A DNA stretch of 64,000 nucleotides. Source: Luteimonas sp. FCS-9. GTDB taxonomy: Bacteria; Pseudomonadota; Gammaproteobacteria; Xanthomonadales; Xanthomonadaceae. The position numbers and the translations under genes were made by a program. Numbering within the stretch: the stretch's first letter is position 1; each line of letters begins with the position of its first letter. Below the pieces are notes generated by a model. The model worked only from the letters and a program-made list of their open reading frames with translations, had not been told where the DNA came from and did no database searches. Below are positions 1-64,000 of this stretch, piece after piece. The stretch is taken from the NCBI RefSeq assembly GCF_001014645.1, contig NZ_LASZ01000013.1:1-64000 (forward strand), in the 5' to 3' direction.

Positions 1-221
1 CCGCCGTCGGCGTCCCCGGCCGGCAGCGTGAAGCGCAGCGTCGCCTGCGCGCCCGGCGCGGTGCCTGGCGCCGGCGCCAGCACGTCGACCGCGCGACGCT
101 CGCCCGGCCGCAGTTGGGTCGAGGCCACCAGCGCCACGAACAGGCCCAGCAGCAACAGCAGGCAGCCGGCCAGCACCCAGCCGTGACCGGGAATCGCACG
201 CGCACGCTCGCTGGTCGTCAT
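1..221 (-). CDS. Hypothetical single-pass membrane protein, N-terminal part only
   Basis: The start codon is an ATG at 219-221 on the minus strand, preceded by a GGAGGG ribosome binding site, and the frame stays open to the window edge, giving 73 residues of a longer protein. After a short basic N-terminus there is one hydrophobic segment (about residues 14-34) followed by an extracytoplasmic-looking Pro/Ala/Gly-rich stretch. This fits a type II membrane-anchored protein. No family can be assigned from the fragment. It is divergent from glnS across 247 bases. Confidence 0.6.
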
Positions 222-426
222 CGGCGGGCCCTCCCGCGCGCGCCGGCCCGCGGCCGACGCATCGTCGCCCACGCGCCACCCGCGCGCGTGTTGTCGCTGT
301 CGCGCTGCATCCTGCCCGTTCCCCGTCGGAAATCCATACCCCGTCACATCATTATGTCACCGGCGGTCACAGAAACGCGTCCGACCGGGCGCAGCGCCCG
401 GCGGCGGCCCGGGCGCGCCGGTCCGC

Positions 427-432
427 TACACT
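427..432 (+). promoter_or_regulatory. Candidate -10 box (TACACT) upstream of glnS
   Basis: TACACT within GCTACACTG lies 36 bases before the glnS start. The same GCTACACTG string occurs just before apaG. No convincing -35 hexamer is seen 17 bases upstream. It is placed on motif recurrence and position only. Confidence 0.3.
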
Positions 433-468
433 GCGCAGTTCATTCCGATCCCCCGAGCCGCCCGCCCC

Positions 469-2225
<1,757 letters not shown>

Positions 2226-2229
<4 letters not shown>

Positions 2230-2600
2230 CCGGCGCGCGCGTCCGCTGGCTGGCGCTGGCCTGCCTGCTGGCGCTGGCCGCGTGCGCGGCGCCGCGGACG
2301 CCGGGCACGGACGCGTCCCGGGTGCCCGCCGGCGCCCCGCCTGCGCTGACGGCCGGCGATCCGCTCGCGCCCGACACCGGCTGCAGCGTCGACGCCGACT
2401 GCACGGTCAAGAACGTCGGCAACTGCTGCGGCGCCTACCCGGCGTGCGTGAACCGCGACGCCGCGGTCGACCCCCAGGCCGTCGCCGCGGACTGCGCGGC
2501 GCGCGGCCTGGCATCGGTGTGCGGCTTTCGCGAGATCGAGGCTTGCCGCTGCGTGTCCAACCGCTGCGAGCCGGCCCCCATGAACGCGCTCGCGCGCTGA
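2226..2600 (+). CDS. Small Cys-rich predicted lipoprotein
   Basis: The start is taken as GTG 2226, which overlaps the glnS TGA. It yields a clean lipoprotein signal peptide with lipobox LALAAC and the lipidated Cys at residue 20; GTG codons at 2211 and 2220 would only lengthen the leader. After a Pro/Ala/Thr-rich linker, the roughly 65-residue C-terminal domain holds ten further cysteines, including one CC pair. This suggests a disulfide-stabilised periplasmic or outer-membrane domain. No known family is recognised. The coupling to glnS is positional and gives no clear functional link. Confidence 0.75.
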
Positions 2601-2637
2601 CCGCGCCTGCGCTGTCCGTCCTTTCCGGAACGTCCCG

Positions 2638-3198
2638 ATGCTGTACGCACAAGTCCATCTCACCCTGCCCGCCTGGGTCCACGCGCACGTCGACACGACA
2701 CGCGCCTATCCCGGCGACGAGGCCAAGGTCGCGCTGGCCATCGCGCTGTCGCGCGAGAACGTCGACGCCGGAAGCGGCGGTCCGTTCGGTGCCGCGGTGT
2801 TCGACGGCCAGGACCGCATCGTGTCGGTCGGCGTGAACCGGGTGATGCCGCACACCTGCTCGGTCGCGCACGCCGAGACGATGGCCTACATGCTGGCGCA
2901 GCAGCGCCTGCAGACGCCGCGGCTCAACGAGCGCATGGGCCCGGTCACGCTGGCGACCTCGTCGCAGCCGTGCTGCATGTGCTACGGCGCGACTGTCTGG
3001 GCCGGCATCGACCGGTTGCTGATCGGCGCGCGCGCCGAGGACGTCGAGGCGCTGACGCCGTTCGACGAGGGCCCGCTGCCCGAGGACTGGGTCGGCGCGC
3101 TGGCAGGCCGCGGCATCGCGGTGGTGCGCGACGTGCTGCGCGACGAGGCCTGTACGGTCCTGCGCGCCTACGGCGAATCGGACGGAGCGAAGTACTGA
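2638..3198 (+). CDS. Zinc-dependent nucleoside/cytosine-type deaminase
   Basis: The 186-residue protein belongs to the cytidine deaminase-like superfamily, closest in layout to guanine/nucleoside deaminases. The HAE motif (His78, catalytic Glu80) and the PCxxC motif (Cys112, Cys115) form the zinc site, and PFGAAV precedes them as expected. The family hydrolytically deaminates free bases or nucleosides in the cytoplasm; the exact substrate cannot be read from sequence. It ends one base before the rlmM start, so the two probably share a transcript. Confidence 0.85.
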   Translation: MLYAQVHLTLPAWVHAHVDTTRAYPGDEAKVALAIALSRENVDAGSGGPFGAAVFDGQDRIVSVGVNRVMPHTCSVAHAETMAYMLAQQRLQTPRLNERMGPVTLATSSQPCCMCYGATVWAGIDRLLIGARAEDVEALTPFDEGPLPEDWVGALAGRGIAVVRDVLRDEACTVLRAYGESDGAKY

Positions 3199-3199
3199 C

Positions 3200-4324
3200 A
3201 TGACCGACCTCGACCCGGCCCGTCCGGACACCGGCACCGACCAGGCCGGCACGGCCGCGTCGCCGCTGCAGCCGATCAGCGGCCTGCTGTGCTATTGCCG
3301 GCCCGGCTTCGAATCCGACCTCGCCGCGGAACTGACAGAGCGCGCCGCCGGCGTGCACGTCGCCGGCTACGCGCAGGCCCGGCGCGGCGACGGCTACGTG
3401 CTGTTCCATTCCGACAACGGCCCGTCGGCGACCCACGAACTGCCGTTCCGCGAGCTGATCTTCGCGCGTCAGAAGCTGATGCTGCTGGCCGAACTGCGCG
3501 GCCTGGACCCGAGCGACCGCATCACCCCGATCTTCGAGGCCCTGGCGGGGCGCGGACGTCACGGCGAACTGCTCGTCGAACATTCCGATTCCGACGAAGG
3601 CAGACAGCTCTCCGGCCTGGCGCGCAGCTTCGGCAACGCGCTGCGCCCGGCACTGCGCAAGCGCGGCTTCCTGAGCCAGAAGGACGAGGCGCGCTTCCCG
3701 CGCCTGCACGTCTTCTTCGTCTCGGGCACGCATGCGTACATCGCGCAGTCGATCGTCGGCGACAGCGCGCCCTGGCCGATGGGCATTCCGCGCCTTCGCA
3801 CGCACGCCGACGCGCCGTCGCGCTCGGCGCTGAAGCTCGAAGAGGCCTTCCTGGCGCTGCTGACCGAACGCGAGCGCAATGCGCGCATCAAGCCGGGCAT
3901 GCGCGCCGTCGATCTGGGCGCCGCACCCGGCGGCTGGACCTGGGTGCTGACGCGCGAGCACATGCGCGTGGTCGCGGTCGACAACGGACCGATGCAGGCC
4001 GAGCTGCTCGACACCGGCCTGGTCGACCACCACCGGGTCGACGGCTTCCGCTACCAGCCGGTCGGCCCGGTCGACTGGCTGGTCTGCGACATGGTCGAAC
4101 AGCCGCGCCGGGTGGCCGAGCGCATGGCCACCTGGTTCCGCGAGGGCTGGTGCCGCCACGCGATCTTCAACCTCAAGCTGCCGATGAAGAAGCGCTGGCA
4201 GGAAACGCTCCTGGCGCTGGACCTGTTCGCCAACAACGCTGGCGAGCATGCGACGCTGACGTTGCGTGCCCGCCAGCTCTACCACGACCGCGAGGAGATC
4301 ACGGTCTACGCCAGCGTCGAGTAG
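3200..4324 (+). CDS. rlmM: 23S rRNA 2'-O-ribose C2498 methyltransferase RlmM
   Basis: This 374-residue protein methylates the 2'-hydroxyl of C2498 in 23S rRNA using S-adenosylmethionine. It has an N-terminal THUMP-like RNA-binding region and a C-terminal Rossmann methyltransferase domain with the SAM-binding motif DLGAAPGGWTW. The catalytic Lys-Asp-Lys-Glu type residues include the Asp of WLVCDMVEQP and the Lys of NLKLPMKK. Length is typical for the family. The ATG follows the deaminase stop by one base. Confidence 0.93.
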   Translation: MTDLDPARPDTGTDQAGTAASPLQPISGLLCYCRPGFESDLAAELTERAAGVHVAGYAQARRGDGYVLFHSDNGPSATHELPFRELIFARQKLMLLAELRGLDPSDRITPIFEALAGRGRHGELLVEHSDSDEGRQLSGLARSFGNALRPALRKRGFLSQKDEARFPRLHVFFVSGTHAYIAQSIVGDSAPWPMGIPRLRTHADAPSRSALKLEEAFLALLTERERNARIKPGMRAVDLGAAPGGWTWVLTREHMRVVAVDNGPMQAELLDTGLVDHHRVDGFRYQPVGPVDWLVCDMVEQPRRVAERMATWFREGWCRHAIFNLKLPMKKRWQETLLALDLFANNAGEHATLTLRARQLYHDREEITVYASVE

Positions 4325-4346
4325 GACGCGCACCGGAGGATGTCCC

Positions 4347-4685
4347 ATGGCCGCAGGCTGGATCACCGTCGTCGCCCCGTACCTGCCCGAGATCGTGCGC
4401 CTGGCGCGGCCGATCTTCACCCGCACGCCGCCGCAGGCCGACCTCGGCCAGCAGCGGCGGATCGACGTGATCGACGCGCAGATCGGCGAGCTGCAGGACG
4501 CGGCGAGCGTGAACGCCGACTCGATCGCCAAGCTCGCCGCGGACATGCAGAAGACCATCGAGGTGCTGCAGCTCGGCGCCGAGCGCATGGAACGCCGGCT
4601 GATCCTGTCCAACCGGCTGGCCGTGGCCGCCGCGACCGCCGCGGTGTTGGGGTTCGCGATCGCGGCCTACGCACTCGCGCGCTGA
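4347..4685 (+). CDS. Hypothetical protein with coiled-coil and C-terminal membrane segment
   Basis: The start is ATG 4347, seven bases after a GGAGGA ribosome binding site; the frame is open further upstream but without a site. The 112-residue product has a predicted coiled-coil/helical middle (about residues 35-80) and one C-terminal transmembrane helix (about 91-111). No catalytic motif is visible. It sits 22 bases after rlmM and before the DUF808 gene. A tail-anchored membrane protein of unknown role is the best description. Confidence 0.65.
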   Translation: MAAGWITVVAPYLPEIVRLARPIFTRTPPQADLGQQRRIDVIDAQIGELQDAASVNADSIAKLAADMQKTIEVLQLGAERMERRLILSNRLAVAAATAAVLGFAIAAYALAR

Positions 4686-4761
4686 CGTGCGCGCGCGCGT
4701 GACCGCACGCTCACCGGCGTGACGGATACTGCGCGCCGGTCCCCTCTTCCGGCGTCTCCCG

Positions 4762-5703
4762 ATGGCCTCCAGCCTGCTGACCCTGCTCGACGACATCGCC
4801 ACCGTGCTCGACGACGTCTCGGTGATGACCAAGGTTGCGGCGCGCAAGACCGCCGGCGTGCTCGGCGACGACCTCGCGCTGAACGCGCAGCAGGTCACCG
4901 GCGTGCAGGCCGACCGCGAGCTGCCGGTGGTCTGGGCGGTCGCCAAGGGCTCGGCGCGCAACAAGCTGATCCTGGTGCCCGGCGCGCTGGCGATCAGCAC
5001 CTGGCTGCCGTGGCTGGTCACGCCGCTGCTGATGGCCGGCGGCCTGTTCCTGTGCTACGAGGGCTTCGAGAAGGTCCTGCACAAGCTCGTGCACCGCGGG
5101 CGCGACGACGCCGCCAAGTCCGCGCGCACCGCGGCGCTGGCCGCGGCCGACGTCGATCCGGTGGCGTTCGAGCGCGACAAGGTGCGCGGCGCGGTGCGTA
5201 CCGACCTGATCCTGTCGGCCGAGATCATCGCGATCAGCCTGGGCACGGTCGCCGGTCAGCCGTTCGCGACCCAGCTGGGCGTGCTCGCGGGCATCTCCGC
5301 GCTGGTGACGGCCGGCGTCTACGGCCTGGTCGCCGGCATCGTCAAGCTCGACGACGCCGGCCTGGCGTTGACCCACCGCGCCTCGGCCTTCGCGCAGGCG
5401 GCCGGCCGCGCGATCCTGCGCGCCGCGCCGTGGCTGATGAAGGGCCTGGCGGTCGTCGGGACCGCGGCGATGTTCCTCGTCGGCGGCGGCATCATCGCCC
5501 ACGGCATCCACGACGTGGCGACCTGGATCGAGGAGGCCGCGACCGGCCTGGGCGCGCTGCCGACCGTCGGCACCGTGCTCGGCGCGATCGTCCCGACGCT
5601 GGTCAACGCCGCGGTCGGCGTGGTCGCCGGCGGCCTGGCGGTCGCGGTCGTGTCCGGCGTGCGCCGCCTGCGTACGGGCCGGCGCGCGGCGCCGACGGGC
5701 TGA
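4762..5703 (+). CDS. DUF808 family (YedI-like) inner-membrane protein
   Basis: The 313-residue protein begins with the conserved DUF808 opening (LLTLLDDIATVLDDVSVMTKVAARKTAGVLGDD, quoted only in outline here by its key residues LDDIA and KTAGVLGDD) and has several hydrophobic segments. These include ALAISTWLPWLVTPLLMAGG near residues 75-95 and others near 165-190 and 230-300. The family, represented by E. coli YedI, has no established biochemical function. It is convergent with the small membrane gene that ends at 5721. Confidence 0.85.
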   Translation: MASSLLTLLDDIATVLDDVSVMTKVAARKTAGVLGDDLALNAQQVTGVQADRELPVVWAVAKGSARNKLILVPGALAISTWLPWLVTPLLMAGGLFLCYEGFEKVLHKLVHRGRDDAAKSARTAALAAADVDPVAFERDKVRGAVRTDLILSAEIIAISLGTVAGQPFATQLGVLAGISALVTAGVYGLVAGIVKLDDAGLALTHRASAFAQAAGRAILRAAPWLMKGLAVVGTAAMFLVGGGIIAHGIHDVATWIEEAATGLGALPTVGTVLGAIVPTLVNAAVGVVAGGLAVAVVSGVRRLRTGRRAAPTG

Positions 5704-5720
5704 CCGCGCCGCCGGCCGGC

Positions 5721-6056
5721 TCAGCAGCGCAGGACCGCCCAGGCGCCCCAGACCCAGATGCCGGCCGCCCAGATGGCCAGCATCGCGACGGTCGCCAGCA
5801 ACATCGCAGCGACGACGAGCGCGGCCGACCGGCCACGCGTCCTGCGGTACGCGAGCCACGGCACCGCGGAGCCTGCGACCACCGCCAGCACCAGGCAGGC
5901 GACGCCGAGGAACGCGAACAGGCCCGCGTCGTCGCTGACCGCAGGACATGGCTGCAGCGCGAACGCCGGCGACGCGCCCAGCCACGCCGCCCCACCGGCC
6001 GCGGCCCGCAGGCGCGCGACCGCGCGCCGGTTCAGCGGCCGGCGGCGCGCGCCCAC
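5721..6056 (-). CDS. Small membrane protein with predicted signal peptide
   Basis: The frame encodes 111 residues from GTG 6056, which lies 25 bases inside the 3' end of the upstream hydroxylase gene. The Arg-rich n-region, hydrophobic core and ASPAFA cleavage-like site resemble a signal peptide, although a shorter start inside the leader cannot be excluded. Two hydrophobic helices follow (about 45-65 and 75-105) with a basic loop YRRTRGR between them. No family is recognised. The composition is clearly that of a membrane protein, unlike the shadow frames around it. Confidence 0.5.
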   Translation of the reverse strand: MGARRRPLNRRAVARLRAAAGGAAWLGASPAFALQPCPAVSDDAGLFAFLGVACLVLAVVAGSAVPWLAYRRTRGRSAALVVAAMLLATVAMLAIWAAGIWVWGAWAVLRC

Positions 6057-7210
6057 AGCAGGTTGCGCAGCGGCGGCAGCGCCTGCGCGATGCCCAGCGC
6101 ATGGCTGCGCAGCAGCGTCGGCGCCAGCGCGTCGGTGGAGTAGACGCGGTTGATGGCGTCGAACGCATAGGCGGCCACGGTGTTGTCGCTGCGCCGCGTG
6201 CGCGCCCAGCGCGCGAGCCGGTGCGGCGCATCCCAGGCCGCGCCGCGGCCGCGCGCCTGCGCCACCGTCGCGGCCAGCCCGGCGACGTCGCGCAGGCCCA
6301 GGTTCACGCCCTGCCCGGCCAGCGGGTGGACGACGTGCGCGGCATCGCCGACGACCAGCACGCGCCCGGCCAGCTGGGTGTCGACGAGCTGGCGACGCAG
6401 CGGGAACGCCGCGCGCGCCGACACCGGGGCCAGCCGCCCGAAGCGGCCCTCCGAGGCCCGCGTCAGCGCGTCGGAGAACGCGGCGTCGTCGAGGCCGCGC
6501 ACGCGCGCCGCCTCGTCGGCCGGCAGCGTCCAGACGATCGAGCAGCTGCCGTCGCCGCAGGGCAGCAGCGCCAGCGGGCCGGTCGGCAGGAACCGCTGCC
6601 AGGCGGTGTCGGCGTGCGGCCGTTCGCCGCGCACGTAGCCCACGACCCCGCTCTGGCCGTAGTCGTGCGCCTGCGCGCCGATGCCGGCCAGCCGGCGCAA
6701 TGCCGAGCCGGCACCGTCGGCGGCGATCGCCAGCCGCGCTTCGATCCGGGGGCCGTCGGCCAGCCGCAGCGCGACCGAGCCGGCGGCCGTCTCCAGCGCC
6801 TCGACCGTCGCCGGGCTGCGCACCTCGACCCCCGCCGCGGCCAGTCGCGCCCAGAGCCGGTCGACCAGCAGACCGTGCTCGACGATCCATCCCAGCTCGC
6901 GCATGCCCAGCGCATCGGCGTCGAAGACCAGTTCGCTGCCGCCGCCTGCGTCCCAGACCCGCATGCGCCTGTAGGGATGCGCACGCGCGGCGCGCACCGC
7001 GTCCCAGGCGCCGACCTGCGCCAGCAGGCGCGCATTGTCGTGCGCGAACGCATAGACGCGCAGGTCCGGCGCCGCGGGTGTCCAGCCGGCCGGCGGCCGG
7101 GCCTCGACCAGCACCACGTCCAGGTCCTGGGCGGCGAGCGCCAGCGCGCAGGCCGCGCCGACCACGCCGCCGCCGACGACCACGACGTCGCGCACGCCGC
7201 GCCGGCTCAT
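6032..7210 (-). CDS. UbiH/UbiF/VisC/COQ6-family FAD-dependent hydroxylase (UbiI-like)
   Basis: A flavoprotein monooxygenase of the ubiquinone ring-hydroxylase family, 392 residues from ATG 7210. It has the N-terminal FAD-binding VVGGGVVGA motif, a middle segment ADGAGSALRR of the family, and the second FAD motif VVGDAAHVVHPLAGQGVNLGLRD. The start overlaps the ubiH stop as ATGA; an ATG 18 bases upstream is possible but less likely. Together with the upstream gene it probably performs the aerobic C5 or C1 hydroxylations of ubiquinone synthesis at the inner membrane. The exact ring position is not certain. Confidence 0.88.
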   Translation of the reverse strand: MSRRGVRDVVVVGGGVVGAACALALAAQDLDVVLVEARPPAGWTPAAPDLRVYAFAHDNARLLAQVGAWDAVRAARAHPYRRMRVWDAGGGSELVFDADALGMRELGWIVEHGLLVDRLWARLAAAGVEVRSPATVEALETAAGSVALRLADGPRIEARLAIAADGAGSALRRLAGIGAQAHDYGQSGVVGYVRGERPHADTAWQRFLPTGPLALLPCGDGSCSIVWTLPADEAARVRGLDDAAFSDALTRASEGRFGRLAPVSARAAFPLRRQLVDTQLAGRVLVVGDAAHVVHPLAGQGVNLGLRDVAGLAATVAQARGRGAAWDAPHRLARWARTRRSDNTVAAYAFDAINRVYSTDALAPTLLRSHALGIAQALPPLRNLLWARAAGR

Positions 7211-8415
7211 GCCGACGCCCCGCGGCACAGCGCCGGCACGTCGCCGCGGTAGCCCATCGCGCCACCGGCCAGCAGCGCCTGCAGGCCGCGGTCGCCGTCG
7301 AGCGCCAGCAGCCCCGCGCTGCGCAGCGGCCGCAGCAGCGGCGACGGGTTCGCGGTCAGCCGCGCCAGCCCGTCGGAGAACGCCAGCGTGCGCGTGCGGT
7401 CCTCGCGCCGCCGCGTCGCCCAGGCCGCGAGCAGCGCCGGCGCGCCCGGATCGCCGCCGTCGGCGGCCAGCTCGGCCAGCGTCAGCGCATCGCGTAGCCC
7501 GAGGTTGAAGCCCTGCGCCCCGATCGGGTGCAGCGTCTGCGCCGCGTTGCCGACCAGCGCCGCACGCGCGGCGGTCGTGTGCTCGGCGACGACGCGGCGC
7601 AGCGGGTAGCGGCTGCGCGGGCCGACCGCTTCGAAGCGGCCGGCCCGCCAGCCGAACACGGACTGCACGCGGGCCAGGAACGCGGCGTCTTCGAGCGCGG
7701 CGACCGCGTCGGCGGCGTCGCGATCGACGCCGTGGACCAGTCCGTAGTGGCGGTCGCCGCGCGGCAGCAGCGCGGTCGGGCCGTCGTCGGTCAGGCGCTC
7801 GAACGCGCCGCCGTCCGGCGCGCGCGCCGCGCGCAGCCGGGCGACGAACAGGTCCTGCCGGTAGTCGTGTTCGATGGTGTCGATGCCCAGGGCCGCGCGC
7901 ACCGTGGACCCGGTGCCGTCGGCGGCGACGACCAGCGCCGCGCCGATCCGCAGTTCGCCGTCGCCGGTCGCCACGCGGACCGTCCGCAGGCCATCGGACT
8001 CCGCTTCCAGGTCGACGAAGCGCGCCGGCCGGTAGCGCGTCAGGTGCGCCAGTTCGCCGAGCCGCGCCTCCAGCGCCTGGCCGAAATCGCGGGCGACGAC
8101 GACCTGCCCGAACTGGTCGCGGCCGTAGTCGGCGGCGTCCAGCCGCAGACGGCCGAAGTCGCCCCGGCGGCTGACGTGGATGCGGCGGATCGGGCCCGGC
8201 GGCATCCGCAGCTTCTGCAGCACGCCCAGCGCGGTCAGTGCGTTGACCGTGGCCTCGGCGAAGCTGAGGTTGCGCTCGTCGAAGACCGGCGGCATCGCGT
8301 CGGGCGGCGTGGCCTCGACCAGCCCGGTGTCGATGCCGGCGCGGTCGAGCGCGATCGCGAGGCTGGCGCCGACCAGCCCGCCGCCGACGATCAATACAGC
8401 ATGGGAGTGCGTCAT
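7207..8415 (-). CDS. ubiH: 2-octaprenyl-6-methoxyphenyl hydroxylase
   Basis: The 402-residue flavoprotein starts at ATG 8415 with the FAD-binding LIVGGGLVGASLAIAL motif. It contains the family's ADGTGSTVRAALG segment and the GNAAQTLHPIGAQGFNLGLRD motif, where UbiH proteins commonly carry GN in place of GD. This favours UbiH over UbiI/UbiF. It acts in aerobic ubiquinone biosynthesis. The frame extends 90 bases further upstream but those residues do not resemble the family. The gene is coupled to the next hydroxylase by ATGA and is divergent from the DUF6580 gene. Confidence 0.9.
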   Translation of the reverse strand: MTHSHAVLIVGGGLVGASLAIALDRAGIDTGLVEATPPDAMPPVFDERNLSFAEATVNALTALGVLQKLRMPPGPIRRIHVSRRGDFGRLRLDAADYGRDQFGQVVVARDFGQALEARLGELAHLTRYRPARFVDLEAESDGLRTVRVATGDGELRIGAALVVAADGTGSTVRAALGIDTIEHDYRQDLFVARLRAARAPDGGAFERLTDDGPTALLPRGDRHYGLVHGVDRDAADAVAALEDAAFLARVQSVFGWRAGRFEAVGPRSRYPLRRVVAEHTTAARAALVGNAAQTLHPIGAQGFNLGLRDALTLAELAADGGDPGAPALLAAWATRRREDRTRTLAFSDGLARLTANPSPLLRPLRSAGLLALDGDRGLQALLAGGAMGYRGDVPALCRGASA

Positions 8416-8507
8416 GGCCGGATTGTAGCGGCAGGCGCCCGCGCCGACCGTTGTGCGGGTGTCGCCTGTCTGCGGCGCCGCCGGCCGCCTGCCCGGGCGA
8501 TCCACGC

Positions 8508-8513
8508 TAAGAT
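8508..8513 (+). promoter_or_regulatory. Candidate -10 box (TAAGAT) before the DUF6580 gene
   Basis: TAAGAT lies 30 bases before the ATG at 8544 in the 128-base divergent spacer. The same hexamer occurs at a similar distance upstream of gshB. No clear -35 is seen. Confidence 0.25.
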
Positions 8514-8543
8514 CGGCCGATACCTCCGCACGCCCAGTCCGCC

Positions 8544-9146
8544 ATGCCTGCCCGCACGAAAACTCCCGATCGCGCGATCGCCCCTGGCCCGACCGTGCTG
8601 GCCGGCATGATCCTGCTCGCCGCGTTGTCCAGGCTGATGCCGCTTCCCCCGAACTTCGCGCCGATCGAAGCCATGGCGCTGTTCGGCGGCGCGTACTTCG
8701 CCAGGCGATGGCTGGCGCTCGCCGTGCCGCTGCTCGCGATGGCGCTGTCGGACGTGGCGCTGGGCATCGCGCGCGGCGGCACGTATGTCGAGTACTTCAC
8801 GACGCCGGCGTACCTGCCGAGCATCGCCGCGAACTACCTGTGCATCGCGCTGACCTGCGTGCTGGCGTTCGGGCTGCGCGGCCGCGTGACGGGCGCTCGT
8901 GTGCTGGGCTACTCGCTCGCCGGATCGGTGCTGTTCTTTTTGATCAGCAATTTCGCGATCTGGCTGAGCGCCTCGCTCAACCCCGCCTATCCCGCCTGCA
9001 GCCAAGGCCTGCCGGCGTGTTACGCGGCGGCGCTGCCGTTCTTCAAGACGACGCTGCTGAGCACGTTGTTCTACGCGGCGCTGCTGTTCGGCGGTTTCGC
9101 GCTCCTGCGCGAGCGGCTTCCCGCGCTGCGCCCGCAGACGGCCTGA
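8544..9146 (+). CDS. DUF6580-family integral membrane protein, putative transporter subunit
   Basis: The 200-residue protein has about five transmembrane segments and the typical DUF6580 opening, in which SRLMPLPPNFAPIEAMALFGGA marks the first helix-loop (key residues R, P-P-N-F, P, A, F-G-G). The family is annotated as putative transport proteins and resembles substrate-binding membrane subunits of energy-coupling-factor importers. The next gene, 18 bases downstream, is a cobalamin adenosyltransferase. This makes a corrinoid-related substrate an attractive but unproven inference. Confidence 0.75.
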   Translation: MPARTKTPDRAIAPGPTVLAGMILLAALSRLMPLPPNFAPIEAMALFGGAYFARRWLALAVPLLAMALSDVALGIARGGTYVEYFTTPAYLPSIAANYLCIALTCVLAFGLRGRVTGARVLGYSLAGSVLFFLISNFAIWLSASLNPAYPACSQGLPACYAAALPFFKTTLLSTLFYAALLFGGFALLRERLPALRPQTA

Positions 9147-9164
9147 TCGCCAGTTGCATCCGCG

Positions 9165-9716
9165 ATGGGCCATCGTCTCTCCAGGATCTACACCCGCACC
9201 GGCGACGACGGTTCGACCGGTCTGGGCGATGGCAGCCGGACCGGCAAGGATGCGCTGCGGGTGGCCGCCTACGGCACCGTCGACGAGGCGAACTCGGCGA
9301 TCGGGCTGGTGCTCGCCGCGCCGCTGCCCGACGACGTCCGCGCCCTGCTGACCGGGCTTCAGCACCGGCTGTTCGATCTCGGCGGCGAGCTGTGCATCCC
9401 CGGCCACGCCGCGATCGAGGATGCGGACGTCGTCGAACTCGAAGCGCAGCTCGACCGCTACAACGGCACGCTGCCCCCACTGCAGGACTTCGTCCTGCCC
9501 GGCGGCGGCGAGGCCGCGGCGCGCTGCCACCTCGCGCGCACCGTCGTGCGCCGCGCCGAGCGCGAGACCGTGGCGCTGTCGCGCGCCGAGTCCGTCCGGC
9601 CGCAGGCGCTGCGCTACCTCAACCGGCTGTCGGACCTGCTGTTCGTGCTGGCCCGGGTCCTGGCCCGCGCCGACGGCCACGGCGAGGTGCTCTGGCGGCA
9701 CGGGGAGCGAGCCTGA
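9165..9716 (+). CDS. PduO-type ATP:cob(I)alamin adenosyltransferase
   Basis: This 183-residue enzyme transfers the adenosyl group of ATP to cob(I)alamin, making coenzyme B12. The family's ATP-binding N-terminus YTRTGDDGSTGLGDGSR is present, followed by the VDEANSAIG motif and the C-terminal RYLNRLSDLLFVLAR helix lining the active site. The internal LPGGGEAAARCHLARTVVRRAER segment is also typical. It lies between the DUF6580 membrane protein and a deacetylase-fold gene, all on the plus strand with short spacers. Confidence 0.93.
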   Translation: MGHRLSRIYTRTGDDGSTGLGDGSRTGKDALRVAAYGTVDEANSAIGLVLAAPLPDDVRALLTGLQHRLFDLGGELCIPGHAAIEDADVVELEAQLDRYNGTLPPLQDFVLPGGGEAAARCHLARTVVRRAERETVALSRAESVRPQALRYLNRLSDLLFVLARVLARADGHGEVLWRHGERA

Positions 9717-9717
9717 C

Positions 9718-10668
9718 ATGCACCATCCGATCGGCTTCGGCGGCGATCGACGGCAGGTGCCGGTGTTCTCGCACCCCGCCTGCCTCGACCACGACACCGG
9801 CCCCGAACACGCAGAACGCCCGCAGCGGCTGGCGGCGGTGATCGAGGCGCTGCGGGCGTCGTTCCCGGACCTGGACCTGCGCCAGGCGCCGGCCGCGACC
9901 CGCGGCCAGCTGCTGCGGGTGCATGACGAGGCCCTGCTGCGCACGGTGCTCGAATCGCAGCCGACCGGGCGCATCCCGCTCGATGCCGACACCGTACTCT
10001 CGCCAGGTTCGGCCCAGGCCGCGCTGCACGCGGCCGGCGCCGGGGTCGCCGCGGTCGACCTGGTCTGCAACGGCGAGTTGCGCCGGGCGTTCTGCGCCGT
10101 GCGCCCGCCGGGCCACCACGCCACCGCCGACATCGCAATGGGCTTCTGCCTGTTCAACAACATCGCCGTGGCCGCGGCCCATGCGCTGGACCGCTACGGG
10201 CTGATGCGGGTGTCGATCGTCGATTTCGACGTGCACCACGGCAACGGCACCCAGGCGATCTTCGAGCAGGAGCCGCGGGTGCAGTACCTGAGCTCGCACC
10301 AGTTGCCGCTGTTCCCCGAAACCGGCCTGCGCCGCGAGCGCGGCGTGGGCAACATCGTCAACATCCCGTTGGCGCCGGGCACCGGCAGCGCGCGCTTCTG
10401 CGAGGCCTGGCGCGAACGGATGCTGCCCGAGATCGACGCCTTCGCGCCGCAACTGGTGCTGGTCTCGGCCGGGTTCGATGCCCATCGCCTCGACCCGCTG
10501 GCGCAGCTCGAGCTCGAGGCCGAGGACTTCGCCTGGCTGACCCGGGAGCTGGTCGCGCTGGCCGACCGCCACGCCGAGGGCCGCCTGGTGTCGATGCTCG
10601 AGGGTGGCTACGACCTGCAGGCGCTGCGGGCGTGCAGCGTGGCCCACCTCCAGGCGCTGCCCGGCTGA
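9718..10668 (+). CDS. Histone deacetylase-fold amidohydrolase
   Basis: The ATG at 9718 gives 316 residues typical of the bacterial class II HDAC/acetylpolyamine amidohydrolase family. The catalytic His pair lies in PPGHHA (133-134). Zinc ligands are Asp171 and His173 in DVHHGNG and Asp254 in AGFDAH, and the transition-state Tyr is 298 in EGGYD. All are intact, so the protein should be an active zinc deacylase. The substrate in bacteria of this group is not established. It follows the adenosyltransferase after one base. Confidence 0.92.
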   Translation: MHHPIGFGGDRRQVPVFSHPACLDHDTGPEHAERPQRLAAVIEALRASFPDLDLRQAPAATRGQLLRVHDEALLRTVLESQPTGRIPLDADTVLSPGSAQAALHAAGAGVAAVDLVCNGELRRAFCAVRPPGHHATADIAMGFCLFNNIAVAAAHALDRYGLMRVSIVDFDVHHGNGTQAIFEQEPRVQYLSSHQLPLFPETGLRRERGVGNIVNIPLAPGTGSARFCEAWRERMLPEIDAFAPQLVLVSAGFDAHRLDPLAQLELEAEDFAWLTRELVALADRHAEGRLVSMLEGGYDLQALRACSVAHLQALPG

Positions 10669-10772
10669 GCCGCCCGCGCCCGGCCGGACGTGAACGGGAG
10701 GTCGGGAGGCCGCATTGCCGCTGCACTAGGGATGCGGCATGCTGGCGCCCGTTTTGGCTGAACGGATCGACC

Positions 10773-13262
10773 GTGCGCCCCGCCCTCCGCCTGCTGCCCC
10801 TTCCGTTCTGCATCGCGATCTCGCTCTCGGCCCATGCCGACGACCTGCCGCGCGCCAACTACTGGGCGCTGTGCCCGATCGAGGATGCGGTGCCGGCGTT
10901 CGCCGACGCGCAGGCGCCGGTGGGCTCGGTCGAGGACCGCGAGAACCAGCCGACCGACATCGACGGCGACCAGTTCGAGGGGTTGTCGGGCATGGACAGC
11001 GACTTCACCGGCAATGTCAGCGGTGACGTGACCCTGCGCCGCGGCGACCAGTTCCTCGGCACCGACGACCTGCAGTTCTCGCAGGACGACGGCACGTTCG
11101 TCGCCAGCGGCAACGTGCGTTACCAGGATGCGGGCATGCGCGTGGTCGCCGACCGCCTGGAAGGCGACACCATCGCCGAGTCCTACCGCATGGACAAGGT
11201 GCGCTACCAGTTGACCGCACGGCGCGGCAATGGGGGCGCAGAACGTATCGAGATGGACGGAACGGTCGGCGCACTGATGGGCTCGACCTATTCCACCTGC
11301 CCGCCGAGCGACCGCTGGTGGGAGCTCAAGGCCCAGCAGATCGACGTCGACACCGACATGGGCATGGGCACCGCGCGCAACGCGACGCTGCGCGTGGGCA
11401 AGGTGCCGGTGCTGTACGTGCCCTGGTTCCGCTTCCCCGTCGACGAGCGTCGCATCTCCGGCCTGCTGTACCCGCGGATCTCGCAGTCCAGCCGCAACGG
11501 CTTCGACTACACCCAGCCGGTCTACCTCAACCTGGCGCCGAACTACGACATGACGCTCGAGCCGCGCTGGATGAGCAAGCGCGGCCTGCAGTTGGGCACC
11601 GAGTTCCGCTTCATGACCGACGCCACGCGCGGCGAACTGGACGTGATCTACCTGCCGTCCGACAAGCTCGCCAGCCGCGAGCGCGAGCTCGAGCAAACCC
11701 AGGTCCCGATCGCCGAGAACCGCCGCAAGGACGACCGCAGCTTCCTGAGCTTCAACGGCTCGGCCGACATCAACCCGACCTGGCAGGGCCGCGCGAGCCT
11801 GACCTGGATGAGCGATCCGCGGTACCTGGAGGACTCGAACAACAACATCGACGGCATTTCGTCGATCAGCGCGGTCAGCCAGCTCGGGGTCTTCGGCCAG
11901 GGCACCTCGGGCGAGCGCGGCTACTGGAACGCCGGCGTGCTGGGCGACTACCAGCTGCTGACCGACTACACGCTGCCCGAGTCGATCCTGCCCTACAACC
12001 GGCTGCCGCACGCCTACTTCACCTGGGAACGGCCCTACGGCCGCTGGTTCACCGCCGGCGTCAACGCCACCGCGACCCGCTTCGCGCACGTCGACGACGT
12101 CGCCAGGCCCGGCGGCAGCCGCGTCGACCTCAAGCCCTACATCTCGATGCCGCTCGAGGGCCCGAGCTGGTTCGTGCGGCCCACGCTCGCCTGGCGCCAC
12201 ACCGCCTACGGCCTGGACCGCGAACTGGCCGATGCGATCGCCGACCAGCGCGCGCGCGGCGCGCTGGGCATCGGTGCAGGGGACGCCGTCCCCGACGCGC
12301 TGCTGGGGCAGTACCAGGCCGCGTTCGGCCAGTTGCGCGACACCGCGCCCAGCCGCAGCCAGCCGATCACCTCGATCGACGCCGGCCTGTTCTTCGACCG
12401 CAACACGGCTTTCCGCGGCGAGGACTACCTGCACACGCTCGAGCCGCGGATCTACTACCTGCACTCGCCCTATCGCGACCAGTCCGCGCTGCCGCTGTTC
12501 GACACCAGCCCGCTGACGTTCGGCTGGGGCCAGCTGTTCCGCGACAACCGCTACTCGGGCGCCGACCGCCAGGCCGACGCGAACCAGGTGACGCTGGCGG
12601 TGAGCACGCGCCTGATCCGCGAATCGGACGGCCAGGAAAAGCTCAGCGCCAGCCTGGGCCAGATCGTCTACCTGGACGATTCGCGGGTGACGGTCGGCAA
12701 CGAGACGCAGATCGAGCGCGGCCGCTCGGCCTGGGTCGCCGACTCGACCTACGCGATCAACGACCGCTGGACGATCAGCGCCGGCTACCAGTGGGACCCG
12801 AAGTTCCGCCGCGAGGACCTGGCGAGCGTCCGCACCCGCTACCTGATCGGCGACGACGGCATCGTCAATTTCGCCTACCGGCGCCGCAGCGACCTGATCG
12901 AACAGGCGGACTTCTCGTTCCTGTATCCGATCAACCCGACCTGGAGCCTGATCGGCCGCTACTACTACTCGTTCACCGAGGACCAGCTGCTCGAGGCGGT
13001 CGCCGGCGTGCAGTGGGACAGCTGCTGCCTGGCGGCCCGCGTCGTCGGCCGCCGCTACCTGCGCAACCGCCAGGGCGAGCTGAACAACGCCATCATGTTC
13101 GAGCTCGAACTCAAGGGCCTGGGCTCGGCCGGCCCCGACACGGAGAGCCGCCTGCGCCGTGCTATTCTCGGCTATTACCGTGACGACCTCTATCTCGTGC
13201 CGCCGTCGGAACTGCGCAACAGCGACGACGATGAAACCATCACTCCCGGCCTGAGCCAATGA
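10773..13262 (+). CDS. lptD: LPS-assembly protein LptD
   Basis: Outer-membrane beta-barrel that inserts lipopolysaccharide into the outer leaflet together with LptE. The start is taken as GTG 10773, which gives a normal signal peptide ending at SAHA; the open frame upstream encodes non-family residues. The 829-residue product has the periplasmic beta-jellyroll (about 70-220), with repeats such as DDGTFVASGNVRYQD, followed by a C-terminal barrel. Conserved cysteines are present near the N-terminus (ALCP), at STCPP and as a CC pair near residue 755, consistent with the essential disulfides. The stop overlaps surA as ATGA. Confidence 0.95.
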   Translation: MRPALRLLPLPFCIAISLSAHADDLPRANYWALCPIEDAVPAFADAQAPVGSVEDRENQPTDIDGDQFEGLSGMDSDFTGNVSGDVTLRRGDQFLGTDDLQFSQDDGTFVASGNVRYQDAGMRVVADRLEGDTIAESYRMDKVRYQLTARRGNGGAERIEMDGTVGALMGSTYSTCPPSDRWWELKAQQIDVDTDMGMGTARNATLRVGKVPVLYVPWFRFPVDERRISGLLYPRISQSSRNGFDYTQPVYLNLAPNYDMTLEPRWMSKRGLQLGTEFRFMTDATRGELDVIYLPSDKLASRERELEQTQVPIAENRRKDDRSFLSFNGSADINPTWQGRASLTWMSDPRYLEDSNNNIDGISSISAVSQLGVFGQGTSGERGYWNAGVLGDYQLLTDYTLPESILPYNRLPHAYFTWERPYGRWFTAGVNATATRFAHVDDVARPGGSRVDLKPYISMPLEGPSWFVRPTLAWRHTAYGLDRELADAIADQRARGALGIGAGDAVPDALLGQYQAAFGQLRDTAPSRSQPITSIDAGLFFDRNTAFRGEDYLHTLEPRIYYLHSPYRDQSALPLFDTSPLTFGWGQLFRDNRYSGADRQADANQVTLAVSTRLIRESDGQEKLSASLGQIVYLDDSRVTVGNETQIERGRSAWVADSTYAINDRWTISAGYQWDPKFRREDLASVRTRYLIGDDGIVNFAYRRRSDLIEQADFSFLYPINPTWSLIGRYYYSFTEDQLLEAVAGVQWDSCCLAARVVGRRYLRNRQGELNNAIMFELELKGLGSAGPDTESRLRRAILGYYRDDLYLVPPSELRNSDDDETITPGLSQ

Positions 13263-14578
13263 AGACACTGATCCGTTCCCTCGCGGCCGCCGTCGCGCTG
13301 TGCGCCGCCACCGTGCATGCGCAGGACCTCCAGCCTCTCGACCGCATCGCCGCGGTCGTCGACGAGGACGTGATCCTCGCCAGCGAACTCGACCGCGCGG
13401 TGAACAACATCCGCACGCAGTACGCGACCCGCCAGGACCAGCTGCCGCCGCAGGAGATCCTCGAGCGCCAGGTGCTCGAGCGCCTGATCACGATGCGGCT
13501 GCAGACCGCGCGCGCGCAGCAGACCGGCGTTCGGGTCAGCGACGAAGAGGTCGACCAGGCAATCGCCGCGATCGCCCAGCAGAACAACTTCACGATGGAC
13601 CAGCTGCGCCAGCAGCTGGCCGGCGACGGCATGTCGTTCGACGACTTCCGCGCCTCGCTGCGCGACGAGCTGCTGATCCAGCGCATGCGCCAGCGCTTCG
13701 CGCAGACCCGCATCTCGGTCAGCGATGCCGAGGTCGACGCCGCGCTGTCGGCGCAGGCGACCGGCGCCCAGTACCGCCTGGCGCACATCCTGGTCGCGCT
13801 GCCCGAGGGCGCCACGCCCGAGCAGATCCAGACCGGCCAGCAGAAGATCGACGGCATCAAGGGCCTGATCGACCGCGGCGAGATGGAGTTCTCGGCCGCG
13901 GCGGTGCGCTACTCCGACAGCCCGAACGCGCTGGAAGGCGGCGACCTGGGCTGGCGCCGGACCGACGAGATCCCCGCCGCGTTCGCGACCTCGGTCTCGT
14001 CGCTGCAGCCCGGCCAGGTCATCGGCCCGATCCGCGGCCCCAGCGGCTTCCAGCTGCTGCAGCTGGTCGACGTGCGCGATGCGGCCCAGGGCGGCGGCGC
14101 CGGCACGGTCACCGAGTACCAGGCCCGCCACATCCTGATCCGCGCCCAGGGCGACAACGACAGCGCCGCCAAGGCGCGCGCCGACTCGCTGCGCGCACGC
14201 ATCGCCGGCGGCGCCGACTTCGCGCAGATCGCCCGCGACAGCTCCGAGGACAACGCCACCAAGTCTGGCGGCGGCGACCTGGGCTGGTTCACGCAGGACG
14301 AGTTCGGGCCCGACTTCGGCGGCCAGGTCGCCGCGCTCGGCGACGGCGACGTCTCGCAGCCGTTCCGCACCCAGGCCGGCTGGCACATCGTCCAGCGCAT
14401 GGCCAGCCGCCAGTCGGCCGGCAACGACAGCAACCGCCGCGCGCAGGCGCGCGAGGCGATCGGCCAGCGCAAGCTCGAGGACGAGTGGGACCGCTACGTG
14501 CGCGAGATGCGCGGCGAGGCCTACGTCAGCGTCCGCGTCGGCGCCAACCCCGACCCCGAGATCGGCGGCGGCGGCTGA
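13259..14578 (+). CDS. surA: Periplasmic chaperone/peptidyl-prolyl isomerase SurA
   Basis: The 439-residue SurA has a Sec signal peptide ending near ATVHA, an N-terminal SurA chaperone domain (about 25-165) and two parvulin domains (about 172-275 and 285-385). QYRLAHILVALPEGA and EYQARHILIRAQ open the two parvulin repeats. SurA escorts unfolded outer-membrane proteins, including LptD, to the BAM complex. The coupling to lptD by ATGA keeps a chaperone and its main client in one operon, as in many gammaproteobacteria. Confidence 0.95.
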   Translation: MKTLIRSLAAAVALCAATVHAQDLQPLDRIAAVVDEDVILASELDRAVNNIRTQYATRQDQLPPQEILERQVLERLITMRLQTARAQQTGVRVSDEEVDQAIAAIAQQNNFTMDQLRQQLAGDGMSFDDFRASLRDELLIQRMRQRFAQTRISVSDAEVDAALSAQATGAQYRLAHILVALPEGATPEQIQTGQQKIDGIKGLIDRGEMEFSAAAVRYSDSPNALEGGDLGWRRTDEIPAAFATSVSSLQPGQVIGPIRGPSGFQLLQLVDVRDAAQGGGAGTVTEYQARHILIRAQGDNDSAAKARADSLRARIAGGADFAQIARDSSEDNATKSGGGDLGWFTQDEFGPDFGGQVAALGDGDVSQPFRTQAGWHIVQRMASRQSAGNDSNRRAQAREAIGQRKLEDEWDRYVREMRGEAYVSVRVGANPDPEIGGGG

Positions 14579-14581
14579 CCG

Positions 14582-15562
14582 ATGCCACGGCCCAGGCTGG
14601 CGCTGGTCCCGGGCGAGCCGGCCGGCGTCGGTCCGGAGCTGTGCGTGCGTGCCGCGTGGCGCGCCTGGGATGCCGACCTGGTCGCGCTCGGCGACCGCGC
14701 CGCGCTGCAGCGGGCGGCCGACGCGATCGCGCTGCCGATCGCCTTCGCCGACGCCCGGGCCGCGCACGTGCCGCCCGGCACGCTGCGCCTGATCGACCTG
14801 CCGCATGCGGTCCCCGTCCCGTTCGGCGCGCCCGACCCGCGCAACGCGCGCAGCGTCGTGGACGCGCTGCTGCACGCCGCCGCCGGCTGCCGCGAGGGCC
14901 GCTTCGACGGCGTGGTGACCGGCCCCGTGCACAAGGCCGCGATCAACGCCGGCGGCGTGCCGTACACCGGCACCACCGAACTGCTGGCCGACGACGCCGG
15001 TCGCGCGGTCGTGATGATGCTCGCCAACCCCACGCTGCGCGTGGCCCTGGCGACCACCCACCTGCCGCTGCGCGCGGTGCCCGACGCGATCACCGCGTCG
15101 GGGCTCGATCGCGTGCTGCGCATCCTCGACGCCGCGCTGCGCCGCGACTTCGGCCTCCCGTCGCCACGGATCGCCGTGCTGGGCCTGAACCCGCACGCCG
15201 GCGAGGACGGACACCTGGGCCACGAGGAACGCGAGATCATCGCGCCGCTGCTGACGCGCCTGCGCGCCGAGGGCCTCGTGCTGGACGGACCGCTGCCGGC
15301 CGACACCGCCTTCCTGCCCGCCCGCCTGGACGGCACCGACGCGGTGCTCGCGATGTACCACGACCAGGGCCTACCGGTGCTGAAGTTCAGCGGCTTCGAA
15401 TCGGCGGTCAACCTGGCGCTGGGCCTGCCCTACCCCAGGGTCGCGGTGGACCACGGCACCGCGCTGGACCTGGCCGGCACCGGCCGCGCCGACCCGACCA
15501 GCCTGTTCTGCGCGATCGATCAGTGCGCGACGCTCGCCCGCCATCGCAGGGCCGCCGCATGA
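14582..15562 (+). CDS. pdxA: 4-hydroxythreonine-4-phosphate dehydrogenase
   Basis: PdxA oxidises 4-phosphohydroxy-L-threonine in the DXP-dependent pathway to pyridoxal 5'-phosphate. The 326-residue protein opens with LVPGEPAGVGPEL, the family N-terminus. It has the metal- and substrate-binding regions around VVTGPVHKAAINAGG and GHEEREIIAPLL, and the AMYHDQGLPVLKF motif near the C-terminus. The start is 3 bases after surA, and the stop overlaps the next ATG as ATGA. Confidence 0.94.
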   Translation: MPRPRLALVPGEPAGVGPELCVRAAWRAWDADLVALGDRAALQRAADAIALPIAFADARAAHVPPGTLRLIDLPHAVPVPFGAPDPRNARSVVDALLHAAAGCREGRFDGVVTGPVHKAAINAGGVPYTGTTELLADDAGRAVVMMLANPTLRVALATTHLPLRAVPDAITASGLDRVLRILDAALRRDFGLPSPRIAVLGLNPHAGEDGHLGHEEREIIAPLLTRLRAEGLVLDGPLPADTAFLPARLDGTDAVLAMYHDQGLPVLKFSGFESAVNLALGLPYPRVAVDHGTALDLAGTGRADPTSLFCAIDQCATLARHRRAAA

Positions 15563-15906
15563 GCGCGGGCGCGCCGATCGCCTGGGACGATTTCCTGCGC
15601 GTTGACCTGCGCGTGGGTCGCGTGGTGTCGGCCGAGCCGTTCCCGGCCGCTCGGCGCCCGGCCTACGTGCTGCACGTCGACTTCGGCCCGCAGATCGGCG
15701 TGCGCAAGTCCAGCGCCCAGATCACCGACCACTACGCGCCCGAGACGCTGGTCGGCCGGCTGGTCGTGGGCGTGGTCAACTTCCCGCCCAAGCAGATCGG
15801 GCCGCTGATGTCCGAATGCCTGATCACCGGCTTCCACGACGCCGAGGGCAGGGTCCGGCTGTGCGTGCCCGACGGCGACGTCGCGCCCGGCACCCGGTTG
15901 CTCTGA
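15559..15906 (+). CDS. CsaA-like tRNA-binding domain protein
   Basis: A 115-residue stand-alone tRNA-binding (OB-fold) domain of the CsaA type, start coupled to the pdxA stop. It shows DLRVGRVVSAEPF near the N-terminus, then the FGPQIGVRKSSAQIT core and the FPPKQIGP segment, as in CsaA and the C-terminal domain of MetRS. CsaA proteins dimerise, bind tRNA and have been reported as protein-export chaperones in Bacillus. It sits between pdxA and rsmA, which are usually adjacent. Confidence 0.88.
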   Translation: MSAGAPIAWDDFLRVDLRVGRVVSAEPFPAARRPAYVLHVDFGPQIGVRKSSAQITDHYAPETLVGRLVVGVVNFPPKQIGPLMSECLITGFHDAEGRVRLCVPDGDVAPGTRLL

Positions 15907-15934
15907 CGCATCCTCCCTTTCCGACAACGCCCCG

Positions 15935-16744
15935 ATGACCCGATCCCCCGCCGCGCCCGGCGCCTTCTCCGAACCGCCGAAGAAATCGCTCGGCCAGAAC
16001 TTCCTGCACGAACGCGGCGTCGTCGACAGGATCGTGCTGGCGATCGACCCGCGCCCCGGGGACCGGCTGGTCGAGATCGGCCCCGGCCAGGGCGCGATGA
16101 CGTTCCCGCTGCTCGATCGCCACGGCGCGCTGACGGCGATCGAGTTCGACCGCGACCTGCTGGCGCCGCTGACCGCGCAGGCGGCCGCGCACGGCGCGCT
16201 GACGCTGGTCCACGCCAACGTGCTCGACGTCGACCTGACCGCGCTCGCGGCCGGCGCGCCGATCCGGCTGGTCGGCAACCTGCCCTACAACCTGTCTTCG
16301 CCGATCCTGTTCCATGCGCTGGCACACGCCGCCGCGATCGTCGACATGCACTTCATGCTGCAGAAAGAGGTCGTCGAGCGCATGGCGGCCGGTCCGGGCA
16401 GCAAGGTCTACGGCCGGCTGAGCGTGATGCTGCAGGCCTACTGCGAGGTCACCGCGCTGTTCGTCGTCGGGCCCGGTGCGTTCCGGCCGCCGCCGAAGGT
16501 CGACTCGGCGGTCGTGCGGCTGGTGCCGCGTCCTTCGGCAAGCATCGGCATCGACGATCCCGGGCGCTTCGCCGACATCGTCCGCGCCGCGTTCGGCCAG
16601 CGCCGCAAGACCCTGCGCAACGCGCTGGGTGGCACGATGGACGCCGAGGCGATCACGGCTGCCGGCATCGATCCGCAACAGCGCGCCGAGCAGCTGTCGG
16701 TGGCCGACTTCGTACGGCTGGCCAACCATCCGGCCACGCCATAG
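15935..16744 (+). CDS. rsmA: 16S rRNA m6(2)A1518/A1519 dimethyltransferase
   Basis: RsmA (KsgA) dimethylates two adjacent adenosines in the 3'-terminal hairpin of 16S rRNA late in 30S assembly. The 269-residue protein has KSLGQNFL at the N-terminus, SAM-binding [14 protein letters not shown], and the catalytic NLPYN motif. The C-terminal helical domain includes [11 protein letters not shown]. The start ATG 15935 is 28 bases after the CsaA-like gene. Confidence 0.96.
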
Positions 16745-16767
16745 TCGAAGCATTCATTGCCGCCCGC

Positions 16768-16773
16768 TACACT
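16768..16773 (+). promoter_or_regulatory. Candidate -10 box (TACACT) immediately before apaG
   Basis: TACACT in GCTACACTG lies only nine bases before the apaG ATG, so a transcript starting there would have almost no leader. A rough -35 match (TCGAAG) lies about 17 bases upstream. It could provide an internal promoter for apaG-apaH. Confidence 0.35.
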
Positions 16774-16782
16774 GGACGCGCC

Positions 16783-17166
16783 ATGGACGAGACTGCCGAC
16801 TACACCCTCGAAATCCAGATCGCGACGCGCTTCCTCGACGAGGAATCGACGCCCGACGACGACCGCTACGTGTTCGCCTACACCATCCGCATCCGCAATG
16901 TCGGCCGGCTGCCGGCGCAACTGGTCTCGCGCCACTGGATCATCACCGACGCCAACGGCCGCGTCGAGGAAGTGCACGGCGACGGCGTCGTCGGCGAACA
17001 GCCGCGGCTCGAGCCCGGCGAGGCCTTCACCTATACCTCCGGCGCGGTGCTGTCGACGGCGGTCGGGACGATGGAGGGCAGCTACGACATGGTCGGCGAC
17101 GACGGCGCGCACTTCGACGCCCCGATCCCGCCGTTCACGCTGTCGGTCCCGCGTACCCTGCACTGA
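16783..17166 (+). CDS. apaG: ApaG protein (Co2+/Mg2+ efflux-associated, DUF525)
   Basis: The 127-residue single-domain protein has the ApaG/DUF525 fibronectin-like fold signatures [12 protein letters not shown] and the [11 protein letters not shown] strand. The [23 protein letters not shown] core is also recognisable by its S-G-x4-T-x2-G-x-M pattern. ApaG has been linked to cobalt/magnesium sensitivity, but its biochemical role is unclear. Its last base is shared with the apaH ATG, so the two are coupled as in E. coli. Confidence 0.95.
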
Positions 17167-18002
17167 TGGCGATCTGGGCGATCGGCGACCTGCAGGGTTG
17201 CTATGGCGCAACCGCACGGCTGCTCGAGGCGATCCGCTTCGACCCCGCCGTCGACCGGCTGTGGTTCTGCGGCGACCTGGTCAACCGCGGCGGCGAATCG
17301 ATCGAGACGCTGCGGCTGGTGCATTCGCTGCGCGAGAACGTCGTCAGCGTGCTCGGCAACCACGACCTGTCGCTGCTGGCGATCGCCGAGCGCCGCGAGG
17401 AGGACCAGCGCAAGGTCAATCCGGACCTGCGCGGGGTGCTGTTCGCGCACGACCGCGACGTGCTGCTCGACTGGCTGCGCGCCTGCCCGCTGCTGCACGT
17501 CGACCGCGCGCTGGGCTGGATGATGCTGCACGCGGGCCTGGCGCCGCGCTGGACCACCCAGTTGGCCGAGAAGCACGCTGCCGAGATCGAACGCAAGCTG
17601 CGCAGTCCCGGCTACCGCAAGCTGCTGCGCAACATGTACGGCGACCGCCCGGCGTGGTCGCCCAACCTGACCGGGCCCGATCGCGACCGCGCGATCATCA
17701 ACGTCTTCACCCGCATGCGCTACTGCGCGCCCAAGGGCCGCATCGCATTCGAGGAGAAGGGCGCGCCGGGCACCCAGCAGCCCGGCCTCTATCCATGGTA
17801 CGAGGTCCCGGGCCGCGCCGAGCGCGACCTGAAGATCGTCTGCGGCCACTGGTCGACGCTGGGCCTGTTCATCGGCCACGGCATCCACGCACTCGACACC
17901 GGCGCGGTCTGGGGCGGCAAGCTGACCGCGCTGCAGCTCGACGCCGAGACCCTGCGCATCGTGCAGGTGCCCGGGCGCGACGTGCCGCCGCCGGCGAAAT
18001 GA
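17166..18002 (+). CDS. apaH: Bis(5'-nucleosyl)-tetraphosphatase, symmetrical
   Basis: ApaH hydrolyses Ap4A to two ADP, removes Np4 caps from RNA 5' ends, and belongs to the metallophosphatase superfamily. The 278-residue protein has the metal-binding series GDLQGCY, GDLVNRG and GNHD, then the conserved VCGHWST near the C-terminus. The ATG overlaps the apaG stop, and the stop overlaps the start of the DUF1287 gene. Confidence 0.95.
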   Translation: MAIWAIGDLQGCYGATARLLEAIRFDPAVDRLWFCGDLVNRGGESIETLRLVHSLRENVVSVLGNHDLSLLAIAERREEDQRKVNPDLRGVLFAHDRDVLLDWLRACPLLHVDRALGWMMLHAGLAPRWTTQLAEKHAAEIERKLRSPGYRKLLRNMYGDRPAWSPNLTGPDRDRAIINVFTRMRYCAPKGRIAFEEKGAPGTQQPGLYPWYEVPGRAERDLKIVCGHWSTLGLFIGHGIHALDTGAVWGGKLTALQLDAETLRIVQVPGRDVPPPAK

Positions 18003-18601
18003 ACCCGGGCGCGCGCCTGCGCATCCGCCTGGCGGCGCTCGCGCTGGTCGGCCTGCTGGTGTCGGCGACGGCCGTGGCGCATCCGCTGGCGGAGGCGGCC
18101 CGCCGCCAGGTCGGCGTCACCGTCCGCTACGATCCCGCCTACGTCCGCCTGGACTACCCCGGCGGCGACGTGCCCGCCGACCGCGGCGTGTGCACCGACG
18201 TCGTGGTGCGCGCGCTCCGCGCCCACGGCATCGACCTGCAGCAGCGCATCCACGACGACAAGCGCGCCCACCCCGACGCCTACCCGCGCCAATGGCGGCA
18301 CCTGGCCGCCGACCGGCACATCGACCACCGGCGCGTGCCCAACCAGACGACCTGGTTCGCGCGCCAGGGCTGGTCGCTGCCCGTCGCGCAGGCGCGCGGC
18401 GACTACCGTGCGGGCGACATCGTCGCCTGGCGCCTGGACAACGGCCTGCTGCACATCGGCATCGTCTCCGACCGCAAGGCCGCCGACGGCACGCCGCTGG
18501 TACTGCACAACATCGCCCGCGGCACGCGCGAGGAGAACGTGCTGCTGGCCTGGCGCGTCATCGGGCACTACCGTCCGGCGCTGCCGACGGCTTCCCCGTA
18601 G
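17999..18601 (+). CDS. DUF1287 family secreted protein
   Basis: The 200-residue protein begins with a signal peptide or anchor (hydrophobic residues about 10-28, cleavage-like AVAHP). It carries the DUF1287 core: DRGVCTDVVVRALR with a conserved Cys, DDKRAHPDAYP, and GDIVAWRLDNGLLHIGIVSD with a conserved His. The Cys/His arrangement resembles NlpC/P60-type hydrolase folds, so a cell-wall or amide hydrolase is possible but unproven. ATG 17999 overlaps the apaH stop. The TAG stop is the first triplet of the palindromic repeat that follows. Confidence 0.85.
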   Translation: MNPGARLRIRLAALALVGLLVSATAVAHPLAEAARRQVGVTVRYDPAYVRLDYPGGDVPADRGVCTDVVVRALRAHGIDLQQRIHDDKRAHPDAYPRQWRHLAADRHIDHRRVPNQTTWFARQGWSLPVAQARGDYRAGDIVAWRLDNGLLHIGIVSDRKAADGTPLVLHNIARGTREENVLLAWRVIGHYRPALPTASP

Positions 18602-18670
18602 GCGCGGCGCGCGCACGCGCGCGAAGACGCTTCGCCAGGAGATCCTGTCGCGCGCGAGCGCGCGCCTATG
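18599..18670. repeat. Imperfect palindromic repeat (TAGGCGCG type) between convergent genes
   Basis: The element starts TAGGCGCGGCGCGC and ends GCGCGCGCCTA, with GC-alternating arms and a roughly 20-base central segment. The left TAG is the stop of the DUF1287 gene and the right end, read on the minus strand, is the TAG stop of folA. It resembles the palindrome at 23698-23764 in layout. The fold could serve as a bidirectional terminator, although there is no U-tract. Confidence 0.6.
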
Positions 18671-19190
18671 GCGTGGTCGGCATGGCCCGGCGGTAGTCGA
18701 CGAACGCGAACGCGTGCGCGTGGCGCGCATCGGCGGCATGTGCCTCGCGGCCGGTCTCCACCCACTGCGCCGGGTCGAACGCCGGGAACCATGCATCCGC
18801 ACCGGCTGCATCGGTATCGACGTGGGTCAGCGCCAGGTGCGTGGCGCGCGGCAGCGCCAGCGCGTAGACCTCGCCGCCGCCGATCACGCACAGCGCATCG
18901 GCGCCGTCGGCCGCGGCCTGCGCGATCGCCGCGTCGAGCGAATCGACCGCTTCCATGCCGGCGAACGGCACGCGACCCGAGCGGGTCAGCACGAGGTTGC
19001 GGCGCCGGGGCAGCGCGCGCCCGATGGCCTCGGCGGTCTTCCGCCCCATCAGCACCGGCTGGCCCAGCGTCAGCGCCTTGAAGCGCTTGAGGTCGTCGGG
19101 CAGGTGCCACAGCAGCGCGTTGTCCCCGCCGATCGCGCCGTTGCGGTCGAGCGCGGCGATCAGCACGATCCGGGGACCGGATGCGCGCAC
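18666..19190 (-). CDS. folA: Dihydrofolate reductase
   Basis: FolA reduces dihydrofolate to tetrahydrofolate with NADPH, regenerating the cofactor used by ThyA. The protein shows VLIAALDRNGAIGGDNALLW, then LPDDLKRFKALT with the active-site Asp, the NADPH motif LMGRKTAEAIG, and CVIGGGEVYA. GTG 19190 gives 174 residues. A GTG at 19244 coupled to the thyA stop is possible but would add an 18-residue leader read from a repeat tract, so the internal start is preferred. The TAG stop lies in the palindromic repeat. Confidence 0.93.
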   Translation of the reverse strand: MRASGPRIVLIAALDRNGAIGGDNALLWHLPDDLKRFKALTLGQPVLMGRKTAEAIGRALPRRRNLVLTRSGRVPFAGMEAVDSLDAAIAQAAADGADALCVIGGGEVYALALPRATHLALTHVDTDAAGADAWFPAFDPAQWVETGREAHAADARHAHAFAFVDYRRAMPTTP

Positions 19191-19241
19191 CGATGCGGGG
19201 CTGCCCGAATCCCGGGTCGCTCCGCCCGACGCCCGACCCGT
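19191..19241 (-). repeat. GGGATTCGGG-type dispersed repeat tract between thyA and folA
   Basis: Read on the minus strand, the spacer contains GACCCGGGATTCGGGCAG flanked by GGGTCGGGCGTCGGGCGG. The same core occurs at 28530-28600, 33962-34043 and 52918-52955. Confidence 0.5.
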
Positions 19242-20035
19242 CACACCGCCACCGGTGCCTTGATCGCCGGCAGCGGGTCGTAGCCGTCGAATGCGATGTC
19301 GTCGTAGCCGAACGCGAACAGGTCGGTCACGTCCGGGTTCAGGCGAAGCCGCGGCAGCGCGCGCGGGGTGCGCGCCAGCTGCTCGCGCGCCTGCTCGAAG
19401 TGGTTGGCGTACAGGTGCGCGTCGCCGAGCGTGTGCACGAAATCGCCCACGCCCAGGCCCGTCGCCTGCGCGACCATGTGCGTGAGCAACGCGTAGCTGG
19501 CGATGTTGAACGGGACGCCGAGGAAGATGTCGCCGCTGCGCTGGTAGAGCTGGCAGCTGAGCCTGCCGTCGACGACGTAGAATTGGAACATCGTGTGGCA
19601 GGGCATCAGCGCCATCTGCGGCAGGTCGGCGACGTTCCAGGCGCTGACGATCAGCCGGCGCGAATCGGGATTGCGCGCGATCTCGTCGACGACCCAGCGG
19701 ATCTGGTCGATCTCCCGGCCGTCGCTGCCGGTCCAGCGCCGCCACTGCTTGCCGTAGACCGGACCCAGTTCGCCGTCGGCGTCGGCCCACTCGTCCCAGA
19801 TGCCGACCCTGTTCGCCTTCAGGTAGCCGATGTTGGTTTCGCCCTTCAGGAACCACAGCAGCTCGTGGACGATCGAGCGCAGGTGCAGCTTCTTGGTCGT
19901 GACCAGCGGGAAGCCGTCGGCGAGGTCGAAGCGCATCTGCCAGCCGAACACGCTGCGCGTGCCGGTGCCGGTGCGGTCGGCCTTGTCGCGGCCGTGCTCG
20001 AGCACGTGGCGCAGCAGGTCTAGGTACTGGCGCAC
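19241..20035 (-). CDS. thyA: Thymidylate synthase
   Basis: ThyA methylates dUMP to dTMP with 5,10-methylenetetrahydrofolate, yielding dihydrofolate that FolA recycles. GTG 20035 gives 264 residues, exactly the classic ThyA length, with only two bases between the lgt stop and this start. The catalytic Cys is in [31 protein letters not shown], the folate-site [10 protein letters not shown] and the dUMP-binding RRLIVSAWN are intact. Confidence 0.96.
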
Positions 20036-20037
20036 GG

Positions 20038-20928
20038 TCAGCCCGCCTGCGCCGGCACGCCCGGCTGCAGCACCGGCGCGCTGCGCGAGCGCCACAGCAG
20101 GAACAGGCCCAGCGCGACCAGCGGCAGCGACAGCAGCTGGCCCATCGTCAGCCAGCCGAACGCGATGTAGCCGATGTCGGCGTCGGGCACGCGGACGAAC
20201 TCCACGAGGAATCGGAACACGCCGTAGAGCAGCGCGAACAGCCCCGAGACGGCGTAGCGCGCACGCGGCTTGCGCGAGAAGACCCACAGCACGACGAACA
20301 TCGCCAACCCTTCCAGACACGCCTGGTAGAGCTGCGAGGGATGCCGCGCGAACTGGTCCAGCGCGCCGGTCGCGAACTCGGCCTGCAGGCGCTCGGCCGA
20401 CCAGCCGGCGAACGCCGGATCGGTCGGGAAGACCACGCCCCACCCGGCCTGGGTGTACTTGCCCCACAGCTCGGCGCCGATGTAGTTGCCCAGCCGCCCG
20501 AAGCCCAGGCCCGGCGGCACCAGCGGCGCCACGAAGTCCATCACGTCGAAGAAGTGCAGGCGCTGGCGGCGCGCCCACCACCAGGCCGCGACCAGCACGC
20601 CGAGCAGGCCGCCGTGGAAGCTCATGCCGCCGTCCCAGACCTTGAACAGCATCAGCGGGTCGGCCAGCAGCTCGCCCGGCGCGTAGAACAGCACGTAGCC
20701 GATGCGCCCGCCCAGGATCACGCCGAGGATGCCGTTGAACAGCAGGTCGCCGAAGCGCTCGGCATCGACGCCGGGCAGGCGGCCGGCACGGATGCGCAGC
20801 CGCCCCAGCCACCACGCCGTCCCGAAGCCCAGCAGGTACATCACGCCGTACCAGTGGATCGACGGGTGGAACGGCCCCAGCTGCGGCAACTGGACGGCGA
20901 TCGGGTCGATCTGGTGCAGGATCGTCAT
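20038..20928 (-). CDS. lgt: Phosphatidylglycerol-prolipoprotein diacylglyceryl transferase
   Basis: Lgt transfers diacylglycerol from phosphatidylglycerol to the lipobox cysteine of prolipoproteins in the inner membrane. The 296-residue, multi-pass protein has the essential [11 protein letters not shown] segment near the N-terminus and the Lgt signature [13 protein letters not shown] around residue 135. The HPSQLYQA motif is also present. The adjacency to thyA is common in proteobacteria. The window itself encodes several lipoprotein clients. Confidence 0.95.
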
Positions 20929-20932
20929 CGGA

Positions 20933-21709
20933 TCAGCGCGGCAGCGGGTGCTTGGGCTCGTCGACCGGCGGCGTGAGCTCGCCGCGGTTGCGCATCGCGT
21001 TGCGCTTGGCCCACAGGTTCAGCACCTCGACGAACGCCGAGAAGCCCATCGAGCCGTAGATGTAGCCCTTCGGGATGTGCAGTCCGAAGCCGTCGAGCGT
21101 CAGATAGACGCCGATCAGCACGATGAACGCCAGCGCCAGCATCTTCACCGTCGGGTTGGCGTCGATGAACTTGCCCAGCGGCTGCGCCGCCAGCAGCATC
21201 ACCGTGACCGCCAGCAGGATCGCGCAGACCATCACCGGGACGTATTCGCCGGCCATGCCGACCGCGGCGATCACCGAGTCGAGCGAGAACACGATGTCGA
21301 TGACCGCGATCTGCGCGATGACCGCGCCGAACGACGCCGTCGCCTTGCCGACGCTGCCGTGCGCCTCGGGATCCTCGCCCTTGAGCTGCTCGCGGATCTC
21401 CATCGCGCCCTTCACGATCAGGAACAGGCCGCCGAGGATCAGGATCAGGTCGCGCACCGAGATGCCGCGCCCGAACAGCTCGAACAGCGGATCGGTCAGC
21501 CGGGCCAGCCAGGCCAGCGTCAGCAGCAGCGCGATGCGCGTGATGCAGGCCACGGCGATGCCGAACTTGCGCGCGAACTCGCGTTTTTCGACCGGCAGCT
21601 TGCCGACCGCGATCGAGATGAAGACCAGGTTGTCGATACCGAGCACGATCTCGATCGCACTGAGCGTGATCAGCAGGATCCAGACCTGGGGGTCGGTCAG
21701 CAGTTCCAT
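20933..21709 (-). CDS. TerC-family integral membrane protein
   Basis: The 258-residue protein has seven predicted transmembrane segments and TerC hallmarks: [14 protein letters not shown] in the first helices with the conserved acidic pair, and [15 protein letters not shown] in the second half. TerC proteins have been linked to metal (Mn2+) efflux and tellurite resistance, with roles in loading exported metalloenzymes. ATG 21709 begins MELLTDPQ as in relatives; an ATG 3 bases upstream is equivalent. It ends four bases before lgt begins. Confidence 0.9.
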
Positions 21710-21764
21710 CATGGGGAGGGCATCCTCGTTTGAATTCCGGCCGCCGCGGGGCTCGCGGCGGCAT

Positions 21765-22145
21765 TCACAGCCAGCGCGGCAGCAGGACCAGGGCCCACAC
21801 CGCCACCACATTGATCATCGTCACGAACACCGCGGCCGAACCCATGTCCTTGGCCCGCCCGGCGAGTTCGTGATGTTCGGCGCCGTAGCGCTCGATCACC
21901 GCCTCGATCGCCGAGTTCAGCAGCTCCACCACCAGCACCAGCAGGCAACTGCCGAGCAGCAGTGCCCGCTCCACGCCCGTCCCGCCCAGCCACAGCGCCA
22001 GCGGTGCGAGCACCGCGAGCAGGCAGACCTCCAGCCGGAACGAGGACTCGTGCAGCCAGGCTGCGCGCAGGCCCTGGCAGGACCACACCGTGGCCTTGAG
22101 CATGCGTGCCGGCCCGCGCGGCCAGTGCCCGGTCTCGTCGGCCAT
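21765..22145 (-). CDS. dgkA: Diacylglycerol kinase (membrane, prokaryotic type)
   Basis: DgkA phosphorylates diacylglycerol to phosphatidic acid, recycling lipid left by membrane-derived oligosaccharide and lipoprotein metabolism. The 126-residue protein has three transmembrane helices and the family signature VVELLNSAIEAVIER, followed by the RAKDMGSAAV catalytic region. Length and topology are typical. It is the first gene of the minus-strand run dgkA-terC-like-lgt-thyA-folA. Confidence 0.95.
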   Translation of the reverse strand: MADETGHWPRGPARMLKATVWSCQGLRAAWLHESSFRLEVCLLAVLAPLALWLGGTGVERALLLGSCLLVLVVELLNSAIEAVIERYGAEHHELAGRAKDMGSAAVFVTMINVVAVWALVLLPRWL

Positions 22146-22366
22146 CGCTCATGCCGGCCGGCGGCGGTCGGCCCCGGAGGGCCGGAAGCGCGGCGGCTGC
22201 GCTCGGGCCGCGGGCCGCGGGTGGGTCGAAGGCATGGAGGACCGGGTGGAAGGGAGCAGTCGCGACCGGGCGATTCTGCCACATCCCGGGCCGCCGGCCG
22301 GCCGCGGTTTGCATCGCGCGACAGGGACTGTTTGACTGGCGGCACGCTCGAACACAGGTCTCCCCG

Positions 22367-23074
22367 ATGCACGCACTGCCGTCCTCCCGTTTCCGCGCCG
22401 CCGCCGTCGTGCTGCTGGGCGCCCTGCTGCTGGCCGGCTGCGCCGGCACGCGCGCGCTCACCGCCGGCCTCGACCCGGTGTCCTCGCCCGAGTGGGCCCA
22501 GGACATGGCCCGGTTCGCCGCGCAGGACGCCGCGACCCCGCCGCCGGACCGGCCGGTCGTGTTCACCGGCAGCTCGTCGGTGCGCTTCTGGGAGACGCTG
22601 GCCGCGGACTTCCCCGACGTCCCGGTGCTCAACCGCGGATTCGGCGGTTCGCAGGTGCGCGACTCGGTGTGGTACGCCGACGAGGTCGCGCTGCGCTACC
22701 GTCCGCGCCAGATCGTGCTCTACGCCGGCGACAACGACACCGCCGAGGGCCGGTCGGCGCAGCAGGTGCTGGCCGACACGCAGGCCTTCGTCCGGCGCAT
22801 CCACGCCGAACTGCCCGGCACCCAGATCGCGCTGCTCGGCATCAAGCCCAGCCCGTCGCGCGCGAACCTGCTGGGCGTCCAGCGCGAGACCAACGAGGCG
22901 CTGCGCGCGTGGGCCGCGACCCAGCGCAACGTCGCCTACATCGACGTCTTCACCCCGATGCTCGATGCGAACGGCGTGCCGCGCGAGGACTTGTTCATCG
23001 AGGACCGCCTGCACATGAACGCCGCCGGCTACGCGCTGTGGCGCGATATCATCGGCCCGTACCTGGTCCGCTGA
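22367..23074 (+). CDS. SGNH/GDSL-family hydrolase lipoprotein
   Basis: The ATG at 22367 gives 235 residues with a lipoprotein signal ending LLAGC. SGNH blocks are visible: the nucleophile Ser in VFTGSSSVRFW, the oxyanion Gly region NRGFGGSQVRD, the Asn in LYAGDNDTAEG, and the catalytic Asp/His pair in EDRLHMNAAGY. The family hydrolyses esters or acyl groups on lipids or glycans; the substrate is not evident. The open frame upstream of this ATG is not used. Confidence 0.85.
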   Translation: MHALPSSRFRAAAVVLLGALLLAGCAGTRALTAGLDPVSSPEWAQDMARFAAQDAATPPPDRPVVFTGSSSVRFWETLAADFPDVPVLNRGFGGSQVRDSVWYADEVALRYRPRQIVLYAGDNDTAEGRSAQQVLADTQAFVRRIHAELPGTQIALLGIKPSPSRANLLGVQRETNEALRAWAATQRNVAYIDVFTPMLDANGVPREDLFIEDRLHMNAAGYALWRDIIGPYLVR

Positions 23075-23144
23075 CGCCGGCCGTTCACCCGGTCCGAATG
23101 CGCGCCCGTCCAGACTGCGCCCGGTATCGACCGGGAGCAGGACC

Positions 23145-23687
23145 ATGCGCCTCCGCCTCGCCGCCGGCCTGCTGGCCGCGCTGACCCTGGGAGCCTCCAT
23201 GCCGCACGCCTTCGCCCAATCGACCGTCGCGCCGCAGCACCCGGGTGCGCCCGGCTACGACGCCCTGCTCGACGCCGCCACCGCCCCGTTGCGCGCCGCG
23301 CTCGGAGACCGCGTGGTGGTCGACGTCGAACGCCTGGACCGGCTGGGCGACTGGGCGTTCCTGCAGGGCACGCTGCGCGGGCCCGACGGCGGCCGCCCGG
23401 ACTACGACGGCACGCCCTATGCCGAGCGCGCCGCGGCCGGCGGCATGTCCGACGTCTACGTCGCGCTGCTGCGTGCGCGACCGACGGACGGCCCCGCGCA
23501 CGACGGGAGCGAAGCCGCCCCCGCGCCCGCCGCGACCGGCGACGACGCGCCCACGGGCGCGCCGGGCGCGCCGGATCCCGCCGCGATCGAATGGACGCTG
23601 CTCGACCACGCGATCGGGCCGTCCGACGTGGCCTGGCTGACGTGGCCGGACACGCATGCGGCCCCGCGTCACCTGTTCGGCTTCTAG
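23145..23687 (+). CDS. Hypothetical secreted protein
   Basis: A 180-residue product with a clear signal peptide (cleavage near AFAQS). The mature part contains a short domain with VVVDVERLDRLGDWAFLQG, reminiscent of small periplasmic proteins with one alpha/beta unit. A Pro/Ala/Asp-rich disordered linker runs from about residue 115 to 148. The C-terminus IEWTLLDHAIGPSDVAWL looks structured. No family or catalytic motif can be assigned. It lies 70 bases after the SGNH gene. Confidence 0.7.
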   Translation: MRLRLAAGLLAALTLGASMPHAFAQSTVAPQHPGAPGYDALLDAATAPLRAALGDRVVVDVERLDRLGDWAFLQGTLRGPDGGRPDYDGTPYAERAAAGGMSDVYVALLRARPTDGPAHDGSEAAPAPAATGDDAPTGAPGAPDPAAIEWTLLDHAIGPSDVAWLTWPDTHAAPRHLFGF

Positions 23688-23697
23688 CTGACGGCAT

Positions 23698-23764
23698 GTA
23701 GGAGCGCGCTTGCGCGCGAAGGGCTTCCCACGGAGAGCCCATCGCGCGCAAGCGCGCTCTTACG
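23698..23764. repeat. Long inverted repeat (TAGGAGCGCGC palindrome)
   Basis: Left arm 23698-23720 and right arm 23742-23764 are reverse complements at 21 of 23 positions. An inner GGGCT/AGCCC pair extends the stem around a short loop. It lies between two convergent genes. The sequence is of the REP-like type common in Xanthomonadaceae and could act as a bidirectional transcription terminator or mRNA stabiliser. Confidence 0.8.
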
Positions 23765-23785
23765 TCCCAAAGCGAGAGCCCCGCA

Positions 23786-24463
23786 TCAACGCGGCGGGGT
23801 GATGATCTCGTAGTTGCCCGACGCGCCGCCCCAGCTGATCCGCTGCGAGCCGTCGGCATTGACGTTGTTGGAGCCGATGAACTGCGGCTTGCCGCCCTCG
23901 AAACCGGCGAACAGCACCACGTGCGACTGACCGTTCTTCTGCATCAGCACCACATCGCCCGGCCGCGCGTTCTCCAGCGACACCGTCTGCCAGCCGTCGC
24001 CCTTGAGGTTGTTGGCCAGTTGGTCGACCGACGCGCTGGCCTGGCCGGCGTCGATGACGCCCGCCTTCTGCAGCACCGCCGAGACGAAGTTCGCGCAGTT
24101 GACGTTGTTGGGCACCCACGACTGCATCGGGAGCTCGTCGCTGTGCTTGAGCTCGCCGGCATTGCGGCCGATGAACTGCTCGGCGATCGCGGCCGGGTTG
24201 CGCGCATCGATCGGGCCGGTATCGCCGCCGACCGCGCCGGTCCCACCGACGCCGGCCCCTGCGCCCGTGCCCTGGGGGCCCGGTGCGCCACCGGTCGCAC
24301 CGGGGATATTGAGCGTGTCGCCGGCGTAGATCTTGTTCGCATCGGTGATCTGGCTGTTGGCCGACATCAGGGCATCGACCGAGGTGCCGTAGCGCACGGC
24401 CAGCGCACTGAGGGTATCGCCCCAGGCGATGTGGTGGGACGAGGTGCTGCCGATCGCGGTCAT
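23786..24463 (-). CDS. LysM-CHAP-like protein without signal peptide
   Basis: The 225-residue protein has an N-terminal LysM peptidoglycan-binding domain (about 9-54, with GDTLSALAVRYGTSVD and IYAGDTLNIP) and a Gly-rich linker (55-85). A C-terminal CHAP/NlpC-like cysteine amidase or peptidase domain follows. The likely catalytic Cys is 123 in NCANFVSAV and His is 181 in GQSHVVLFAGF. There is no signal peptide or membrane segment, so export would need a non-Sec route. The start has GGAGA eight bases upstream. No immunity-like gene is adjacent. Confidence 0.8.
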   Translation of the reverse strand: MTAIGSTSSHHIAWGDTLSALAVRYGTSVDALMSANSQITDANKIYAGDTLNIPGATGGAPGPQGTGAGAGVGGTGAVGGDTGPIDARNPAAIAEQFIGRNAGELKHSDELPMQSWVPNNVNCANFVSAVLQKAGVIDAGQASASVDQLANNLKGDGWQTVSLENARPGDVVLMQKNGQSHVVLFAGFEGGKPQFIGSNNVNADGSQRISWGGASGNYEIITPPR

Positions 24464-24884
24464 CGCAGTGTCTCCGGAAAGGAATCTCGCATGTCCTGCG
24501 CGCGGGCAGGACGGATGGAACCCACTGTGGCCGTCTGGACGGCCGCACTCAATCTGGGAGCGACCCTAGTCGGGCGGCATCCCGCATTCATTGGGCGATT
24601 CCGCACGCACCGCCCCGCCCGGTTTCGCGCAACGCGTTGGTGCAGTGCGCAAACGCGAGCGACGCGCGCTTGCCTGAACCCGTAGCAAAACGTTTACAAC
24701 GCAGCGCACGGACACGCAGGACACGCATGAATTGGGCGCTGCGCGCGTGCCGCCACCGCGCGCTTGACAACGCCGCGATCGCCCAACAGCGTCGCCCATC
24801 CGGGCCATCGCATTCGCCGCCCGGACAGGAACAGGGGGAACAACCCGCACCGCAGTCGACGACCACCCTCCATAAGGACATCCC
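24464..24884. other. 421-base divergent intergenic region with two hairpins
   Basis: No gene is convincing here. Two perfect 7-bp stems occur in what would be the leader of the LysM-CHAP mRNA: GTCCTGC/GCAGGAC (24493-24512) and GGCCGTC/GACGGCC (24529-24544). Toward the protease gene there is a TTGACA at 24764-24769, but no good -10 follows at 16-18 bases. The base composition is slightly less GC-rich around 24680-24700. The rest shows nothing recognisable. Confidence 0.5.
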
Positions 24885-26099
<1,215 letters not shown>

Positions 26100-26113
26100 A
26101 GAACGCACCGGAG

Positions 26114-26136
26114 AAGGGCGCCTGTCGGGCGCCCTT
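26114..26136. terminator. Hairpin terminator between convergent genes
   Basis: A 9-bp perfect stem AAGGGCGCC/GGCGCCCTT around a TGTCG loop sits between the protease stop (26099) and the stop of the VOC gene (26149). Flanking A and T residues extend it slightly in both directions. It may end transcription from both sides. Confidence 0.75.
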
Positions 26137-26148
26137 CTTCGCGTGTGG

Positions 26149-26526
26149 TCAACGCCGGCGCGGGGCCCGCGCCGGCTGGTGCAGGCTCAGCACGGTCCCG
26201 TCGGGATCGAGGAAGTCGAGCGTGAGCCCGCCATCGGGCGCCTCGCTGACGGGCGTGACGAGATCGACGCCGTGGGCGACGAGCGCCTCGGCGCAGTCGT
26301 CGATGCCGCCATCGAGCGAGAACACCGGGATCGGCGTTTCGCCCGTCCGCACCGCGCGCTCGAGGAACACGAGCGTCACGGCACCGGCACGGGCGGTCGC
26401 GAGCGGTCCATCGTGGCCGTCCTCGACGTCGACCTGCAGGCCGAGCACGTCGCGATAGAAGGCGACGCTCCTGGACAGGTCGGCAACGAACAGCACGAGG
26501 GTTTCGAGACGGGCACGGGCGAGCAT
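26149..26526 (-). CDS. VOC-superfamily (glyoxalase/dioxygenase-like) protein
   Basis: ATG 26526 has an AGGAG site seven bases upstream and gives 125 residues. The two beta-alpha-beta-beta-beta modules of the vicinal oxygen chelate fold are visible: VLFVADLSRSVAFYRDVLGL at the start and FLDPDGTVLSLHQP at the end. Metal-ligand positions are only partly conserved, so it may be a binding or resistance protein rather than a glyoxalase. The upstream sigma-like gene has no stop codon before this start in any frame. Confidence 0.85.
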   Translation of the reverse strand: MLARARLETLVLFVADLSRSVAFYRDVLGLQVDVEDGHDGPLATARAGAVTLVFLERAVRTGETPIPVFSLDGGIDDCAEALVAHGVDLVTPVSEAPDGGLTLDFLDPDGTVLSLHQPARAPRRR

Positions 26527-27229
26527 GGGAACTCCTGAAGGATGGGCGACGCCGGTGCGTTGCCGCCGGCGGCCGGAACGTGAGCACCGCGTCGGACCAG
26601 CAGCAGTGACCGTCCGGATCGTGCGTCCCGAAGGCACCGCCGAGTGCAGCCGCCTTCAGCAACCGGCGGGCCGGCCCCATCGCCATTGGAGTCGCGCGGC
26701 GGCGGGGCGCCGGGGCCGCCGCGAAGGCGCGCTGTGCCGCCTGCACGCCCGCCGGCGCCGCCGCGACCGCCTTCCGGATCGAGGTCAGCCGCTGCCGGAA
26801 CGCCTGCGGCGCAATGCCCAGCAGCCAGCGGATCTCGTCGGCGTCGAGCCCGTGCAACGCGAGCCGTGCGACACGCCGCGCGGCAGGCGGCATTGGCGGC
26901 AAGGCCGGCGAAGCCACCATGCCAAGGCCCTCGTGCGCATGCACGGACGCGCCGACCTCGCGCTCGCGCCGGCGGCGACGACCCGCACCGCGGGCGGCCA
27001 ACGCGGCCTGTCGTCGCAAGGTACCGGCGAGCCACGCCGCGTCGCTGCGGCCGGCCAGGACCGCGGCGACCAGGACGTCCTGCACGAGGTCGTCGACGTC
27101 GGCCGCGCAGCGGCTCAGGCGCACCGCGTGCGCGCGCAGGCGGCGCAGCAGGGCGGCGTCGATCGCCTGCGATGCGGGCAGGTCGCCGGTCTGCGCGTCG
27201 GGACGATGGGCGGGCATGTCGGCGAGCAT
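26527..27229 (-). CDS. Sigma-70-like/HTH regulatory protein, 3' end undefined
   Basis: From ATG 27229 (or ATG 27217) the frame encodes a region 2-like segment with SRCAADVDDLVQDVLVAA, a basic linker GRRRRREREVG, and a region 4-like helix-turn-helix ALHGLDADEIRWLLGIAPQA followed by FRQRLTSIRKAV. This resembles diverged ECF-type sigma factors. After about residue 205 (GTHDPDGH) the same frame runs through the whole VOC gene to 26087. The other two frames are also open past the VOC start. The end given here is only the base before the VOC ATG; a frameshift near 26600 is one explanation. Confidence 0.6.
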
Positions 27230-27284
27230 AGCGCCGTCCCGACCGGACCGGCCGACGGGCGGGCACGCCTTCCGGTGTCGCGGC

Positions 27285-28523
27285 TCACTGCTGGCGCAGC
27301 GCCTCGATCGGGTCGAGCTCGGAGGCCTTGCGCGCCGGGTAGTAGCCGAAGAACAGGCCGGTCGCGACCGAGAACCCCGCCGCCAGCGCGACCACGTTGC
27401 CATTGAGCTGGATCGGCAGCTCGGTGTTGTAGCGGCCGACCAGCAGCGCGCCGACGACTCCCAGCGCGATGCCGAGCACGCCGCCGCCGAGCGAGAGCAG
27501 CATCGCCTCGGCGAGGAACTGGCGGCGGATGTCCGACGGCCCGGCGCCGACCGCCATGCGCAGGCCGATCTCGCGGATGCGCTCGGTCACCGAGACCAGC
27601 ATGATGTTCATGATGCCGATGCCGCCGACGATCAGCGAGATCGTCGCCACCGCGCCCAGCAGCCACGACATCTGGCTCGTGGTCTGGTTGCGCGTGGCCA
27701 CCAGCTGGGACACGTTGCGGACCTGGAAGTCGTCCGGCTCGCCCGGACCGATGCGATGGCGCTGGCGCAGCAGCGACTCGACCTCGTTCTGCACGTAGCC
27801 CAGGTCGCCGGCGTCGGCGACGGTCAGCGACACGTCCATAACCGCGCCGGCCGGCAGGCCCATCGCGCCCATCAGACGCCGCCGCGCGGTGTCCAGCGGC
27901 ACCATCAGGATCTCGTCCTGGTCGCTGCCGAAGCCGCTCAGGCCTTTGCTGCCGAGCGTGCCGAGCACGGTGAAGATCGTGCGGCCGATGCGCACCTGCT
28001 CGCCGATGCCGCTCTCCTCGCCGAACAGTTCGCGGCGCACCGTCTCGCCCAGCAGCACCACGCGCTCGGCGCCGGTGAAGTGCTGCGGCTCGAAGCCGCT
28101 GCCGTTGGCGATCGTCCAGCCGTTGATCTCCAGGAAGTCGGGCTGCACGCCGCGCCAGCTGCTGTTCCAGTTGCGCTCGGCGTAGACCACCTGGCTGCTG
28201 CCGCGCAGCGAACCGGAGATGTACTGCACTTCCGGGATCTCCTGCCGGATGGCGTCGATGTCGCCCTCGTTGAGGGTGAAGAAGCTCGAGGCGCTCATGC
28301 GCGCGCCGCCGGGCGAGCGGCCGGCGCTCGGGCCGATGTCGAGCTTCTGCGCGCCCAGCCCCGAGAGCTGCCGGTCGATCTCGGCCTGCGTACCCTGCCC
28401 CACCGACACCATGACGATCACCGCCGCGATGCCGATGATCACGCCCAGCGAGGTCAGCGCGCTGCGCATCCAGTTGCCGCGCAGCGCGAAGATCGCGGTG
28501 CGCAGGACGTCGAGGAGGTTCAT
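27285..28523 (-). CDS. MacB-type ABC transporter permease
   Basis: The 412-residue permease has the MacB/FtsX topology: TM1 near residues 20-42 after an amphipathic N-terminus, a large periplasmic domain (about 45-275), and three C-terminal helices. It includes the conserved SVTERIREIGLRMAVGA coupling motif. The C-terminus FFGYYPARKASELDPIEALRQ is classic for the family. It follows the ATPase through an ATGA overlap and the adaptor gene upstream. The set is a MacAB-like mechanotransmission exporter of peptides, toxins or drugs. Confidence 0.93.
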   Translation of the reverse strand: MNLLDVLRTAIFALRGNWMRSALTSLGVIIGIAAVIVMVSVGQGTQAEIDRQLSGLGAQKLDIGPSAGRSPGGARMSASSFFTLNEGDIDAIRQEIPEVQYISGSLRGSSQVVYAERNWNSSWRGVQPDFLEINGWTIANGSGFEPQHFTGAERVVLLGETVRRELFGEESGIGEQVRIGRTIFTVLGTLGSKGLSGFGSDQDEILMVPLDTARRRLMGAMGLPAGAVMDVSLTVADAGDLGYVQNEVESLLRQRHRIGPGEPDDFQVRNVSQLVATRNQTTSQMSWLLGAVATISLIVGGIGIMNIMLVSVTERIREIGLRMAVGAGPSDIRRQFLAEAMLLSLGGGVLGIALGVVGALLVGRYNTELPIQLNGNVVALAAGFSVATGLFFGYYPARKASELDPIEALRQQ

Positions 28524-29299
28524 GGCGCCGCTCCGGGCATCGGGGGTCGGGATTCGGCCCCGGGGCCGGATCCCGGTTCGCGGTTCCCGAATCCCGGCTC
28601 TTCATGCAGCTCGCCGTCGCGCATGACGTAGGTGCGGTCGGCGTGGGCGGCGACCTCGGGGTCGTGGGTGATCAGCACCACCGTGTGGCCGTCGTCGCGC
28701 AGCTGCTTGAACAGCGCGAGGATCTCCTCGCCGGTGCGCGTGTCGAGCGCACCGGTGGGCTCGTCGGCGAGCAGCACCGGCGGCCGGTTGATCAGTGCGC
28801 GTGCGATCGCGACGCGCTGCTGCTGGCCGCCCGACAGCTCGCTGGGGCGGTGCGCCGTGCGCGCGCCGAGCCCGACCGCCTCGAGCGCGGCCTGCGCCCG
28901 CGCGCGGCGCTCGGCGGGCGGCACCGTCGCGTAGCCGAGCGGCATCGCCACGTTGTCGAGCGCGCTCATCCGCGGCAGCAGGTTGAAGCCCTGGAACACG
29001 AAGCCGATCGTGTCGCGGCGCAGGACCGCGAGCGCCTCGCGGTCGAGCGTCGCCACGTCGACCCCGTCGCACAGGTAGACCCCGGCGCTGGGGGTGTCGA
29101 GGCAGCCGATGAGGTTCATCAGCGTCGACTTGCCGGACCCCGACGGCCCCATGATCGCGACGAACTCGCCGCGCCGGATCGTCAGGTCGACGCCGCGCAG
29201 CGCCACGACCTCCGCCTCGCTGCCCTCGGCGTAGACCTTCTGCAGCGCGCGGGTCTCGATGACCGGGACCTCGCCGACGGCCGGTGCCGGGCGGCTCAT
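28520..29299 (-). CDS. MacB/LolD-type ABC transporter ATPase with repeat-derived tail
   Basis: The 259-residue nucleotide-binding subunit has Walker A GPSGSGKST, signature LSGGQQQR, Walker B LLADEPTGALD, and the LolD/MacB-specific spacing. ATG 29299 overlaps the adaptor stop. The family normally ends shortly after the VMRDGEL segment; here about 25 further residues rich in Gly, Pro, Glu and Arg are encoded by a GGGATTCGGG-type repeat tract directly before the permease start. The tail is therefore probably non-essential. Confidence 0.93.
   Translation of the reverse strand: MSRPAPAVGEVPVIETRALQKVYAEGSEAEVVALRGVDLTIRRGEFVAIMGPSGSGKSTLMNLIGCLDTPSAGVYLCDGVDVATLDREALAVLRRDTIGFVFQGFNLLPRMSALDNVAMPLGYATVPPAERRARAQAALEAVGLGARTAHRPSELSGGQQQRVAIARALINRPPVLLADEPTGALDTRTGEEILALFKQLRDDGHTVVLITHDPEVAAHADRTYVMRDGELHEEPGFGNREPGSGPGAESRPPMPGAAP
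28530..28600 (-). repeat. GGGATTCGGG-type repeat within the 3' end of the ATPase gene
   Basis: Read on the minus strand, the tract holds GCCGGGATTCGGGAACCG, GGGATCCGG and GCCGAATCCCGACCCC in alternating orientation. It encodes the last residues of the ATPase and ends at the permease start. Confidence 0.6.
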
Positions 29300-30822
29300 C
29301 GCGGCGCGCGTTCGCCGACGACGATCGCATCGCCTTCGGCCAGGTTGCCCGAGATCTCGACGCTGCTGCCGTCGCTGGCGCCGATGCGCACCGGCACCGC
29401 CTCGCGCCGACCGTCGACCAGGCGGTAGAGCGTGGTCCGCGTCGCGCCGACCAGCGCCGCCAGCGTCCGGTTCCACTGCGCGCGCTGCGCGTCGTCGAGC
29501 TGCGCCGTGAACCCGGCGAAATCCTGCTGGAAGCGCTCGGTCATGCGCTGTCGGATCTGGGCCTGCATGCTGGGGTCGAGCGCACGCGCGCCGCCGGGCC
29601 CGCCGGGGCCGCCCCCCGGCGCGCCGCCCGCGCCCCGCGCGCCCTGCGCCGGACGCTGCGGCCCGGCCTGCTGGCGCTCGCGCACCGCCGCCAGCGCGGT
29701 GTCGAACGCCGCCCGCTGCGGCGCCGTGAGGTCCATCGCCGCGGCCGCGGCCTCCAGGTCGGCCGCCAGGCCGACGCCGCGCGCGGCGCCCGACGGCGGC
29801 GCCGCCATCGCGATGTCGGCCGCGTCGGCGGGCTTGTAGCGCGTCGCCGCGCTCGACACCTTGAGCACGTTGCGGCGGTTGCTGACCTCGATCTCGGCAT
29901 TGACGGTCAGGCCCGGCAGCAGCGTGCCGTCGCTGTTGTCGACCGTCACCACGACCGGGTAGGTGACGACATTGTTGGTCGTCGTCGCCGACAGGCGGAC
30001 CTGCTCGACCACGCCGCGGAACTGGCGGTCGGGGAACGCGTCGGCGGTGAAGTTCACGGCCTGTCCGGCGCGCACCTGGCCGATGTCCGATTCGTCGACC
30101 GACAGCTCGATGCGCATCTTCGCCAGGTCCTCGGCGATCTGGAACAGCTCGGGCGCAGTCATGCTCGCGGCCACCGTCTGGCCCGGCTCGATCGAGCGCA
30201 GCAGCACGACGCCGTCGACCGGCGAGCGGATCACGGTGCGGTCGAGGTTGACCCGCGTGGTCTGCGTGGCCGCGGTCTGCTGCCGGATCTGCGCCTGCAT
30301 CGAGGCGACCTGCGCGCGCGCCTGGTCCAGCGCGGCCTTGGCCAGGTCGATGTCGCTCTGCGCGACCAGCCGCTGGGTGCCCAGGTCGGCCTTGCGGCGG
30401 TAGTCGAGCTCGGCGTTCTCCAGCGTGGCCTGCGCCTGCGCCAGCGAGGCGCGCGCGGAGGCGATCTGCGCGCTGCCCTGCTCGATCTGCGCCTGGTAGC
30501 TGCTCGGGTCGATGCGGGCGATGACCTGGCCCTTGACGACCTTGTCGTTGAAGTCGGCCAGCACCTCGGTGATCTGCCCGGAGATCTGGCTGCCGACGGT
30601 CACCGTCGAGGTCGCGCTCAGGGTGCCGGTCGCCGAGATCGCGACGCGGATGGCGCCGCGCTCGACCAGTGCGGTGCGGTAGGCCGACTCGGCGCCCTCG
30701 CTGCCGCGCCCGGTCCACCACCACAGGCCCGCGGCGATCGCCGCCGCCACGACGGCGATGGGAACGAAGCGCGTCAGGCCGCGACGACGGGGAGCGGGCT
30801 TGGGCTTGGCACGGGTCGACAT
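29296..30822 (-). CDS. MacA-like periplasmic adaptor (membrane fusion) protein with LTxxQ-like insertion
   Basis: ATG 30822 gives 508 residues: a basic N-terminus, one transmembrane segment (about 18-36), lipoyl half-motifs (TVGSQISGQITEVL and VIRSPVDGVVLLRSIEPG), a coiled-coil hairpin (about 110-195), and beta-barrel and membrane-proximal parts. Between about residues 330 and 460 there is an Ala/Gln-rich insert. It has LTAPQRAAFD at 365, a GGAPGGGPGGPGG linker, and LDDAQRAQW at 442, which resembles Spy/CpxP LTxxQ repeats. Typical MacA proteins are 370-400 residues. It should bridge the permease to a TolC-like channel not present in this window. Confidence 0.9.
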   Translation of the reverse strand: MSTRAKPKPAPRRRGLTRFVPIAVVAAAIAAGLWWWTGRGSEGAESAYRTALVERGAIRVAISATGTLSATSTVTVGSQISGQITEVLADFNDKVVKGQVIARIDPSSYQAQIEQGSAQIASARASLAQAQATLENAELDYRRKADLGTQRLVAQSDIDLAKAALDQARAQVASMQAQIRQQTAATQTTRVNLDRTVIRSPVDGVVLLRSIEPGQTVAASMTAPELFQIAEDLAKMRIELSVDESDIGQVRAGQAVNFTADAFPDRQFRGVVEQVRLSATTTNNVVTYPVVVTVDNSDGTLLPGLTVNAEIEVSNRRNVLKVSSAATRYKPADAADIAMAAPPSGAARGVGLAADLEAAAAAMDLTAPQRAAFDTALAAVRERQQAGPQRPAQGARGAGGAPGGGPGGPGGARALDPSMQAQIRQRMTERFQQDFAGFTAQLDDAQRAQWNRTLAALVGATRTTLYRLVDGRREAVPVRIGASDGSSVEISGNLAEGDAIVVGERAPR

Positions 30823-30928
30823 GCAGGCATCTTCGGTGGGCGGTATGACCGGATAACGCGCCCGGCGCGGCGCAGTTGACCGGACCCGGCGTTTTTTTCG
30901 CATCGTCCCGGCATGACCGGGCCGGCGT

Positions 30929-32245
30929 TCAGTCGGCGGCGGGGCGCGCGAGCTGGATCGTCACCGTCGTCCCCTCGCCGGGCGTGCTGTCCAGGCTCAC
31001 CGGCCAGCCGAAGCGGGTGCCCAGCCGGCGCACGATCGACAGCCCGATGCCCTTGCCCGCCTGGCCGAACGGATCGACCCGGTAGAACGGTTCGTAGACC
31101 CGCTGCAGCACTTCGTGCGACATGCCGATGCCGGTATCGCGCACGACGATGCGGTCGTCGGCGACCACGACCTCGACCTCGCCCTGCTCGGTGAATGCCC
31201 AGGCATTGCGCAGCAGGTGGCCGAGCATCACGCCGAGCACGCGCGGCGGCGCCTCCAGCCGCGGCCGGGCCTGCAGGTCCACCCGCAGCCCCAGGTGCTT
31301 GGACTCGAACATCGGCCGGATCTTCTCGACCTCCTCCTCGACCACCTCGGCGACCTCGAACAGTTCGCTCTGCGGCATCACCCCGCGCTCGCGCGCCAGC
31401 ACCAGCAGCGCGTCGATGACCGCCTCCATCTCCTGACTGGCGCGACGGATGCGCAGCAGCGGACGCTGCTGGTGCGGCGGCGTGGCGGGGTCGGCGGCGA
31501 TCATGTCGCTGGCCACCCGGATCACCGTCAACGGGGTGCGCAGCTCGTGGCTGGCGTCGCGGGTGAACTCGCGCTCGCGGCGCACGAACGAGGCGATGCG
31601 CTCGCCCAGGCCGTGCAGCGCGCTCGACAGCGCCTGCGCCTCGCGGCCGGCGCCCTCGCGCGACTCCAGCGGCGCCGGCGTGCCGTCGTCGTCGCCGGCG
31701 GGATTCCAGCGGCCGACCTCGTCGGCCAACTGGTGGATCGGCAGCACCATGCGCTTGGAGGTGCGGTAGGTCAGCCAGGAGACGACGAAGATCGTGCCGA
31801 CCGTCAGCAGCGCAAGGCCGCCGGCGGCCAGGGCCAGCAGCCGGTCGAACAGTCCCATCGACACCGCCAGGTACAGCGTGCCGGCCTCGCGCCGGTCGAC
31901 CAGCAGCACGCCACCGGTATCCCGTCGCGACGAGAAGCCCTCCGGCGCGTCCTTGAACCAGACCAGGCTGGCGACCGCACGGTCGCCGCTGACGATGCTG
32001 TCCCAGGCGCCACCGCCGCTGGGCACGAAATAGCCCTGCATGTTGGCGCCGAACGGCGGCGGATAGGCCGCGTCGGTGGTGCGCGCGCGCCAGTAGGCGT
32101 CGGCCTCGGCGCGCAGCCACTGGCGCGCGGCGACCTCGCGCCCGACCAGCGCCGCGGCCATGACGCAGACGATCAGCGTCATGCCGGCGACGACCGCCTG
32201 GAACGTGAACGCATCGCGGATGCGGTTGGGTAACCCCTGGGGCAT
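30929..32245 (-). CDS. Membrane sensor histidine kinase
   Basis: The 438-residue kinase has two transmembrane helices (about 15-36 and 136-160) flanking a 100-residue periplasmic sensor. HisKA follows, with phospho-acceptor His233 in RDASHELRTPLTVI, then HATPase_c with an N box (LLRNAWAFTE), G1 (VVRDTGIGM) and G2 (GKGIGLSIVRR). The classical N-box Asn is present. It lies 25 bases after the response regulator stop and just upstream of the exporter operon, so it likely forms the cognate pair and may control that exporter. Confidence 0.93.
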   Translation of the reverse strand: MPQGLPNRIRDAFTFQAVVAGMTLIVCVMAAALVGREVAARQWLRAEADAYWRARTTDAAYPPPFGANMQGYFVPSGGGAWDSIVSGDRAVASLVWFKDAPEGFSSRRDTGGVLLVDRREAGTLYLAVSMGLFDRLLALAAGGLALLTVGTIFVVSWLTYRTSKRMVLPIHQLADEVGRWNPAGDDDGTPAPLESREGAGREAQALSSALHGLGERIASFVRREREFTRDASHELRTPLTVIRVASDMIAADPATPPHQQRPLLRIRRASQEMEAVIDALLVLARERGVMPQSELFEVAEVVEEEVEKIRPMFESKHLGLRVDLQARPRLEAPPRVLGVMLGHLLRNAWAFTEQGEVEVVVADDRIVVRDTGIGMSHEVLQRVYEPFYRVDPFGQAGKGIGLSIVRRLGTRFGWPVSLDSTPGEGTTVTIQLARPAAD

Positions 32246-32270
32246 CGGATCGACCGCCTGGCGTGCCGGC

Positions 32271-32984
32271 TCAGGCCGGCGACTGTTCGATGTCGGCGAT
32301 CCGGTAGCCGGCGCTCTGCACGGTATGCAGCAGCTGCTTGTCGTAGGGCTTGTCGATGATCTTGCGCAGGTTGTACAGGTGGCTGCGCAGGGTGTCGGAG
32401 TCGGGCAGGCTGTTGCCCCAGATCTCGCGCTCGATCTCCTGGCGGTTGACCACGCGCGGCGACTCGCGCATCAGGATCGTCAGCAGCTTCATGCCGATCG
32501 GCGAAAGCTGCAGCTCGGTGCCGCCGCGGGTCGCGCGCATGCTGGCCGGGTCGAGGACCAGGTCGGCCACCTTCAGCACCTCCGATCCGACCTGGCGGCG
32601 CTCGCGACGGATCAGCGCGCGCAGTCGCGCCTCGAGCTCCTGGATCGCGAACGGCTTGGTCAGGTAGTCGTCGGCACCGGAGCTCAGGCCGGTGAGCTTC
32701 TCGTCGAGCGTGTCGCGCGCGGTGAGCATCAGCACGGGGGTCGACTTGCGGGCATCCTCGCGCAGGCGCTTGCAGACCTCGATGCCGTCCAGCCGCGGCA
32801 GCATCAGGTCGAGCACGATGACGTCGTAGCTGTTCTCCGTCGCCAGGCGATACCCGTCCAGACCGTCGGCCGCATAGTCGACCTCGAAACCGCGCCCTTC
32901 CAGATATTCGCCGACCATCTCTGAAATGTTGCGATTGTCCTCGACGATGAGAACGAGACCCCCTGGTTCCTGACCTGCACGCAT
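32271..32984 (-). CDS. OmpR-family response regulator
   Basis: ATG 32984, preceded by GGGAG, gives 237 residues. The receiver domain has the acidic pair in LIVEDNR, phospho-acceptor Asp59 in VLDLMLPRLDG, and the Lys of DDYLTKPF. The C-terminal winged helix includes VVNRQEIEREIWGN and DTLRSHLYNLRKIIDKP. The sequence style is close to the ColR/VgrR regulators of Xanthomonas, but I do not name it. It precedes the histidine kinase gene. Confidence 0.93.
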   Translation of the reverse strand: MRAGQEPGGLVLIVEDNRNISEMVGEYLEGRGFEVDYAADGLDGYRLATENSYDVIVLDLMLPRLDGIEVCKRLREDARKSTPVLMLTARDTLDEKLTGLSSGADDYLTKPFAIQELEARLRALIRRERRQVGSEVLKVADLVLDPASMRATRGGTELQLSPIGMKLLTILMRESPRVVNRQEIEREIWGNSLPDSDTLRSHLYNLRKIIDKPYDKQLLHTVQSAGYRIADIEQSPA

Positions 32985-33010
32985 TGCATGGCTCCCGTGG
33001 CTGGCGCGAA

Positions 33011-33058
33011 TGATTAATCTTTGTGAAATTCGCATGGGACGGGTGCACGCTTCGTGAA
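33011..33058 (-). promoter_or_regulatory. AT-rich control region with direct repeat upstream of the response regulator
   Basis: In very GC-rich surroundings, this stretch carries the palindrome GATTAATC (33012-33019). On the minus strand it also has two near-identical copies, TTCACAAAG (33019-33027) and TTCACGAAG (33050-33058), 31 bases apart, about three helical turns. This is the expected position for autoregulation by an OmpR-type regulator. The assignment is positional only. Confidence 0.35.
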
Positions 33059-33126
33059 GAGCGGCGCCCGGAACCGCGCGCGAGGCGCCTGCGCTACGCT
33101 GCGCGCTTTCCCGCCCGAGCGCCTCC

Positions 33127-33471
33127 ATGCCCGGTTTCGAACGCATCCTCCCTGTGCTGCTGCTGATCGGCTCCAACGTCTTCATGACGTTTGCCTGGTA
33201 CGGCCACCTCAAGTACCGCAGCGCCCCGCTGGCGGCGGTGATCGGGATCAGCTGGGGCATCGCGCTGTTCGAGTACATGCTGATGGTCCCTGCCAACCGC
33301 ATCGGCGCCGCGGTCTATTCGGCGCTGCAGCTCAAGGGCATGCAGGAGGTCATCACGCTGGTGGTGTTCGCCGGGTTCTCGACCTGGTACCTGGGGCAGC
33401 CGCTGAAGTGGAACCACTGGGCAGGCTTCGCCCTCATCGTCGTCGCAGCCTGGCTGATCTTCCTCGACTGA
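33127..33471 (+). CDS. DUF486/DMT-family small membrane protein
   Basis: The 114-residue protein has four hydrophobic helices and matches the DUF486 family of DMT-superfamily proteins: NVFMTFAWYGHLKYR, AVIGISWGIALFEYMLMVPANRIG and the C-terminal AGFALIVVAAWLIFLD. Function is unknown; small dimeric DMT proteins usually export small molecules. A short diverged copy of its 3' end lies 85 bases downstream. Confidence 0.9.
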   Translation: MPGFERILPVLLLIGSNVFMTFAWYGHLKYRSAPLAAVIGISWGIALFEYMLMVPANRIGAAVYSALQLKGMQEVITLVVFAGFSTWYLGQPLKWNHWAGFALIVVAAWLIFLD

Positions 33472-33555
33472 CGCCAGTGGGTGCCATCGGCGTCCGGGCA
33501 TCGCCTGCCACGCGCGCGGCCTCGTTACCCAGCGGCCGAACGGTCCCGCGGGCGG

Positions 33556-33607
33556 GGCCGGCTTCGCCCTGATCGTCGTCGCGGCCTGGCTGATCTTCCT
33601 GGACTGA
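33556..33607 (+). pseudogene. Duplicated 3' fragment of the DUF486 gene
   Basis: This 52-base segment repeats the end of the preceding gene (33421-33471) and encodes the same C-terminal residues AGFALIVVAAWLIFLD and TGA stop. Within the coding match the three differing positions I see (CTC to CTG twice and GCA to GCG) are synonymous. Upstream of it only weak resemblance remains, so it is a remnant of a tandem copy or a recombined tail without a start. Confidence 0.75.
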
Positions 33608-33637
33608 ACCTGCGCGACCGGGACCGCGGACGGCGGA

Positions 33638-33961
33638 TCAGGCGGCCCGCGGCGAGAACATGATGACGGCCATGCCCGCCAGGCACAGCGCCGCGCCGAG
33701 CAGGTCCCAGCGCGTCGGCGCGACCGCGTCCACCCGCCACAGCCAGAGCAGCGCCACTGCGACGTAGACCCCGCCGTAGGCGGCGTACACGCGCCCCGAT
33801 GCGGTCGGATGCAGGCTCAGCAGCCAGACGAACGCGGCCAGTGCGGCGGCGGCGGGCAGCAACAGCCAGGCGCTGCCGTCCTTGCGCAACCACAGGTACG
33901 GCAGGTAGCAGCCGACGATCTCGGCGACGGCGGTGAGCAGGAACAGCAGGAGGGTCTTCAT
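33638..33961 (-). CDS. YnfA/UPF0060 family membrane protein
   Basis: The 107-residue protein has four transmembrane helices and the YnfA family features: [20 protein letters not shown], then [18 protein letters not shown] and [17 protein letters not shown]. YnfA proteins are DMT-type small exporters; E. coli-type members have been linked to multidrug efflux. It lies downstream of mazG on the same strand, separated by a repeat tract. Confidence 0.92.
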
Positions 33962-34043
33962 GGGACGGGCTTGGGGATTCGGGCTTCGGGATTTGGGTAA
34001 GCCCGGGGCGTCGGGAACGAGCGCCCGCCTCCCGGGCAGGGCG
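33962..34043 (-). repeat. GGGATTCGGG-type repeat tract between mazG and ynfA-like gene
   Basis: On the plus strand the spacer reads GGGGATTCGGGCTTCGGGAT followed by TTGGG, the clearest tandem form of this repeat in the window. It sits between co-directional genes like the other copies. Confidence 0.6.
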
Positions 34044-34889
34044 TCAGCCGGCGGCGTCGGGGCCGGGCCAGTCCTCGCCGCGCTTGACGCGGGCCCAGTA
34101 GGCCTCCTGCACGGCGAGCGGCAGGTCGGCGAACGTGACGTCGTCGGCCTCGGCCAGCGCCTCCATCGCGCGGAACCGGCGCTCGAACTTGTGGTTGGCC
34201 CGGCGCAGCGCGCTGCCGACGTCGACCTTCGCATGGCGCGCCAGGTTGGCCGCGACGAACAGCAGGTCGCCGAGCTCGGCCTCGAGCCGGTCGCGCGCAG
34301 CGGCATCGTCGGGCGCGGCGGCGACCGCATCGAACTCGACGCGCACCTCGTCCAGTTCCTCCTGCAGTTTGTCGAGGACAGGCGCCGGGCCGGGCCAGTC
34401 GAACCCCGTGCGCGCCGCGCGGTTCTGCAGCTTGATCGCGCGCTGCCACTCCGGCAGGCCGCGGGCGATGCCGGCCAGCGCCGAGCGATCGGGATCTCCG
34501 GCCTCGGCGCGCTCGGCCCGCTTGATCGCGTCCCAGTTGCGCGCGACCGCGCCGGCCCCGTCGAGCTGGGCCTGCGCGAACACGTGGGGGTGCCGGCGCA
34601 CCATCTTGCCGACGATCGCGGCGACCACGTCGTCGAACGCGAACGCCCCCTGTTCCTGCGCCATGCGCGCATGGAAGACCACCTGCAGCAGCAGGTCGCC
34701 CAATTCGTCGCACAGGCCCGGCAGGTCGCCGCGGTCGATCGCGTCGGCGACCTCGTAGGCCTCCTCGATCGTGTACGGCGCGATCGTCGAGAAATCCTGC
34801 TGCAGGTCCCAGGGACAGCCGGTCTGCGGATCGCGCAGTCGCGCCATCACCTCGAGCAGCCGCGTCATCCCCGCATTCGTGTCGTGCAT
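34044..34889 (-). CDS. mazG: Nucleoside triphosphate pyrophosphohydrolase MazG
   Basis: MazG hydrolyses (d)NTPs to (d)NMP and pyrophosphate, house-cleaning the nucleotide pool and affecting ppGpp levels. The 281-residue protein has two tandem MazG domains. The first has [12 protein letters not shown] and [15 protein letters not shown]; the second has [18 protein letters not shown]. Acidic metal ligands are intact. [12 protein letters not shown] and [10 protein letters not shown] match the family C-terminus. ATG 34889 starts [19 protein letters not shown] as in relatives. Confidence 0.94.
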
Positions 34890-35120
34890 CGCCTGTCCTC
34901 GAAACTGCGCTTCGGCCGCGGCTCTGCGCGGACCAACGCGATTTGGAAAGTGGATCCGGACGCGCCGTCAGCGGCGGTGCGCTGCCTGCCGCCCGGTCGG
35001 CGCGAATCGGGATCGGGGCGCATCCGGTCTTTCCCGGGACCGATCGACGCGGATGATGCGGCCCTCAACGCGTCCGCCGCGGCCTGGTCCGCGTTCATCG
35101 GCGTCGATCCGCGACAGGCA

Positions 35121-35939
35121 TCAGATCCATGTCCGCCACGGCAGGTCGGGGTCGCCGAGCGCGACGAAGTCGCCGTTGCGCAGGGTCTCGCGCCGGTTGT
35201 AGCGGAACGGCCGGCCGTCGGGATCGAACAGCGCGCCGCCGGCCGCCTCCAGGATCGCCTGCCCGGCGGCGGTGTCCCACTCGCAGGTGGGCCCGAAGCG
35301 CGGGTAGACGTCGAGCGCGCCCTCGGCGAGCCGGCAGAACTTCAGCGACGACCCGAGCGGACGCGGCTCGATGTCGCCGAGCCGGGCCAGCAGCGCCGCG
35401 GTGCGCGGATCGCGGTGCGAGCGGCTGGCGGCGACGCGCAATGCCGCGCCGCGGCCGGCGACCGGCCGTGCGCGGATCGCGGTCTCGACGCCGCCGTCGC
35501 GCCGGAACGCGCCGACGCCCGGCATGCCGTACCAGACCGTGCCGGTGACCGGCGCCTGGATCACGCCGAACACCGCGACGCCGTCGTCGTCGATCAGCGC
35601 CAGATTGACGCTGAACTCGCCGTTGCGCTTGACGAACTCCCGGGTGCCGTCGAGCGGATCGACCAGCCACATCCGCGTCCAGGCGCGGCGCTCGGCCGTC
35701 GGCACCGCGTCGGTCGCCTCCTCCGACAGCACCGGGATGCCGGGCGTGAGCCGGCGCAGGCCGTCGACGATGACGTGGTGCGCGGCCAGGTCGGCGGCGG
35801 TCACCGGGCTGGCGTCGGCCTTGGCGACGACCTCGAACGCCTGGGCGTAGACCGCCAGGATCGCCGCTGCCGCATCGTGCGCGATCGCGATCGCGCCCTC
35901 GACGATCGCGGCCTCGACCGGCGCGCGGCCGTCAGCCAC
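35121..35939 (-). CDS. cysQ: 3'(2'),5'-bisphosphate nucleotidase CysQ
   Basis: CysQ removes the 3'-phosphate from PAP(S), relieving product inhibition in sulfate assimilation. The 272-residue protein is an inositol monophosphatase-fold enzyme. Metal motifs are Glu in LSEEATD, DPLDGTREFV, and the C-terminal WDTAAGQAILEAAGG. The start is GTG 35939, eight bases inside the nudE 3' end. The pairing of cysQ with nudE is seen in other gammaproteobacteria. Confidence 0.94.
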   Translation of the reverse strand: MADGRAPVEAAIVEGAIAIAHDAAAAILAVYAQAFEVVAKADASPVTAADLAAHHVIVDGLRRLTPGIPVLSEEATDAVPTAERRAWTRMWLVDPLDGTREFVKRNGEFSVNLALIDDDGVAVFGVIQAPVTGTVWYGMPGVGAFRRDGGVETAIRARPVAGRGAALRVAASRSHRDPRTAALLARLGDIEPRPLGSSLKFCRLAEGALDVYPRFGPTCEWDTAAGQAILEAAGGALFDPDGRPFRYNRRETLRNGDFVALGDPDLPWRTWI

Positions 35940-36483
35940 CGTAGTGGCGCAGCCAGTCGCGGACGATGAACAGCGCGGCGATCGACCGCCCTTCCGAGAA
36001 GTCCTCGCGCAGGATCAGTTCGTGCAGCGCGTCGAGCTTCCACGGCACCACGTCGAGCTCCTCGGGCTCGTCGCCGGGCAGCCGCTCGGGATACAGATCG
36101 CGCGCGAGCACCAGCGTCGCCTGGTGGCTCATGTAGGTCGGCGCCAGCGTCAGGCTGCGCAGCGCGTCGAGCCGGCGGGCGCCGTAGCCGGCCTCCTCCT
36201 TGAGCTCGCGGTCGGCGGCCTGGATCGGCGTCTCGCCGGCGTCGATCCGGCCCTTGACCAAGCCCAGCTCGTAGCGGTGCATGCCGGCGGCGTACTCGCG
36301 CACCAGCAGCACCGTCTCGTCGTCGATCAACGGCACGACGATCACCGCGCCGTGGCCGCGCCCGTGCAGGCGCTCGTAGCGGCGGCGCTCGCCGTTGGAG
36401 AACTCCAGGTCGAGCCGCTCCATGCGGTAGGGACCGGCATCGTGCTCGGTGATCTCGTGGATCGTCGGCAGCGCCCGGCTCAC
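35932..36483 (-). CDS. nudE: ADP compounds hydrolase NudE
   Basis: NudE is a Nudix hydrolase for Ap3A, ADP-ribose and NADH. The 183-residue protein has an intact Nudix box from residue 80 on: G-R-I-D-A-G-E followed by RELKEEAGYGA. The start region ITEHDAGPYRMERLDLEFSNG and the C-terminal EDFSEGRSIAALFIVRDWL match the family. It overlaps the cysQ start by eight bases and is divergent from bioA. Confidence 0.92.
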   Translation of the reverse strand: MSRALPTIHEITEHDAGPYRMERLDLEFSNGERRRYERLHGRGHGAVIVVPLIDDETVLLVREYAAGMHRYELGLVKGRIDAGETPIQAADRELKEEAGYGARRLDALRSLTLAPTYMSHQATLVLARDLYPERLPGDEPEELDVVPWKLDALHELILREDFSEGRSIAALFIVRDWLRHYGG

Positions 36484-36524
36484 GGCCGCGGGCCTCCGCC
36501 TGCACGGAGCCGGCGATGCGGGGC

Positions 36525-36530
36525 GATAAT
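36525..36530 (+). promoter_or_regulatory. Candidate -10 box (GATAAT) directly before bioA
   Basis: GATAAT lies six bases before the bioA ATG, so initiation at the usual distance would start the mRNA at or next to the start codon. No ribosome binding site is seen before the ATG. No clear -35 box is present. Confidence 0.35.
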
Positions 36531-36536
36531 GCGCGG

Positions 36537-37964
36537 ATGACAGGACAGATTCACGATCCGGCCATTCTAGCCGACGGCAACGACTGGCGGACCCGCGACC
36601 TCGCCGCGGTCTGGCACCCGTGCACCCAGATGCGCGAGCATCCCGACACCCAGCCGCTGCTGCCGATCGTGCGCGGCGACGGGGCCTGGCTGGTCGAGGC
36701 CGGCGGCCGGCGCATCCTCGACTCGGGCAGCAGCTGGTGGACCAACCTGCACGGCCATGCCGAGCCGCGCATCGCCGAGGCGATCGCGCGCCAGGCGCGC
36801 ACGCTCGAACAGGTGATCCTGGCCGGCTGCACCCATCCGGCCGCGGTCGAGCTCGCCGAGCGTCTGCTCGCGCTCGCCCCGCGCGAACCCGGGCGCGCGC
36901 CGCTGTCGAAGGTGTTCTACGCCGACAACGGCTCGGCCGGCGTCGAGGTGGCGCTGAAGATGGCGTTCCAGTGGTTCGCCAACCGCGGCGACGAACCGCG
37001 GCGGACCAAGTTTGTCGCGCTGCGCAACGGCTACCACGGCGAGACGCTCGGCGCGCTCGCGGTCGGCGACATTCCGCTGTACCGGCGTGTGTACGCCCCG
37101 CTGCTGTGCGAAGCGGTGTTCGCGCCCTCGCCCGACGCTTTCGACGCGCCCGACGGCCGCAGCCCCGCGGGGCACGCAGAGGACGCGGCCGACGCGCTGG
37201 CGCACCTGCTCGACGCGCACGCCGGCGAGATCTGCGCGCTGATCCTCGAGCCGCTGATCCAGTGCGCGGGCGGCATGCGCATGCACGATCCGGTGTACCT
37301 CAAGCGCGTGCGCGAACTGTGCGACGTGCACGGCATCTTCCTGATCGCCGACGAGATCGCGGTCGGCTTCGGGCGCACCGGCACGTTGTTCGCGTGCGAG
37401 CAGGCGCCCGGCGAGGCCGGCGCGCCCGCCGGCATCCAGCCCGACCTGCTGTGCCTGTCGAAGGGCCTGACCGGCGGCTTCCTGCCGCTGTCGACGGTGC
37501 TGACGACGCAGGCGCTGTACGACGGCTTCCTCGACGCCTCGCGCGAACGCGCGTTCCTGCACTCGCACAGCTACACCGGCAACCCGCTGGCCGGCGCCGC
37601 GGCACTGGCCTCGCTCGACATCTTCGCCGCCGACGACGTGATCGCACGCAACCGCGACACCGCGGCGCGGATGGCGACGCTGGCCGCGCAGATCGGCGCG
37701 CACCGGCATGTCGCCGACACCCGCCGGACCGGCATGGTCGTCGCGTTCGAGCTCACGCGCGACGGCGACCGCACGACACCGTTCGATCCCGCGCTGCGCA
37801 TCGGCCTGCGCGCCTACCGCCACGCGGTCGAACGCGGCGTGCTGTTGCGGCCTCTGGGCGACATCCTCTACTGGATGCCGCCGTACTGCATCGACGAGGC
37901 CCAGCTGGAACTGCTCGCACAGGTCACCGCCGAGGCCATCGAGGTGGCGACGTCGTGCGCGTGA
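36537..37964 (+). CDS. bioA: Adenosylmethionine-8-amino-7-oxononanoate aminotransferase
   Basis: BioA converts KAPA to 7,8-diaminopelargonate in biotin synthesis, using SAM as amino donor and PLP. The 475-residue class III aminotransferase has WHPCTQM near the N-terminus, SSWWTNLHGHAEPRI, NGYHGETLGALAVGD, DEIAVGFGRTGTLFACE, and the PLP-Lys in LCLSKGLTGGF. ATG 36537 is chosen over an ATG seven codons upstream, which lies within the candidate promoter. Confidence 0.95.
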   Translation: MTGQIHDPAILADGNDWRTRDLAAVWHPCTQMREHPDTQPLLPIVRGDGAWLVEAGGRRILDSGSSWWTNLHGHAEPRIAEAIARQARTLEQVILAGCTHPAAVELAERLLALAPREPGRAPLSKVFYADNGSAGVEVALKMAFQWFANRGDEPRRTKFVALRNGYHGETLGALAVGDIPLYRRVYAPLLCEAVFAPSPDAFDAPDGRSPAGHAEDAADALAHLLDAHAGEICALILEPLIQCAGGMRMHDPVYLKRVRELCDVHGIFLIADEIAVGFGRTGTLFACEQAPGEAGAPAGIQPDLLCLSKGLTGGFLPLSTVLTTQALYDGFLDASRERAFLHSHSYTGNPLAGAAALASLDIFAADDVIARNRDTAARMATLAAQIGAHRHVADTRRTGMVVAFELTRDGDRTTPFDPALRIGLRAYRHAVERGVLLRPLGDILYWMPPYCIDEAQLELLAQVTAEAIEVATSCA

Positions 37965-38689
37965 TCCGGGCCTTCGTCGACCTGCCGCTGCGCGAGGGCG
38001 ACACCATCGAGCTGCCCGACGACGCGGCCGCGCACCTGGTCCGCGTGCTGCGCCTGCGCGAGGGCGACGGTTGCGTGCTGTTCAACGGCGACGGCTGCGA
38101 CCACGACGCGCAGCTGACCCGGGCCGACAAGCGCGGCGCGGCCGCGCGCATCGTCGCCTCGCGCCGGGTCGAGCTCGAATCGCCGCTGCGCATCGTGCTG
38201 CTGCAGGGCATCGCCCGCGGCGAGAAGATGGACTGGATCCTGCAGAAGGCCACCGAACTGGGCGTCGCCGGGTTCGTGCCGGTGTCGAGCGACCGCAGCG
38301 AGGTCAGGCTCGACGCCGAGCGCGCGGGCAAGCGACACGCGCACTGGCGCAGCGTCGTGGTCTCGGCCTGCGAGCAGAGCTGGCGCACGCGCGTGCCCGA
38401 GGTCGCCGCGCCGCAGTCGCTGGCCGCGGCACTGGCGGCGTTGCCGCCCGGCGACGGGCGCTGGCTGCTCGACCCCGACGCGACCGCGGGGCTGGCGACG
38501 CTGCCCGCGCCGGCCGGCGAGCTGGTGCTCGCGATCGGCCCGGAGGGCGGCTGGTCGGACAACGACCGCGCCGCGCTCGTCGCCGCCGGCTTCGGCGGCC
38601 TGCGCCTGGGCCCGCGGATCCTGCGGACCGAGACCGCCGGCATCGCCGCGATCGCCGCGCTGCAGGCGCGCTTCGGGGACCTGGGCTGA
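37955..38689 (+). CDS. rsmE: 16S rRNA m3U1498 methyltransferase
   Basis: RsmE methylates N3 of U1498 in 16S rRNA. The 244-residue SPOUT-class enzyme has an N-terminal PUA-like part (DAAAHLVRVLRLREGDG). The C-terminal knotted SAM site includes LLQGIARGEKMDWILQKATELG, AIGPEGGWSDNDRAAL and LGPRILRTETAGIAA. The start is GTG 37955, overlapping the bioA end by ten bases; a GTG two codons later is also possible. Confidence 0.95.
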   Translation: MRVIRAFVDLPLREGDTIELPDDAAAHLVRVLRLREGDGCVLFNGDGCDHDAQLTRADKRGAAARIVASRRVELESPLRIVLLQGIARGEKMDWILQKATELGVAGFVPVSSDRSEVRLDAERAGKRHAHWRSVVVSACEQSWRTRVPEVAAPQSLAAALAALPPGDGRWLLDPDATAGLATLPAPAGELVLAIGPEGGWSDNDRAALVAAGFGGLRLGPRILRTETAGIAAIAALQARFGDLG

Positions 38690-38720
38690 GGCCGGGCTTC
38701 GGCGCCGGATTCCCGTCGCC

Positions 38721-39194
38721 CTAGGCCACCACTCCGCGCAGCGCGCGCTCGATCGCATCGAGGTCCGGGATCTGCACGACCTCCTCGCCCAGTCGCACGC
38801 GGGCGCGTACCGCGAACGGCAGCGACGCGCCGCCCTCGGTGCCGGCATCGACCAGTTGGCCGGGCGAGACCGTGACCAGGCGCGGGAAGCCGTGGGTCAC
38901 CAGCGCGAAGTACGGCAGGCGCGCATCGCCGCCGAGCGCCTTGAGCACGATCACCTTGCTGCCGAGCCCGGCCGCATCGTCTTCCTGGCCCGACAGCGTC
39001 GCGAACGCGACCAGCGGCAGGCGCCAGCCGCGCCAGCGCAGCCGGCCCGGCAGCCAGGCCGGCGCCGCCGGGACCGGTTCGGGCGCCGAATACGACAGCA
39101 CCTCGGAGATCGTCGCGTTCGGCAACAGCAGCGGGGTCGAGCCGACCCGGATCAGCACGCAGCGGATGTCGTGCGCGGCGTTCACAGCGTCCAT
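38721..39194 (-). CDS. chpC: CheW-like protein of the Pil-Chp pathway (ChpC)
   Basis: The 157-residue protein is a single CheW-type SH3-like domain: IRVGSTPLLLPNATISEVLS at the start, GRLRWRGWRLPLVAF in the middle, and VVQIPDLDAIERAL at the end. In P. aeruginosa ChpC is a second CheW adaptor that feeds additional receptors into ChpA. It overlaps the CheB-like gene by 13 bases at the end of the cluster, matching the P. aeruginosa gene order. Confidence 0.82.
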   Translation of the reverse strand: MDAVNAAHDIRCVLIRVGSTPLLLPNATISEVLSYSAPEPVPAAPAWLPGRLRWRGWRLPLVAFATLSGQEDDAAGLGSKVIVLKALGGDARLPYFALVTHGFPRLVTVSPGQLVDAGTEGGASLPFAVRARVRLGEEVVQIPDLDAIERALRGVVA

Positions 39195-40549
39195 GACCCG
39201 TCCTCGATCGCGGGGCCGGGCGCGGCGTCGGGCATCCAGCGCTCGACGAGCCACGCGGCGATCTGCGCCGGCGCGCCGCTCCGGCCGCCGCGTGCGACCA
39301 GCGCGTGCGTCGCGGCCGGATCGTAGCAGCCCGGCTCGGACTGCGCGGCGACCAGCGCGCCGTGCCATGCCGGCCCCGTGGCCAGTTCGACCAGCGCGGG
39401 ATCGGCGCCGCTGAGCAGCAGCCACGCGCTGTCGTCGGGCGGCACCGCCCGCGCGAGCGCCGCGAGGTCGCCGTCGGCGGCGAAGCGCAGCTGCCCGCCG
39501 GCGCGCAGCGGTAGCAGGTCGGGCGGCAGGAAGTAGACCTCGCCCGGCGCGATCGTCATGCCCGCCTCGGCCAACTGCACCGGGGCGGCGGTCACGCGCG
39601 CCATCTGGCGCACGAGCCGGTCGTAGCGCCCGCCGTCGAGGCGCAGCCGCACCAGGACCGGACGCGGGAAGCCCTCGGGCAGCGCGGCCAGCAATTGCCT
39701 GACTGCATCCGGACCGCCCAGGCCGCCGTCCACGAGCACCAGGCCGCGCTGCGGGCCCTGTCCGTAGCTGTCGGCATCGGCCAGCGACAGGCCGGCGATC
39801 CGCTGCTCGAGCTCGGCGAGGTCGGTCGCCGGCTTGGCCGGTGCCAGCGACGCGTCGGCGTCGGGCGTGGCGGCGAGCCCGCGGAACGACGGCAGCGCGT
39901 CGAGGTCGGACGCCGGCGGGGCGGACGTTGAGCCGGCGTCGGCATCGGCCGGCGCGTCGAGCGATGCGAGGCCGGCGGCGTCGGGCAGGTTCGCGTCGTC
40001 GTCCGGGTCGCGCACGGGCGCGAACGGGCCGTCGTCGAGTGCCAGCACGAACGCGGGCGGCGCCGGCGGGCCGTCGGGCGGCTCGCCGTACTCGGCGGCC
40101 ACCGGGTCGAACGCATGGGCGGCGCCGTCGGCACGCGGCGCGGCCGGTGCGGGCGCGATCGATGCGGCATCGACGTCCATCGCACCGGCACCCGGCGGCA
40201 GCGCGTCGTGGCGCAATCGCAGCTTGACGGCGAGATGGCGGACCCAGCGCGCGGCGTCCCAGCCGCTGCGCTCGAGCACCAGCGCGGTCTCCTCGAACAC
40301 CACGATCCGCCCGGGCCGTTCGAGCGCCGGCGCGAGCGCGTCCAGGGCGTCCTCGACCGCCGGCTCGAGCGCGACGACGATCGCCTCCGGGGCGAGCGCG
40401 TCGAGGGCACGGACGTCCGCGGCCAGCGGGTCGACGGGCCGCAGCACGTCCGCGCCCGCCTCCACCAGCCCCTCGACGATCCGATCGCAGGCCGGCCCCG
40501 GCCGGGCCAGCACGACCACGCGGGTCGCGGGCGCTGCGCGCTCAGCCAT
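39182..40549 (-). CDS. CheB/ChpB-like protein with degenerate methylesterase domain
   Basis: The 455-residue protein sits where chpB (a CheB methylesterase) lies in P. aeruginosa. Its C-terminal half aligns by eye with the CheB catalytic domain (APGEVYFLPPDLLPL is recognisable). However, the nucleophile motif GASTGG is replaced by DGGLGG, the His of the QHM-type motif by a Leu-Arg-Leu stretch, and the GMGxDG Asp region by LLSGADPAL. The N-terminal REC-like part lacks a phospho-acceptor Asp. A long acidic linker (about 120-240) joins them. It is probably not a methylesterase. Confidence 0.8.
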   Translation of the reverse strand: MAERAAPATRVVVLARPGPACDRIVEGLVEAGADVLRPVDPLAADVRALDALAPEAIVVALEPAVEDALDALAPALERPGRIVVFEETALVLERSGWDAARWVRHLAVKLRLRHDALPPGAGAMDVDAASIAPAPAAPRADGAAHAFDPVAAEYGEPPDGPPAPPAFVLALDDGPFAPVRDPDDDANLPDAAGLASLDAPADADAGSTSAPPASDLDALPSFRGLAATPDADASLAPAKPATDLAELEQRIAGLSLADADSYGQGPQRGLVLVDGGLGGPDAVRQLLAALPEGFPRPVLVRLRLDGGRYDRLVRQMARVTAAPVQLAEAGMTIAPGEVYFLPPDLLPLRAGGQLRFAADGDLAALARAVPPDDSAWLLLSGADPALVELATGPAWHGALVAAQSEPGCYDPAATHALVARGGRSGAPAQIAAWLVERWMPDAAPGPAIEDGSWTL

Positions 40550-43500
40550 CGTCGCGCTCCGGTCCGAGCAGCGCCTGCACGTGACGCAGCAGCTCGGACT
40601 CCTGGTACGGCTTGCCGAGGTAGCGGTCGACGCCGATCTCCAGCGCGCGCTCGCGGTGCTTGTCGCCCGTGCGGGAGGTGATCATCATCAGCGGCAGCTC
40701 GCGCAGCCGCGGATCGGCCTTCATCCGCATCGCCAGTTCGTAGCCATCCATGCGCGGCATCTCGATGTCGAGGAGTACGAGGTCGGGGATGCGCTCGTCC
40801 ATGCGCTCGAGCGCGTCGACGCCATCCTTCGCGGTCACCACTTCCAGCCCCTGCCGTTCCAGCGCGCGGCCGGTGACCTTGCGCATCGTGATCGAATCGT
40901 CGACCACCAGCACCAGCGGCACCGCGCGCGCGCCGGACGCGGCCGGCGCATCGGTCGCCTCGGCCGGTGCGTCCGTCGTCCGCTGCGCGGCCTGCCGGCG
41001 CGCCAGCGGCGCGATGTCCAGGATCACGACCACGCGGCCGTCGCCCATGATCGTGGCGCCGAAGATGCCCGGGATCGACGTGACCTGCGGGCCGACCGGC
41101 TTCACGACGATCTCGCGGTTGCCCAGGATCTCGTCCACCGCCACGGCGGCCCGCAGTTCGCCGGCGCGGATCAGCAGCAGCGGCATCTGCAGCTGGCCCT
41201 CGGCGCGCGCCGGCGCCTGGCCGACCAGACGGCCGAGGTCGTGCAGGTCGTAGTCCTCGTCGCCGTAGCGGTAGCCGCCGCCGGCGCGCAGCGCGTCGCG
41301 GGCGATGCGTCCCACGCCGCGCACCGAGGCGATCGGGACCGCGAACGTGGTCTCGCCGATGCGCACGAACGCGGCCTGGGTCACCGCGAGCGTCTGCGGC
41401 AGGCGCAGCACGAACGTGGTGCCGGCGCCGTCCTGCGAGCGGATGTCGACACTGCCTCCGAGCTGGCGCACTTCGCGGGCGACGACGTCCAGCCCGACGC
41501 CGCGACCGGCCACGTGGCTGAGCGCGGTCGCGGTCGAAAAACCGGGCTGCAGGATCAGCGCGTCCAGGTCGCCCTGCGCGATCTCCGCATCCGGCGCCAG
41601 CAGGCCCCGCGCCTGGGCGCGGCGGCGGATCGCGGCGCGGTCGAGACCGGCGCCGTCGTCGGCGACCTCCAGCACGATCTCCGAACCCTCGCGGCGGACC
41701 GCGATCCGGACGCCGCCCTCCTCCGGCTTGCCGGCCGCCCGTCGCGCCGCCGGCGATTCGAGCCCGTGCGCGACCGCATTGCGCAGCAGGTGCTCGAGCG
41801 GCGACACCATGCGTTCGAGCACGTTGCGGTCGAGCTCGCCCTGGGTGCCGGCCAGATGCAGCTGCACCTGCTTGCCGGTGTCCTGCGCGGCCTGCCGGAC
41901 CACGCGGCGCAGGCGCGGTACGAGGCCGTCGAACGGGACCATGCGCGTGCGCATCAGTCCTTCCTGGAGATCCGAGCTCACGCGCGACTGCTGCTGCAGC
42001 AGCGATTCGTAGTGCCGGGTCTGGTCGTCGAGCGTCTGCTGCAGGCTGTCCAGGTCGGCGGCGGTCTCGCCCAGCGCGCGCGACAGCTGCTGCAGCGTCG
42101 AGAAGCGGTCGAGTTCCAGCGGGTCGAACGCGACGTCGCCGGCGTCGCCCTCGCGCCGGTAGCGCGCGACGATCTGGGCCTCGGTCTCGATGTCGAGCCG
42201 GCGCAGCTGGTCGCGCAGGCGGTCGTTGGTCTGTGCCAGTTCGAGCATCGCGCCGCGGAACGTGCCGAGTTGCTGTTCGAGCCGCGCGCGGTAGATCGCG
42301 ACCTCGCCGGCGTAGGTGACCAGGCGGTCGAGCAGGCCGGCGCGGATGCGCACCTGTTCCTGCGGTCCGCGCACGCCGTCCTCGTCGCCCTCGGCCGCGA
42401 CCTCGGCAACCGGCAACGGCGCCGACAGCGGCGCGAGGACCGCACGGGGCGACGCAGCGCCGGCCGCGTCCGCGGTCTGCTCGCGGGCCGCGGCGTCGCG
42501 TGCGGTCGCGACGAATGCCTCGACCAGTGCCGGCGACGGCCCGACCGCCAGGCGCCCGCCTGCGCGCACGACCATCGCGTGCAGCCGATCGAAGCCGCGC
42601 TCAAGCAGCGCGAGTTCGTCGCGGCGCAGCGCCTGGCGTCGCTCGGCGACCGCTTCGAGCAGCGTCTCCATGGCGTGGCCGAGGTCGCCGACGGCCATCA
42701 GCCCGGCCATCCGCGCGCTGCCCTTGAGCGTGTGCAGGCCGCGCTGGAGGCCCGCGATCGCCGCGCTCGCGCCGGGATCCTCGCGCAGCAGCGCCAGCCG
42801 CGCGTCGGCGTCGTCGAGCAGGTCGATGCCTTCCTCGACGAAGATGTCGACCAGTTCCGGGTCCAGGCCGGCCAGGTCGAGCGGTCCGTCGGGATCGCCG
42901 TCGGCATCCAGGCCAGGCGTCGCCGGACCCGGCACCGCGTCGGGGTCCTCGGCGGACGCGCTCGCCACGGCGGGGACAATCGGGGCGTCCGGTGGACGAT
43001 CGTCGGCGCGCGTGTCGGTGACGTCGGTGGCGTCGGTCGTCTCGGCCGCGTTCGCCGCGTCGGGGGCACCATCGGCCGGCGCGCTCGCCCGCTCCACGGC
43101 GCGCGATGCCAGCGTCTCGTAGCGGCGTCGCTCGGCGGCGAGGACGCCCGCATCGATCGCCGCCTGCCGCTGCTGCGCGGCCCGCGTGTGTTCGCGATGC
43201 GCCGTGTCGAGGCGTGCGGCCTCGGCACGCTCCGCCTCGAGCCGCTCGGTCTCCCGCCGCTCGCGCTCCAGGCGTTCGGCCTCGGCGCGTTCCGCTACCT
43301 CGCGCGCCGCCTCCGCGCGTGCGCGTTCCCGGCGCTCCGCCTCGAGCCGCTCGGTCTCGAGGCGCTCGGCGTCGAGCCGCTCCGCTTCCAGTCGCTCGAT
43401 CGCGGACGCCTCGTCGTCCGCGATCGGCGCGTCGGGTTCTGCGAAGTCGTAGACCGGCGCGGGCGGCGCCCCGAGACGGTCGCGCGCGACGCACAGCCGG

Positions 43501-45800
43501 GCCGCGAGCACCGGCAGCGAGGGAATGCGCGGGTCGTCGTCGTGCAGGCGCACGAGCGTCTCGCGCAACGCCTGGCGCAGTTCGTCGATCGCGTCCACCG
43601 CCTCGGGGTCGGGCGGGGACGGCGCGGCGACCAGGCGACGGGCGTAATCCTCGGCCGGCCCCAGCAGCAGTCCGACGGCAGGGACCTCGGCCACCGCGAA
43701 CGCCCCGTGCATCGTATGCAGCGCGCGCAGCAGGCGCTCGACGTCGAAGGCGTCGCCGGCGCGGACCGCCGCGAGCCAGGCATCGACCGTATCCAGGTGC
43801 GCGCTCGCATCGGCATCGAGGATCTCGAGCAGCAGCGCGTCGATTCGCGCCGGCACCGTTTCCGCGGGCGGCCCGGCCTGCGGCGCCGCTGTCGCGTGCG
43901 CCGGCGCGCGGGTAGGCAGGGTCGGCAGGGTCTCGTCGCCGGCCGCGATGCGTGCGATCGCATCGGCGAGCGCGTCCACGTCGAGCGACAGCGGCGCCTC
44001 GTCGCGCAGCGCCGCCTCCAGCGCCGGCAGCGCGCGCGCGGCCAGCATCACCGCCGCCACGACCGCGGGGCTGGCCGGGCGCAGGCCGTCGATCACCCGG
44101 TTGAGCAGGGATTCGACCGCCCAGGCGAACTCGCCGAGCTCGAGCGCGCCGACCAGCCGTCCGTTGCCCTTCAGCGTGTGGAACACGCGGCGCAGCGGAC
44201 GCAACAGCTGGGGATCGTCGGGACGTTGCCGCCAGTCGGGCAGCAGCGTGTCGAGATGCGCGATCTCGTCGGCCAGTTCCTCGAGGAAGATCGCCCGGAT
44301 CTCGTCGTCGATGTCGCCGGCCACGGGCGCAAAGCCGCCCCGTTGCGCGATGTCGGGCGCCGTTTCGGGCTGAAGCCCGTGTTCGGGCTCGGACGCGACC
44401 GTCGCGGCGTCGCCGGTTCCGGGCACCGCCGCGGGTCGTCCGTCGATCTGCGGCGGCGCGTCGCGGTCGACGCGGCCGTCGGTCGCCGCGTCGGGCACCG
44501 GCCAGTAGCCGAGCGCCTCGAGGCGGGCGCGCGCCAGCTCGAGGCTGCCATCGCGATCGGCGCGCTGCTCGCGCAGCGCCTCGAGATGGACCTCCAGGCT
44601 CGCGACCGCGTCGGCGAAGGTCTCGAGCTGGTGCGCGTTCGGCACGTGGCGCCCGCCGAGCAGCTCGCGGTCCACGTACAGGCGCACGCCCGACAGGCAG
44701 GCGGCGGCCTGCGGCAGGTCGAGCATCGCCAGTGCACCGGCGACCTCGTCCAGCAGGCGCGGCACCTCGCGCAGCGCATCGTGGTCCCACCGGGTCTCGA
44801 CGAAGGCGACCAGCGCCTGGCGGGCGTCGGCGAAGCCGGCGATCGCCTCGCGGATCGCGACCGCCTTCGACTGCTGTGCCTCGGCGGCGAGCGTGCCGTC
44901 GCCGGTCGCGTTGCCCAGTTGCGCGACCTGTTCGTCCAGCGTGGCATCGACGTAGAGCAGCGCCCCGGCGATGTCCAGCAGCGCGGCCTCGTCGGCCGGG
45001 GCCGCGCCGTCAGCGATCGCGCCCAGCGCCTCGCGCTGCTGGCCGACGACCGCGCCCGCGGCGTCCAGGCCGATCATTCCCAGGGTGTCGGCGACCCGGC
45101 CCAGCAGCGTCGCCTGCGGCCGCAGCGCCGCGACGTCGCGCGCACCGGTGCGCAGGTGCAGGTCCAGCGCGTCCTTGACCCGCAGCAGGTCGTCCTTGAC
45201 CGCGGCCGACACCGTGTCGAGCAGCGCGCGGTTGCGGCCGGCCAGGCTGCCGCGCGCGTGCTCAAGCTCGGCGGCGCTCGGCGCCTCCTCCCCGGCCCCG
45301 AACGCCTCGCGCAACGCGTCGAGCGCCTCGGCCGGGACGCTGTCGTCGCCCTCGGCGTCCGCAGCCGCGGCATCGAACAGCATGCGTTCGTGCAGCGCCG
45401 CCGCGCCGCGCGCGGCGCGCAGTTCGTTGAGCAGCGGCAACAGCACGATCGGGATGTCGCGATGGCCGCCCTGCAGCCGCTCCAGGTAGTCGGGCAGCAG
45501 CAGCAGGCCGCGCAGCAGCGCCGAGGACGCCGCGTCGCGGTCGTCGACGGCCCCCTCGTGCAGCGCATCGGCCAGCCGTTCCATCTCCCCGGCCACCAGC
45601 GCGGGCGCGTGCAGCTCGACCATCCGCAGCGTCCCGGCCGCCTGGCGCAGGCAGCCGGCGCACTGGCGCAGGCGGGTGCCGTCGTCCGGCGCCTCGACGT
45701 ACCGTTCCAGCTCCATCCGCGCCTGGCGCAGCACCGCGTCGAGCTCGGGCTTGATCCAGCCCAGCATCGTGTGGTCGATGGCGTCGCGCAGCCCGCTCAT
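40542..45800 (-). CDS. chpA: Hybrid chemotaxis kinase ChpA (CheA type) of the type IV pilus pathway
   Basis: The 1752-residue kinase has an N-terminal FimL/Hpt-like helical region (1-430) and three Hpt domains, with His541 (HTLKGNGR), His695 (HTMHGA) and His1023 (HTLKGSAR). An Arg/Glu-rich helix runs 800-895. A dimerisation segment (about 1150-1290) is followed by HATPase_c with LLRNAVAHGLESP, DDGAGLD and GRGVGLDVV, then a CheW domain (about 1463-1605) and a C-terminal receiver with Asp1678 in LVLLDIEMPRMDG. It phosphorylates PilG and PilH to control pilus extension, retraction and cAMP signalling. It starts 20 bases after pilJ ends. Confidence 0.95.
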   Translation of the reverse strand: MSGLRDAIDHTMLGWIKPELDAVLRQARMELERYVEAPDDGTRLRQCAGCLRQAAGTLRMVELHAPALVAGEMERLADALHEGAVDDRDAASSALLRGLLLLPDYLERLQGGHRDIPIVLLPLLNELRAARGAAALHERMLFDAAAADAEGDDSVPAEALDALREAFGAGEEAPSAAELEHARGSLAGRNRALLDTVSAAVKDDLLRVKDALDLHLRTGARDVAALRPQATLLGRVADTLGMIGLDAAGAVVGQQREALGAIADGAAPADEAALLDIAGALLYVDATLDEQVAQLGNATGDGTLAAEAQQSKAVAIREAIAGFADARQALVAFVETRWDHDALREVPRLLDEVAGALAMLDLPQAAACLSGVRLYVDRELLGGRHVPNAHQLETFADAVASLEVHLEALREQRADRDGSLELARARLEALGYWPVPDAATDGRVDRDAPPQIDGRPAAVPGTGDAATVASEPEHGLQPETAPDIAQRGGFAPVAGDIDDEIRAIFLEELADEIAHLDTLLPDWRQRPDDPQLLRPLRRVFHTLKGNGRLVGALELGEFAWAVESLLNRVIDGLRPASPAVVAAVMLAARALPALEAALRDEAPLSLDVDALADAIARIAAGDETLPTLPTRAPAHATAAPQAGPPAETVPARIDALLLEILDADASAHLDTVDAWLAAVRAGDAFDVERLLRALHTMHGAFAVAEVPAVGLLLGPAEDYARRLVAAPSPPDPEAVDAIDELRQALRETLVRLHDDDPRIPSLPVLAARLCVARDRLGAPPAPVYDFAEPDAPIADDEASAIERLEAERLDAERLETERLEAERRERARAEAAREVAERAEAERLERERRETERLEAERAEAARLDTAHREHTRAAQQRQAAIDAGVLAAERRRYETLASRAVERASAPADGAPDAANAAETTDATDVTDTRADDRPPDAPIVPAVASASAEDPDAVPGPATPGLDADGDPDGPLDLAGLDPELVDIFVEEGIDLLDDADARLALLREDPGASAAIAGLQRGLHTLKGSARMAGLMAVGDLGHAMETLLEAVAERRQALRRDELALLERGFDRLHAMVVRAGGRLAVGPSPALVEAFVATARDAAAREQTADAAGAASPRAVLAPLSAPLPVAEVAAEGDEDGVRGPQEQVRIRAGLLDRLVTYAGEVAIYRARLEQQLGTFRGAMLELAQTNDRLRDQLRRLDIETEAQIVARYRREGDAGDVAFDPLELDRFSTLQQLSRALGETAADLDSLQQTLDDQTRHYESLLQQQSRVSSDLQEGLMRTRMVPFDGLVPRLRRVVRQAAQDTGKQVQLHLAGTQGELDRNVLERMVSPLEHLLRNAVAHGLESPAARRAAGKPEEGGVRIAVRREGSEIVLEVADDGAGLDRAAIRRRAQARGLLAPDAEIAQGDLDALILQPGFSTATALSHVAGRGVGLDVVAREVRQLGGSVDIRSQDGAGTTFVLRLPQTLAVTQAAFVRIGETTFAVPIASVRGVGRIARDALRAGGGYRYGDEDYDLHDLGRLVGQAPARAEGQLQMPLLLIRAGELRAAVAVDEILGNREIVVKPVGPQVTSIPGIFGATIMGDGRVVVILDIAPLARRQAAQRTTDAPAEATDAPAASGARAVPLVLVVDDSITMRKVTGRALERQGLEVVTAKDGVDALERMDERIPDLVLLDIEMPRMDGYELAMRMKADPRLRELPLMMITSRTGDKHRERALEIGVDRYLGKPYQESELLRHVQALLGPERDDG

Positions 45801-45820
45801 GGATCGATCCGCGTCCCGGC

Positions 45821-47842
45821 TCAGGTCGGCAGCTTGAAGTCGGCGACCGAGCGGCGCAGGTCGGCGGCGAGCTGGGCGAGGTTGCCGATCGATTCGGCCG
45901 TCTGGCTGGCGCCGCGCGAGGTCTGCGCGGTGATCGACTGGATCGTGTGCATCGCCTCGGTGATGTTGGTCGCGGCCGAGGACTGCTGCTGCGCGGCCGA
46001 GGAAATGCCCTCGATGAGGTCGGCCAGGCTGGTCGAGACGTTCTCGATCTCGCCCAGCGCGGTGCCCGCGTCCTCGGCCAGGCGCGCGCCGGCGACGACC
46101 TCGGAGGTCGTCTGCTCCATCGAGGTGACCGCCTCGTTGGTGTCGGACTGGATGGTCTGCACGAGCGTTTCGATGCGGCGCGTCGCGCTGGTGGCGCGCT
46201 CGGCCAGGCGCTGCACCTCGTCGGCGACGACCGCGAAGCCGCGGCCCGCCTCGCCGGCCGAGGCGGCCTGGATCGCGGCGTTGAGCGCCAGGATGTTGGT
46301 CTGCTCGGAGATGTCGGTGATCAGCTCGACGATCGACCCGATCTCCTGCGAGCTCTCGCCCAGGCGCTTGATCCGCTTGGAGGTCTCCTGGATCTGGTCG
46401 CGGATCGAATCCATGCCTGCGATCGTCTCGCGCACCACGCCCGCACCCTTGGTCGCGATCCGCACCGAGCGCTGCGCGACGTCGGCCGATTCGGAGGAGT
46501 TGCGCGAGACCTGATCGATGCTGACGGCGATCTCGTTGATGCGGTCGGAGGCCGAATTGATCTCGTGCGCCTGGTGCTCGGCGGCGTCGGCCAGGTGCAT
46601 CGCGGTGGCGCGGGTCTCCTGCGCGCTCGAGGCGACCTGCACCGAGGTGTCGTTGATGGTCTGCACCAGGCTGCGCAGCTGCTCGATCGCGTTGTTGATC
46701 GAGTCGGCGATCGCGCCGGTGATGTCCTCGGTGACCGAGGCCTTGACGGTCAGGTCGCCCTCGGCGAGCGCGCCCATCTCGTCGAGCAGCCGCATGATCG
46801 CTTCCTGGTTGCGGTTGTTGAGCTCGAGCGAGGTCTCGTAGCGCCGGCGCTGCGCACGGTTGAGCTCGGTCACCAGGCCGGCGATCGCGGCCAGCGCCAG
46901 CAGGCCGGCGATGATGCTGATCCACACGTTGCCCAGCAGGCTGCGGTCGCGCAGCGAGCCGAAGGCGGTGAAGGCGTTGAACAGCGCCTCGCTCTCGGCC
47001 AGCAGGCGGTCGGAGCCGGCGACCAGTTCGCCGGCGGCGGCCTGGGCCTGGAACAGCTGCTCGCTGCTGGCGAGGATCGCCTCCAGATCGGTGCGCATCT
47101 GCGCCCAGGCCTCGTCGGCCCGCGCCAGCGCTGCCAGCGCGTTGCCGTTGGTCAGCGCCTGCAGTTCGCGCGTCGGCTCGCCCTCGCGCAGGCCGGTCAT
47201 CACCTGCTGGAAGTCCTCGACGTTGCGGCGCAGGCCCTGGCCGGCGACCGCGGCGGCGCTGCCGCCGGCCTGCACCTCGGTCACCCGGCGCGCCATGTCG
47301 CCGGCGATCACCACCTGGCGCAGCGCCATGTACACCTGCGAGGACGGCGAGCCGCTGCTCGACATCGCCCGCACCAGTTCGTCGAGCAGCGCCTGCAGCT
47401 GGGGGACGCGCTGGCTGAAGCGGTCGGCGTGGCCGGCGAACGCGGTGACCGCGGCCTCGCCGTCGGCCAGCCGCGCCGCGCTCGTGCCCAGCGGCTCCCA
47501 GGTCCGGGCCACCGCGCCGATCGGGCCGGACACGCCCGCGGTCTGGCCGTAGCGGTCCTCGAGCTGCCGGATGTCGCTCTCGATCTGCGCCCGGGTCGCG
47601 TTGAACGCCGCGAACGCGGCGGCATTGCCGCGGGCCGCCTCCGAGCCCTGGTTGGCCAGCCGCTGGCTGTCCACGCGCAGGTTCGAGGCCGAGAAGCTCG
47701 CGCTGCCCAGCTGCGCGGCGCGCCACGTGCCGTAGCCGGTGTTGAGGATGAGGATCGTGCCGGCGACGATCAGCAGCACGACCCAGAAGTTCGTGCCGAG
47801 AATGCGCCGCTTGCCTGCGCTGGGATCGACGACTGTGCTCAT
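45821..47842 (-). CDS. pilJ: Methyl-accepting chemotaxis protein PilJ
   Basis: PilJ is the receptor of the Pil-Chp system, thought to sense pilin engagement at the poles. The 673-residue protein has TM1 (about 20-40), two PilJ-type helical periplasmic modules (about 45-310), TM2 (about 315-335), a HAMP-like region with [22 protein letters not shown], and a cytoplasmic signalling hairpin. The hairpin tip is [28 protein letters not shown] (key residues N, E, R). No CheR-type methyltransferase gene follows, unlike in P. aeruginosa. Confidence 0.95.
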
Positions 47843-47878
47843 GCGTTGCGTTTCCTGATCGTGGTGCGCGCCGCGGCG

Positions 47879-48442
47879 TCAGGCCGCGGCATGTCTGAAC
47901 TCGGGCGTGCGGGTCAGGCGGTCGAGGCTGAAGACCCCCCAGGTCGCATCGGCCTGCGCATAGGCACGGTCGACGAAGTGCGCATAGCGCCCGCCGGCGA
48001 CGCGGTCGGCCGGCACCGCATCCGCCTCGAGAAAGCTGCGCTGGCCGAACAGTTCGTCGATCGTGACCGCGACGTCGCCGCCGGGCTGGCGGACCAGCAG
48101 CACCCGCTGCCCGTCCTGCAGCACGCTGCGCTCGCCCTCCAGGAACTGCCGCAGGTCGACGATCGGCAGCAGCGCGCCGCGCACGTTGCCCACGCCCAGC
48201 ATCCACGGCTGCGCGCCGGGCACCGGCGTGACCGGCGGCATCGGCAGGATCTCGACGACCTCGTCGAACGCCGATGCCAGCAGCCGGCGGCCGATGCGGT
48301 AGCCGACGCCGCGCCACAGGCCCGGCGCGTCCAGCTGCTCGGGCAGGCCGGCGACGTGCGCCAGGCTGCGCCGCTCGTAGCCGGCCAGCAGCGCGAAGGC
48401 CTCGGACGCCGGCCCCGGTGCCTCGGGCACGGTGGCGTTCAC
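47879..48442 (-). CDS. pilI: CheW-type adaptor PilI
   Basis: PilI couples PilJ to the ChpA kinase. The 187-residue protein has a CheW domain with GYRIGRRLLASAFDEVVEIL, PWMLGVGNVRGALLPIVDLRQFL and VAVTIDELFGQRSF. GTG 48442 overlaps the pilH stop (GTGA), so translation is coupled. It lies between pilH and pilJ as in other Pil-Chp clusters. Confidence 0.93.
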   Translation of the reverse strand: MNATVPEAPGPASEAFALLAGYERRSLAHVAGLPEQLDAPGLWRGVGYRIGRRLLASAFDEVVEILPMPPVTPVPGAQPWMLGVGNVRGALLPIVDLRQFLEGERSVLQDGQRVLLVRQPGGDVAVTIDELFGQRSFLEADAVPADRVAGGRYAHFVDRAYAQADATWGVFSLDRLTRTPEFRHAAA

Positions 48443-48804
48443 CCGCCCAGGACCTGGCGGATCTGCGCGATCAGCGCGTCCTCGGTGGGCGGCTTGACGA
48501 TGTAGCCCTTCGCGCCCTGGCGCAGGCCCCACATCCGGTCGGTCTCCATGCCCTTGGTGCTGACGATCACCACCGGGATGCCGGCGGTCTGCGGGTCGCG
48601 CGCCAGCGCGCGGGTGGCCTGGAAGCCGCTCATGCCCGGCAGCACCACGTCCATCAGCACCAGGTCCGGACGCTCGCGCCGGCACAGCTCGAGCCCGTCC
48701 TCGGCGTTGGCCGCCGCGAGCACGACGTGGCCGTGCCGCGCCAGCCACTGGGTCAGCACCGCGGCATCGGTGGGCGAGTCCTCGATCAACAGGATGCGTG
48801 CCAT
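48439..48804 (-). CDS. pilH: Response regulator PilH
   Basis: A single-domain CheY-like regulator of 121 residues with Asp52 in LVLMDVVLPGMSG, the Ser/Thr position in VIVSTKG, and Lys104 in GYIVKPP. In P. aeruginosa PilH opposes PilG, acting on retraction or as a phosphate sink. The ATG at 48804 begins MARILLIEDSPTD; the open frame upstream is not used. It lies ten bases after pilG. Confidence 0.94.
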   Translation of the reverse strand: MARILLIEDSPTDAAVLTQWLARHGHVVLAAANAEDGLELCRRERPDLVLMDVVLPGMSGFQATRALARDPQTAGIPVVIVSTKGMETDRMWGLRQGAKGYIVKPPTEDALIAQIRQVLGG

Positions 48805-48814
48805 GCCTTTCCCC

Positions 48815-49219
48815 TCAGGCGTCGACGTGGGTGCGGATCGCGTCGAGGAGTTCCTCGCGCGTGAACGGCTTGGTGACGTACCGCTCGGCACCGACGATCC
48901 TGCCGCGCGCCTTGTCGAACAGGCCGTCCTTGGACGAGAGCATGATGACCGGCGTGCCGCCGAAGCGCCGGCTGTTCTTGATCAGCGCGCAGGTCTGGTA
49001 GCCGTCGAGGCGCGGCATCATGACGTCGACGAAGATGATCTGCGGCTTCTGGTCGACGATCTTGGCCAGCGCCTCGAAGCCGTCGACCGCGGTCACCACG
49101 TCCGCGCCCTCGCGCCGGAGCAGCGTCTCGGCGGTGCGCCGGATGGTCTTCGAATCGTCGATCACCATCACCCGCAGGCCGTCGAGGCTTCCGGTGGACG
49201 GTCTGTCGTCACTGCTCAT
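48815..49219 (-). CDS. pilG: Response regulator PilG
   Basis: A 134-residue CheY-like regulator with a short N-terminal extension, acidic pair in VMVIDDSKTIRR, Asp65 in IIFVDVMMPRLDGY and Lys117 in YVTKPFT. PilG-P promotes pilus extension and adenylate cyclase activation in P. aeruginosa. It is the first gene of the chemosensory operon, with a strong sigma-70-like promoter upstream. Confidence 0.95.
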   Translation of the reverse strand: MSSDDRPSTGSLDGLRVMVIDDSKTIRRTAETLLRREGADVVTAVDGFEALAKIVDQKPQIIFVDVMMPRLDGYQTCALIKNSRRFGGTPVIMLSSKDGLFDKARGRIVGAERYVTKPFTREELLDAIRTHVDA

Positions 49220-49271
49220 GCGCTCGCTGTCCCCTGCGCGTCGCACCGGTCCGGCGCCGCGGCAACGCGGA

Positions 49272-49300
49272 GTTATCCCAGCGGGCCGCCGGGCTGTCAA
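49272..49300 (-). promoter_or_regulatory. Sigma-70-type promoter for the pilG operon
   Basis: On the minus strand a perfect -35 TTGACA (49295-49300) is followed after exactly 17 bases by GATAAC (49272-49277). Transcription would start about 45 bases before the pilG ATG. It is the best promoter match I noticed in the window. Confidence 0.65.
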
Positions 49301-49363
49301 GCCGGCGTGAAACCGCCGCGCATGCGGGGCCGGACGCGCGCCGGGCCGGGATGGACGCCCTGA

Positions 49364-49369
49364 TAAGAT
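49364..49369 (+). promoter_or_regulatory. Candidate -10 box (TAAGAT) for gshB
   Basis: TAAGAT lies 31 bases before the gshB ATG in the divergent spacer to pilG. It recurs upstream of the DUF6580 gene at similar distance. The -35 is unclear. Confidence 0.25.
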
Positions 49370-49400
49370 GCGGCCTTCCCTCCCTTGTGCGGATGCCGGT

Positions 49401-50345
49401 ATGTCGCTGAACGTCGTCGTGGTGATGGACCCGATCGGGTCGATCCGGATCGCCAAGGACACGACGTTCGCGATGCTGCTCGAGGCGCAGCGCCGCGGGC
49501 ATCGCCTGCAGTACGTGCTGCCCGGCGCGCTGGGCATGGCGGGCGGCGACGCGGTCGCGTCGGTCGCGCCGCTGTCCGTGCGCGACGATCCGGCCGACTG
49601 GTTCTCGCTCGGCGCGCCATCGCTGCACCGCTTCGGCGACGGCGACGTGGTGCTGATGCGCAAGGACCCGCCGGTCGACCCGGAGTTCGTCAACGACACG
49701 CAGATCCTCAGCGTCGCCCAGCGCCAGGGCGCGCGGATCGTCAACGACCCGCAGGGGCTGCGCGACATGAACGAGAAGCTCGGCGCGCTGGCGTTTCCGC
49801 AGTGTTGCCCGCCGACGCTGGTCGGCCGCGACGCCGCGGCGCTCAAGGCCTTCGTCGCCGAGCACGGCGAAGCGGTGCTCAAGCCGCTCGACGGCATGGG
49901 CGGGCGCTCGATCTTCCGTGCCGCGGCCGGCGACCCGAACCTCAACGTGATCCTCGAGACGCTCACCGACGGCGGCCGCCGGCTGGCGATGGCGCAGCGC
50001 TACCTGCCGGAGATCGTCGACGGCGACAAGCGCATCCTGCTGATCGACGGCGTGCCCGTGGACTACTGCCTGGCGCGCATTCCGCAAGGCGACGAGTTCC
50101 GCGGCAACCTGGCCGCCGGCGGCCGCGGCGAAGGCCGCCCGCTGAGCGAGCGCGACCGCTGGATCGCCGCGCAGGTGGGCCCGTCGCTTGCCGCCCGCGG
50201 CATGCGCTTCGTCGGCCTGGACGTGATCGGCGACTGGCTGACCGAGGTCAACGTCACCAGCCCGACCTGCGTGCGCGAGCTCGACGCGCAGTTCGGCCTC
50301 AACATCGCCGGCCTGTTGTTCGACGCGATCGAGCGCGCGGACTGA
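49401..50345 (+). CDS. gshB: Glutathione synthetase
   Basis: GshB joins gamma-glutamylcysteine and glycine with ATP to make glutathione. The 314-residue ATP-grasp enzyme has MDPIGSIRIAKDTTFAMLLEA at its start (key residues MDPI, K-D-T), the LMRKDPPVDPEF segment, VLKPLDGMGGRSIFR at the nucleotide site, and the C-terminal EVNVTSPTCVREL. ATG 49401 is 11 codons inside the open frame and matches the family N-terminus. The gene neighbours pilG as in P. aeruginosa. Confidence 0.96.
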   Translation: MSLNVVVVMDPIGSIRIAKDTTFAMLLEAQRRGHRLQYVLPGALGMAGGDAVASVAPLSVRDDPADWFSLGAPSLHRFGDGDVVLMRKDPPVDPEFVNDTQILSVAQRQGARIVNDPQGLRDMNEKLGALAFPQCCPPTLVGRDAAALKAFVAEHGEAVLKPLDGMGGRSIFRAAAGDPNLNVILETLTDGGRRLAMAQRYLPEIVDGDKRILLIDGVPVDYCLARIPQGDEFRGNLAAGGRGEGRPLSERDRWIAAQVGPSLAARGMRFVGLDVIGDWLTEVNVTSPTCVRELDAQFGLNIAGLLFDAIERAD

Positions 50346-50525
50346 CAGGCGCACGGGCCCAGGACCGCGCCGGATGAACACGGACGAGCGCCACGGGGTT
50401 GAACGCCGGCGTCCAGCCGGGACATCGACGATCCGGACGCCCGCGATGCACGTCGCCCCCCGCGACGCGGCCCCTGCATCGGTCCGCCGTCGTCGCCGCG
50501 GCCCCGCGCACGACGCGTCGGACGC

Positions 50526-51395
50526 ATGACGGCGGTTGCGCCGCCCCGGATCGGCGACGACGCGCGCCTGGGCGCGGCGCTGGCGCTGTCGCTGCTCGTG
50601 CACGGCCTGCTGGTGCTCGGTCTCGGCTTCTCGACCGAGGACGCCGCGCCAGTGGTGCCGACGCTGGACGTGATCCTGACCGAGACCACGAGCCCGCTGA
50701 CCCAGGCCCAGGCTGATTTTCTCGCCCAGGCCAGCCACCAGGGCGGCGGCGAACACGAGCGCAGCCTGCGCCCCCGCGAGATGCAGCCCGGCCGGGTGCC
50801 ACAGCCCGACGGCGGCGTCGCGCCGCTCCAGGTCCGCGCGCAGTCTCCCCGGCCGCGCCCGCCGCCGCGCGAGCGGGTCGTCGCCAGCGCCCGGGGCCAG
50901 GCACGCGTGCCGAGCCCCGATCCGGCGCCGCAGGCCGAGCACCGCGCGCTGCCGCCCGGACCCGAGCGGGTCGAGCGCGACCTGGAGATGGCGCGGCTGG
51001 CCGCGGAGATCCACCTGCGCTCGGAACGCTACGCGCGCCGCCCCAAGCGCAAGTTCGTCTCCGCGAGCACCCAGGAGTACGTCTATGCGCGCTACCTGCG
51101 GCAGTGGGTGGACCGGGTGGAGCGCGTGGGCAACCTGAACTATCCCGACGAGGCGCGGCGACGCGGGCTGGCCGGGCGCCTGGTCATCAGCGTCGCCATC
51201 CGCCGCGACGGGTCGGTCGAGCGTGCCGACGTCATCCGCAGCAGCGGCGTGCCGCTGCTCGACGACGCCGCGCTGCAGATCGCGCGTCTCGCCGAACCCT
51301 ACCCGCCGCTGCCGCCGACCGACGAGCAGATCGACATCCTGCACGTCACCCGCAGCTGGAACTTCCTGCCCGGCGGGGCCCTGGTGGACGACTGA
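50526..51395 (+). CDS. TonB-family protein (TonB3-like)
   Basis: The 289-residue protein has one N-terminal anchor (about 17-35), a Pro/Arg/Gln-rich periplasmic spacer (about 60-150), and a C-terminal TonB domain. The domain reads YVYARYLRQWVDRVERVGNL, YPDEARRRGLAGRLVISV and LDDAALQIARLAEPYPPLP. In P. aeruginosa tonB3 sits beside gshB and pilG and is needed for normal twitching motility, so this is likely its counterpart rather than the iron-uptake TonB. No ExbB or ExbD gene is nearby. Confidence 0.88.
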   Translation: MTAVAPPRIGDDARLGAALALSLLVHGLLVLGLGFSTEDAAPVVPTLDVILTETTSPLTQAQADFLAQASHQGGGEHERSLRPREMQPGRVPQPDGGVAPLQVRAQSPRPRPPPRERVVASARGQARVPSPDPAPQAEHRALPPGPERVERDLEMARLAAEIHLRSERYARRPKRKFVSASTQEYVYARYLRQWVDRVERVGNLNYPDEARRRGLAGRLVISVAIRRDGSVERADVIRSSGVPLLDDAALQIARLAEPYPPLPPTDEQIDILHVTRSWNFLPGGALVDD

Positions 51396-51492
51396 GCGGA
51401 GACGACGCGGCCCTCCGGCGGCCATCCGCGACCGGACGGGCATCAGGCCGTCGCGCGACCCCCGGGGATTGGCGCGGCGACGCGTCGGCGGC

Positions 51493-52140
51493 TCACAGCG
51501 GGTGCCAGCCGAAGCCCTCGCCGCGCCGCCAGAACACGCCGCGGGCCTGGCCGTAGATCGCGGCGCTGGGCACGAAGCCGAACCAGCGGCCGTCGAGGCT
51601 CGCGCCGCGGTGGTCGCCGAGCACCAGCACGTGCCCCTCGGGCACCCGCAGTCCGTCGATGTCCGGCCCGCCGCCGGCGCCCAGGTCGAGCACCGCCTGG
51701 CGCCCGCCGAAGTCCTCGGGCGCGCCGGGCACGGGCGCGAGCGCGACGCCGTTGATCGACAGGTGGCCGTCGACGAGGTCGACGCGATCGCCACCGGTGG
51801 CGACGACGCGCTTGATCAGCCGCAGGCCGTCGGCCGGCGAGCGGAACACGACCACGTCCCCGCGCACCGGCGCCTCCGCCGGCCACACGATCCACTCGGT
51901 GAACGGCACCCGCAGGCCGTAGGCGCGCATGTCGACGACCACGCGGTCGCCGGGCTGCAGCGTCGGCTCCATCGAGCCGCTGGGGACGTGGTAGTGGTTG
52001 GCCAGCGACGAGCGCGCGACCAGCAGCAGGCCGAGCAGGCACACCAGCGGCACGCCCTCGCGACGCAGCCAGGCGCGCACGCGCTGGGCACGGTGCGCGG
52101 GGGGACGCGGGCGCGGTGCTGCAGGCATCGGGTGGGACAT
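51493..52140 (-). CDS. Signal peptidase I family protein (S26A), short form
   Basis: ATG 52140, preceded by GGAGG, gives 215 residues. A basic N-terminus is followed by a single transmembrane helix (about 30-46). The catalytic Ser56 lies in PSGSMEPTL and the general base Lys110 in RLIKRVVATGGD. Box E LGDHRGASLDGRWFG is present with Ser replacing the usual Asn-Ser pair order. LepB of this group normally has two TM segments and is longer, so this may be a second or specialised peptidase. Confidence 0.88.
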   Translation of the reverse strand: MSHPMPAAPRPRPPAHRAQRVRAWLRREGVPLVCLLGLLLVARSSLANHYHVPSGSMEPTLQPGDRVVVDMRAYGLRVPFTEWIVWPAEAPVRGDVVVFRSPADGLRLIKRVVATGGDRVDLVDGHLSINGVALAPVPGAPEDFGGRQAVLDLGAGGGPDIDGLRVPEGHVLVLGDHRGASLDGRWFGFVPSAAIYGQARGVFWRRGEGFGWHPL

Positions 52141-52209
52141 GTGGGGCCTCCGCATGGGGATGGGCGCAACGCCCAGCATAGGACAGCGGCGACGCGTCGC
52201 GGTTCCCGA

Positions 52210-52914
52210 TCAGCGCGCCGCGCGTCGCGCCTGCTGCTGGGCCAGCGTCAGCGCGACGTCGTTGCGCAGGTAGGCCGGTTCGAGCCGCTCCGGGACGACC
52301 GCCTCGCCGCGCTCGTACGCAGCCGCGGCCAGCGCGGCCAGGTCGGCGGCATGCGGCAGTGCGGTCGCGTCGATCCGGGCGGCGTCCGCGCCCAGTCGCG
52401 CGGCCAGCAGGCCGTCGGCCACGCCGAAGCCGGTGCCCACGCCATGCCAGGCGTCGCCGGTGCCCGGCAGCTCGACCGCGTCGGGCGCGCCGACGCGTTC
52501 GTCGCTCGTCGCCACCGGACCGTCGGCCCCCATCGCGAACGCGGCCCGGTAGACCTCGCCCATGCGCGCGTCGATCGCGGCGAGCACGGGCGCGCCCTCG
52601 CCCGCGTGCGCGCGCAGTGCGAGCACGGCCAGCGTCGAGGCGGCGACGACCGGGCGATCGAGCGCCAGCGCCACGCCCTGCGCCAGCGCGATGCCCAGGC
52701 GCACGCCGGTGAACGCGCCCGGGCCGCGGCTGACCGCGACCGCGTCGAGCTGGCTGCGCGCGATCCCGGCCTCGGCCAGCAGCGCCTCCGCCCACGGCAG
52801 CGCGAGTTCGGCATGGCGGCGTGGCGCGACCTCGAAGCGTTGGAGCACGCGCCCGTGGTCCCAGACGGCGACGGAGCAGGCCTCGGTGGCGGTTTCGAAC
52901 GCGAGCAGTTTCAT
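52210..52914 (-). CDS. tsaB: tRNA threonylcarbamoyladenosine biosynthesis protein TsaB
   Basis: TsaB is the partner of TsaD and TsaE in making the universal t6A37 modification of ANN-decoding tRNAs. The 234-residue protein has the ASKHA-fold start LLAFETATEACSVAVW, HAELALPWAEALLAEAG, and the VSRGPGAFTGVRLGIALAQG motif. The C-terminal half includes IDARMGEVYRAAF. ATG 52914 overlaps the stop of the helicase gene (ATGA). The tsaB-yoaA adjacency is conserved with E. coli. Confidence 0.95.
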   Translation of the reverse strand: MKLLAFETATEACSVAVWDHGRVLQRFEVAPRRHAELALPWAEALLAEAGIARSQLDAVAVSRGPGAFTGVRLGIALAQGVALALDRPVVAASTLAVLALRAHAGEGAPVLAAIDARMGEVYRAAFAMGADGPVATSDERVGAPDAVELPGTGDAWHGVGTGFGVADGLLAARLGADAARIDATALPHAADLAALAAAAYERGEAVVPERLEPAYLRNDVALTLAQQQARRAAR

Positions 52915-55010
52915 GCAGGCCGGAATTCGGGATTCGGAATGGGGGATTCGATGGCCGGTGTCGGCTGCTCGATTGTCGCAAAGTCGCCGGCGGGGGGCGC
53001 GGCGAAGAACGCGGCGACCGTGGCGATGTCGCGGGTGCGCGGCAGCGGCGGCAGCGAGTCGAGGAACAGCGCGCCGTAGCCGCGGCCCAGCAATCGCGGG
53101 TCGCACAGCACCAGCACGCCGCGGTCGCGCTCGGTCCGGATCAGCCGGCCCACGCCCTGCTTGAGCGCGATGACGGCCTGCGGCAGTTGCTCGTCGCGGA
53201 ACGGGTTGCCGCCGGCGCGCCGGATCGCATCGAGCCTGGCCTCGAACACCGGATCGTCGGGCGCGGCGAACGGCAGCTTGTCGATGACCACCACGCTCAG
53301 CGCATCGCCGGCGACGTCGACCCCTTCGCGGAAACTCGCCGCTCCCAGCAGCACGCCGTCGCCCGAATCGCGGAAGCGCTGCAGCAGCACGTGCCGCGGC
53401 GCCTCGCCCTGTACGAACAGCGGCCACGGACAGTGCGTCGAGGCCCGCAGCAGCACGGCCGCCTCGCGCAGCGCGCGGTGCGAGGCGAACAGCACGAACG
53501 CGCGCCCCTGCGAGGCAGCCAGCACCGGCAGCAGCGCCTCGACCACGGCGCGCGTGTAGTCGGGCGCGGCCGGCGTCGGCAGCCGCGGCGGCAGGTAGCA
53601 CAGCGCCTGGCGCGCCCAGTCGAACGGGCTGGGCGAGAGCAGCGTCTGCGGCGCCTCGAGTCCAAGCCGCGTGGCGATGTGCGCGAAGCTGCCGTCGACC
53701 GCCAGCGTCGCCGACGTGAACACCCAGGCGGCCTGCGACCGCCCGCGGTGGGCGCGCAGCGGCGCCGACACGTCGAGCGGCGTGCGCTGCAGGCGGAACC
53801 CGCGCGGCGTCAACTCGTACCACAGCACGCTGTCGTCGCGTGCGTCCCCGTCCGGCGGCGCGGCGGCCTCGCCGGCGTCGTCGTCGAACATCGCGCCGGC
53901 CGCGGCGCCATCGTTCCAGCGTCGCAGCCGCGTCAGGCACAGCGCCGCGCGCGCATGGCAGGCGTCGAGCCCCGGCGAGGCCTCGCGCAGGGGCGCCAGC
54001 ACGTCGCGCAGGTGCGCCAGCGCCTCGTCGAGCGCGTGCAGCGCGTCCTCGACCGCCGGCTCGTACAGCGCGCGGTAGCGGGTGCCGCGCGACGGCAGGC
54101 CGTCCATCGCCGTCCGCAGCCCGCGCGCCGCGCCGTCGAGCGCCTGTGCCGGCAGCTGCAGCACCGGCAGCGCGCCGGGCACGTCGCGACACTCGGCGAC
54201 GGCATCGCGCGCCAGCCCGACCAGCGGCCGCGCGCTCAGCCCGTCGCCGAAGAACTGCGCGGCGAGTTCGGGCAGCTGGTGCGCCTCGTCGACGATGAAG
54301 GCCTGCGCCCCGGGCAGGATCTCGCCGAAGCCCTCCTGCTTGAGCGCCAGGTCGGCGAGCAGCAGGTGGTGGTTGACGACCACCACGTCCGCGGCCTGCG
54401 CGCGCTGGCGCGCCCGCACCACGAAGCATTCGCTCCAGAACGGGCAGTCGTTACCGAGGCAGTTGTCGACGGTGGAGGTGACCATCGGCAGCAGCGGCGT
54501 GTCCTCGGGCAGGCCGTCGAGCTCGGCGACGTCGCCCAGCCGCGTCCGGCCGGCCCAGGCGACAATGCGCTGGAACTGGCTGCTCTGCGACGGCGTGATC
54601 TGATCGCGCGTCGCCAGCCGCGGCGCCCCGCGCGCCTGCTCGAGCCGGTACAGGCACAGGTAGTTCGCGCGCCCCTTGAGCAATGCGCTGCGCAGGCCGC
54701 TGCCGAGCGCGTCGCGCACCCGCGGCAGGTCGCGGTGGAAAAGCTGGTCCTGCAGCGCCCGGGTGCCGGTCGAGACGATGGTCTTCAGTCCCGACAGCAA
54801 CGCCGGCACGAGATAGGCGAAGGTCTTGCCGGTGCCGGTGCCCGCCTCGGCCAGCAGCGTCGCGCGCTGGTCGAGCGCGTCGCCGACCGCCATCGCCAGC
54901 GCCTGCTGCGCCGCACGCGGGCGGAACGCGGGGATGCGCACCGCCAGCGGGCCGCCTTCGACCAGCGCCTCGCGGCTGCGCACGGCCAGGCGATCGGCAG
55001 TCGGCTCCAT
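52911..55010 (-). CDS. yoaA: DinG/XPD-family ATP-dependent helicase YoaA
   Basis: Superfamily 2, iron-sulfur XPD-like DNA helicase of 699 residues from ATG 55010. It has Walker A EAGTGTGKTF near residue 57. Four Fe-S cysteines span ANYLCLY and DNCLGNDCPFWSECF. The VDEAHQLPEL DEAH box and the C-terminal motif VIALKQGVGRLIRTERD follow. YoaA acts with the Pol III chi subunit in DNA-damage tolerance in E. coli. The last residues, SPIPNPEFRPA, are encoded by a GGGATTCGGG-type repeat and are probably dispensable. Confidence 0.93.
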   Translation of the reverse strand: MEPTADRLAVRSREALVEGGPLAVRIPAFRPRAAQQALAMAVGDALDQRATLLAEAGTGTGKTFAYLVPALLSGLKTIVSTGTRALQDQLFHRDLPRVRDALGSGLRSALLKGRANYLCLYRLEQARGAPRLATRDQITPSQSSQFQRIVAWAGRTRLGDVAELDGLPEDTPLLPMVTSTVDNCLGNDCPFWSECFVVRARQRAQAADVVVVNHHLLLADLALKQEGFGEILPGAQAFIVDEAHQLPELAAQFFGDGLSARPLVGLARDAVAECRDVPGALPVLQLPAQALDGAARGLRTAMDGLPSRGTRYRALYEPAVEDALHALDEALAHLRDVLAPLREASPGLDACHARAALCLTRLRRWNDGAAAGAMFDDDAGEAAAPPDGDARDDSVLWYELTPRGFRLQRTPLDVSAPLRAHRGRSQAAWVFTSATLAVDGSFAHIATRLGLEAPQTLLSPSPFDWARQALCYLPPRLPTPAAPDYTRAVVEALLPVLAASQGRAFVLFASHRALREAAVLLRASTHCPWPLFVQGEAPRHVLLQRFRDSGDGVLLGAASFREGVDVAGDALSVVVIDKLPFAAPDDPVFEARLDAIRRAGGNPFRDEQLPQAVIALKQGVGRLIRTERDRGVLVLCDPRLLGRGYGALFLDSLPPLPRTRDIATVAAFFAAPPAGDFATIEQPTPAIESPIPNPEFRPA
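52918..52955 (-). repeat. GGGATTCGGG-type repeat at the yoaA-tsaB junction
   Basis: On the plus strand it reads GGAATTCGGGATTCGGAATG followed by GGGGATTCG. It lies inside the 3' end of yoaA, ending at the ATGA overlap with tsaB. Confidence 0.6.
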
Positions 55011-55036
55011 CACCCCGTCGCGCCCCGGGGCCGGGC

Positions 55037-55567
55037 TCAGTAGCGCTGCGGACCGGCGACGCGGCAGCCGTCGGCCTGCGCACGCGCGGCCGCGGCGCCG
55101 TCCGCGTCTCCCGATGCGAGCCGGACCTGCTCGAGCGTGATCCAGTGCCTGCGGCACAGCGGGCCGACCTGGCTGCCGATCGCGTGCGCGCGCTCGGCCA
55201 GCGCCGCGGCGCGCGGGAAGTCGCGCTGCAGGACCGCCAGTTCGGCGCGCTCCTGCAGCAGCGCCGGATCGTCGTGCACGATCTCCAGGGCCTGATCCAG
55301 CGCAGCCGTCGCACCGGCGACGTCGCCCTGGCCCTCGAGCGCGCCCGCGCGTTCGCGCAGGTCCTCGACCATCGGATCGCGCAGCGGCTGCACCGCGAGC
55401 TCGCCGTCGCCATCGCCGCTCGCGCCGCGGATCGCCGCGACCATCGCCTGCGGCGAGAGCGTCGTCGCCGGCGGGGCGGACGCCGGCGCGACGGGCGGTT
55501 GCGTGGTGCACGCGGGGAGCACGAACGTAGCGGCGCAGCAGGCGGCCCGGAACAGGATGGACGTCAT
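55037..55567 (-). CDS. TPR-containing lipoprotein, candidate PBP1B activator (LpoP-like)
   Basis: ATG 55567 overlaps the PBP1B stop (ATGA) and gives 176 residues with a lipoprotein signal ending LPAC. After a Pro/Ala/Thr-rich linker (about 22-50) there are about two to three TPR-like helical hairpins. Examples are ALEGQGDVAGATAALDQAL, then ELAVLQRDFPRAAALAERAH and ASGDADGAAAARAQA. In Pseudomonas the outer-membrane TPR lipoprotein LpoP, encoded beside ponB, activates PBP1b. Architecture and coupling here suggest the same job; direct homology is an inference. Confidence 0.82.
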   Translation of the reverse strand: MTSILFRAACCAATFVLPACTTQPPVAPASAPPATTLSPQAMVAAIRGASGDGDGELAVQPLRDPMVEDLRERAGALEGQGDVAGATAALDQALEIVHDDPALLQERAELAVLQRDFPRAAALAERAHAIGSQVGPLCRRHWITLEQVRLASGDADGAAAARAQADGCRVAGPQRY

Positions 55568-58065
55568 CGGGGCAGGTCCTCGACAGGCGGCTGGGGCGCA
55601 GGCTGGGGCGCCGGTTGCGGCGGCGGCGACAGCTGCGGTTGCGGTTGCGGCGGCGGCGGCGCATCGTCTCGATCGCGACGGCCGAAGCCGAACCACTCGC
55701 GCCAGCCGCGCCGCTCGGTCTCGATCGGCGCCCCGCTCGCGTCGACAGGGTTGCCGTTCTCGTCGACGTAGGTCGGTTGGCCGTCATAGTAGCCGCGGCA
55801 CGACTGGTACGGCGGCGCGTAGCCGGCGGCGAACGCGAACCGGCGTGCGCCGGGGCAGTCGGCATCGGTCGCGTTCGACTGCGCCACCCACTGCCATTCC
55901 AGGCCCTCGCTGCCCACGTCGAGCGGCGCGCTGGGCAACCGCGCGAAGATGCCCGACCACACCCGCATGGCGCCCGTCGCGCCGTACAGCCCGGTCTGCT
56001 CGTTCTGGTCGTTGCCGACCCAGACCACGCCCAGATGGTCGCCGGTCCAACCGGCGAACCAGCTGTCGCGGCCGTCGTTGCTGGTGCCGGTCTTGCCGGC
56101 GGCGTTGAGCCGTCCCAGGCCGTCGTTGACCAGTTGGCGCGCGGTGCCCGAGGTCACCGCGTGCTGCAGCGCCAGCGTGACCACGCGCGCCGAAAGCGCG
56201 TCACTCTGCTGCGCCGGGCTGGGCCGGGTGTCGTAGCGGTTGACCACGCGCCCCTGTTCGTCGATGACGCCGCGCACGGTGCGCAGCGTCTGCACCTCGC
56301 CGCCGGAGGCCAGAAACTGGTACAGCTGGGCCATCGCGTAGGGGCTCTGGTCCATCGCACCGAGGATCAGCGCCGGGTTGGCCTCGGCGCGGATGCCGGT
56401 GAGCATGTGCACCACGTCGGCCAGCGCGGTCGGCCCGACGTCCATGCCCACGCGGACCGTGGACTGGTTGTAGGAGTGGGCGAGCGCGTCGATCAGGCGC
56501 ACCGTACCGTGGCTGCGACCGTCGGAGTTGCCGGGCGACCAGCGCTTGCCGTTGTCGAGCGTGACCGTCACCGGGGCGTCGTCGACCCAGCTGGCCAGCG
56601 AATAGCGCGTGGGATCGCTGAGCGCGATCAGGTAGACGAACGGCTTGAGCAGCGAGCCGACCGGCCGGTGCGCCTCGAATGCGCGATTGAACCCGTGCTC
56701 GCTGGGCACGCGGCTGCCGACCGCGGCGACGACCTCGCCGCTGTGCACGTCGGTGAGCACCAGGCCGGCCTGCAGCTCCGGGCGTCGACGCGTGCCCAGG
56801 TCCTTGAGCGTGCGCACCGTCGCGCCCTCGGCATAGGCCTGGGCCGACGGCGCCATCGCGCTCATCACCGACAGGCCGGCGCCCTGCAGCGCGCCGGCCG
56901 GATAGTCGTTGGCGAGCTGGCGGCGGATCAGGTCGACGTAGGCGGGAAAGCGGTTGGCCGCGATGCTGCCGGGCGTGTCGGTCACGCCCAGCGGGCGCGC
57001 CAGCGCGCGGTCGTACGCGGCCTGGTCGATGAGGCCGCTTTCGCGCATCTTGCCCAGCACGAAGTCGCGCCGCGCCTGCGCGCGCTCGGGCTGGCGCCGC
57101 GGATCGTAGTACGACGGGCCGCGGATGATGCCGACCAGCAACGCGACCTGCTCGGTCTCCAGGTCGTCGAGGCGGCGGCCGAACCAGAACTCGGCACCGG
57201 CGGCCACGCCGTGGATCGCCTGCGCGCCGCGCTGGCCCAGATACACCTGGTTGAGGTAGGCCTCCAGGATCGCGCCCTTGTCGTAGCGCGCCTCGATCAG
57301 CAGCGCATAGAGGACCTCGTTGAACTTGCGCGTGTAGGTCTGTTCGCGCCCGATGCCCAGCAGGCCGCTGCGCGCGAGCTGCTGGGTCAGCGTGCTGGCG
57401 CCCTGGCGCGCCTCGCCGGCGCGCAGGTTCACCAGCGCCGCGCGCGCCATGCCGCTCAGGTCGATGCCGTGGTGGTGGGCGAAGTCCTTGTCCTCGACGG
57501 CCTGCAGCGTATCGGTGAGCAGCTGCGGGACCTCCTGCACGCGGACCAGGCGACGTTCCTCCTGCCGCTGTCCGTAGAGCGTGGCGATGCGCGCCGGGTC
57601 GAGCCGCGCGGCCTCGATCGCACGTCCGTCGCCGTTGTGCAGGCGCGACACGCGGCCTTCGGACAGCGAGACCTGCACGCGCGCGGGCGCGACGACGCCG
57701 TCGACGTCGCGGAAGCCGCGGCTGGAGATCGTCCAGCGCGCACCCTCGGTGGCGTAGGTGCCCGGCTTGACGCCGTCGCCCTCGCGATACCCGGCCGCGG
57801 CCAGTTCGGTCTTCAGCGTCGCGGCGTTCATCGCCACGCCCTGCGCCAGCTGCAGCGGCCGCGCATACACCCGCGTGGGCATCTGCCAGCGCAGCGCGCC
57901 GAAGCGCTCGCCGACCTGATGATTGAGATACAGCGTATAGGGAATCAGGAACCCGAGGCCCAGGCCGACCAGCGCCAGCATCCAGGTGACGACGCGGCGG
58001 CGCCAGGCCGGCGGTGGCGGTGCGTCGTCGAGATCGTCGTCGTCTTCGTAATCGATCCGGGCCAT
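55564..58065 (-). CDS. mrcB: Bifunctional penicillin-binding protein 1B
   Basis: PBP1B polymerises and cross-links peptidoglycan. ATG 58065 gives 833 residues: an acidic cytoplasmic tail (YEDDDDLDD), one TM (about 27-46), a UB2H-like domain (about 60-140), and GT51 with EDKDFAHHHGIDLSGM and GASTLTQQLAR. The transpeptidase has Ser-x-x-Lys in GSLLKP, SYN in HSYNQS and KTG in AGKTGTSND. A Pro/Gln-rich C-terminal tail of about 25 residues ends the protein. The downstream coupled lipoprotein is a likely cofactor. Confidence 0.94.
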   Translation of the reverse strand: MARIDYEDDDDLDDAPPPPAWRRRVVTWMLALVGLGLGFLIPYTLYLNHQVGERFGALRWQMPTRVYARPLQLAQGVAMNAATLKTELAAAGYREGDGVKPGTYATEGARWTISSRGFRDVDGVVAPARVQVSLSEGRVSRLHNGDGRAIEAARLDPARIATLYGQRQEERRLVRVQEVPQLLTDTLQAVEDKDFAHHHGIDLSGMARAALVNLRAGEARQGASTLTQQLARSGLLGIGREQTYTRKFNEVLYALLIEARYDKGAILEAYLNQVYLGQRGAQAIHGVAAGAEFWFGRRLDDLETEQVALLVGIIRGPSYYDPRRQPERAQARRDFVLGKMRESGLIDQAAYDRALARPLGVTDTPGSIAANRFPAYVDLIRRQLANDYPAGALQGAGLSVMSAMAPSAQAYAEGATVRTLKDLGTRRRPELQAGLVLTDVHSGEVVAAVGSRVPSEHGFNRAFEAHRPVGSLLKPFVYLIALSDPTRYSLASWVDDAPVTVTLDNGKRWSPGNSDGRSHGTVRLIDALAHSYNQSTVRVGMDVGPTALADVVHMLTGIRAEANPALILGAMDQSPYAMAQLYQFLASGGEVQTLRTVRGVIDEQGRVVNRYDTRPSPAQQSDALSARVVTLALQHAVTSGTARQLVNDGLGRLNAAGKTGTSNDGRDSWFAGWTGDHLGVVWVGNDQNEQTGLYGATGAMRVWSGIFARLPSAPLDVGSEGLEWQWVAQSNATDADCPGARRFAFAAGYAPPYQSCRGYYDGQPTYVDENGNPVDASGAPIETERRGWREWFGFGRRDRDDAPPPPQPQPQLSPPPQPAPQPAPQPPVEDLPR

Positions 58066-58186
58066 GGATGTCCTGCACCCGCGGCGGCGGGTCGAAGTGG
58101 GTGCCACAATAGCGCCGGGCAGTCTATCCCAGCGCCCCGGGGCGGGATCGGGCCGCCTCCCGATCAGTCAGCTGGAGTTCCGACGC

Positions 58187-60313
58187 ATGTCGTTTTCCCT
58201 GGCCGATGCGCGTTTCCGGCTGGTCCGCGCGCTCGGCCTGTTCCGACGCGGGCTCGCGAGCCTGCGCATGCGCGGGCCGCGCGCGACCTGGCAGCGGGTG
58301 GGCGCGCAGTTCGGCCTGTCCGCACCGCGCGCGCAGCGGCCGCTGCTCGCGGCGGACCTGCGTCCGTTCGCACCGTTCGACGTGCCGGCGCACGCGACGC
58401 CGGCGGTGTCGATCGTCGTGCCGGTGTACGGGCACCTGCCACAGACCCTGGCCTGCCTGCGCGCGATCGCCGCGCATCCGCCGCAGGCCGCGATCGAGAT
58501 CGTCGTCGTCGACGATGCCAGCCCGGACGACAGCGCGGCGACGCTGGCCCGCATCGGCGGGCTGCGGCTGCACGCGCTGCCGATCAACGCGGGCTTCATC
58601 GGCGCCTGCAACGCAGGCGCAGCCCTGGCGCGCGGCCGCTACCTGCTGTTCCTCAACAACGACACGGTGCCGCAGCCCGGCTGGCTCGACGCGATGCTCG
58701 CCACGTTCGCGCGCGAACCCGATGCCGGCATCGTCGGCGCGCAGCTGCGCTATCCCGATGGCCGGCTGCAGGAGGCGGGGACGATGCTCGTGCGCGACGG
58801 GCGCGGCGAGAACCGCGGCCGGTTCGCCGACCCCATGCATCCCCAGCTGCGCTACCGCGCAGACGTCGACTACGTGTCGGGCGCGGCGCTGATGCTGCCG
58901 CGCGCACTGTTCGCGCGCCTGGGCGGGTTCGACGCGCGCTACGCGCCGGCCTACTACGAGGACGCGGATCTCGCGCTGCGCGTGCGCGAGGCCGGGCTGC
59001 GCGTGCTGGTGCAGCCCGAGGCCTGCGTCGTGCACCTGGAAGGGGCGAGCGCGGGGACCGACCTGTCGCAGGGCATGAAGGCGGCGCAGGCGCGCAACCA
59101 GCCGGTGTTCGCCGCGCGCTGGGCGCACGTGCTGGCGCAGCGCCCGGCCGACCCTGTGGCCGCCGGCCGGCTGCCGCGGCCCGGCGTGCCGCAGGTGCTG
59201 ATCGTCGACAGCGTGACACCAATGCCGGACCGCGACTCGGCCTCGCTGCGCCTGGTCAACCTGATGCGGCTGCTGCGCGAGGCCGGGGCGCACGTGGTGT
59301 TCCTGCCGGCCGACCGGCGCCACGTGGGCGCGGCGACGCAGGCGCTGCAGGCGAGCGGCGTCGAGGTCTGGTACACGCCGCATACCGGCAGCACCGCGCA
59401 GTGGCTGCGTACGCATGGGGCACGCTTTTCGCGCGTGATGCTGTGCAGGCACTACATCGCGCGCGAATTCCTTCCGCTGGTCCGCCGGCACGCGCCGCAG
59501 GCGCGCGTGATCTTCGACACCATCGATCTGCACTACGTGCGCGAGCTGCGCGGCGCGCAGGTGTCGGGCGACGCCGCGCTGCGCCGCGCCGCCGAACGCA
59601 CGCGCGAACAGGAGCTCGACGTCGTCGGGCACTGCGACACGACGCTGGTCGTGAGTCCGAGCGAGGTCGCGCTGCTCGCGCACGACGCGCCGCAGGCGCA
59701 GGTCGCGCTGCTGTCGAACCTGCACGAGATCGCGGGCCCCGGCCTGCCGTTCGCGCAGCGGCGCGGCCTGGTCTTCGTCGGCGGTTTCCGCCACCCGCCC
59801 AACGTCGACGCGGTCAAGTGGTTCGTCGGCAAGGTGTTCCCCAAGATCCGCGCGCACCTGCCGCAGCTGCGGTTCCACTGCATCGGCGATCACGTCGACG
59901 ACGCGATCGCCGCGCTGGGCCGGGTAGAGGGCGTCGAGATCCACGGCCACGTCCCCGACATCGCGCCGTACATGGACGGCTGCCGCATCGCGGTCGCCCC
60001 GCTGCGCTTCGGCGCGGGCGTCAAGGGCAAGGTCAACCTGAGCATGGCGAACGGCCAGCCGGTGGTCGCCACCGCGTGCGCGGCCGAGGGCATGCAGCTG
60101 CGCGACGGACACGACGTGCTGCTGGCCGACGACGCCGACGCATTCGCCGCGGCGGTCGTGCGCCTGTACGACGACGAGGCGCTGTGGAACCGGCTGGCCA
60201 CCCACGGCCTGGACAACGTCCGCCGGCATTTCTCGCTCGACGCCGCACGCCGGACCGTGCGCACCGTGTTCTTCGACGACGACGCGACCGCGCCGCCGCT
60301 CACTCCCCGCTGA
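58187..60313 (+). CDS. Two-domain glycosyltransferase (GT2 plus GT4-like)
   Basis: ATG 58187 gives 708 residues. The N-terminal half is a GT2/GT-A domain: SIVVPVYGHLPQTLACL, VVVDDASPDDS, LFLNNDTVPQPGWLD, YEDADLALRVREAG. The C-terminal half (about 340-690) is a GT-B fold resembling GT4: LVFVGGFRHPPNVDAVKWF, VEIHGHVPDIAPYM and GAGVKGKVNLSMANGQPVV. The arrangement suggests successive addition of sugars to a polysaccharide or surface glycan. It is a single gene with no other glycan genes next to it, and it converges with the gene ending at 60300. Confidence 0.85.
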   Translation: MSFSLADARFRLVRALGLFRRGLASLRMRGPRATWQRVGAQFGLSAPRAQRPLLAADLRPFAPFDVPAHATPAVSIVVPVYGHLPQTLACLRAIAAHPPQAAIEIVVVDDASPDDSAATLARIGGLRLHALPINAGFIGACNAGAALARGRYLLFLNNDTVPQPGWLDAMLATFAREPDAGIVGAQLRYPDGRLQEAGTMLVRDGRGENRGRFADPMHPQLRYRADVDYVSGAALMLPRALFARLGGFDARYAPAYYEDADLALRVREAGLRVLVQPEACVVHLEGASAGTDLSQGMKAAQARNQPVFAARWAHVLAQRPADPVAAGRLPRPGVPQVLIVDSVTPMPDRDSASLRLVNLMRLLREAGAHVVFLPADRRHVGAATQALQASGVEVWYTPHTGSTAQWLRTHGARFSRVMLCRHYIAREFLPLVRRHAPQARVIFDTIDLHYVRELRGAQVSGDAALRRAAERTREQELDVVGHCDTTLVVSPSEVALLAHDAPQAQVALLSNLHEIAGPGLPFAQRRGLVFVGGFRHPPNVDAVKWFVGKVFPKIRAHLPQLRFHCIGDHVDDAIAALGRVEGVEIHGHVPDIAPYMDGCRIAVAPLRFGAGVKGKVNLSMANGQPVVATACAAEGMQLRDGHDVLLADDADAFAAAVVRLYDDEALWNRLATHGLDNVRRHFSLDAARRTVRTVFFDDDATAPPLTPR

Positions 60314-61862
60314 GCGAGGCGGTCCGCAACCGCTGCGCGAACTCGGCATGCCCGGGCACGGCCGGGTCGATCGCACGTGCCGACGACAGCGCCGCGTCCG
60401 CACCGGCGAGATTGCCCGCCCCCAGGCGCTCGTCGCCGATCGCCAACCAGCGCTGCGCCAGCCGCCGGCGTGCCTCGCGGGTCGCCGGCTCGCCCTCGCC
60501 CAGCGCGATGCGGGCATCGAGGCAGGCATGCGCGCGCGCGAGGTTGTTGGCCCGCAGGCCCGCATCGAAGCATTGCCGCGCACCGGGCAACAGGCGCGCC
60601 GAGGCGCGCGCGACCGCGGGATCGTCCGGCGCGAGCAGACGGGCGGCGCGGATGCGGTCGTAGGCGCTGTCTCCGGGCGGCGACAGCAGGTCGCCGCGGG
60701 CCTGCGCGGCGGCCGCCTGCTGCAGCAGCGCGGCGACCCGGCGCCGGCGCTCCTGCGGCGGCAACTGCGCGCCGCGGTCGGCATAGGCCGCACGCGAGCG
60801 CTCGATCCGCAGCTCGGCGGCGCGCACCGCCTCGCTGTCGGGCGCCAACGCCCGTGCCTCGCGCAACTGCGCGTCGGCATCGGCGAAGTTGAAGTCGCGG
60901 GCATGGCGCTCGGCGCGCTGCGCGTAGGCGGCTCCCGCATCCAGTACGCCGCGCCGCGCCGCGGCGTCGTCCGGGTCGAACGCGAGCAGGATCCGCCACT
61001 CGGCCAAGGCGCGCTCGATGCGCCCGTCGTCCAGATGGCGGGCCGCCCGACGGCGCAGCGCATCGAGCTCCTCGGTCATGCGCGCCTGCGTGTCGGGCAG
61101 GTCCACGTGGCCGGGGTCGTAGCCGCGCACGGCGGCGACCAGCGTCGCCGCGCCGCGCAGGTCGCCCTCGCGCAACCGCGCGCGGGCCCGCGCGAGCAGC
61201 GCGGCCAGCGATTCGTCGCGGCCGCGCAGCGCATCGCCGTTGCCGGGCTCGATCGCAAGCACGCGTGCGTACAGCGGCAGTGCGGCGTCCGCGCCGTCGT
61301 CGAGGCGCCCCAGTGACTGCGCCGCCTGCGCCTGGCGCAGCAGCACGTCGGGCGCCGCGCCGCCGGCCTCGAGCGCGCGCAGCCGTGCATCGAGCGCATC
61401 GATCGCATCGCGGGGCGCGGACAGCGCCTGCGCCAGCCGCAGCGCGTCGCGCGCCTGCCCGAAGCGGCGTGCCTCGACCGCCGCCCGGGCCTGTGCGAGC
61501 GCCGCGTCGGCCACCTCCGAGAGGCCGGCACGCGGACGCACGTCGTCGGGATCGAGCGCCTGCGCGGCCTCGAACAGTTGGCGTGCGCCGGTGCCGTCCG
61601 GGGCATCGAGGCGGCCTTCGGCCATCGCCCTGGCCGCGTCGTCGAGCAGGCCCTGCACCCGCGTCTCGGGCCACAACCGGTCGACGACCAGCACCCGGAC
61701 CCCCACCACCAGCAGCACCAGGGCGACGCAGGCGGCCAGCGCGAGCCACTGCCAGCGACGTCGCCACGACGCGCCGGGCGCGGCGGACCGTCGCCTGCGC
61801 GCCGTCGCGGGGCGCCGGACGGTCGCAGGCCCGATGCCGTTCGTGGAATCGTCGCCGCTCAC
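60300..61862 (-). CDS. Membrane-anchored helical-repeat (TPR-like) protein
   Basis: GTG 61862 gives 520 residues: a basic cytoplasmic N-terminus, one TM helix (about 38-60), then an extracytoplasmic series of Ala/Arg-rich helical hairpins. These resemble tetratricopeptide repeats (ALAEWRILLAFDPDDAAARR, ADAALSSARAIDPAVPGHA). No catalytic motif is seen. A CATACT hexamer lies seven bases before the GTG. It overlaps the 3' end of the glycosyltransferase gene by 14 bases on the opposite strand. A protein-protein scaffold role is plausible. Confidence 0.75.
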   Translation of the reverse strand: MSGDDSTNGIGPATVRRPATARRRRSAAPGASWRRRWQWLALAACVALVLLVVGVRVLVVDRLWPETRVQGLLDDAARAMAEGRLDAPDGTGARQLFEAAQALDPDDVRPRAGLSEVADAALAQARAAVEARRFGQARDALRLAQALSAPRDAIDALDARLRALEAGGAAPDVLLRQAQAAQSLGRLDDGADAALPLYARVLAIEPGNGDALRGRDESLAALLARARARLREGDLRGAATLVAAVRGYDPGHVDLPDTQARMTEELDALRRRAARHLDDGRIERALAEWRILLAFDPDDAAARRGVLDAGAAYAQRAERHARDFNFADADAQLREARALAPDSEAVRAAELRIERSRAAYADRGAQLPPQERRRRVAALLQQAAAAQARGDLLSPPGDSAYDRIRAARLLAPDDPAVARASARLLPGARQCFDAGLRANNLARAHACLDARIALGEGEPATREARRRLAQRWLAIGDERLGAGNLAGADAALSSARAIDPAVPGHAEFAQRLRTASLSGE

Positions 61863-61908
61863 GCCGCGCAGTATGCGAGACGAAGCTGAACGCCGATGTC
61901 GCGGACGT

Positions 61909-64000
61909 TCACGCCCGGCGGGCCAGCTCCACGCCCGGCAGGCTGTCGAGCTTGCCGAGCAGGCGCGCGAGCTGGCCGTAGTCCGACACGCGCAGCCGAA
62001 GCCGCAGTTGCACGCGCGCCAGCCGCTGGTGCTCGCTCTGGATCGACAGCACGTGCACGTCCTCCTGCGCGATCAGGTTGCTCAGGTCCTTGAGCAGGTG
62101 CCGGCGATCGACCGCCTCGACGACGATGTCCGACTCGTGCCCGCCGCCGCTCTCGCCCCACTCCACCGGCAGCACCCGCTGCGGCTGGCCCGCCGACAGC
62201 CGCAGGAATGCGGCGCAGTCGCGACGGTGCACGGTCACGCCGCGCGCGCGCGTCAGGTAGCCAGCGATCGGTTCGCCGGGCACCGGCCGGCAACAGCGCG
62301 CGACCTGCACCAGCAGGTTGTCGACGCCGACCACGCGGAAGCGCGAGTCGGCCGCCTTGGGCGCGCGGCGCGGCTTGCGCAGCGGCAGCGTCGGCGCGGC
62401 GGGCTCGGCCGGCGCGGTGCGCTCGCGTTCGAGCTCGAGCAGCGCGCGGCCGATCTGGTTCGGCCCGACATCGCCCAGCGCCACCAGCACGTACAGGTCG
62501 TCGACGCCGGCGACGTTGAAGCGCGCGAGCACCGGCGCCAGGTCCGCCTGCAGCAGGCCCAGCCGACGCAGGTCGCGTTCCAGCAGCTCGCGGCCGGCCT
62601 GCACGTTGCGCTCGCGGTCGAGCTTGTGGAACCAGGTGCGCACCTTCTCGCGCGAACGCGGGCTGGCGAGGAAGCCATTGGCCGCCACCAGCCAGTCGCG
62701 TCTGGGCGAGGGCAGCTTGCCGGTCAGGATCTCGACCCGTTCGCCGGTGCGCAGCACGGTGTCGAGCGGGACGATCCGGCCGTCGACCTTCGCGCCGCGG
62801 CAGCGGTGCCCGACCATCGTGTGCACGTGGTACGCGAAGTCGAGCGGCGTCGCGCCCTGCGGCAGGTCGATGATCTCGCCCTTGGGCGTCAGCACGAACA
62901 CCCGGTCCTCGACCAGCTCGGTGTCGAGCGCGTCCGCCAGGCCCTCGGCCCGCCCGGCGTCGGTGTGCGCCTCGAGCAGCCGGCGCATCCATTCGATGCG
63001 CCGCTCGAGCGCGGCGCTGCCGGCAGGCGCGCGCTGCGAGCCGCCGGTCTCCTTGTAGCGCCAATGTGCGGCAACGCCGAGCTCGGACGCCTCGTGCATC
63101 TCGCGCGTGCGGATCTGCACCTCGAGCGTCTTGCCTTCCGGCCCGACGACCGCGGTGTGCAGCGACCGGTAGTCGTTGTTCTTGGGCCGGGCGATGTAGT
63201 CGTCGAACTCGCTGGGGATCGGCGTCCACAGCGCGTGCACGACGCCCAGCGCCGCGTAGCAGGCCGGCACGTCGTCGACGAGCACGCGCACCGCGCGCAG
63301 GTCGTAGAGCTCGCCGATCGGCACCTGCTTCTTCTGCATCTTCTTCCAGATGCTGTAGATGTGCTTGGGCCGCCCGGCGACGTCGGCGCGCACGTCCTGC
63401 GCGGCCAGCGCCTCGCCCAGTTGCGTGCGCACCTGCTCGATGTAGCGCTCGCGGCCGGCGCGCTTGTCGTCGAGCAGGCCGGCGATGCGCCGGTAGGTGT
63501 CGGGCTGCAGGTAGCGGAAGGCGAGGTCCTCGAGCTCCCACTTGAGTTGCCAGATGCCCAGCCGGTTGGCGAGCGGCGCGTGGATGTCGCGCGTGAGCAG
63601 CGCCAGCGCACGGCGGGTCGCTTCGTCGGCGCGCACGGCCGCGCGCATCTGCGCCAGTTGCCGGGCCAGCAGCACGAGCACCACGCGCAGATCGCGGACC
63701 AGCGCCAGCAGCAGCCGGCGCAGGCCTTCCGGATTGCCGCTGCCCACGCGCTCGGCGTGCAGCGACCAGACCTGGTGGGCGGCGCGCAGCCCGTCGAGCA
63801 GCGGCGCCAGCGCCGGCACGCGCGCGCGCATCGGGTCGCGCCAGCCCGGGACCGCATCGGCGATCGCCGACGCGACCACGTCGCCGTCGGCGCCCAGCAG
63901 CGCCAGCGACGCGAGCGTGTCCTGCAGCACCGCATCGTCGAGCTCCACCGTGCCGTCGGCGACCGCGCCGATCTCGCGCAGCGCGGTGCGCAGGTCCGGC
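61909..64000 (-). CDS. relA: GTP pyrophosphokinase RelA, 5' end beyond window
   Basis: RelA makes (p)ppGpp on starved ribosomes. The frame is open to the window edge, leaving about 697 residues. The pseudo-hydrolase domain lacks the HD motif. The synthetase domain has KHIYSIWKKMQKK, LYDLRAVRVLVDD and the EFDD of PSEFDDYIARPKNNDYRS, the ExDD signature of monofunctional RelA. TGS (about VFVLTPKGEIIDLPQGATPLDFAY), a zinc-finger-like RCCRPVPGEPIAG and a C-terminal ACT domain follow. A GTG at 63948 could start a shorter product, but the family extends further upstream. Confidence 0.94.
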   Translation of the reverse strand, partial: PDLRTALREIGAVADGTVELDDAVLQDTLASLALLGADGDVVASAIADAVPGWRDPMRARVPALAPLLDGLRAAHQVWSLHAERVGSGNPEGLRRLLLALVRDLRVVLVLLARQLAQMRAAVRADEATRRALALLTRDIHAPLANRLGIWQLKWELEDLAFRYLQPDTYRRIAGLLDDKRAGRERYIEQVRTQLGEALAAQDVRADVAGRPKHIYSIWKKMQKKQVPIGELYDLRAVRVLVDDVPACYAALGVVHALWTPIPSEFDDYIARPKNNDYRSLHTAVVGPEGKTLEVQIRTREMHEASELGVAAHWRYKETGGSQRAPAGSAALERRIEWMRRLLEAHTDAGRAEGLADALDTELVEDRVFVLTPKGEIIDLPQGATPLDFAYHVHTMVGHRCRGAKVDGRIVPLDTVLRTGERVEILTGKLPSPRRDWLVAANGFLASPRSREKVRTWFHKLDRERNVQAGRELLERDLRRLGLLQADLAPVLARFNVAGVDDLYVLVALGDVGPNQIGRALLELERERTAPAEPAAPTLPLRKPRRAPKAADSRFRVVGVDNLLVQVARCCRPVPGEPIAGYLTRARGVTVHRRDCAAFLRLSAGQPQRVLPVEWGESGGGHESDIVVEAVDRRHLLKDLSNLIAQEDVHVLSIQSEHQRLARVQLRLRLRVSDYGQLARLLGKLDSLPGVELARRA

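Follow-up and report, generated by a model that had tools for sequence, protein, structure and literature searches.

The window, meaning the whole 64,000-nucleotide stretch of Luteimonas sp. FCS-9 DNA that was analysed, carries the genes pilG-pilH-pilI-pilJ-chpA-chpB-chpC on its minus strand at 38721-49219, without pilK, as read from coordinates and Pfam matches (Table 1). Each of the seven genes overlaps or lies near the next one; chpB shares 8 nt with chpA and 13 nt with chpC. An earlier note on this DNA had claimed that the Pseudomonas aeruginosa gene order is kept here and that no CheR-type PilK gene lies between pilJ and chpA. Coordinates and Pfam assignments agree on the order, and the gap between pilJ and chpA, only 20 bases long, leaves no room for pilK at the position where PilK-positive relatives have a CheR gene. 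Among named sequences, those of Luteimonas species match the ChpB family profile best.

Table 1. Genes of the Pil-Chp locus and the codons at the catalytic positions of ChpB (window positions).
Feature	Position	Strand	Evidence
pilG, CheY-like response regulator, 134 aa	48815-49219	-	Pfam Response_reg 92.7 bits
pilH, CheY-like response regulator, 121 aa	48439-48804	-	Pfam Response_reg 89.3 bits
pilI, CheW-like coupling protein, 187 aa, GTG start	47879-48442	-	Pfam CheW 86.3 bits
pilJ, chemoreceptor, 673 aa	45821-47842	-	Pfam MCPsignal 144.2 and PilJ 30.9 bits
pilJ-chpA gap, 20 bases; place of pilK in P. aeruginosa-type operons	45801-45820	-	coordinates
chpA, CheA-type kinase, 1752 aa; Hpt, H-kinase_dim, HATPase_c, CheW, receiver	40542-45800	-	Pfam
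chpB, receiver-like domain, disordered linker and dead CheB-like domain (predicted), 455 aa	39182-40549	-	Pfam, model, fold matches
chpC, CheW-like coupling protein, 157 aa	38721-39194	-	Pfam CheW 54.3 bits
ChpB Gly276 codon, catalytic Ser position	39722-39724	-	alignments
ChpB Arg303 codon, catalytic His position	39641-39643	-	alignments
ChpB Ala385 codon, catalytic Asp position	39395-39397	-	alignments

Gene order and domain types are those of a Pil-Chp (Tfp-class) system, with PilK absent from the locus. The P. aeruginosa pathway has the same order and domain types except for PilK, and sites 1 and 2 of its receptor PilJ are recognisable in the window; in contrast, the window lacks PilK, its ChpB lacks the catalytic triad, and PilJ site 3 reads QS instead of QE. 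The locus is a variant of the known Pil-Chp pathway and no new kind of system. PilK and ChpB are usually treated as the Pil-Chp adaptation pair, and in P. aeruginosa the methylation of PilJ and directional motility depend on both, according to the available text of two studies (PMC12632253, PMC10896506).

The CheB_methylest match of ChpB is weak (44.7 bits against a cut-off of 24; Pfam). An AlphaFold2 model built from 45 aligned relatives has a mean pLDDT of 77.8, with both domains mostly at 91-98 per ten-residue block and a disordered region between them. The best eight Foldseek matches of this model are all solved CheBs, and VIA-align matched it to 3sft, the Thermotoga maritima CheB, with Z 22.2 and an rmsd of 2.1 over 172 residues, and on 1chd with Z 20.7 and an rmsd of 2.7 over 176 residues. 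The solved CheBs (3sft, 1chd/1a2o and 6ymz) thus share with the window protein the C-terminal fold (Z 20-22) and an N-terminal receiver-like domain; what it lacks in comparison are the catalytic Ser, His and Asp, the catalytic-loop segment and the phospho-acceptor Asp of the receiver.

The motif DGGLGG (residues 274-279) had been proposed to stand in place of the CheB nucleophile motif, with the His and Asp of the triad also replaced. Both proposals agree with the alignments, in which the Ser column is occupied by Gly276 and the Ser/His/Asp columns read G/R/A against the canonical CheB of the same genome. A profile alignment to solved CheBs gives the same replacements, and the HRPSVD (HxPSxD) segment is absent from ChpB. 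The structure prediction that the earlier note had suggested as a check confirms the CheB fold; the triad positions, mapped onto it by sequence alignment, are all replaced, although Asp383 lies two residues ahead of the Asp position and could move into that column if the gap were placed differently. The C-terminal domain is therefore predicted to have a CheB fold without a Ser-His-Asp triad. Judged by its sequence, ChpB is a predicted pseudoenzyme, its catalytic residues gone and its fold conserved and under selection. The linker between the two domains, predicted to be disordered, had been called unusual; this does not hold, since the frames of triad-intact orthologues in f3 and f1 are 647-861 aa long.

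To place this protein among its relatives, we used the C-terminus of ChpA as a query against 151 genomes of the order. Of these, 141 matched, and 128 were tabulated with one row each. CheRs beside pilJ scored at least 320 bits with the CheR model and all others at most 259. The PilK-positive rows comprise 31 with an intact ChpB triad, one with ChpB off the contig and none with a broken triad. Among the 95 PilK-negative rows, the triad is broken in 61 and intact in 6, and ChpB is missing in 28; one further genome, G058, is undetermined because its contig starts inside chpA. Within f1, the window's family, 119 genomes were sampled, and 12 were judged PilK-positive by CheR score and place; all 12 were read irrespective of ChpB score. 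The remaining 45 f1 rows stem from earlier searches or were picked among the weak CheB matches listed, so that the f1 rows are not a random draw. In this set all 12 PilK-positive genomes keep the triad, and all 45 PilK-negative genomes have Ser replaced by Gly (44 by alignment, G139 by motif). Among the matches listed, ChpB-like CheB matches of 132-152 bits are confined to the 12 PilK-positive f1 genomes. The aligned dead f1 rows have Gly at the Ser position in 44/44, and His is kept in 10 and Asp in 4 of them.

A quirk of a single genome or an assembly error was rejected, as the same state recurs in 45/45 PilK-negative f1 genomes and in 80/80 named loci. The latter, retained from a set of 269, comprise loci of Luteimonas (18), Xanthomonas (17), Pseudoxanthomonas (14), Stenotrophomonas (10) and others; they were found by two patterns, one containing the Gly motif, and to that extent their Ser state follows from the way they were selected. 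No CheR was found in these 80 loci, 74 of which include pilJ.

Family f12 shows a different picture. Its 15 broken rows comprise 12 with Ala or Thr at the Ser position and His and Asp kept, one with Glu, and two that keep Ser without His. Loci of the first kind (L076, L078, L081, L083, L084, L134, L135 and others) also retain the PSxD segment. To judge from these residues, the decay of ChpB in f12 took a second route, distinct from the first. For one f12 genome, G211, the triad state hinges on the alignment, since it reads S/Q/D (scored broken) in the table and S/H/D in another alignment. G283 (f12) and G040 (f5) keep the Ser and neither His nor Asp. A strict rule by which PilK loss always kills ChpB was rejected, because six PilK-negative genomes keep the triad. 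These six, two or three of which have no CheR match genome-wide, would fit a recent loss of PilK. In L095 (G178), L096 (G210) and L079 (G250) an intact ChpB triad stands with no PilK and no other CheR match in the genome; perhaps PilK was lost recently in these three, or ChpB serves as a glutamine deamidase only. Loci of f2, f7 and f9 (L100-L111, L118-L124 and others) have no pilK or chpB beside chpA, and their PilJ sites are much changed.

In the wider class, 85 ChpA-bearing genomes lie outside the family, and 60 of them were searched for CheB and CheR. A CheB adjoining chpA together with an upstream CheR was seen in 18, and neither was nearby in 40, with adjacency judged by eye and contig ends unchecked in the 40. 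G346 and G380 show only one of the two, the other possibly lying past the contig end. The 18 chpA-adjacent CheBs score 129-171 bits and were judged by place and score, not by triad letters. In this sample of 60 genomes the CheB/CheR pair is kept or lost together, and a retained degenerate ChpB without PilK was seen only in the window's order.

We then asked how these states are distributed over a ChpA tree with 128 rows (quick IQ-TREE, rooted at the midpoint). A branch with SH-aLRT 100 separates the 45 PilK-negative f1 genomes from the rest, the 12 PilK-positive ones among them. A derived f1 clade of 33 rows has PilJ site 3 QE in no row with a readable PilJ; outside it lie 8 of the 10 His keepers and all 7 (7/7) dead-clade rows with site 3 QE. 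Over the whole tree, no more than 6 changes of PilK and 4 of the triad are required. In an independent-pairs test with 4 supported pairs, an average of 2.6 differed the same way, 0.0 the opposite way and 1.4 not at all, with a median p of 0.25; with so few independent losses, the association of PilK with the triad is not significant once kinship is counted. The dead triad and the absence of PilK are a trait of the lineage. From the residues that each group retains we infer an ordered decay, in which the writer was lost first, the nucleophile next and then the rest.

The predicted methylation sites of P. aeruginosa PilJ are Q412/E413, Q623/Q624 and Q639/E640, as given in the available text of PMC10896506. 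Their equivalents in the window PilJ, set by spacing and motif in an alignment that did not include the P. aeruginosa sequence itself, are 408/409 QE (site 1), 619/620 QQ (site 2) and 635/636 QS (site 3). Site 3 reads QE in 30/30 PilK-positive genomes that have a PilJ, in 6/6 PilK-negative genomes with intact ChpB, in 22/54 with broken ChpB and in 0/25 without ChpB. It is changed in 31 of the 38 PilK-negative f1 rows with a readable PilJ and in 74/74 named loci, among them Luteimonas, Xanthomonas and Stenotrophomonas; most f12 rows retain it. Nearly every genome with a dead ChpB retains sites 1 and 2. Site 1 is QE in 53/54 genomes with broken ChpB, and also in 17/25 genomes without both ChpB and PilK, so its retention is no sign of methylation. 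A C-terminal pentapeptide was found on none of 115 PilJ sequences.

A genome-wide search for other CheRs (METHYLTRANSFERASES) located two CheR domains in the Luteimonas sp. FCS-9 genome, both on other contigs (C1 and C35), and a genome free of CheR was rejected on this ground. One belongs to a separate che cluster (L036, C1:66000-85900, at 1080-10159) with tandem receptor genes and a canonical CheR and CheB; two receptors of this cluster end in DWAEF, a CheR-docking-like pentapeptide. The other (L037 on C35, 3397-7545, minus strand) is part of a frame of 1383 aa with both a CheB and a CheR domain, in which a histidine kinase and a receiver can also be seen by eye. Across f1, a CheR match is absent from 38 of the 119 genomes (36 of the 108 good ones), and at least nine of the CheR-less genomes have the Ser to Gly change in ChpB (G065, G071, G085, G097, G105, G106, G113, G134 and G160). 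These results divide what the earlier note had concluded. Its loss of both writer and eraser stands as far as pilK is absent, the whole ChpB triad is replaced and the losses go together across the taxonomic order; it does not extend to the genome, which is not CheR-free. The combination that the note held to speak against its reading, a CheR elsewhere together with an intact triad, is present in its first half only. Its suggestion that PilJ is not reversibly methylated is favoured by the erosion of site 3 in the derived clade and by the CheR-less f1 genomes; with sites 1 and 2 retained and two other CheRs in the genome, the loss of PilJ methylation is not proven.

The CheB-like domain has continued to evolve under constraint. 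Its dN/dS in dead f1 pairs ranges from 0.06 to 0.80 with a median of 0.38 and reaches 1 in none of 47 pairs; the medians are 0.28 for Ser-less f12 pairs (n=17) and 0.29 for intact pairs (n=42), with pairs sharing branches and hence non-independent. The dead domain is thus still under purifying selection, with a value slightly above that of intact pairs that indicates some relaxation. The linker is usually the fastest-evolving part (dN/dS, 17 pairs). Across 35 dead and 10 intact ChpBs, the invariant residues are G96, W102, R104 and K109, where the receiver-like domain ends, and, within the CheB fold, G278, P280, R284, Q315, S380, G381 and Q403. In the pocket of the dead clade (18 sequences), G276, G278, P280, D281, Q315, S380 and Q403 are invariant, and D305 and C408 nearly so.

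Xylella fastidiosa, a member of the same family as the window's genome, has a Pil-Chp operon that is reportedly the subject of Cursino 2011. In the available text of a further study (PMC9956873), pilGHIJL-chpBC are named and pilK goes unmentioned, and deletion of chpB reduces twitching; the comparison with the window covers these gene names and the deletion phenotype. The Pil-Chp cluster of Ralstonia solanacearum is described, in the part available, as lacking chpB and chpC (PMC7056806). There, too, no active eraser would be present, but the gene itself is absent, whereas in the window it is kept and apparently dead. A literature search, with subscription papers mostly outside it, returned no description of an inactive CheB in Pil-Chp or of PilK loss.

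Given these patterns, we consider it probable that methylation adaptation was dismantled stepwise and that ChpB was kept as a non-catalytic part. As the tree suggests, PilK would have been lost first, or together with the ChpB Ser; ChpB would then have lost its Asp and His, PilJ site 3 would have gone later, and PilJ output would no longer be tuned by a dedicated writer and eraser. ChpB itself would persist most likely as an adaptor that still binds PilG, ChpA or PilJ at the pole, possibly via the receiver-like domain, which carries the conserved GW..aRW.RHL.aK helix. This putative role is suggested by the Xylella deletion, by the conserved residues and by the placement of P. aeruginosa ChpB at the leading pole, which is PilG-dependent (PMC12632253, available text). 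More tentatively, with the balance just short of even, we hypothesized that throughout one branch of the Xanthomonas/Lysobacter family the eraser turned into a non-catalytic pole adaptor after the writer had vanished, with pilus steering going on without methylation memory and the loss of PilJ site 3 as a later trace.

An alternative is that reversible methylation of PilJ persists through the CheR and CheB of another chemosensory system in the cell, ChpB having decayed as redundant. The canonical pair of the che cluster, the CheB-CheR fusion and the retained QE and QQ at PilJ sites 1 and 2 would all suit such cross-methylation, but we regard it as unlikely. The f1 genomes without a CheR match, nine of them with the Ser to Gly ChpB, mean that it cannot be a general explanation, though it may still apply in this genome; PilJ carries no pentapeptide, whereas two receptors of the che cluster do; site 1 is kept even where both genes are gone; and the P. 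aeruginosa pathways appear insulated, according to the available text of PMC7698151.

It is somewhat less probable still that chpB is a decaying relic, retained mainly through translational coupling between chpA and chpC. The overlaps with both neighbours would fit such coupling, and the dN/dS lies somewhat above that of intact ChpBs. Against this stand its range below 1 in every pair, the invariant residues in both domains of dead and intact sequences alike, the readable chpB frames of the tabulated dead f1 genomes and the twitching defect of the Xylella chpB deletion, with polarity unchecked (PMC9956873, available text). A hydrolase with an active site rebuilt from other residues, perhaps acting on another substrate, would account for the conserved pocket region in the dead clade, but seems very improbable: neither a new His nor a new nucleophile-acid set is conspicuously conserved, ChpB lacks the HxPSxD segment, and several pocket residues are common to the intact forms and so look structural. 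The split within one family between PilK-positive genomes with intact ChpB and PilK-negative genomes with dead ChpB offers a natural experiment on what ChpB does beyond hydrolysis and on the need for methylation memory. For chpB mutants of this clade, the triad should be checked before they are interpreted as lacking a methylesterase.

The receiver-like domain of ChpB has Ala60 (codon 40370-40372) at the phospho-acceptor position. This column holds Asn in 27/28 and Ser in 1/28 of the PilK-positive ChpBs and Asp in none. The receiver Asp was therefore missing before the triad decayed, and its absence does not tell dead from intact ChpB. It fits the statement, in the available text of PMC12632253, that P. 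aeruginosa ChpB is not thought to be phosphorylated. The same column is Ala, Ser, Val or Leu in 43/43 PilK-negative f1 rows, and Asp in 3/16 PilK-negative f12 rows.
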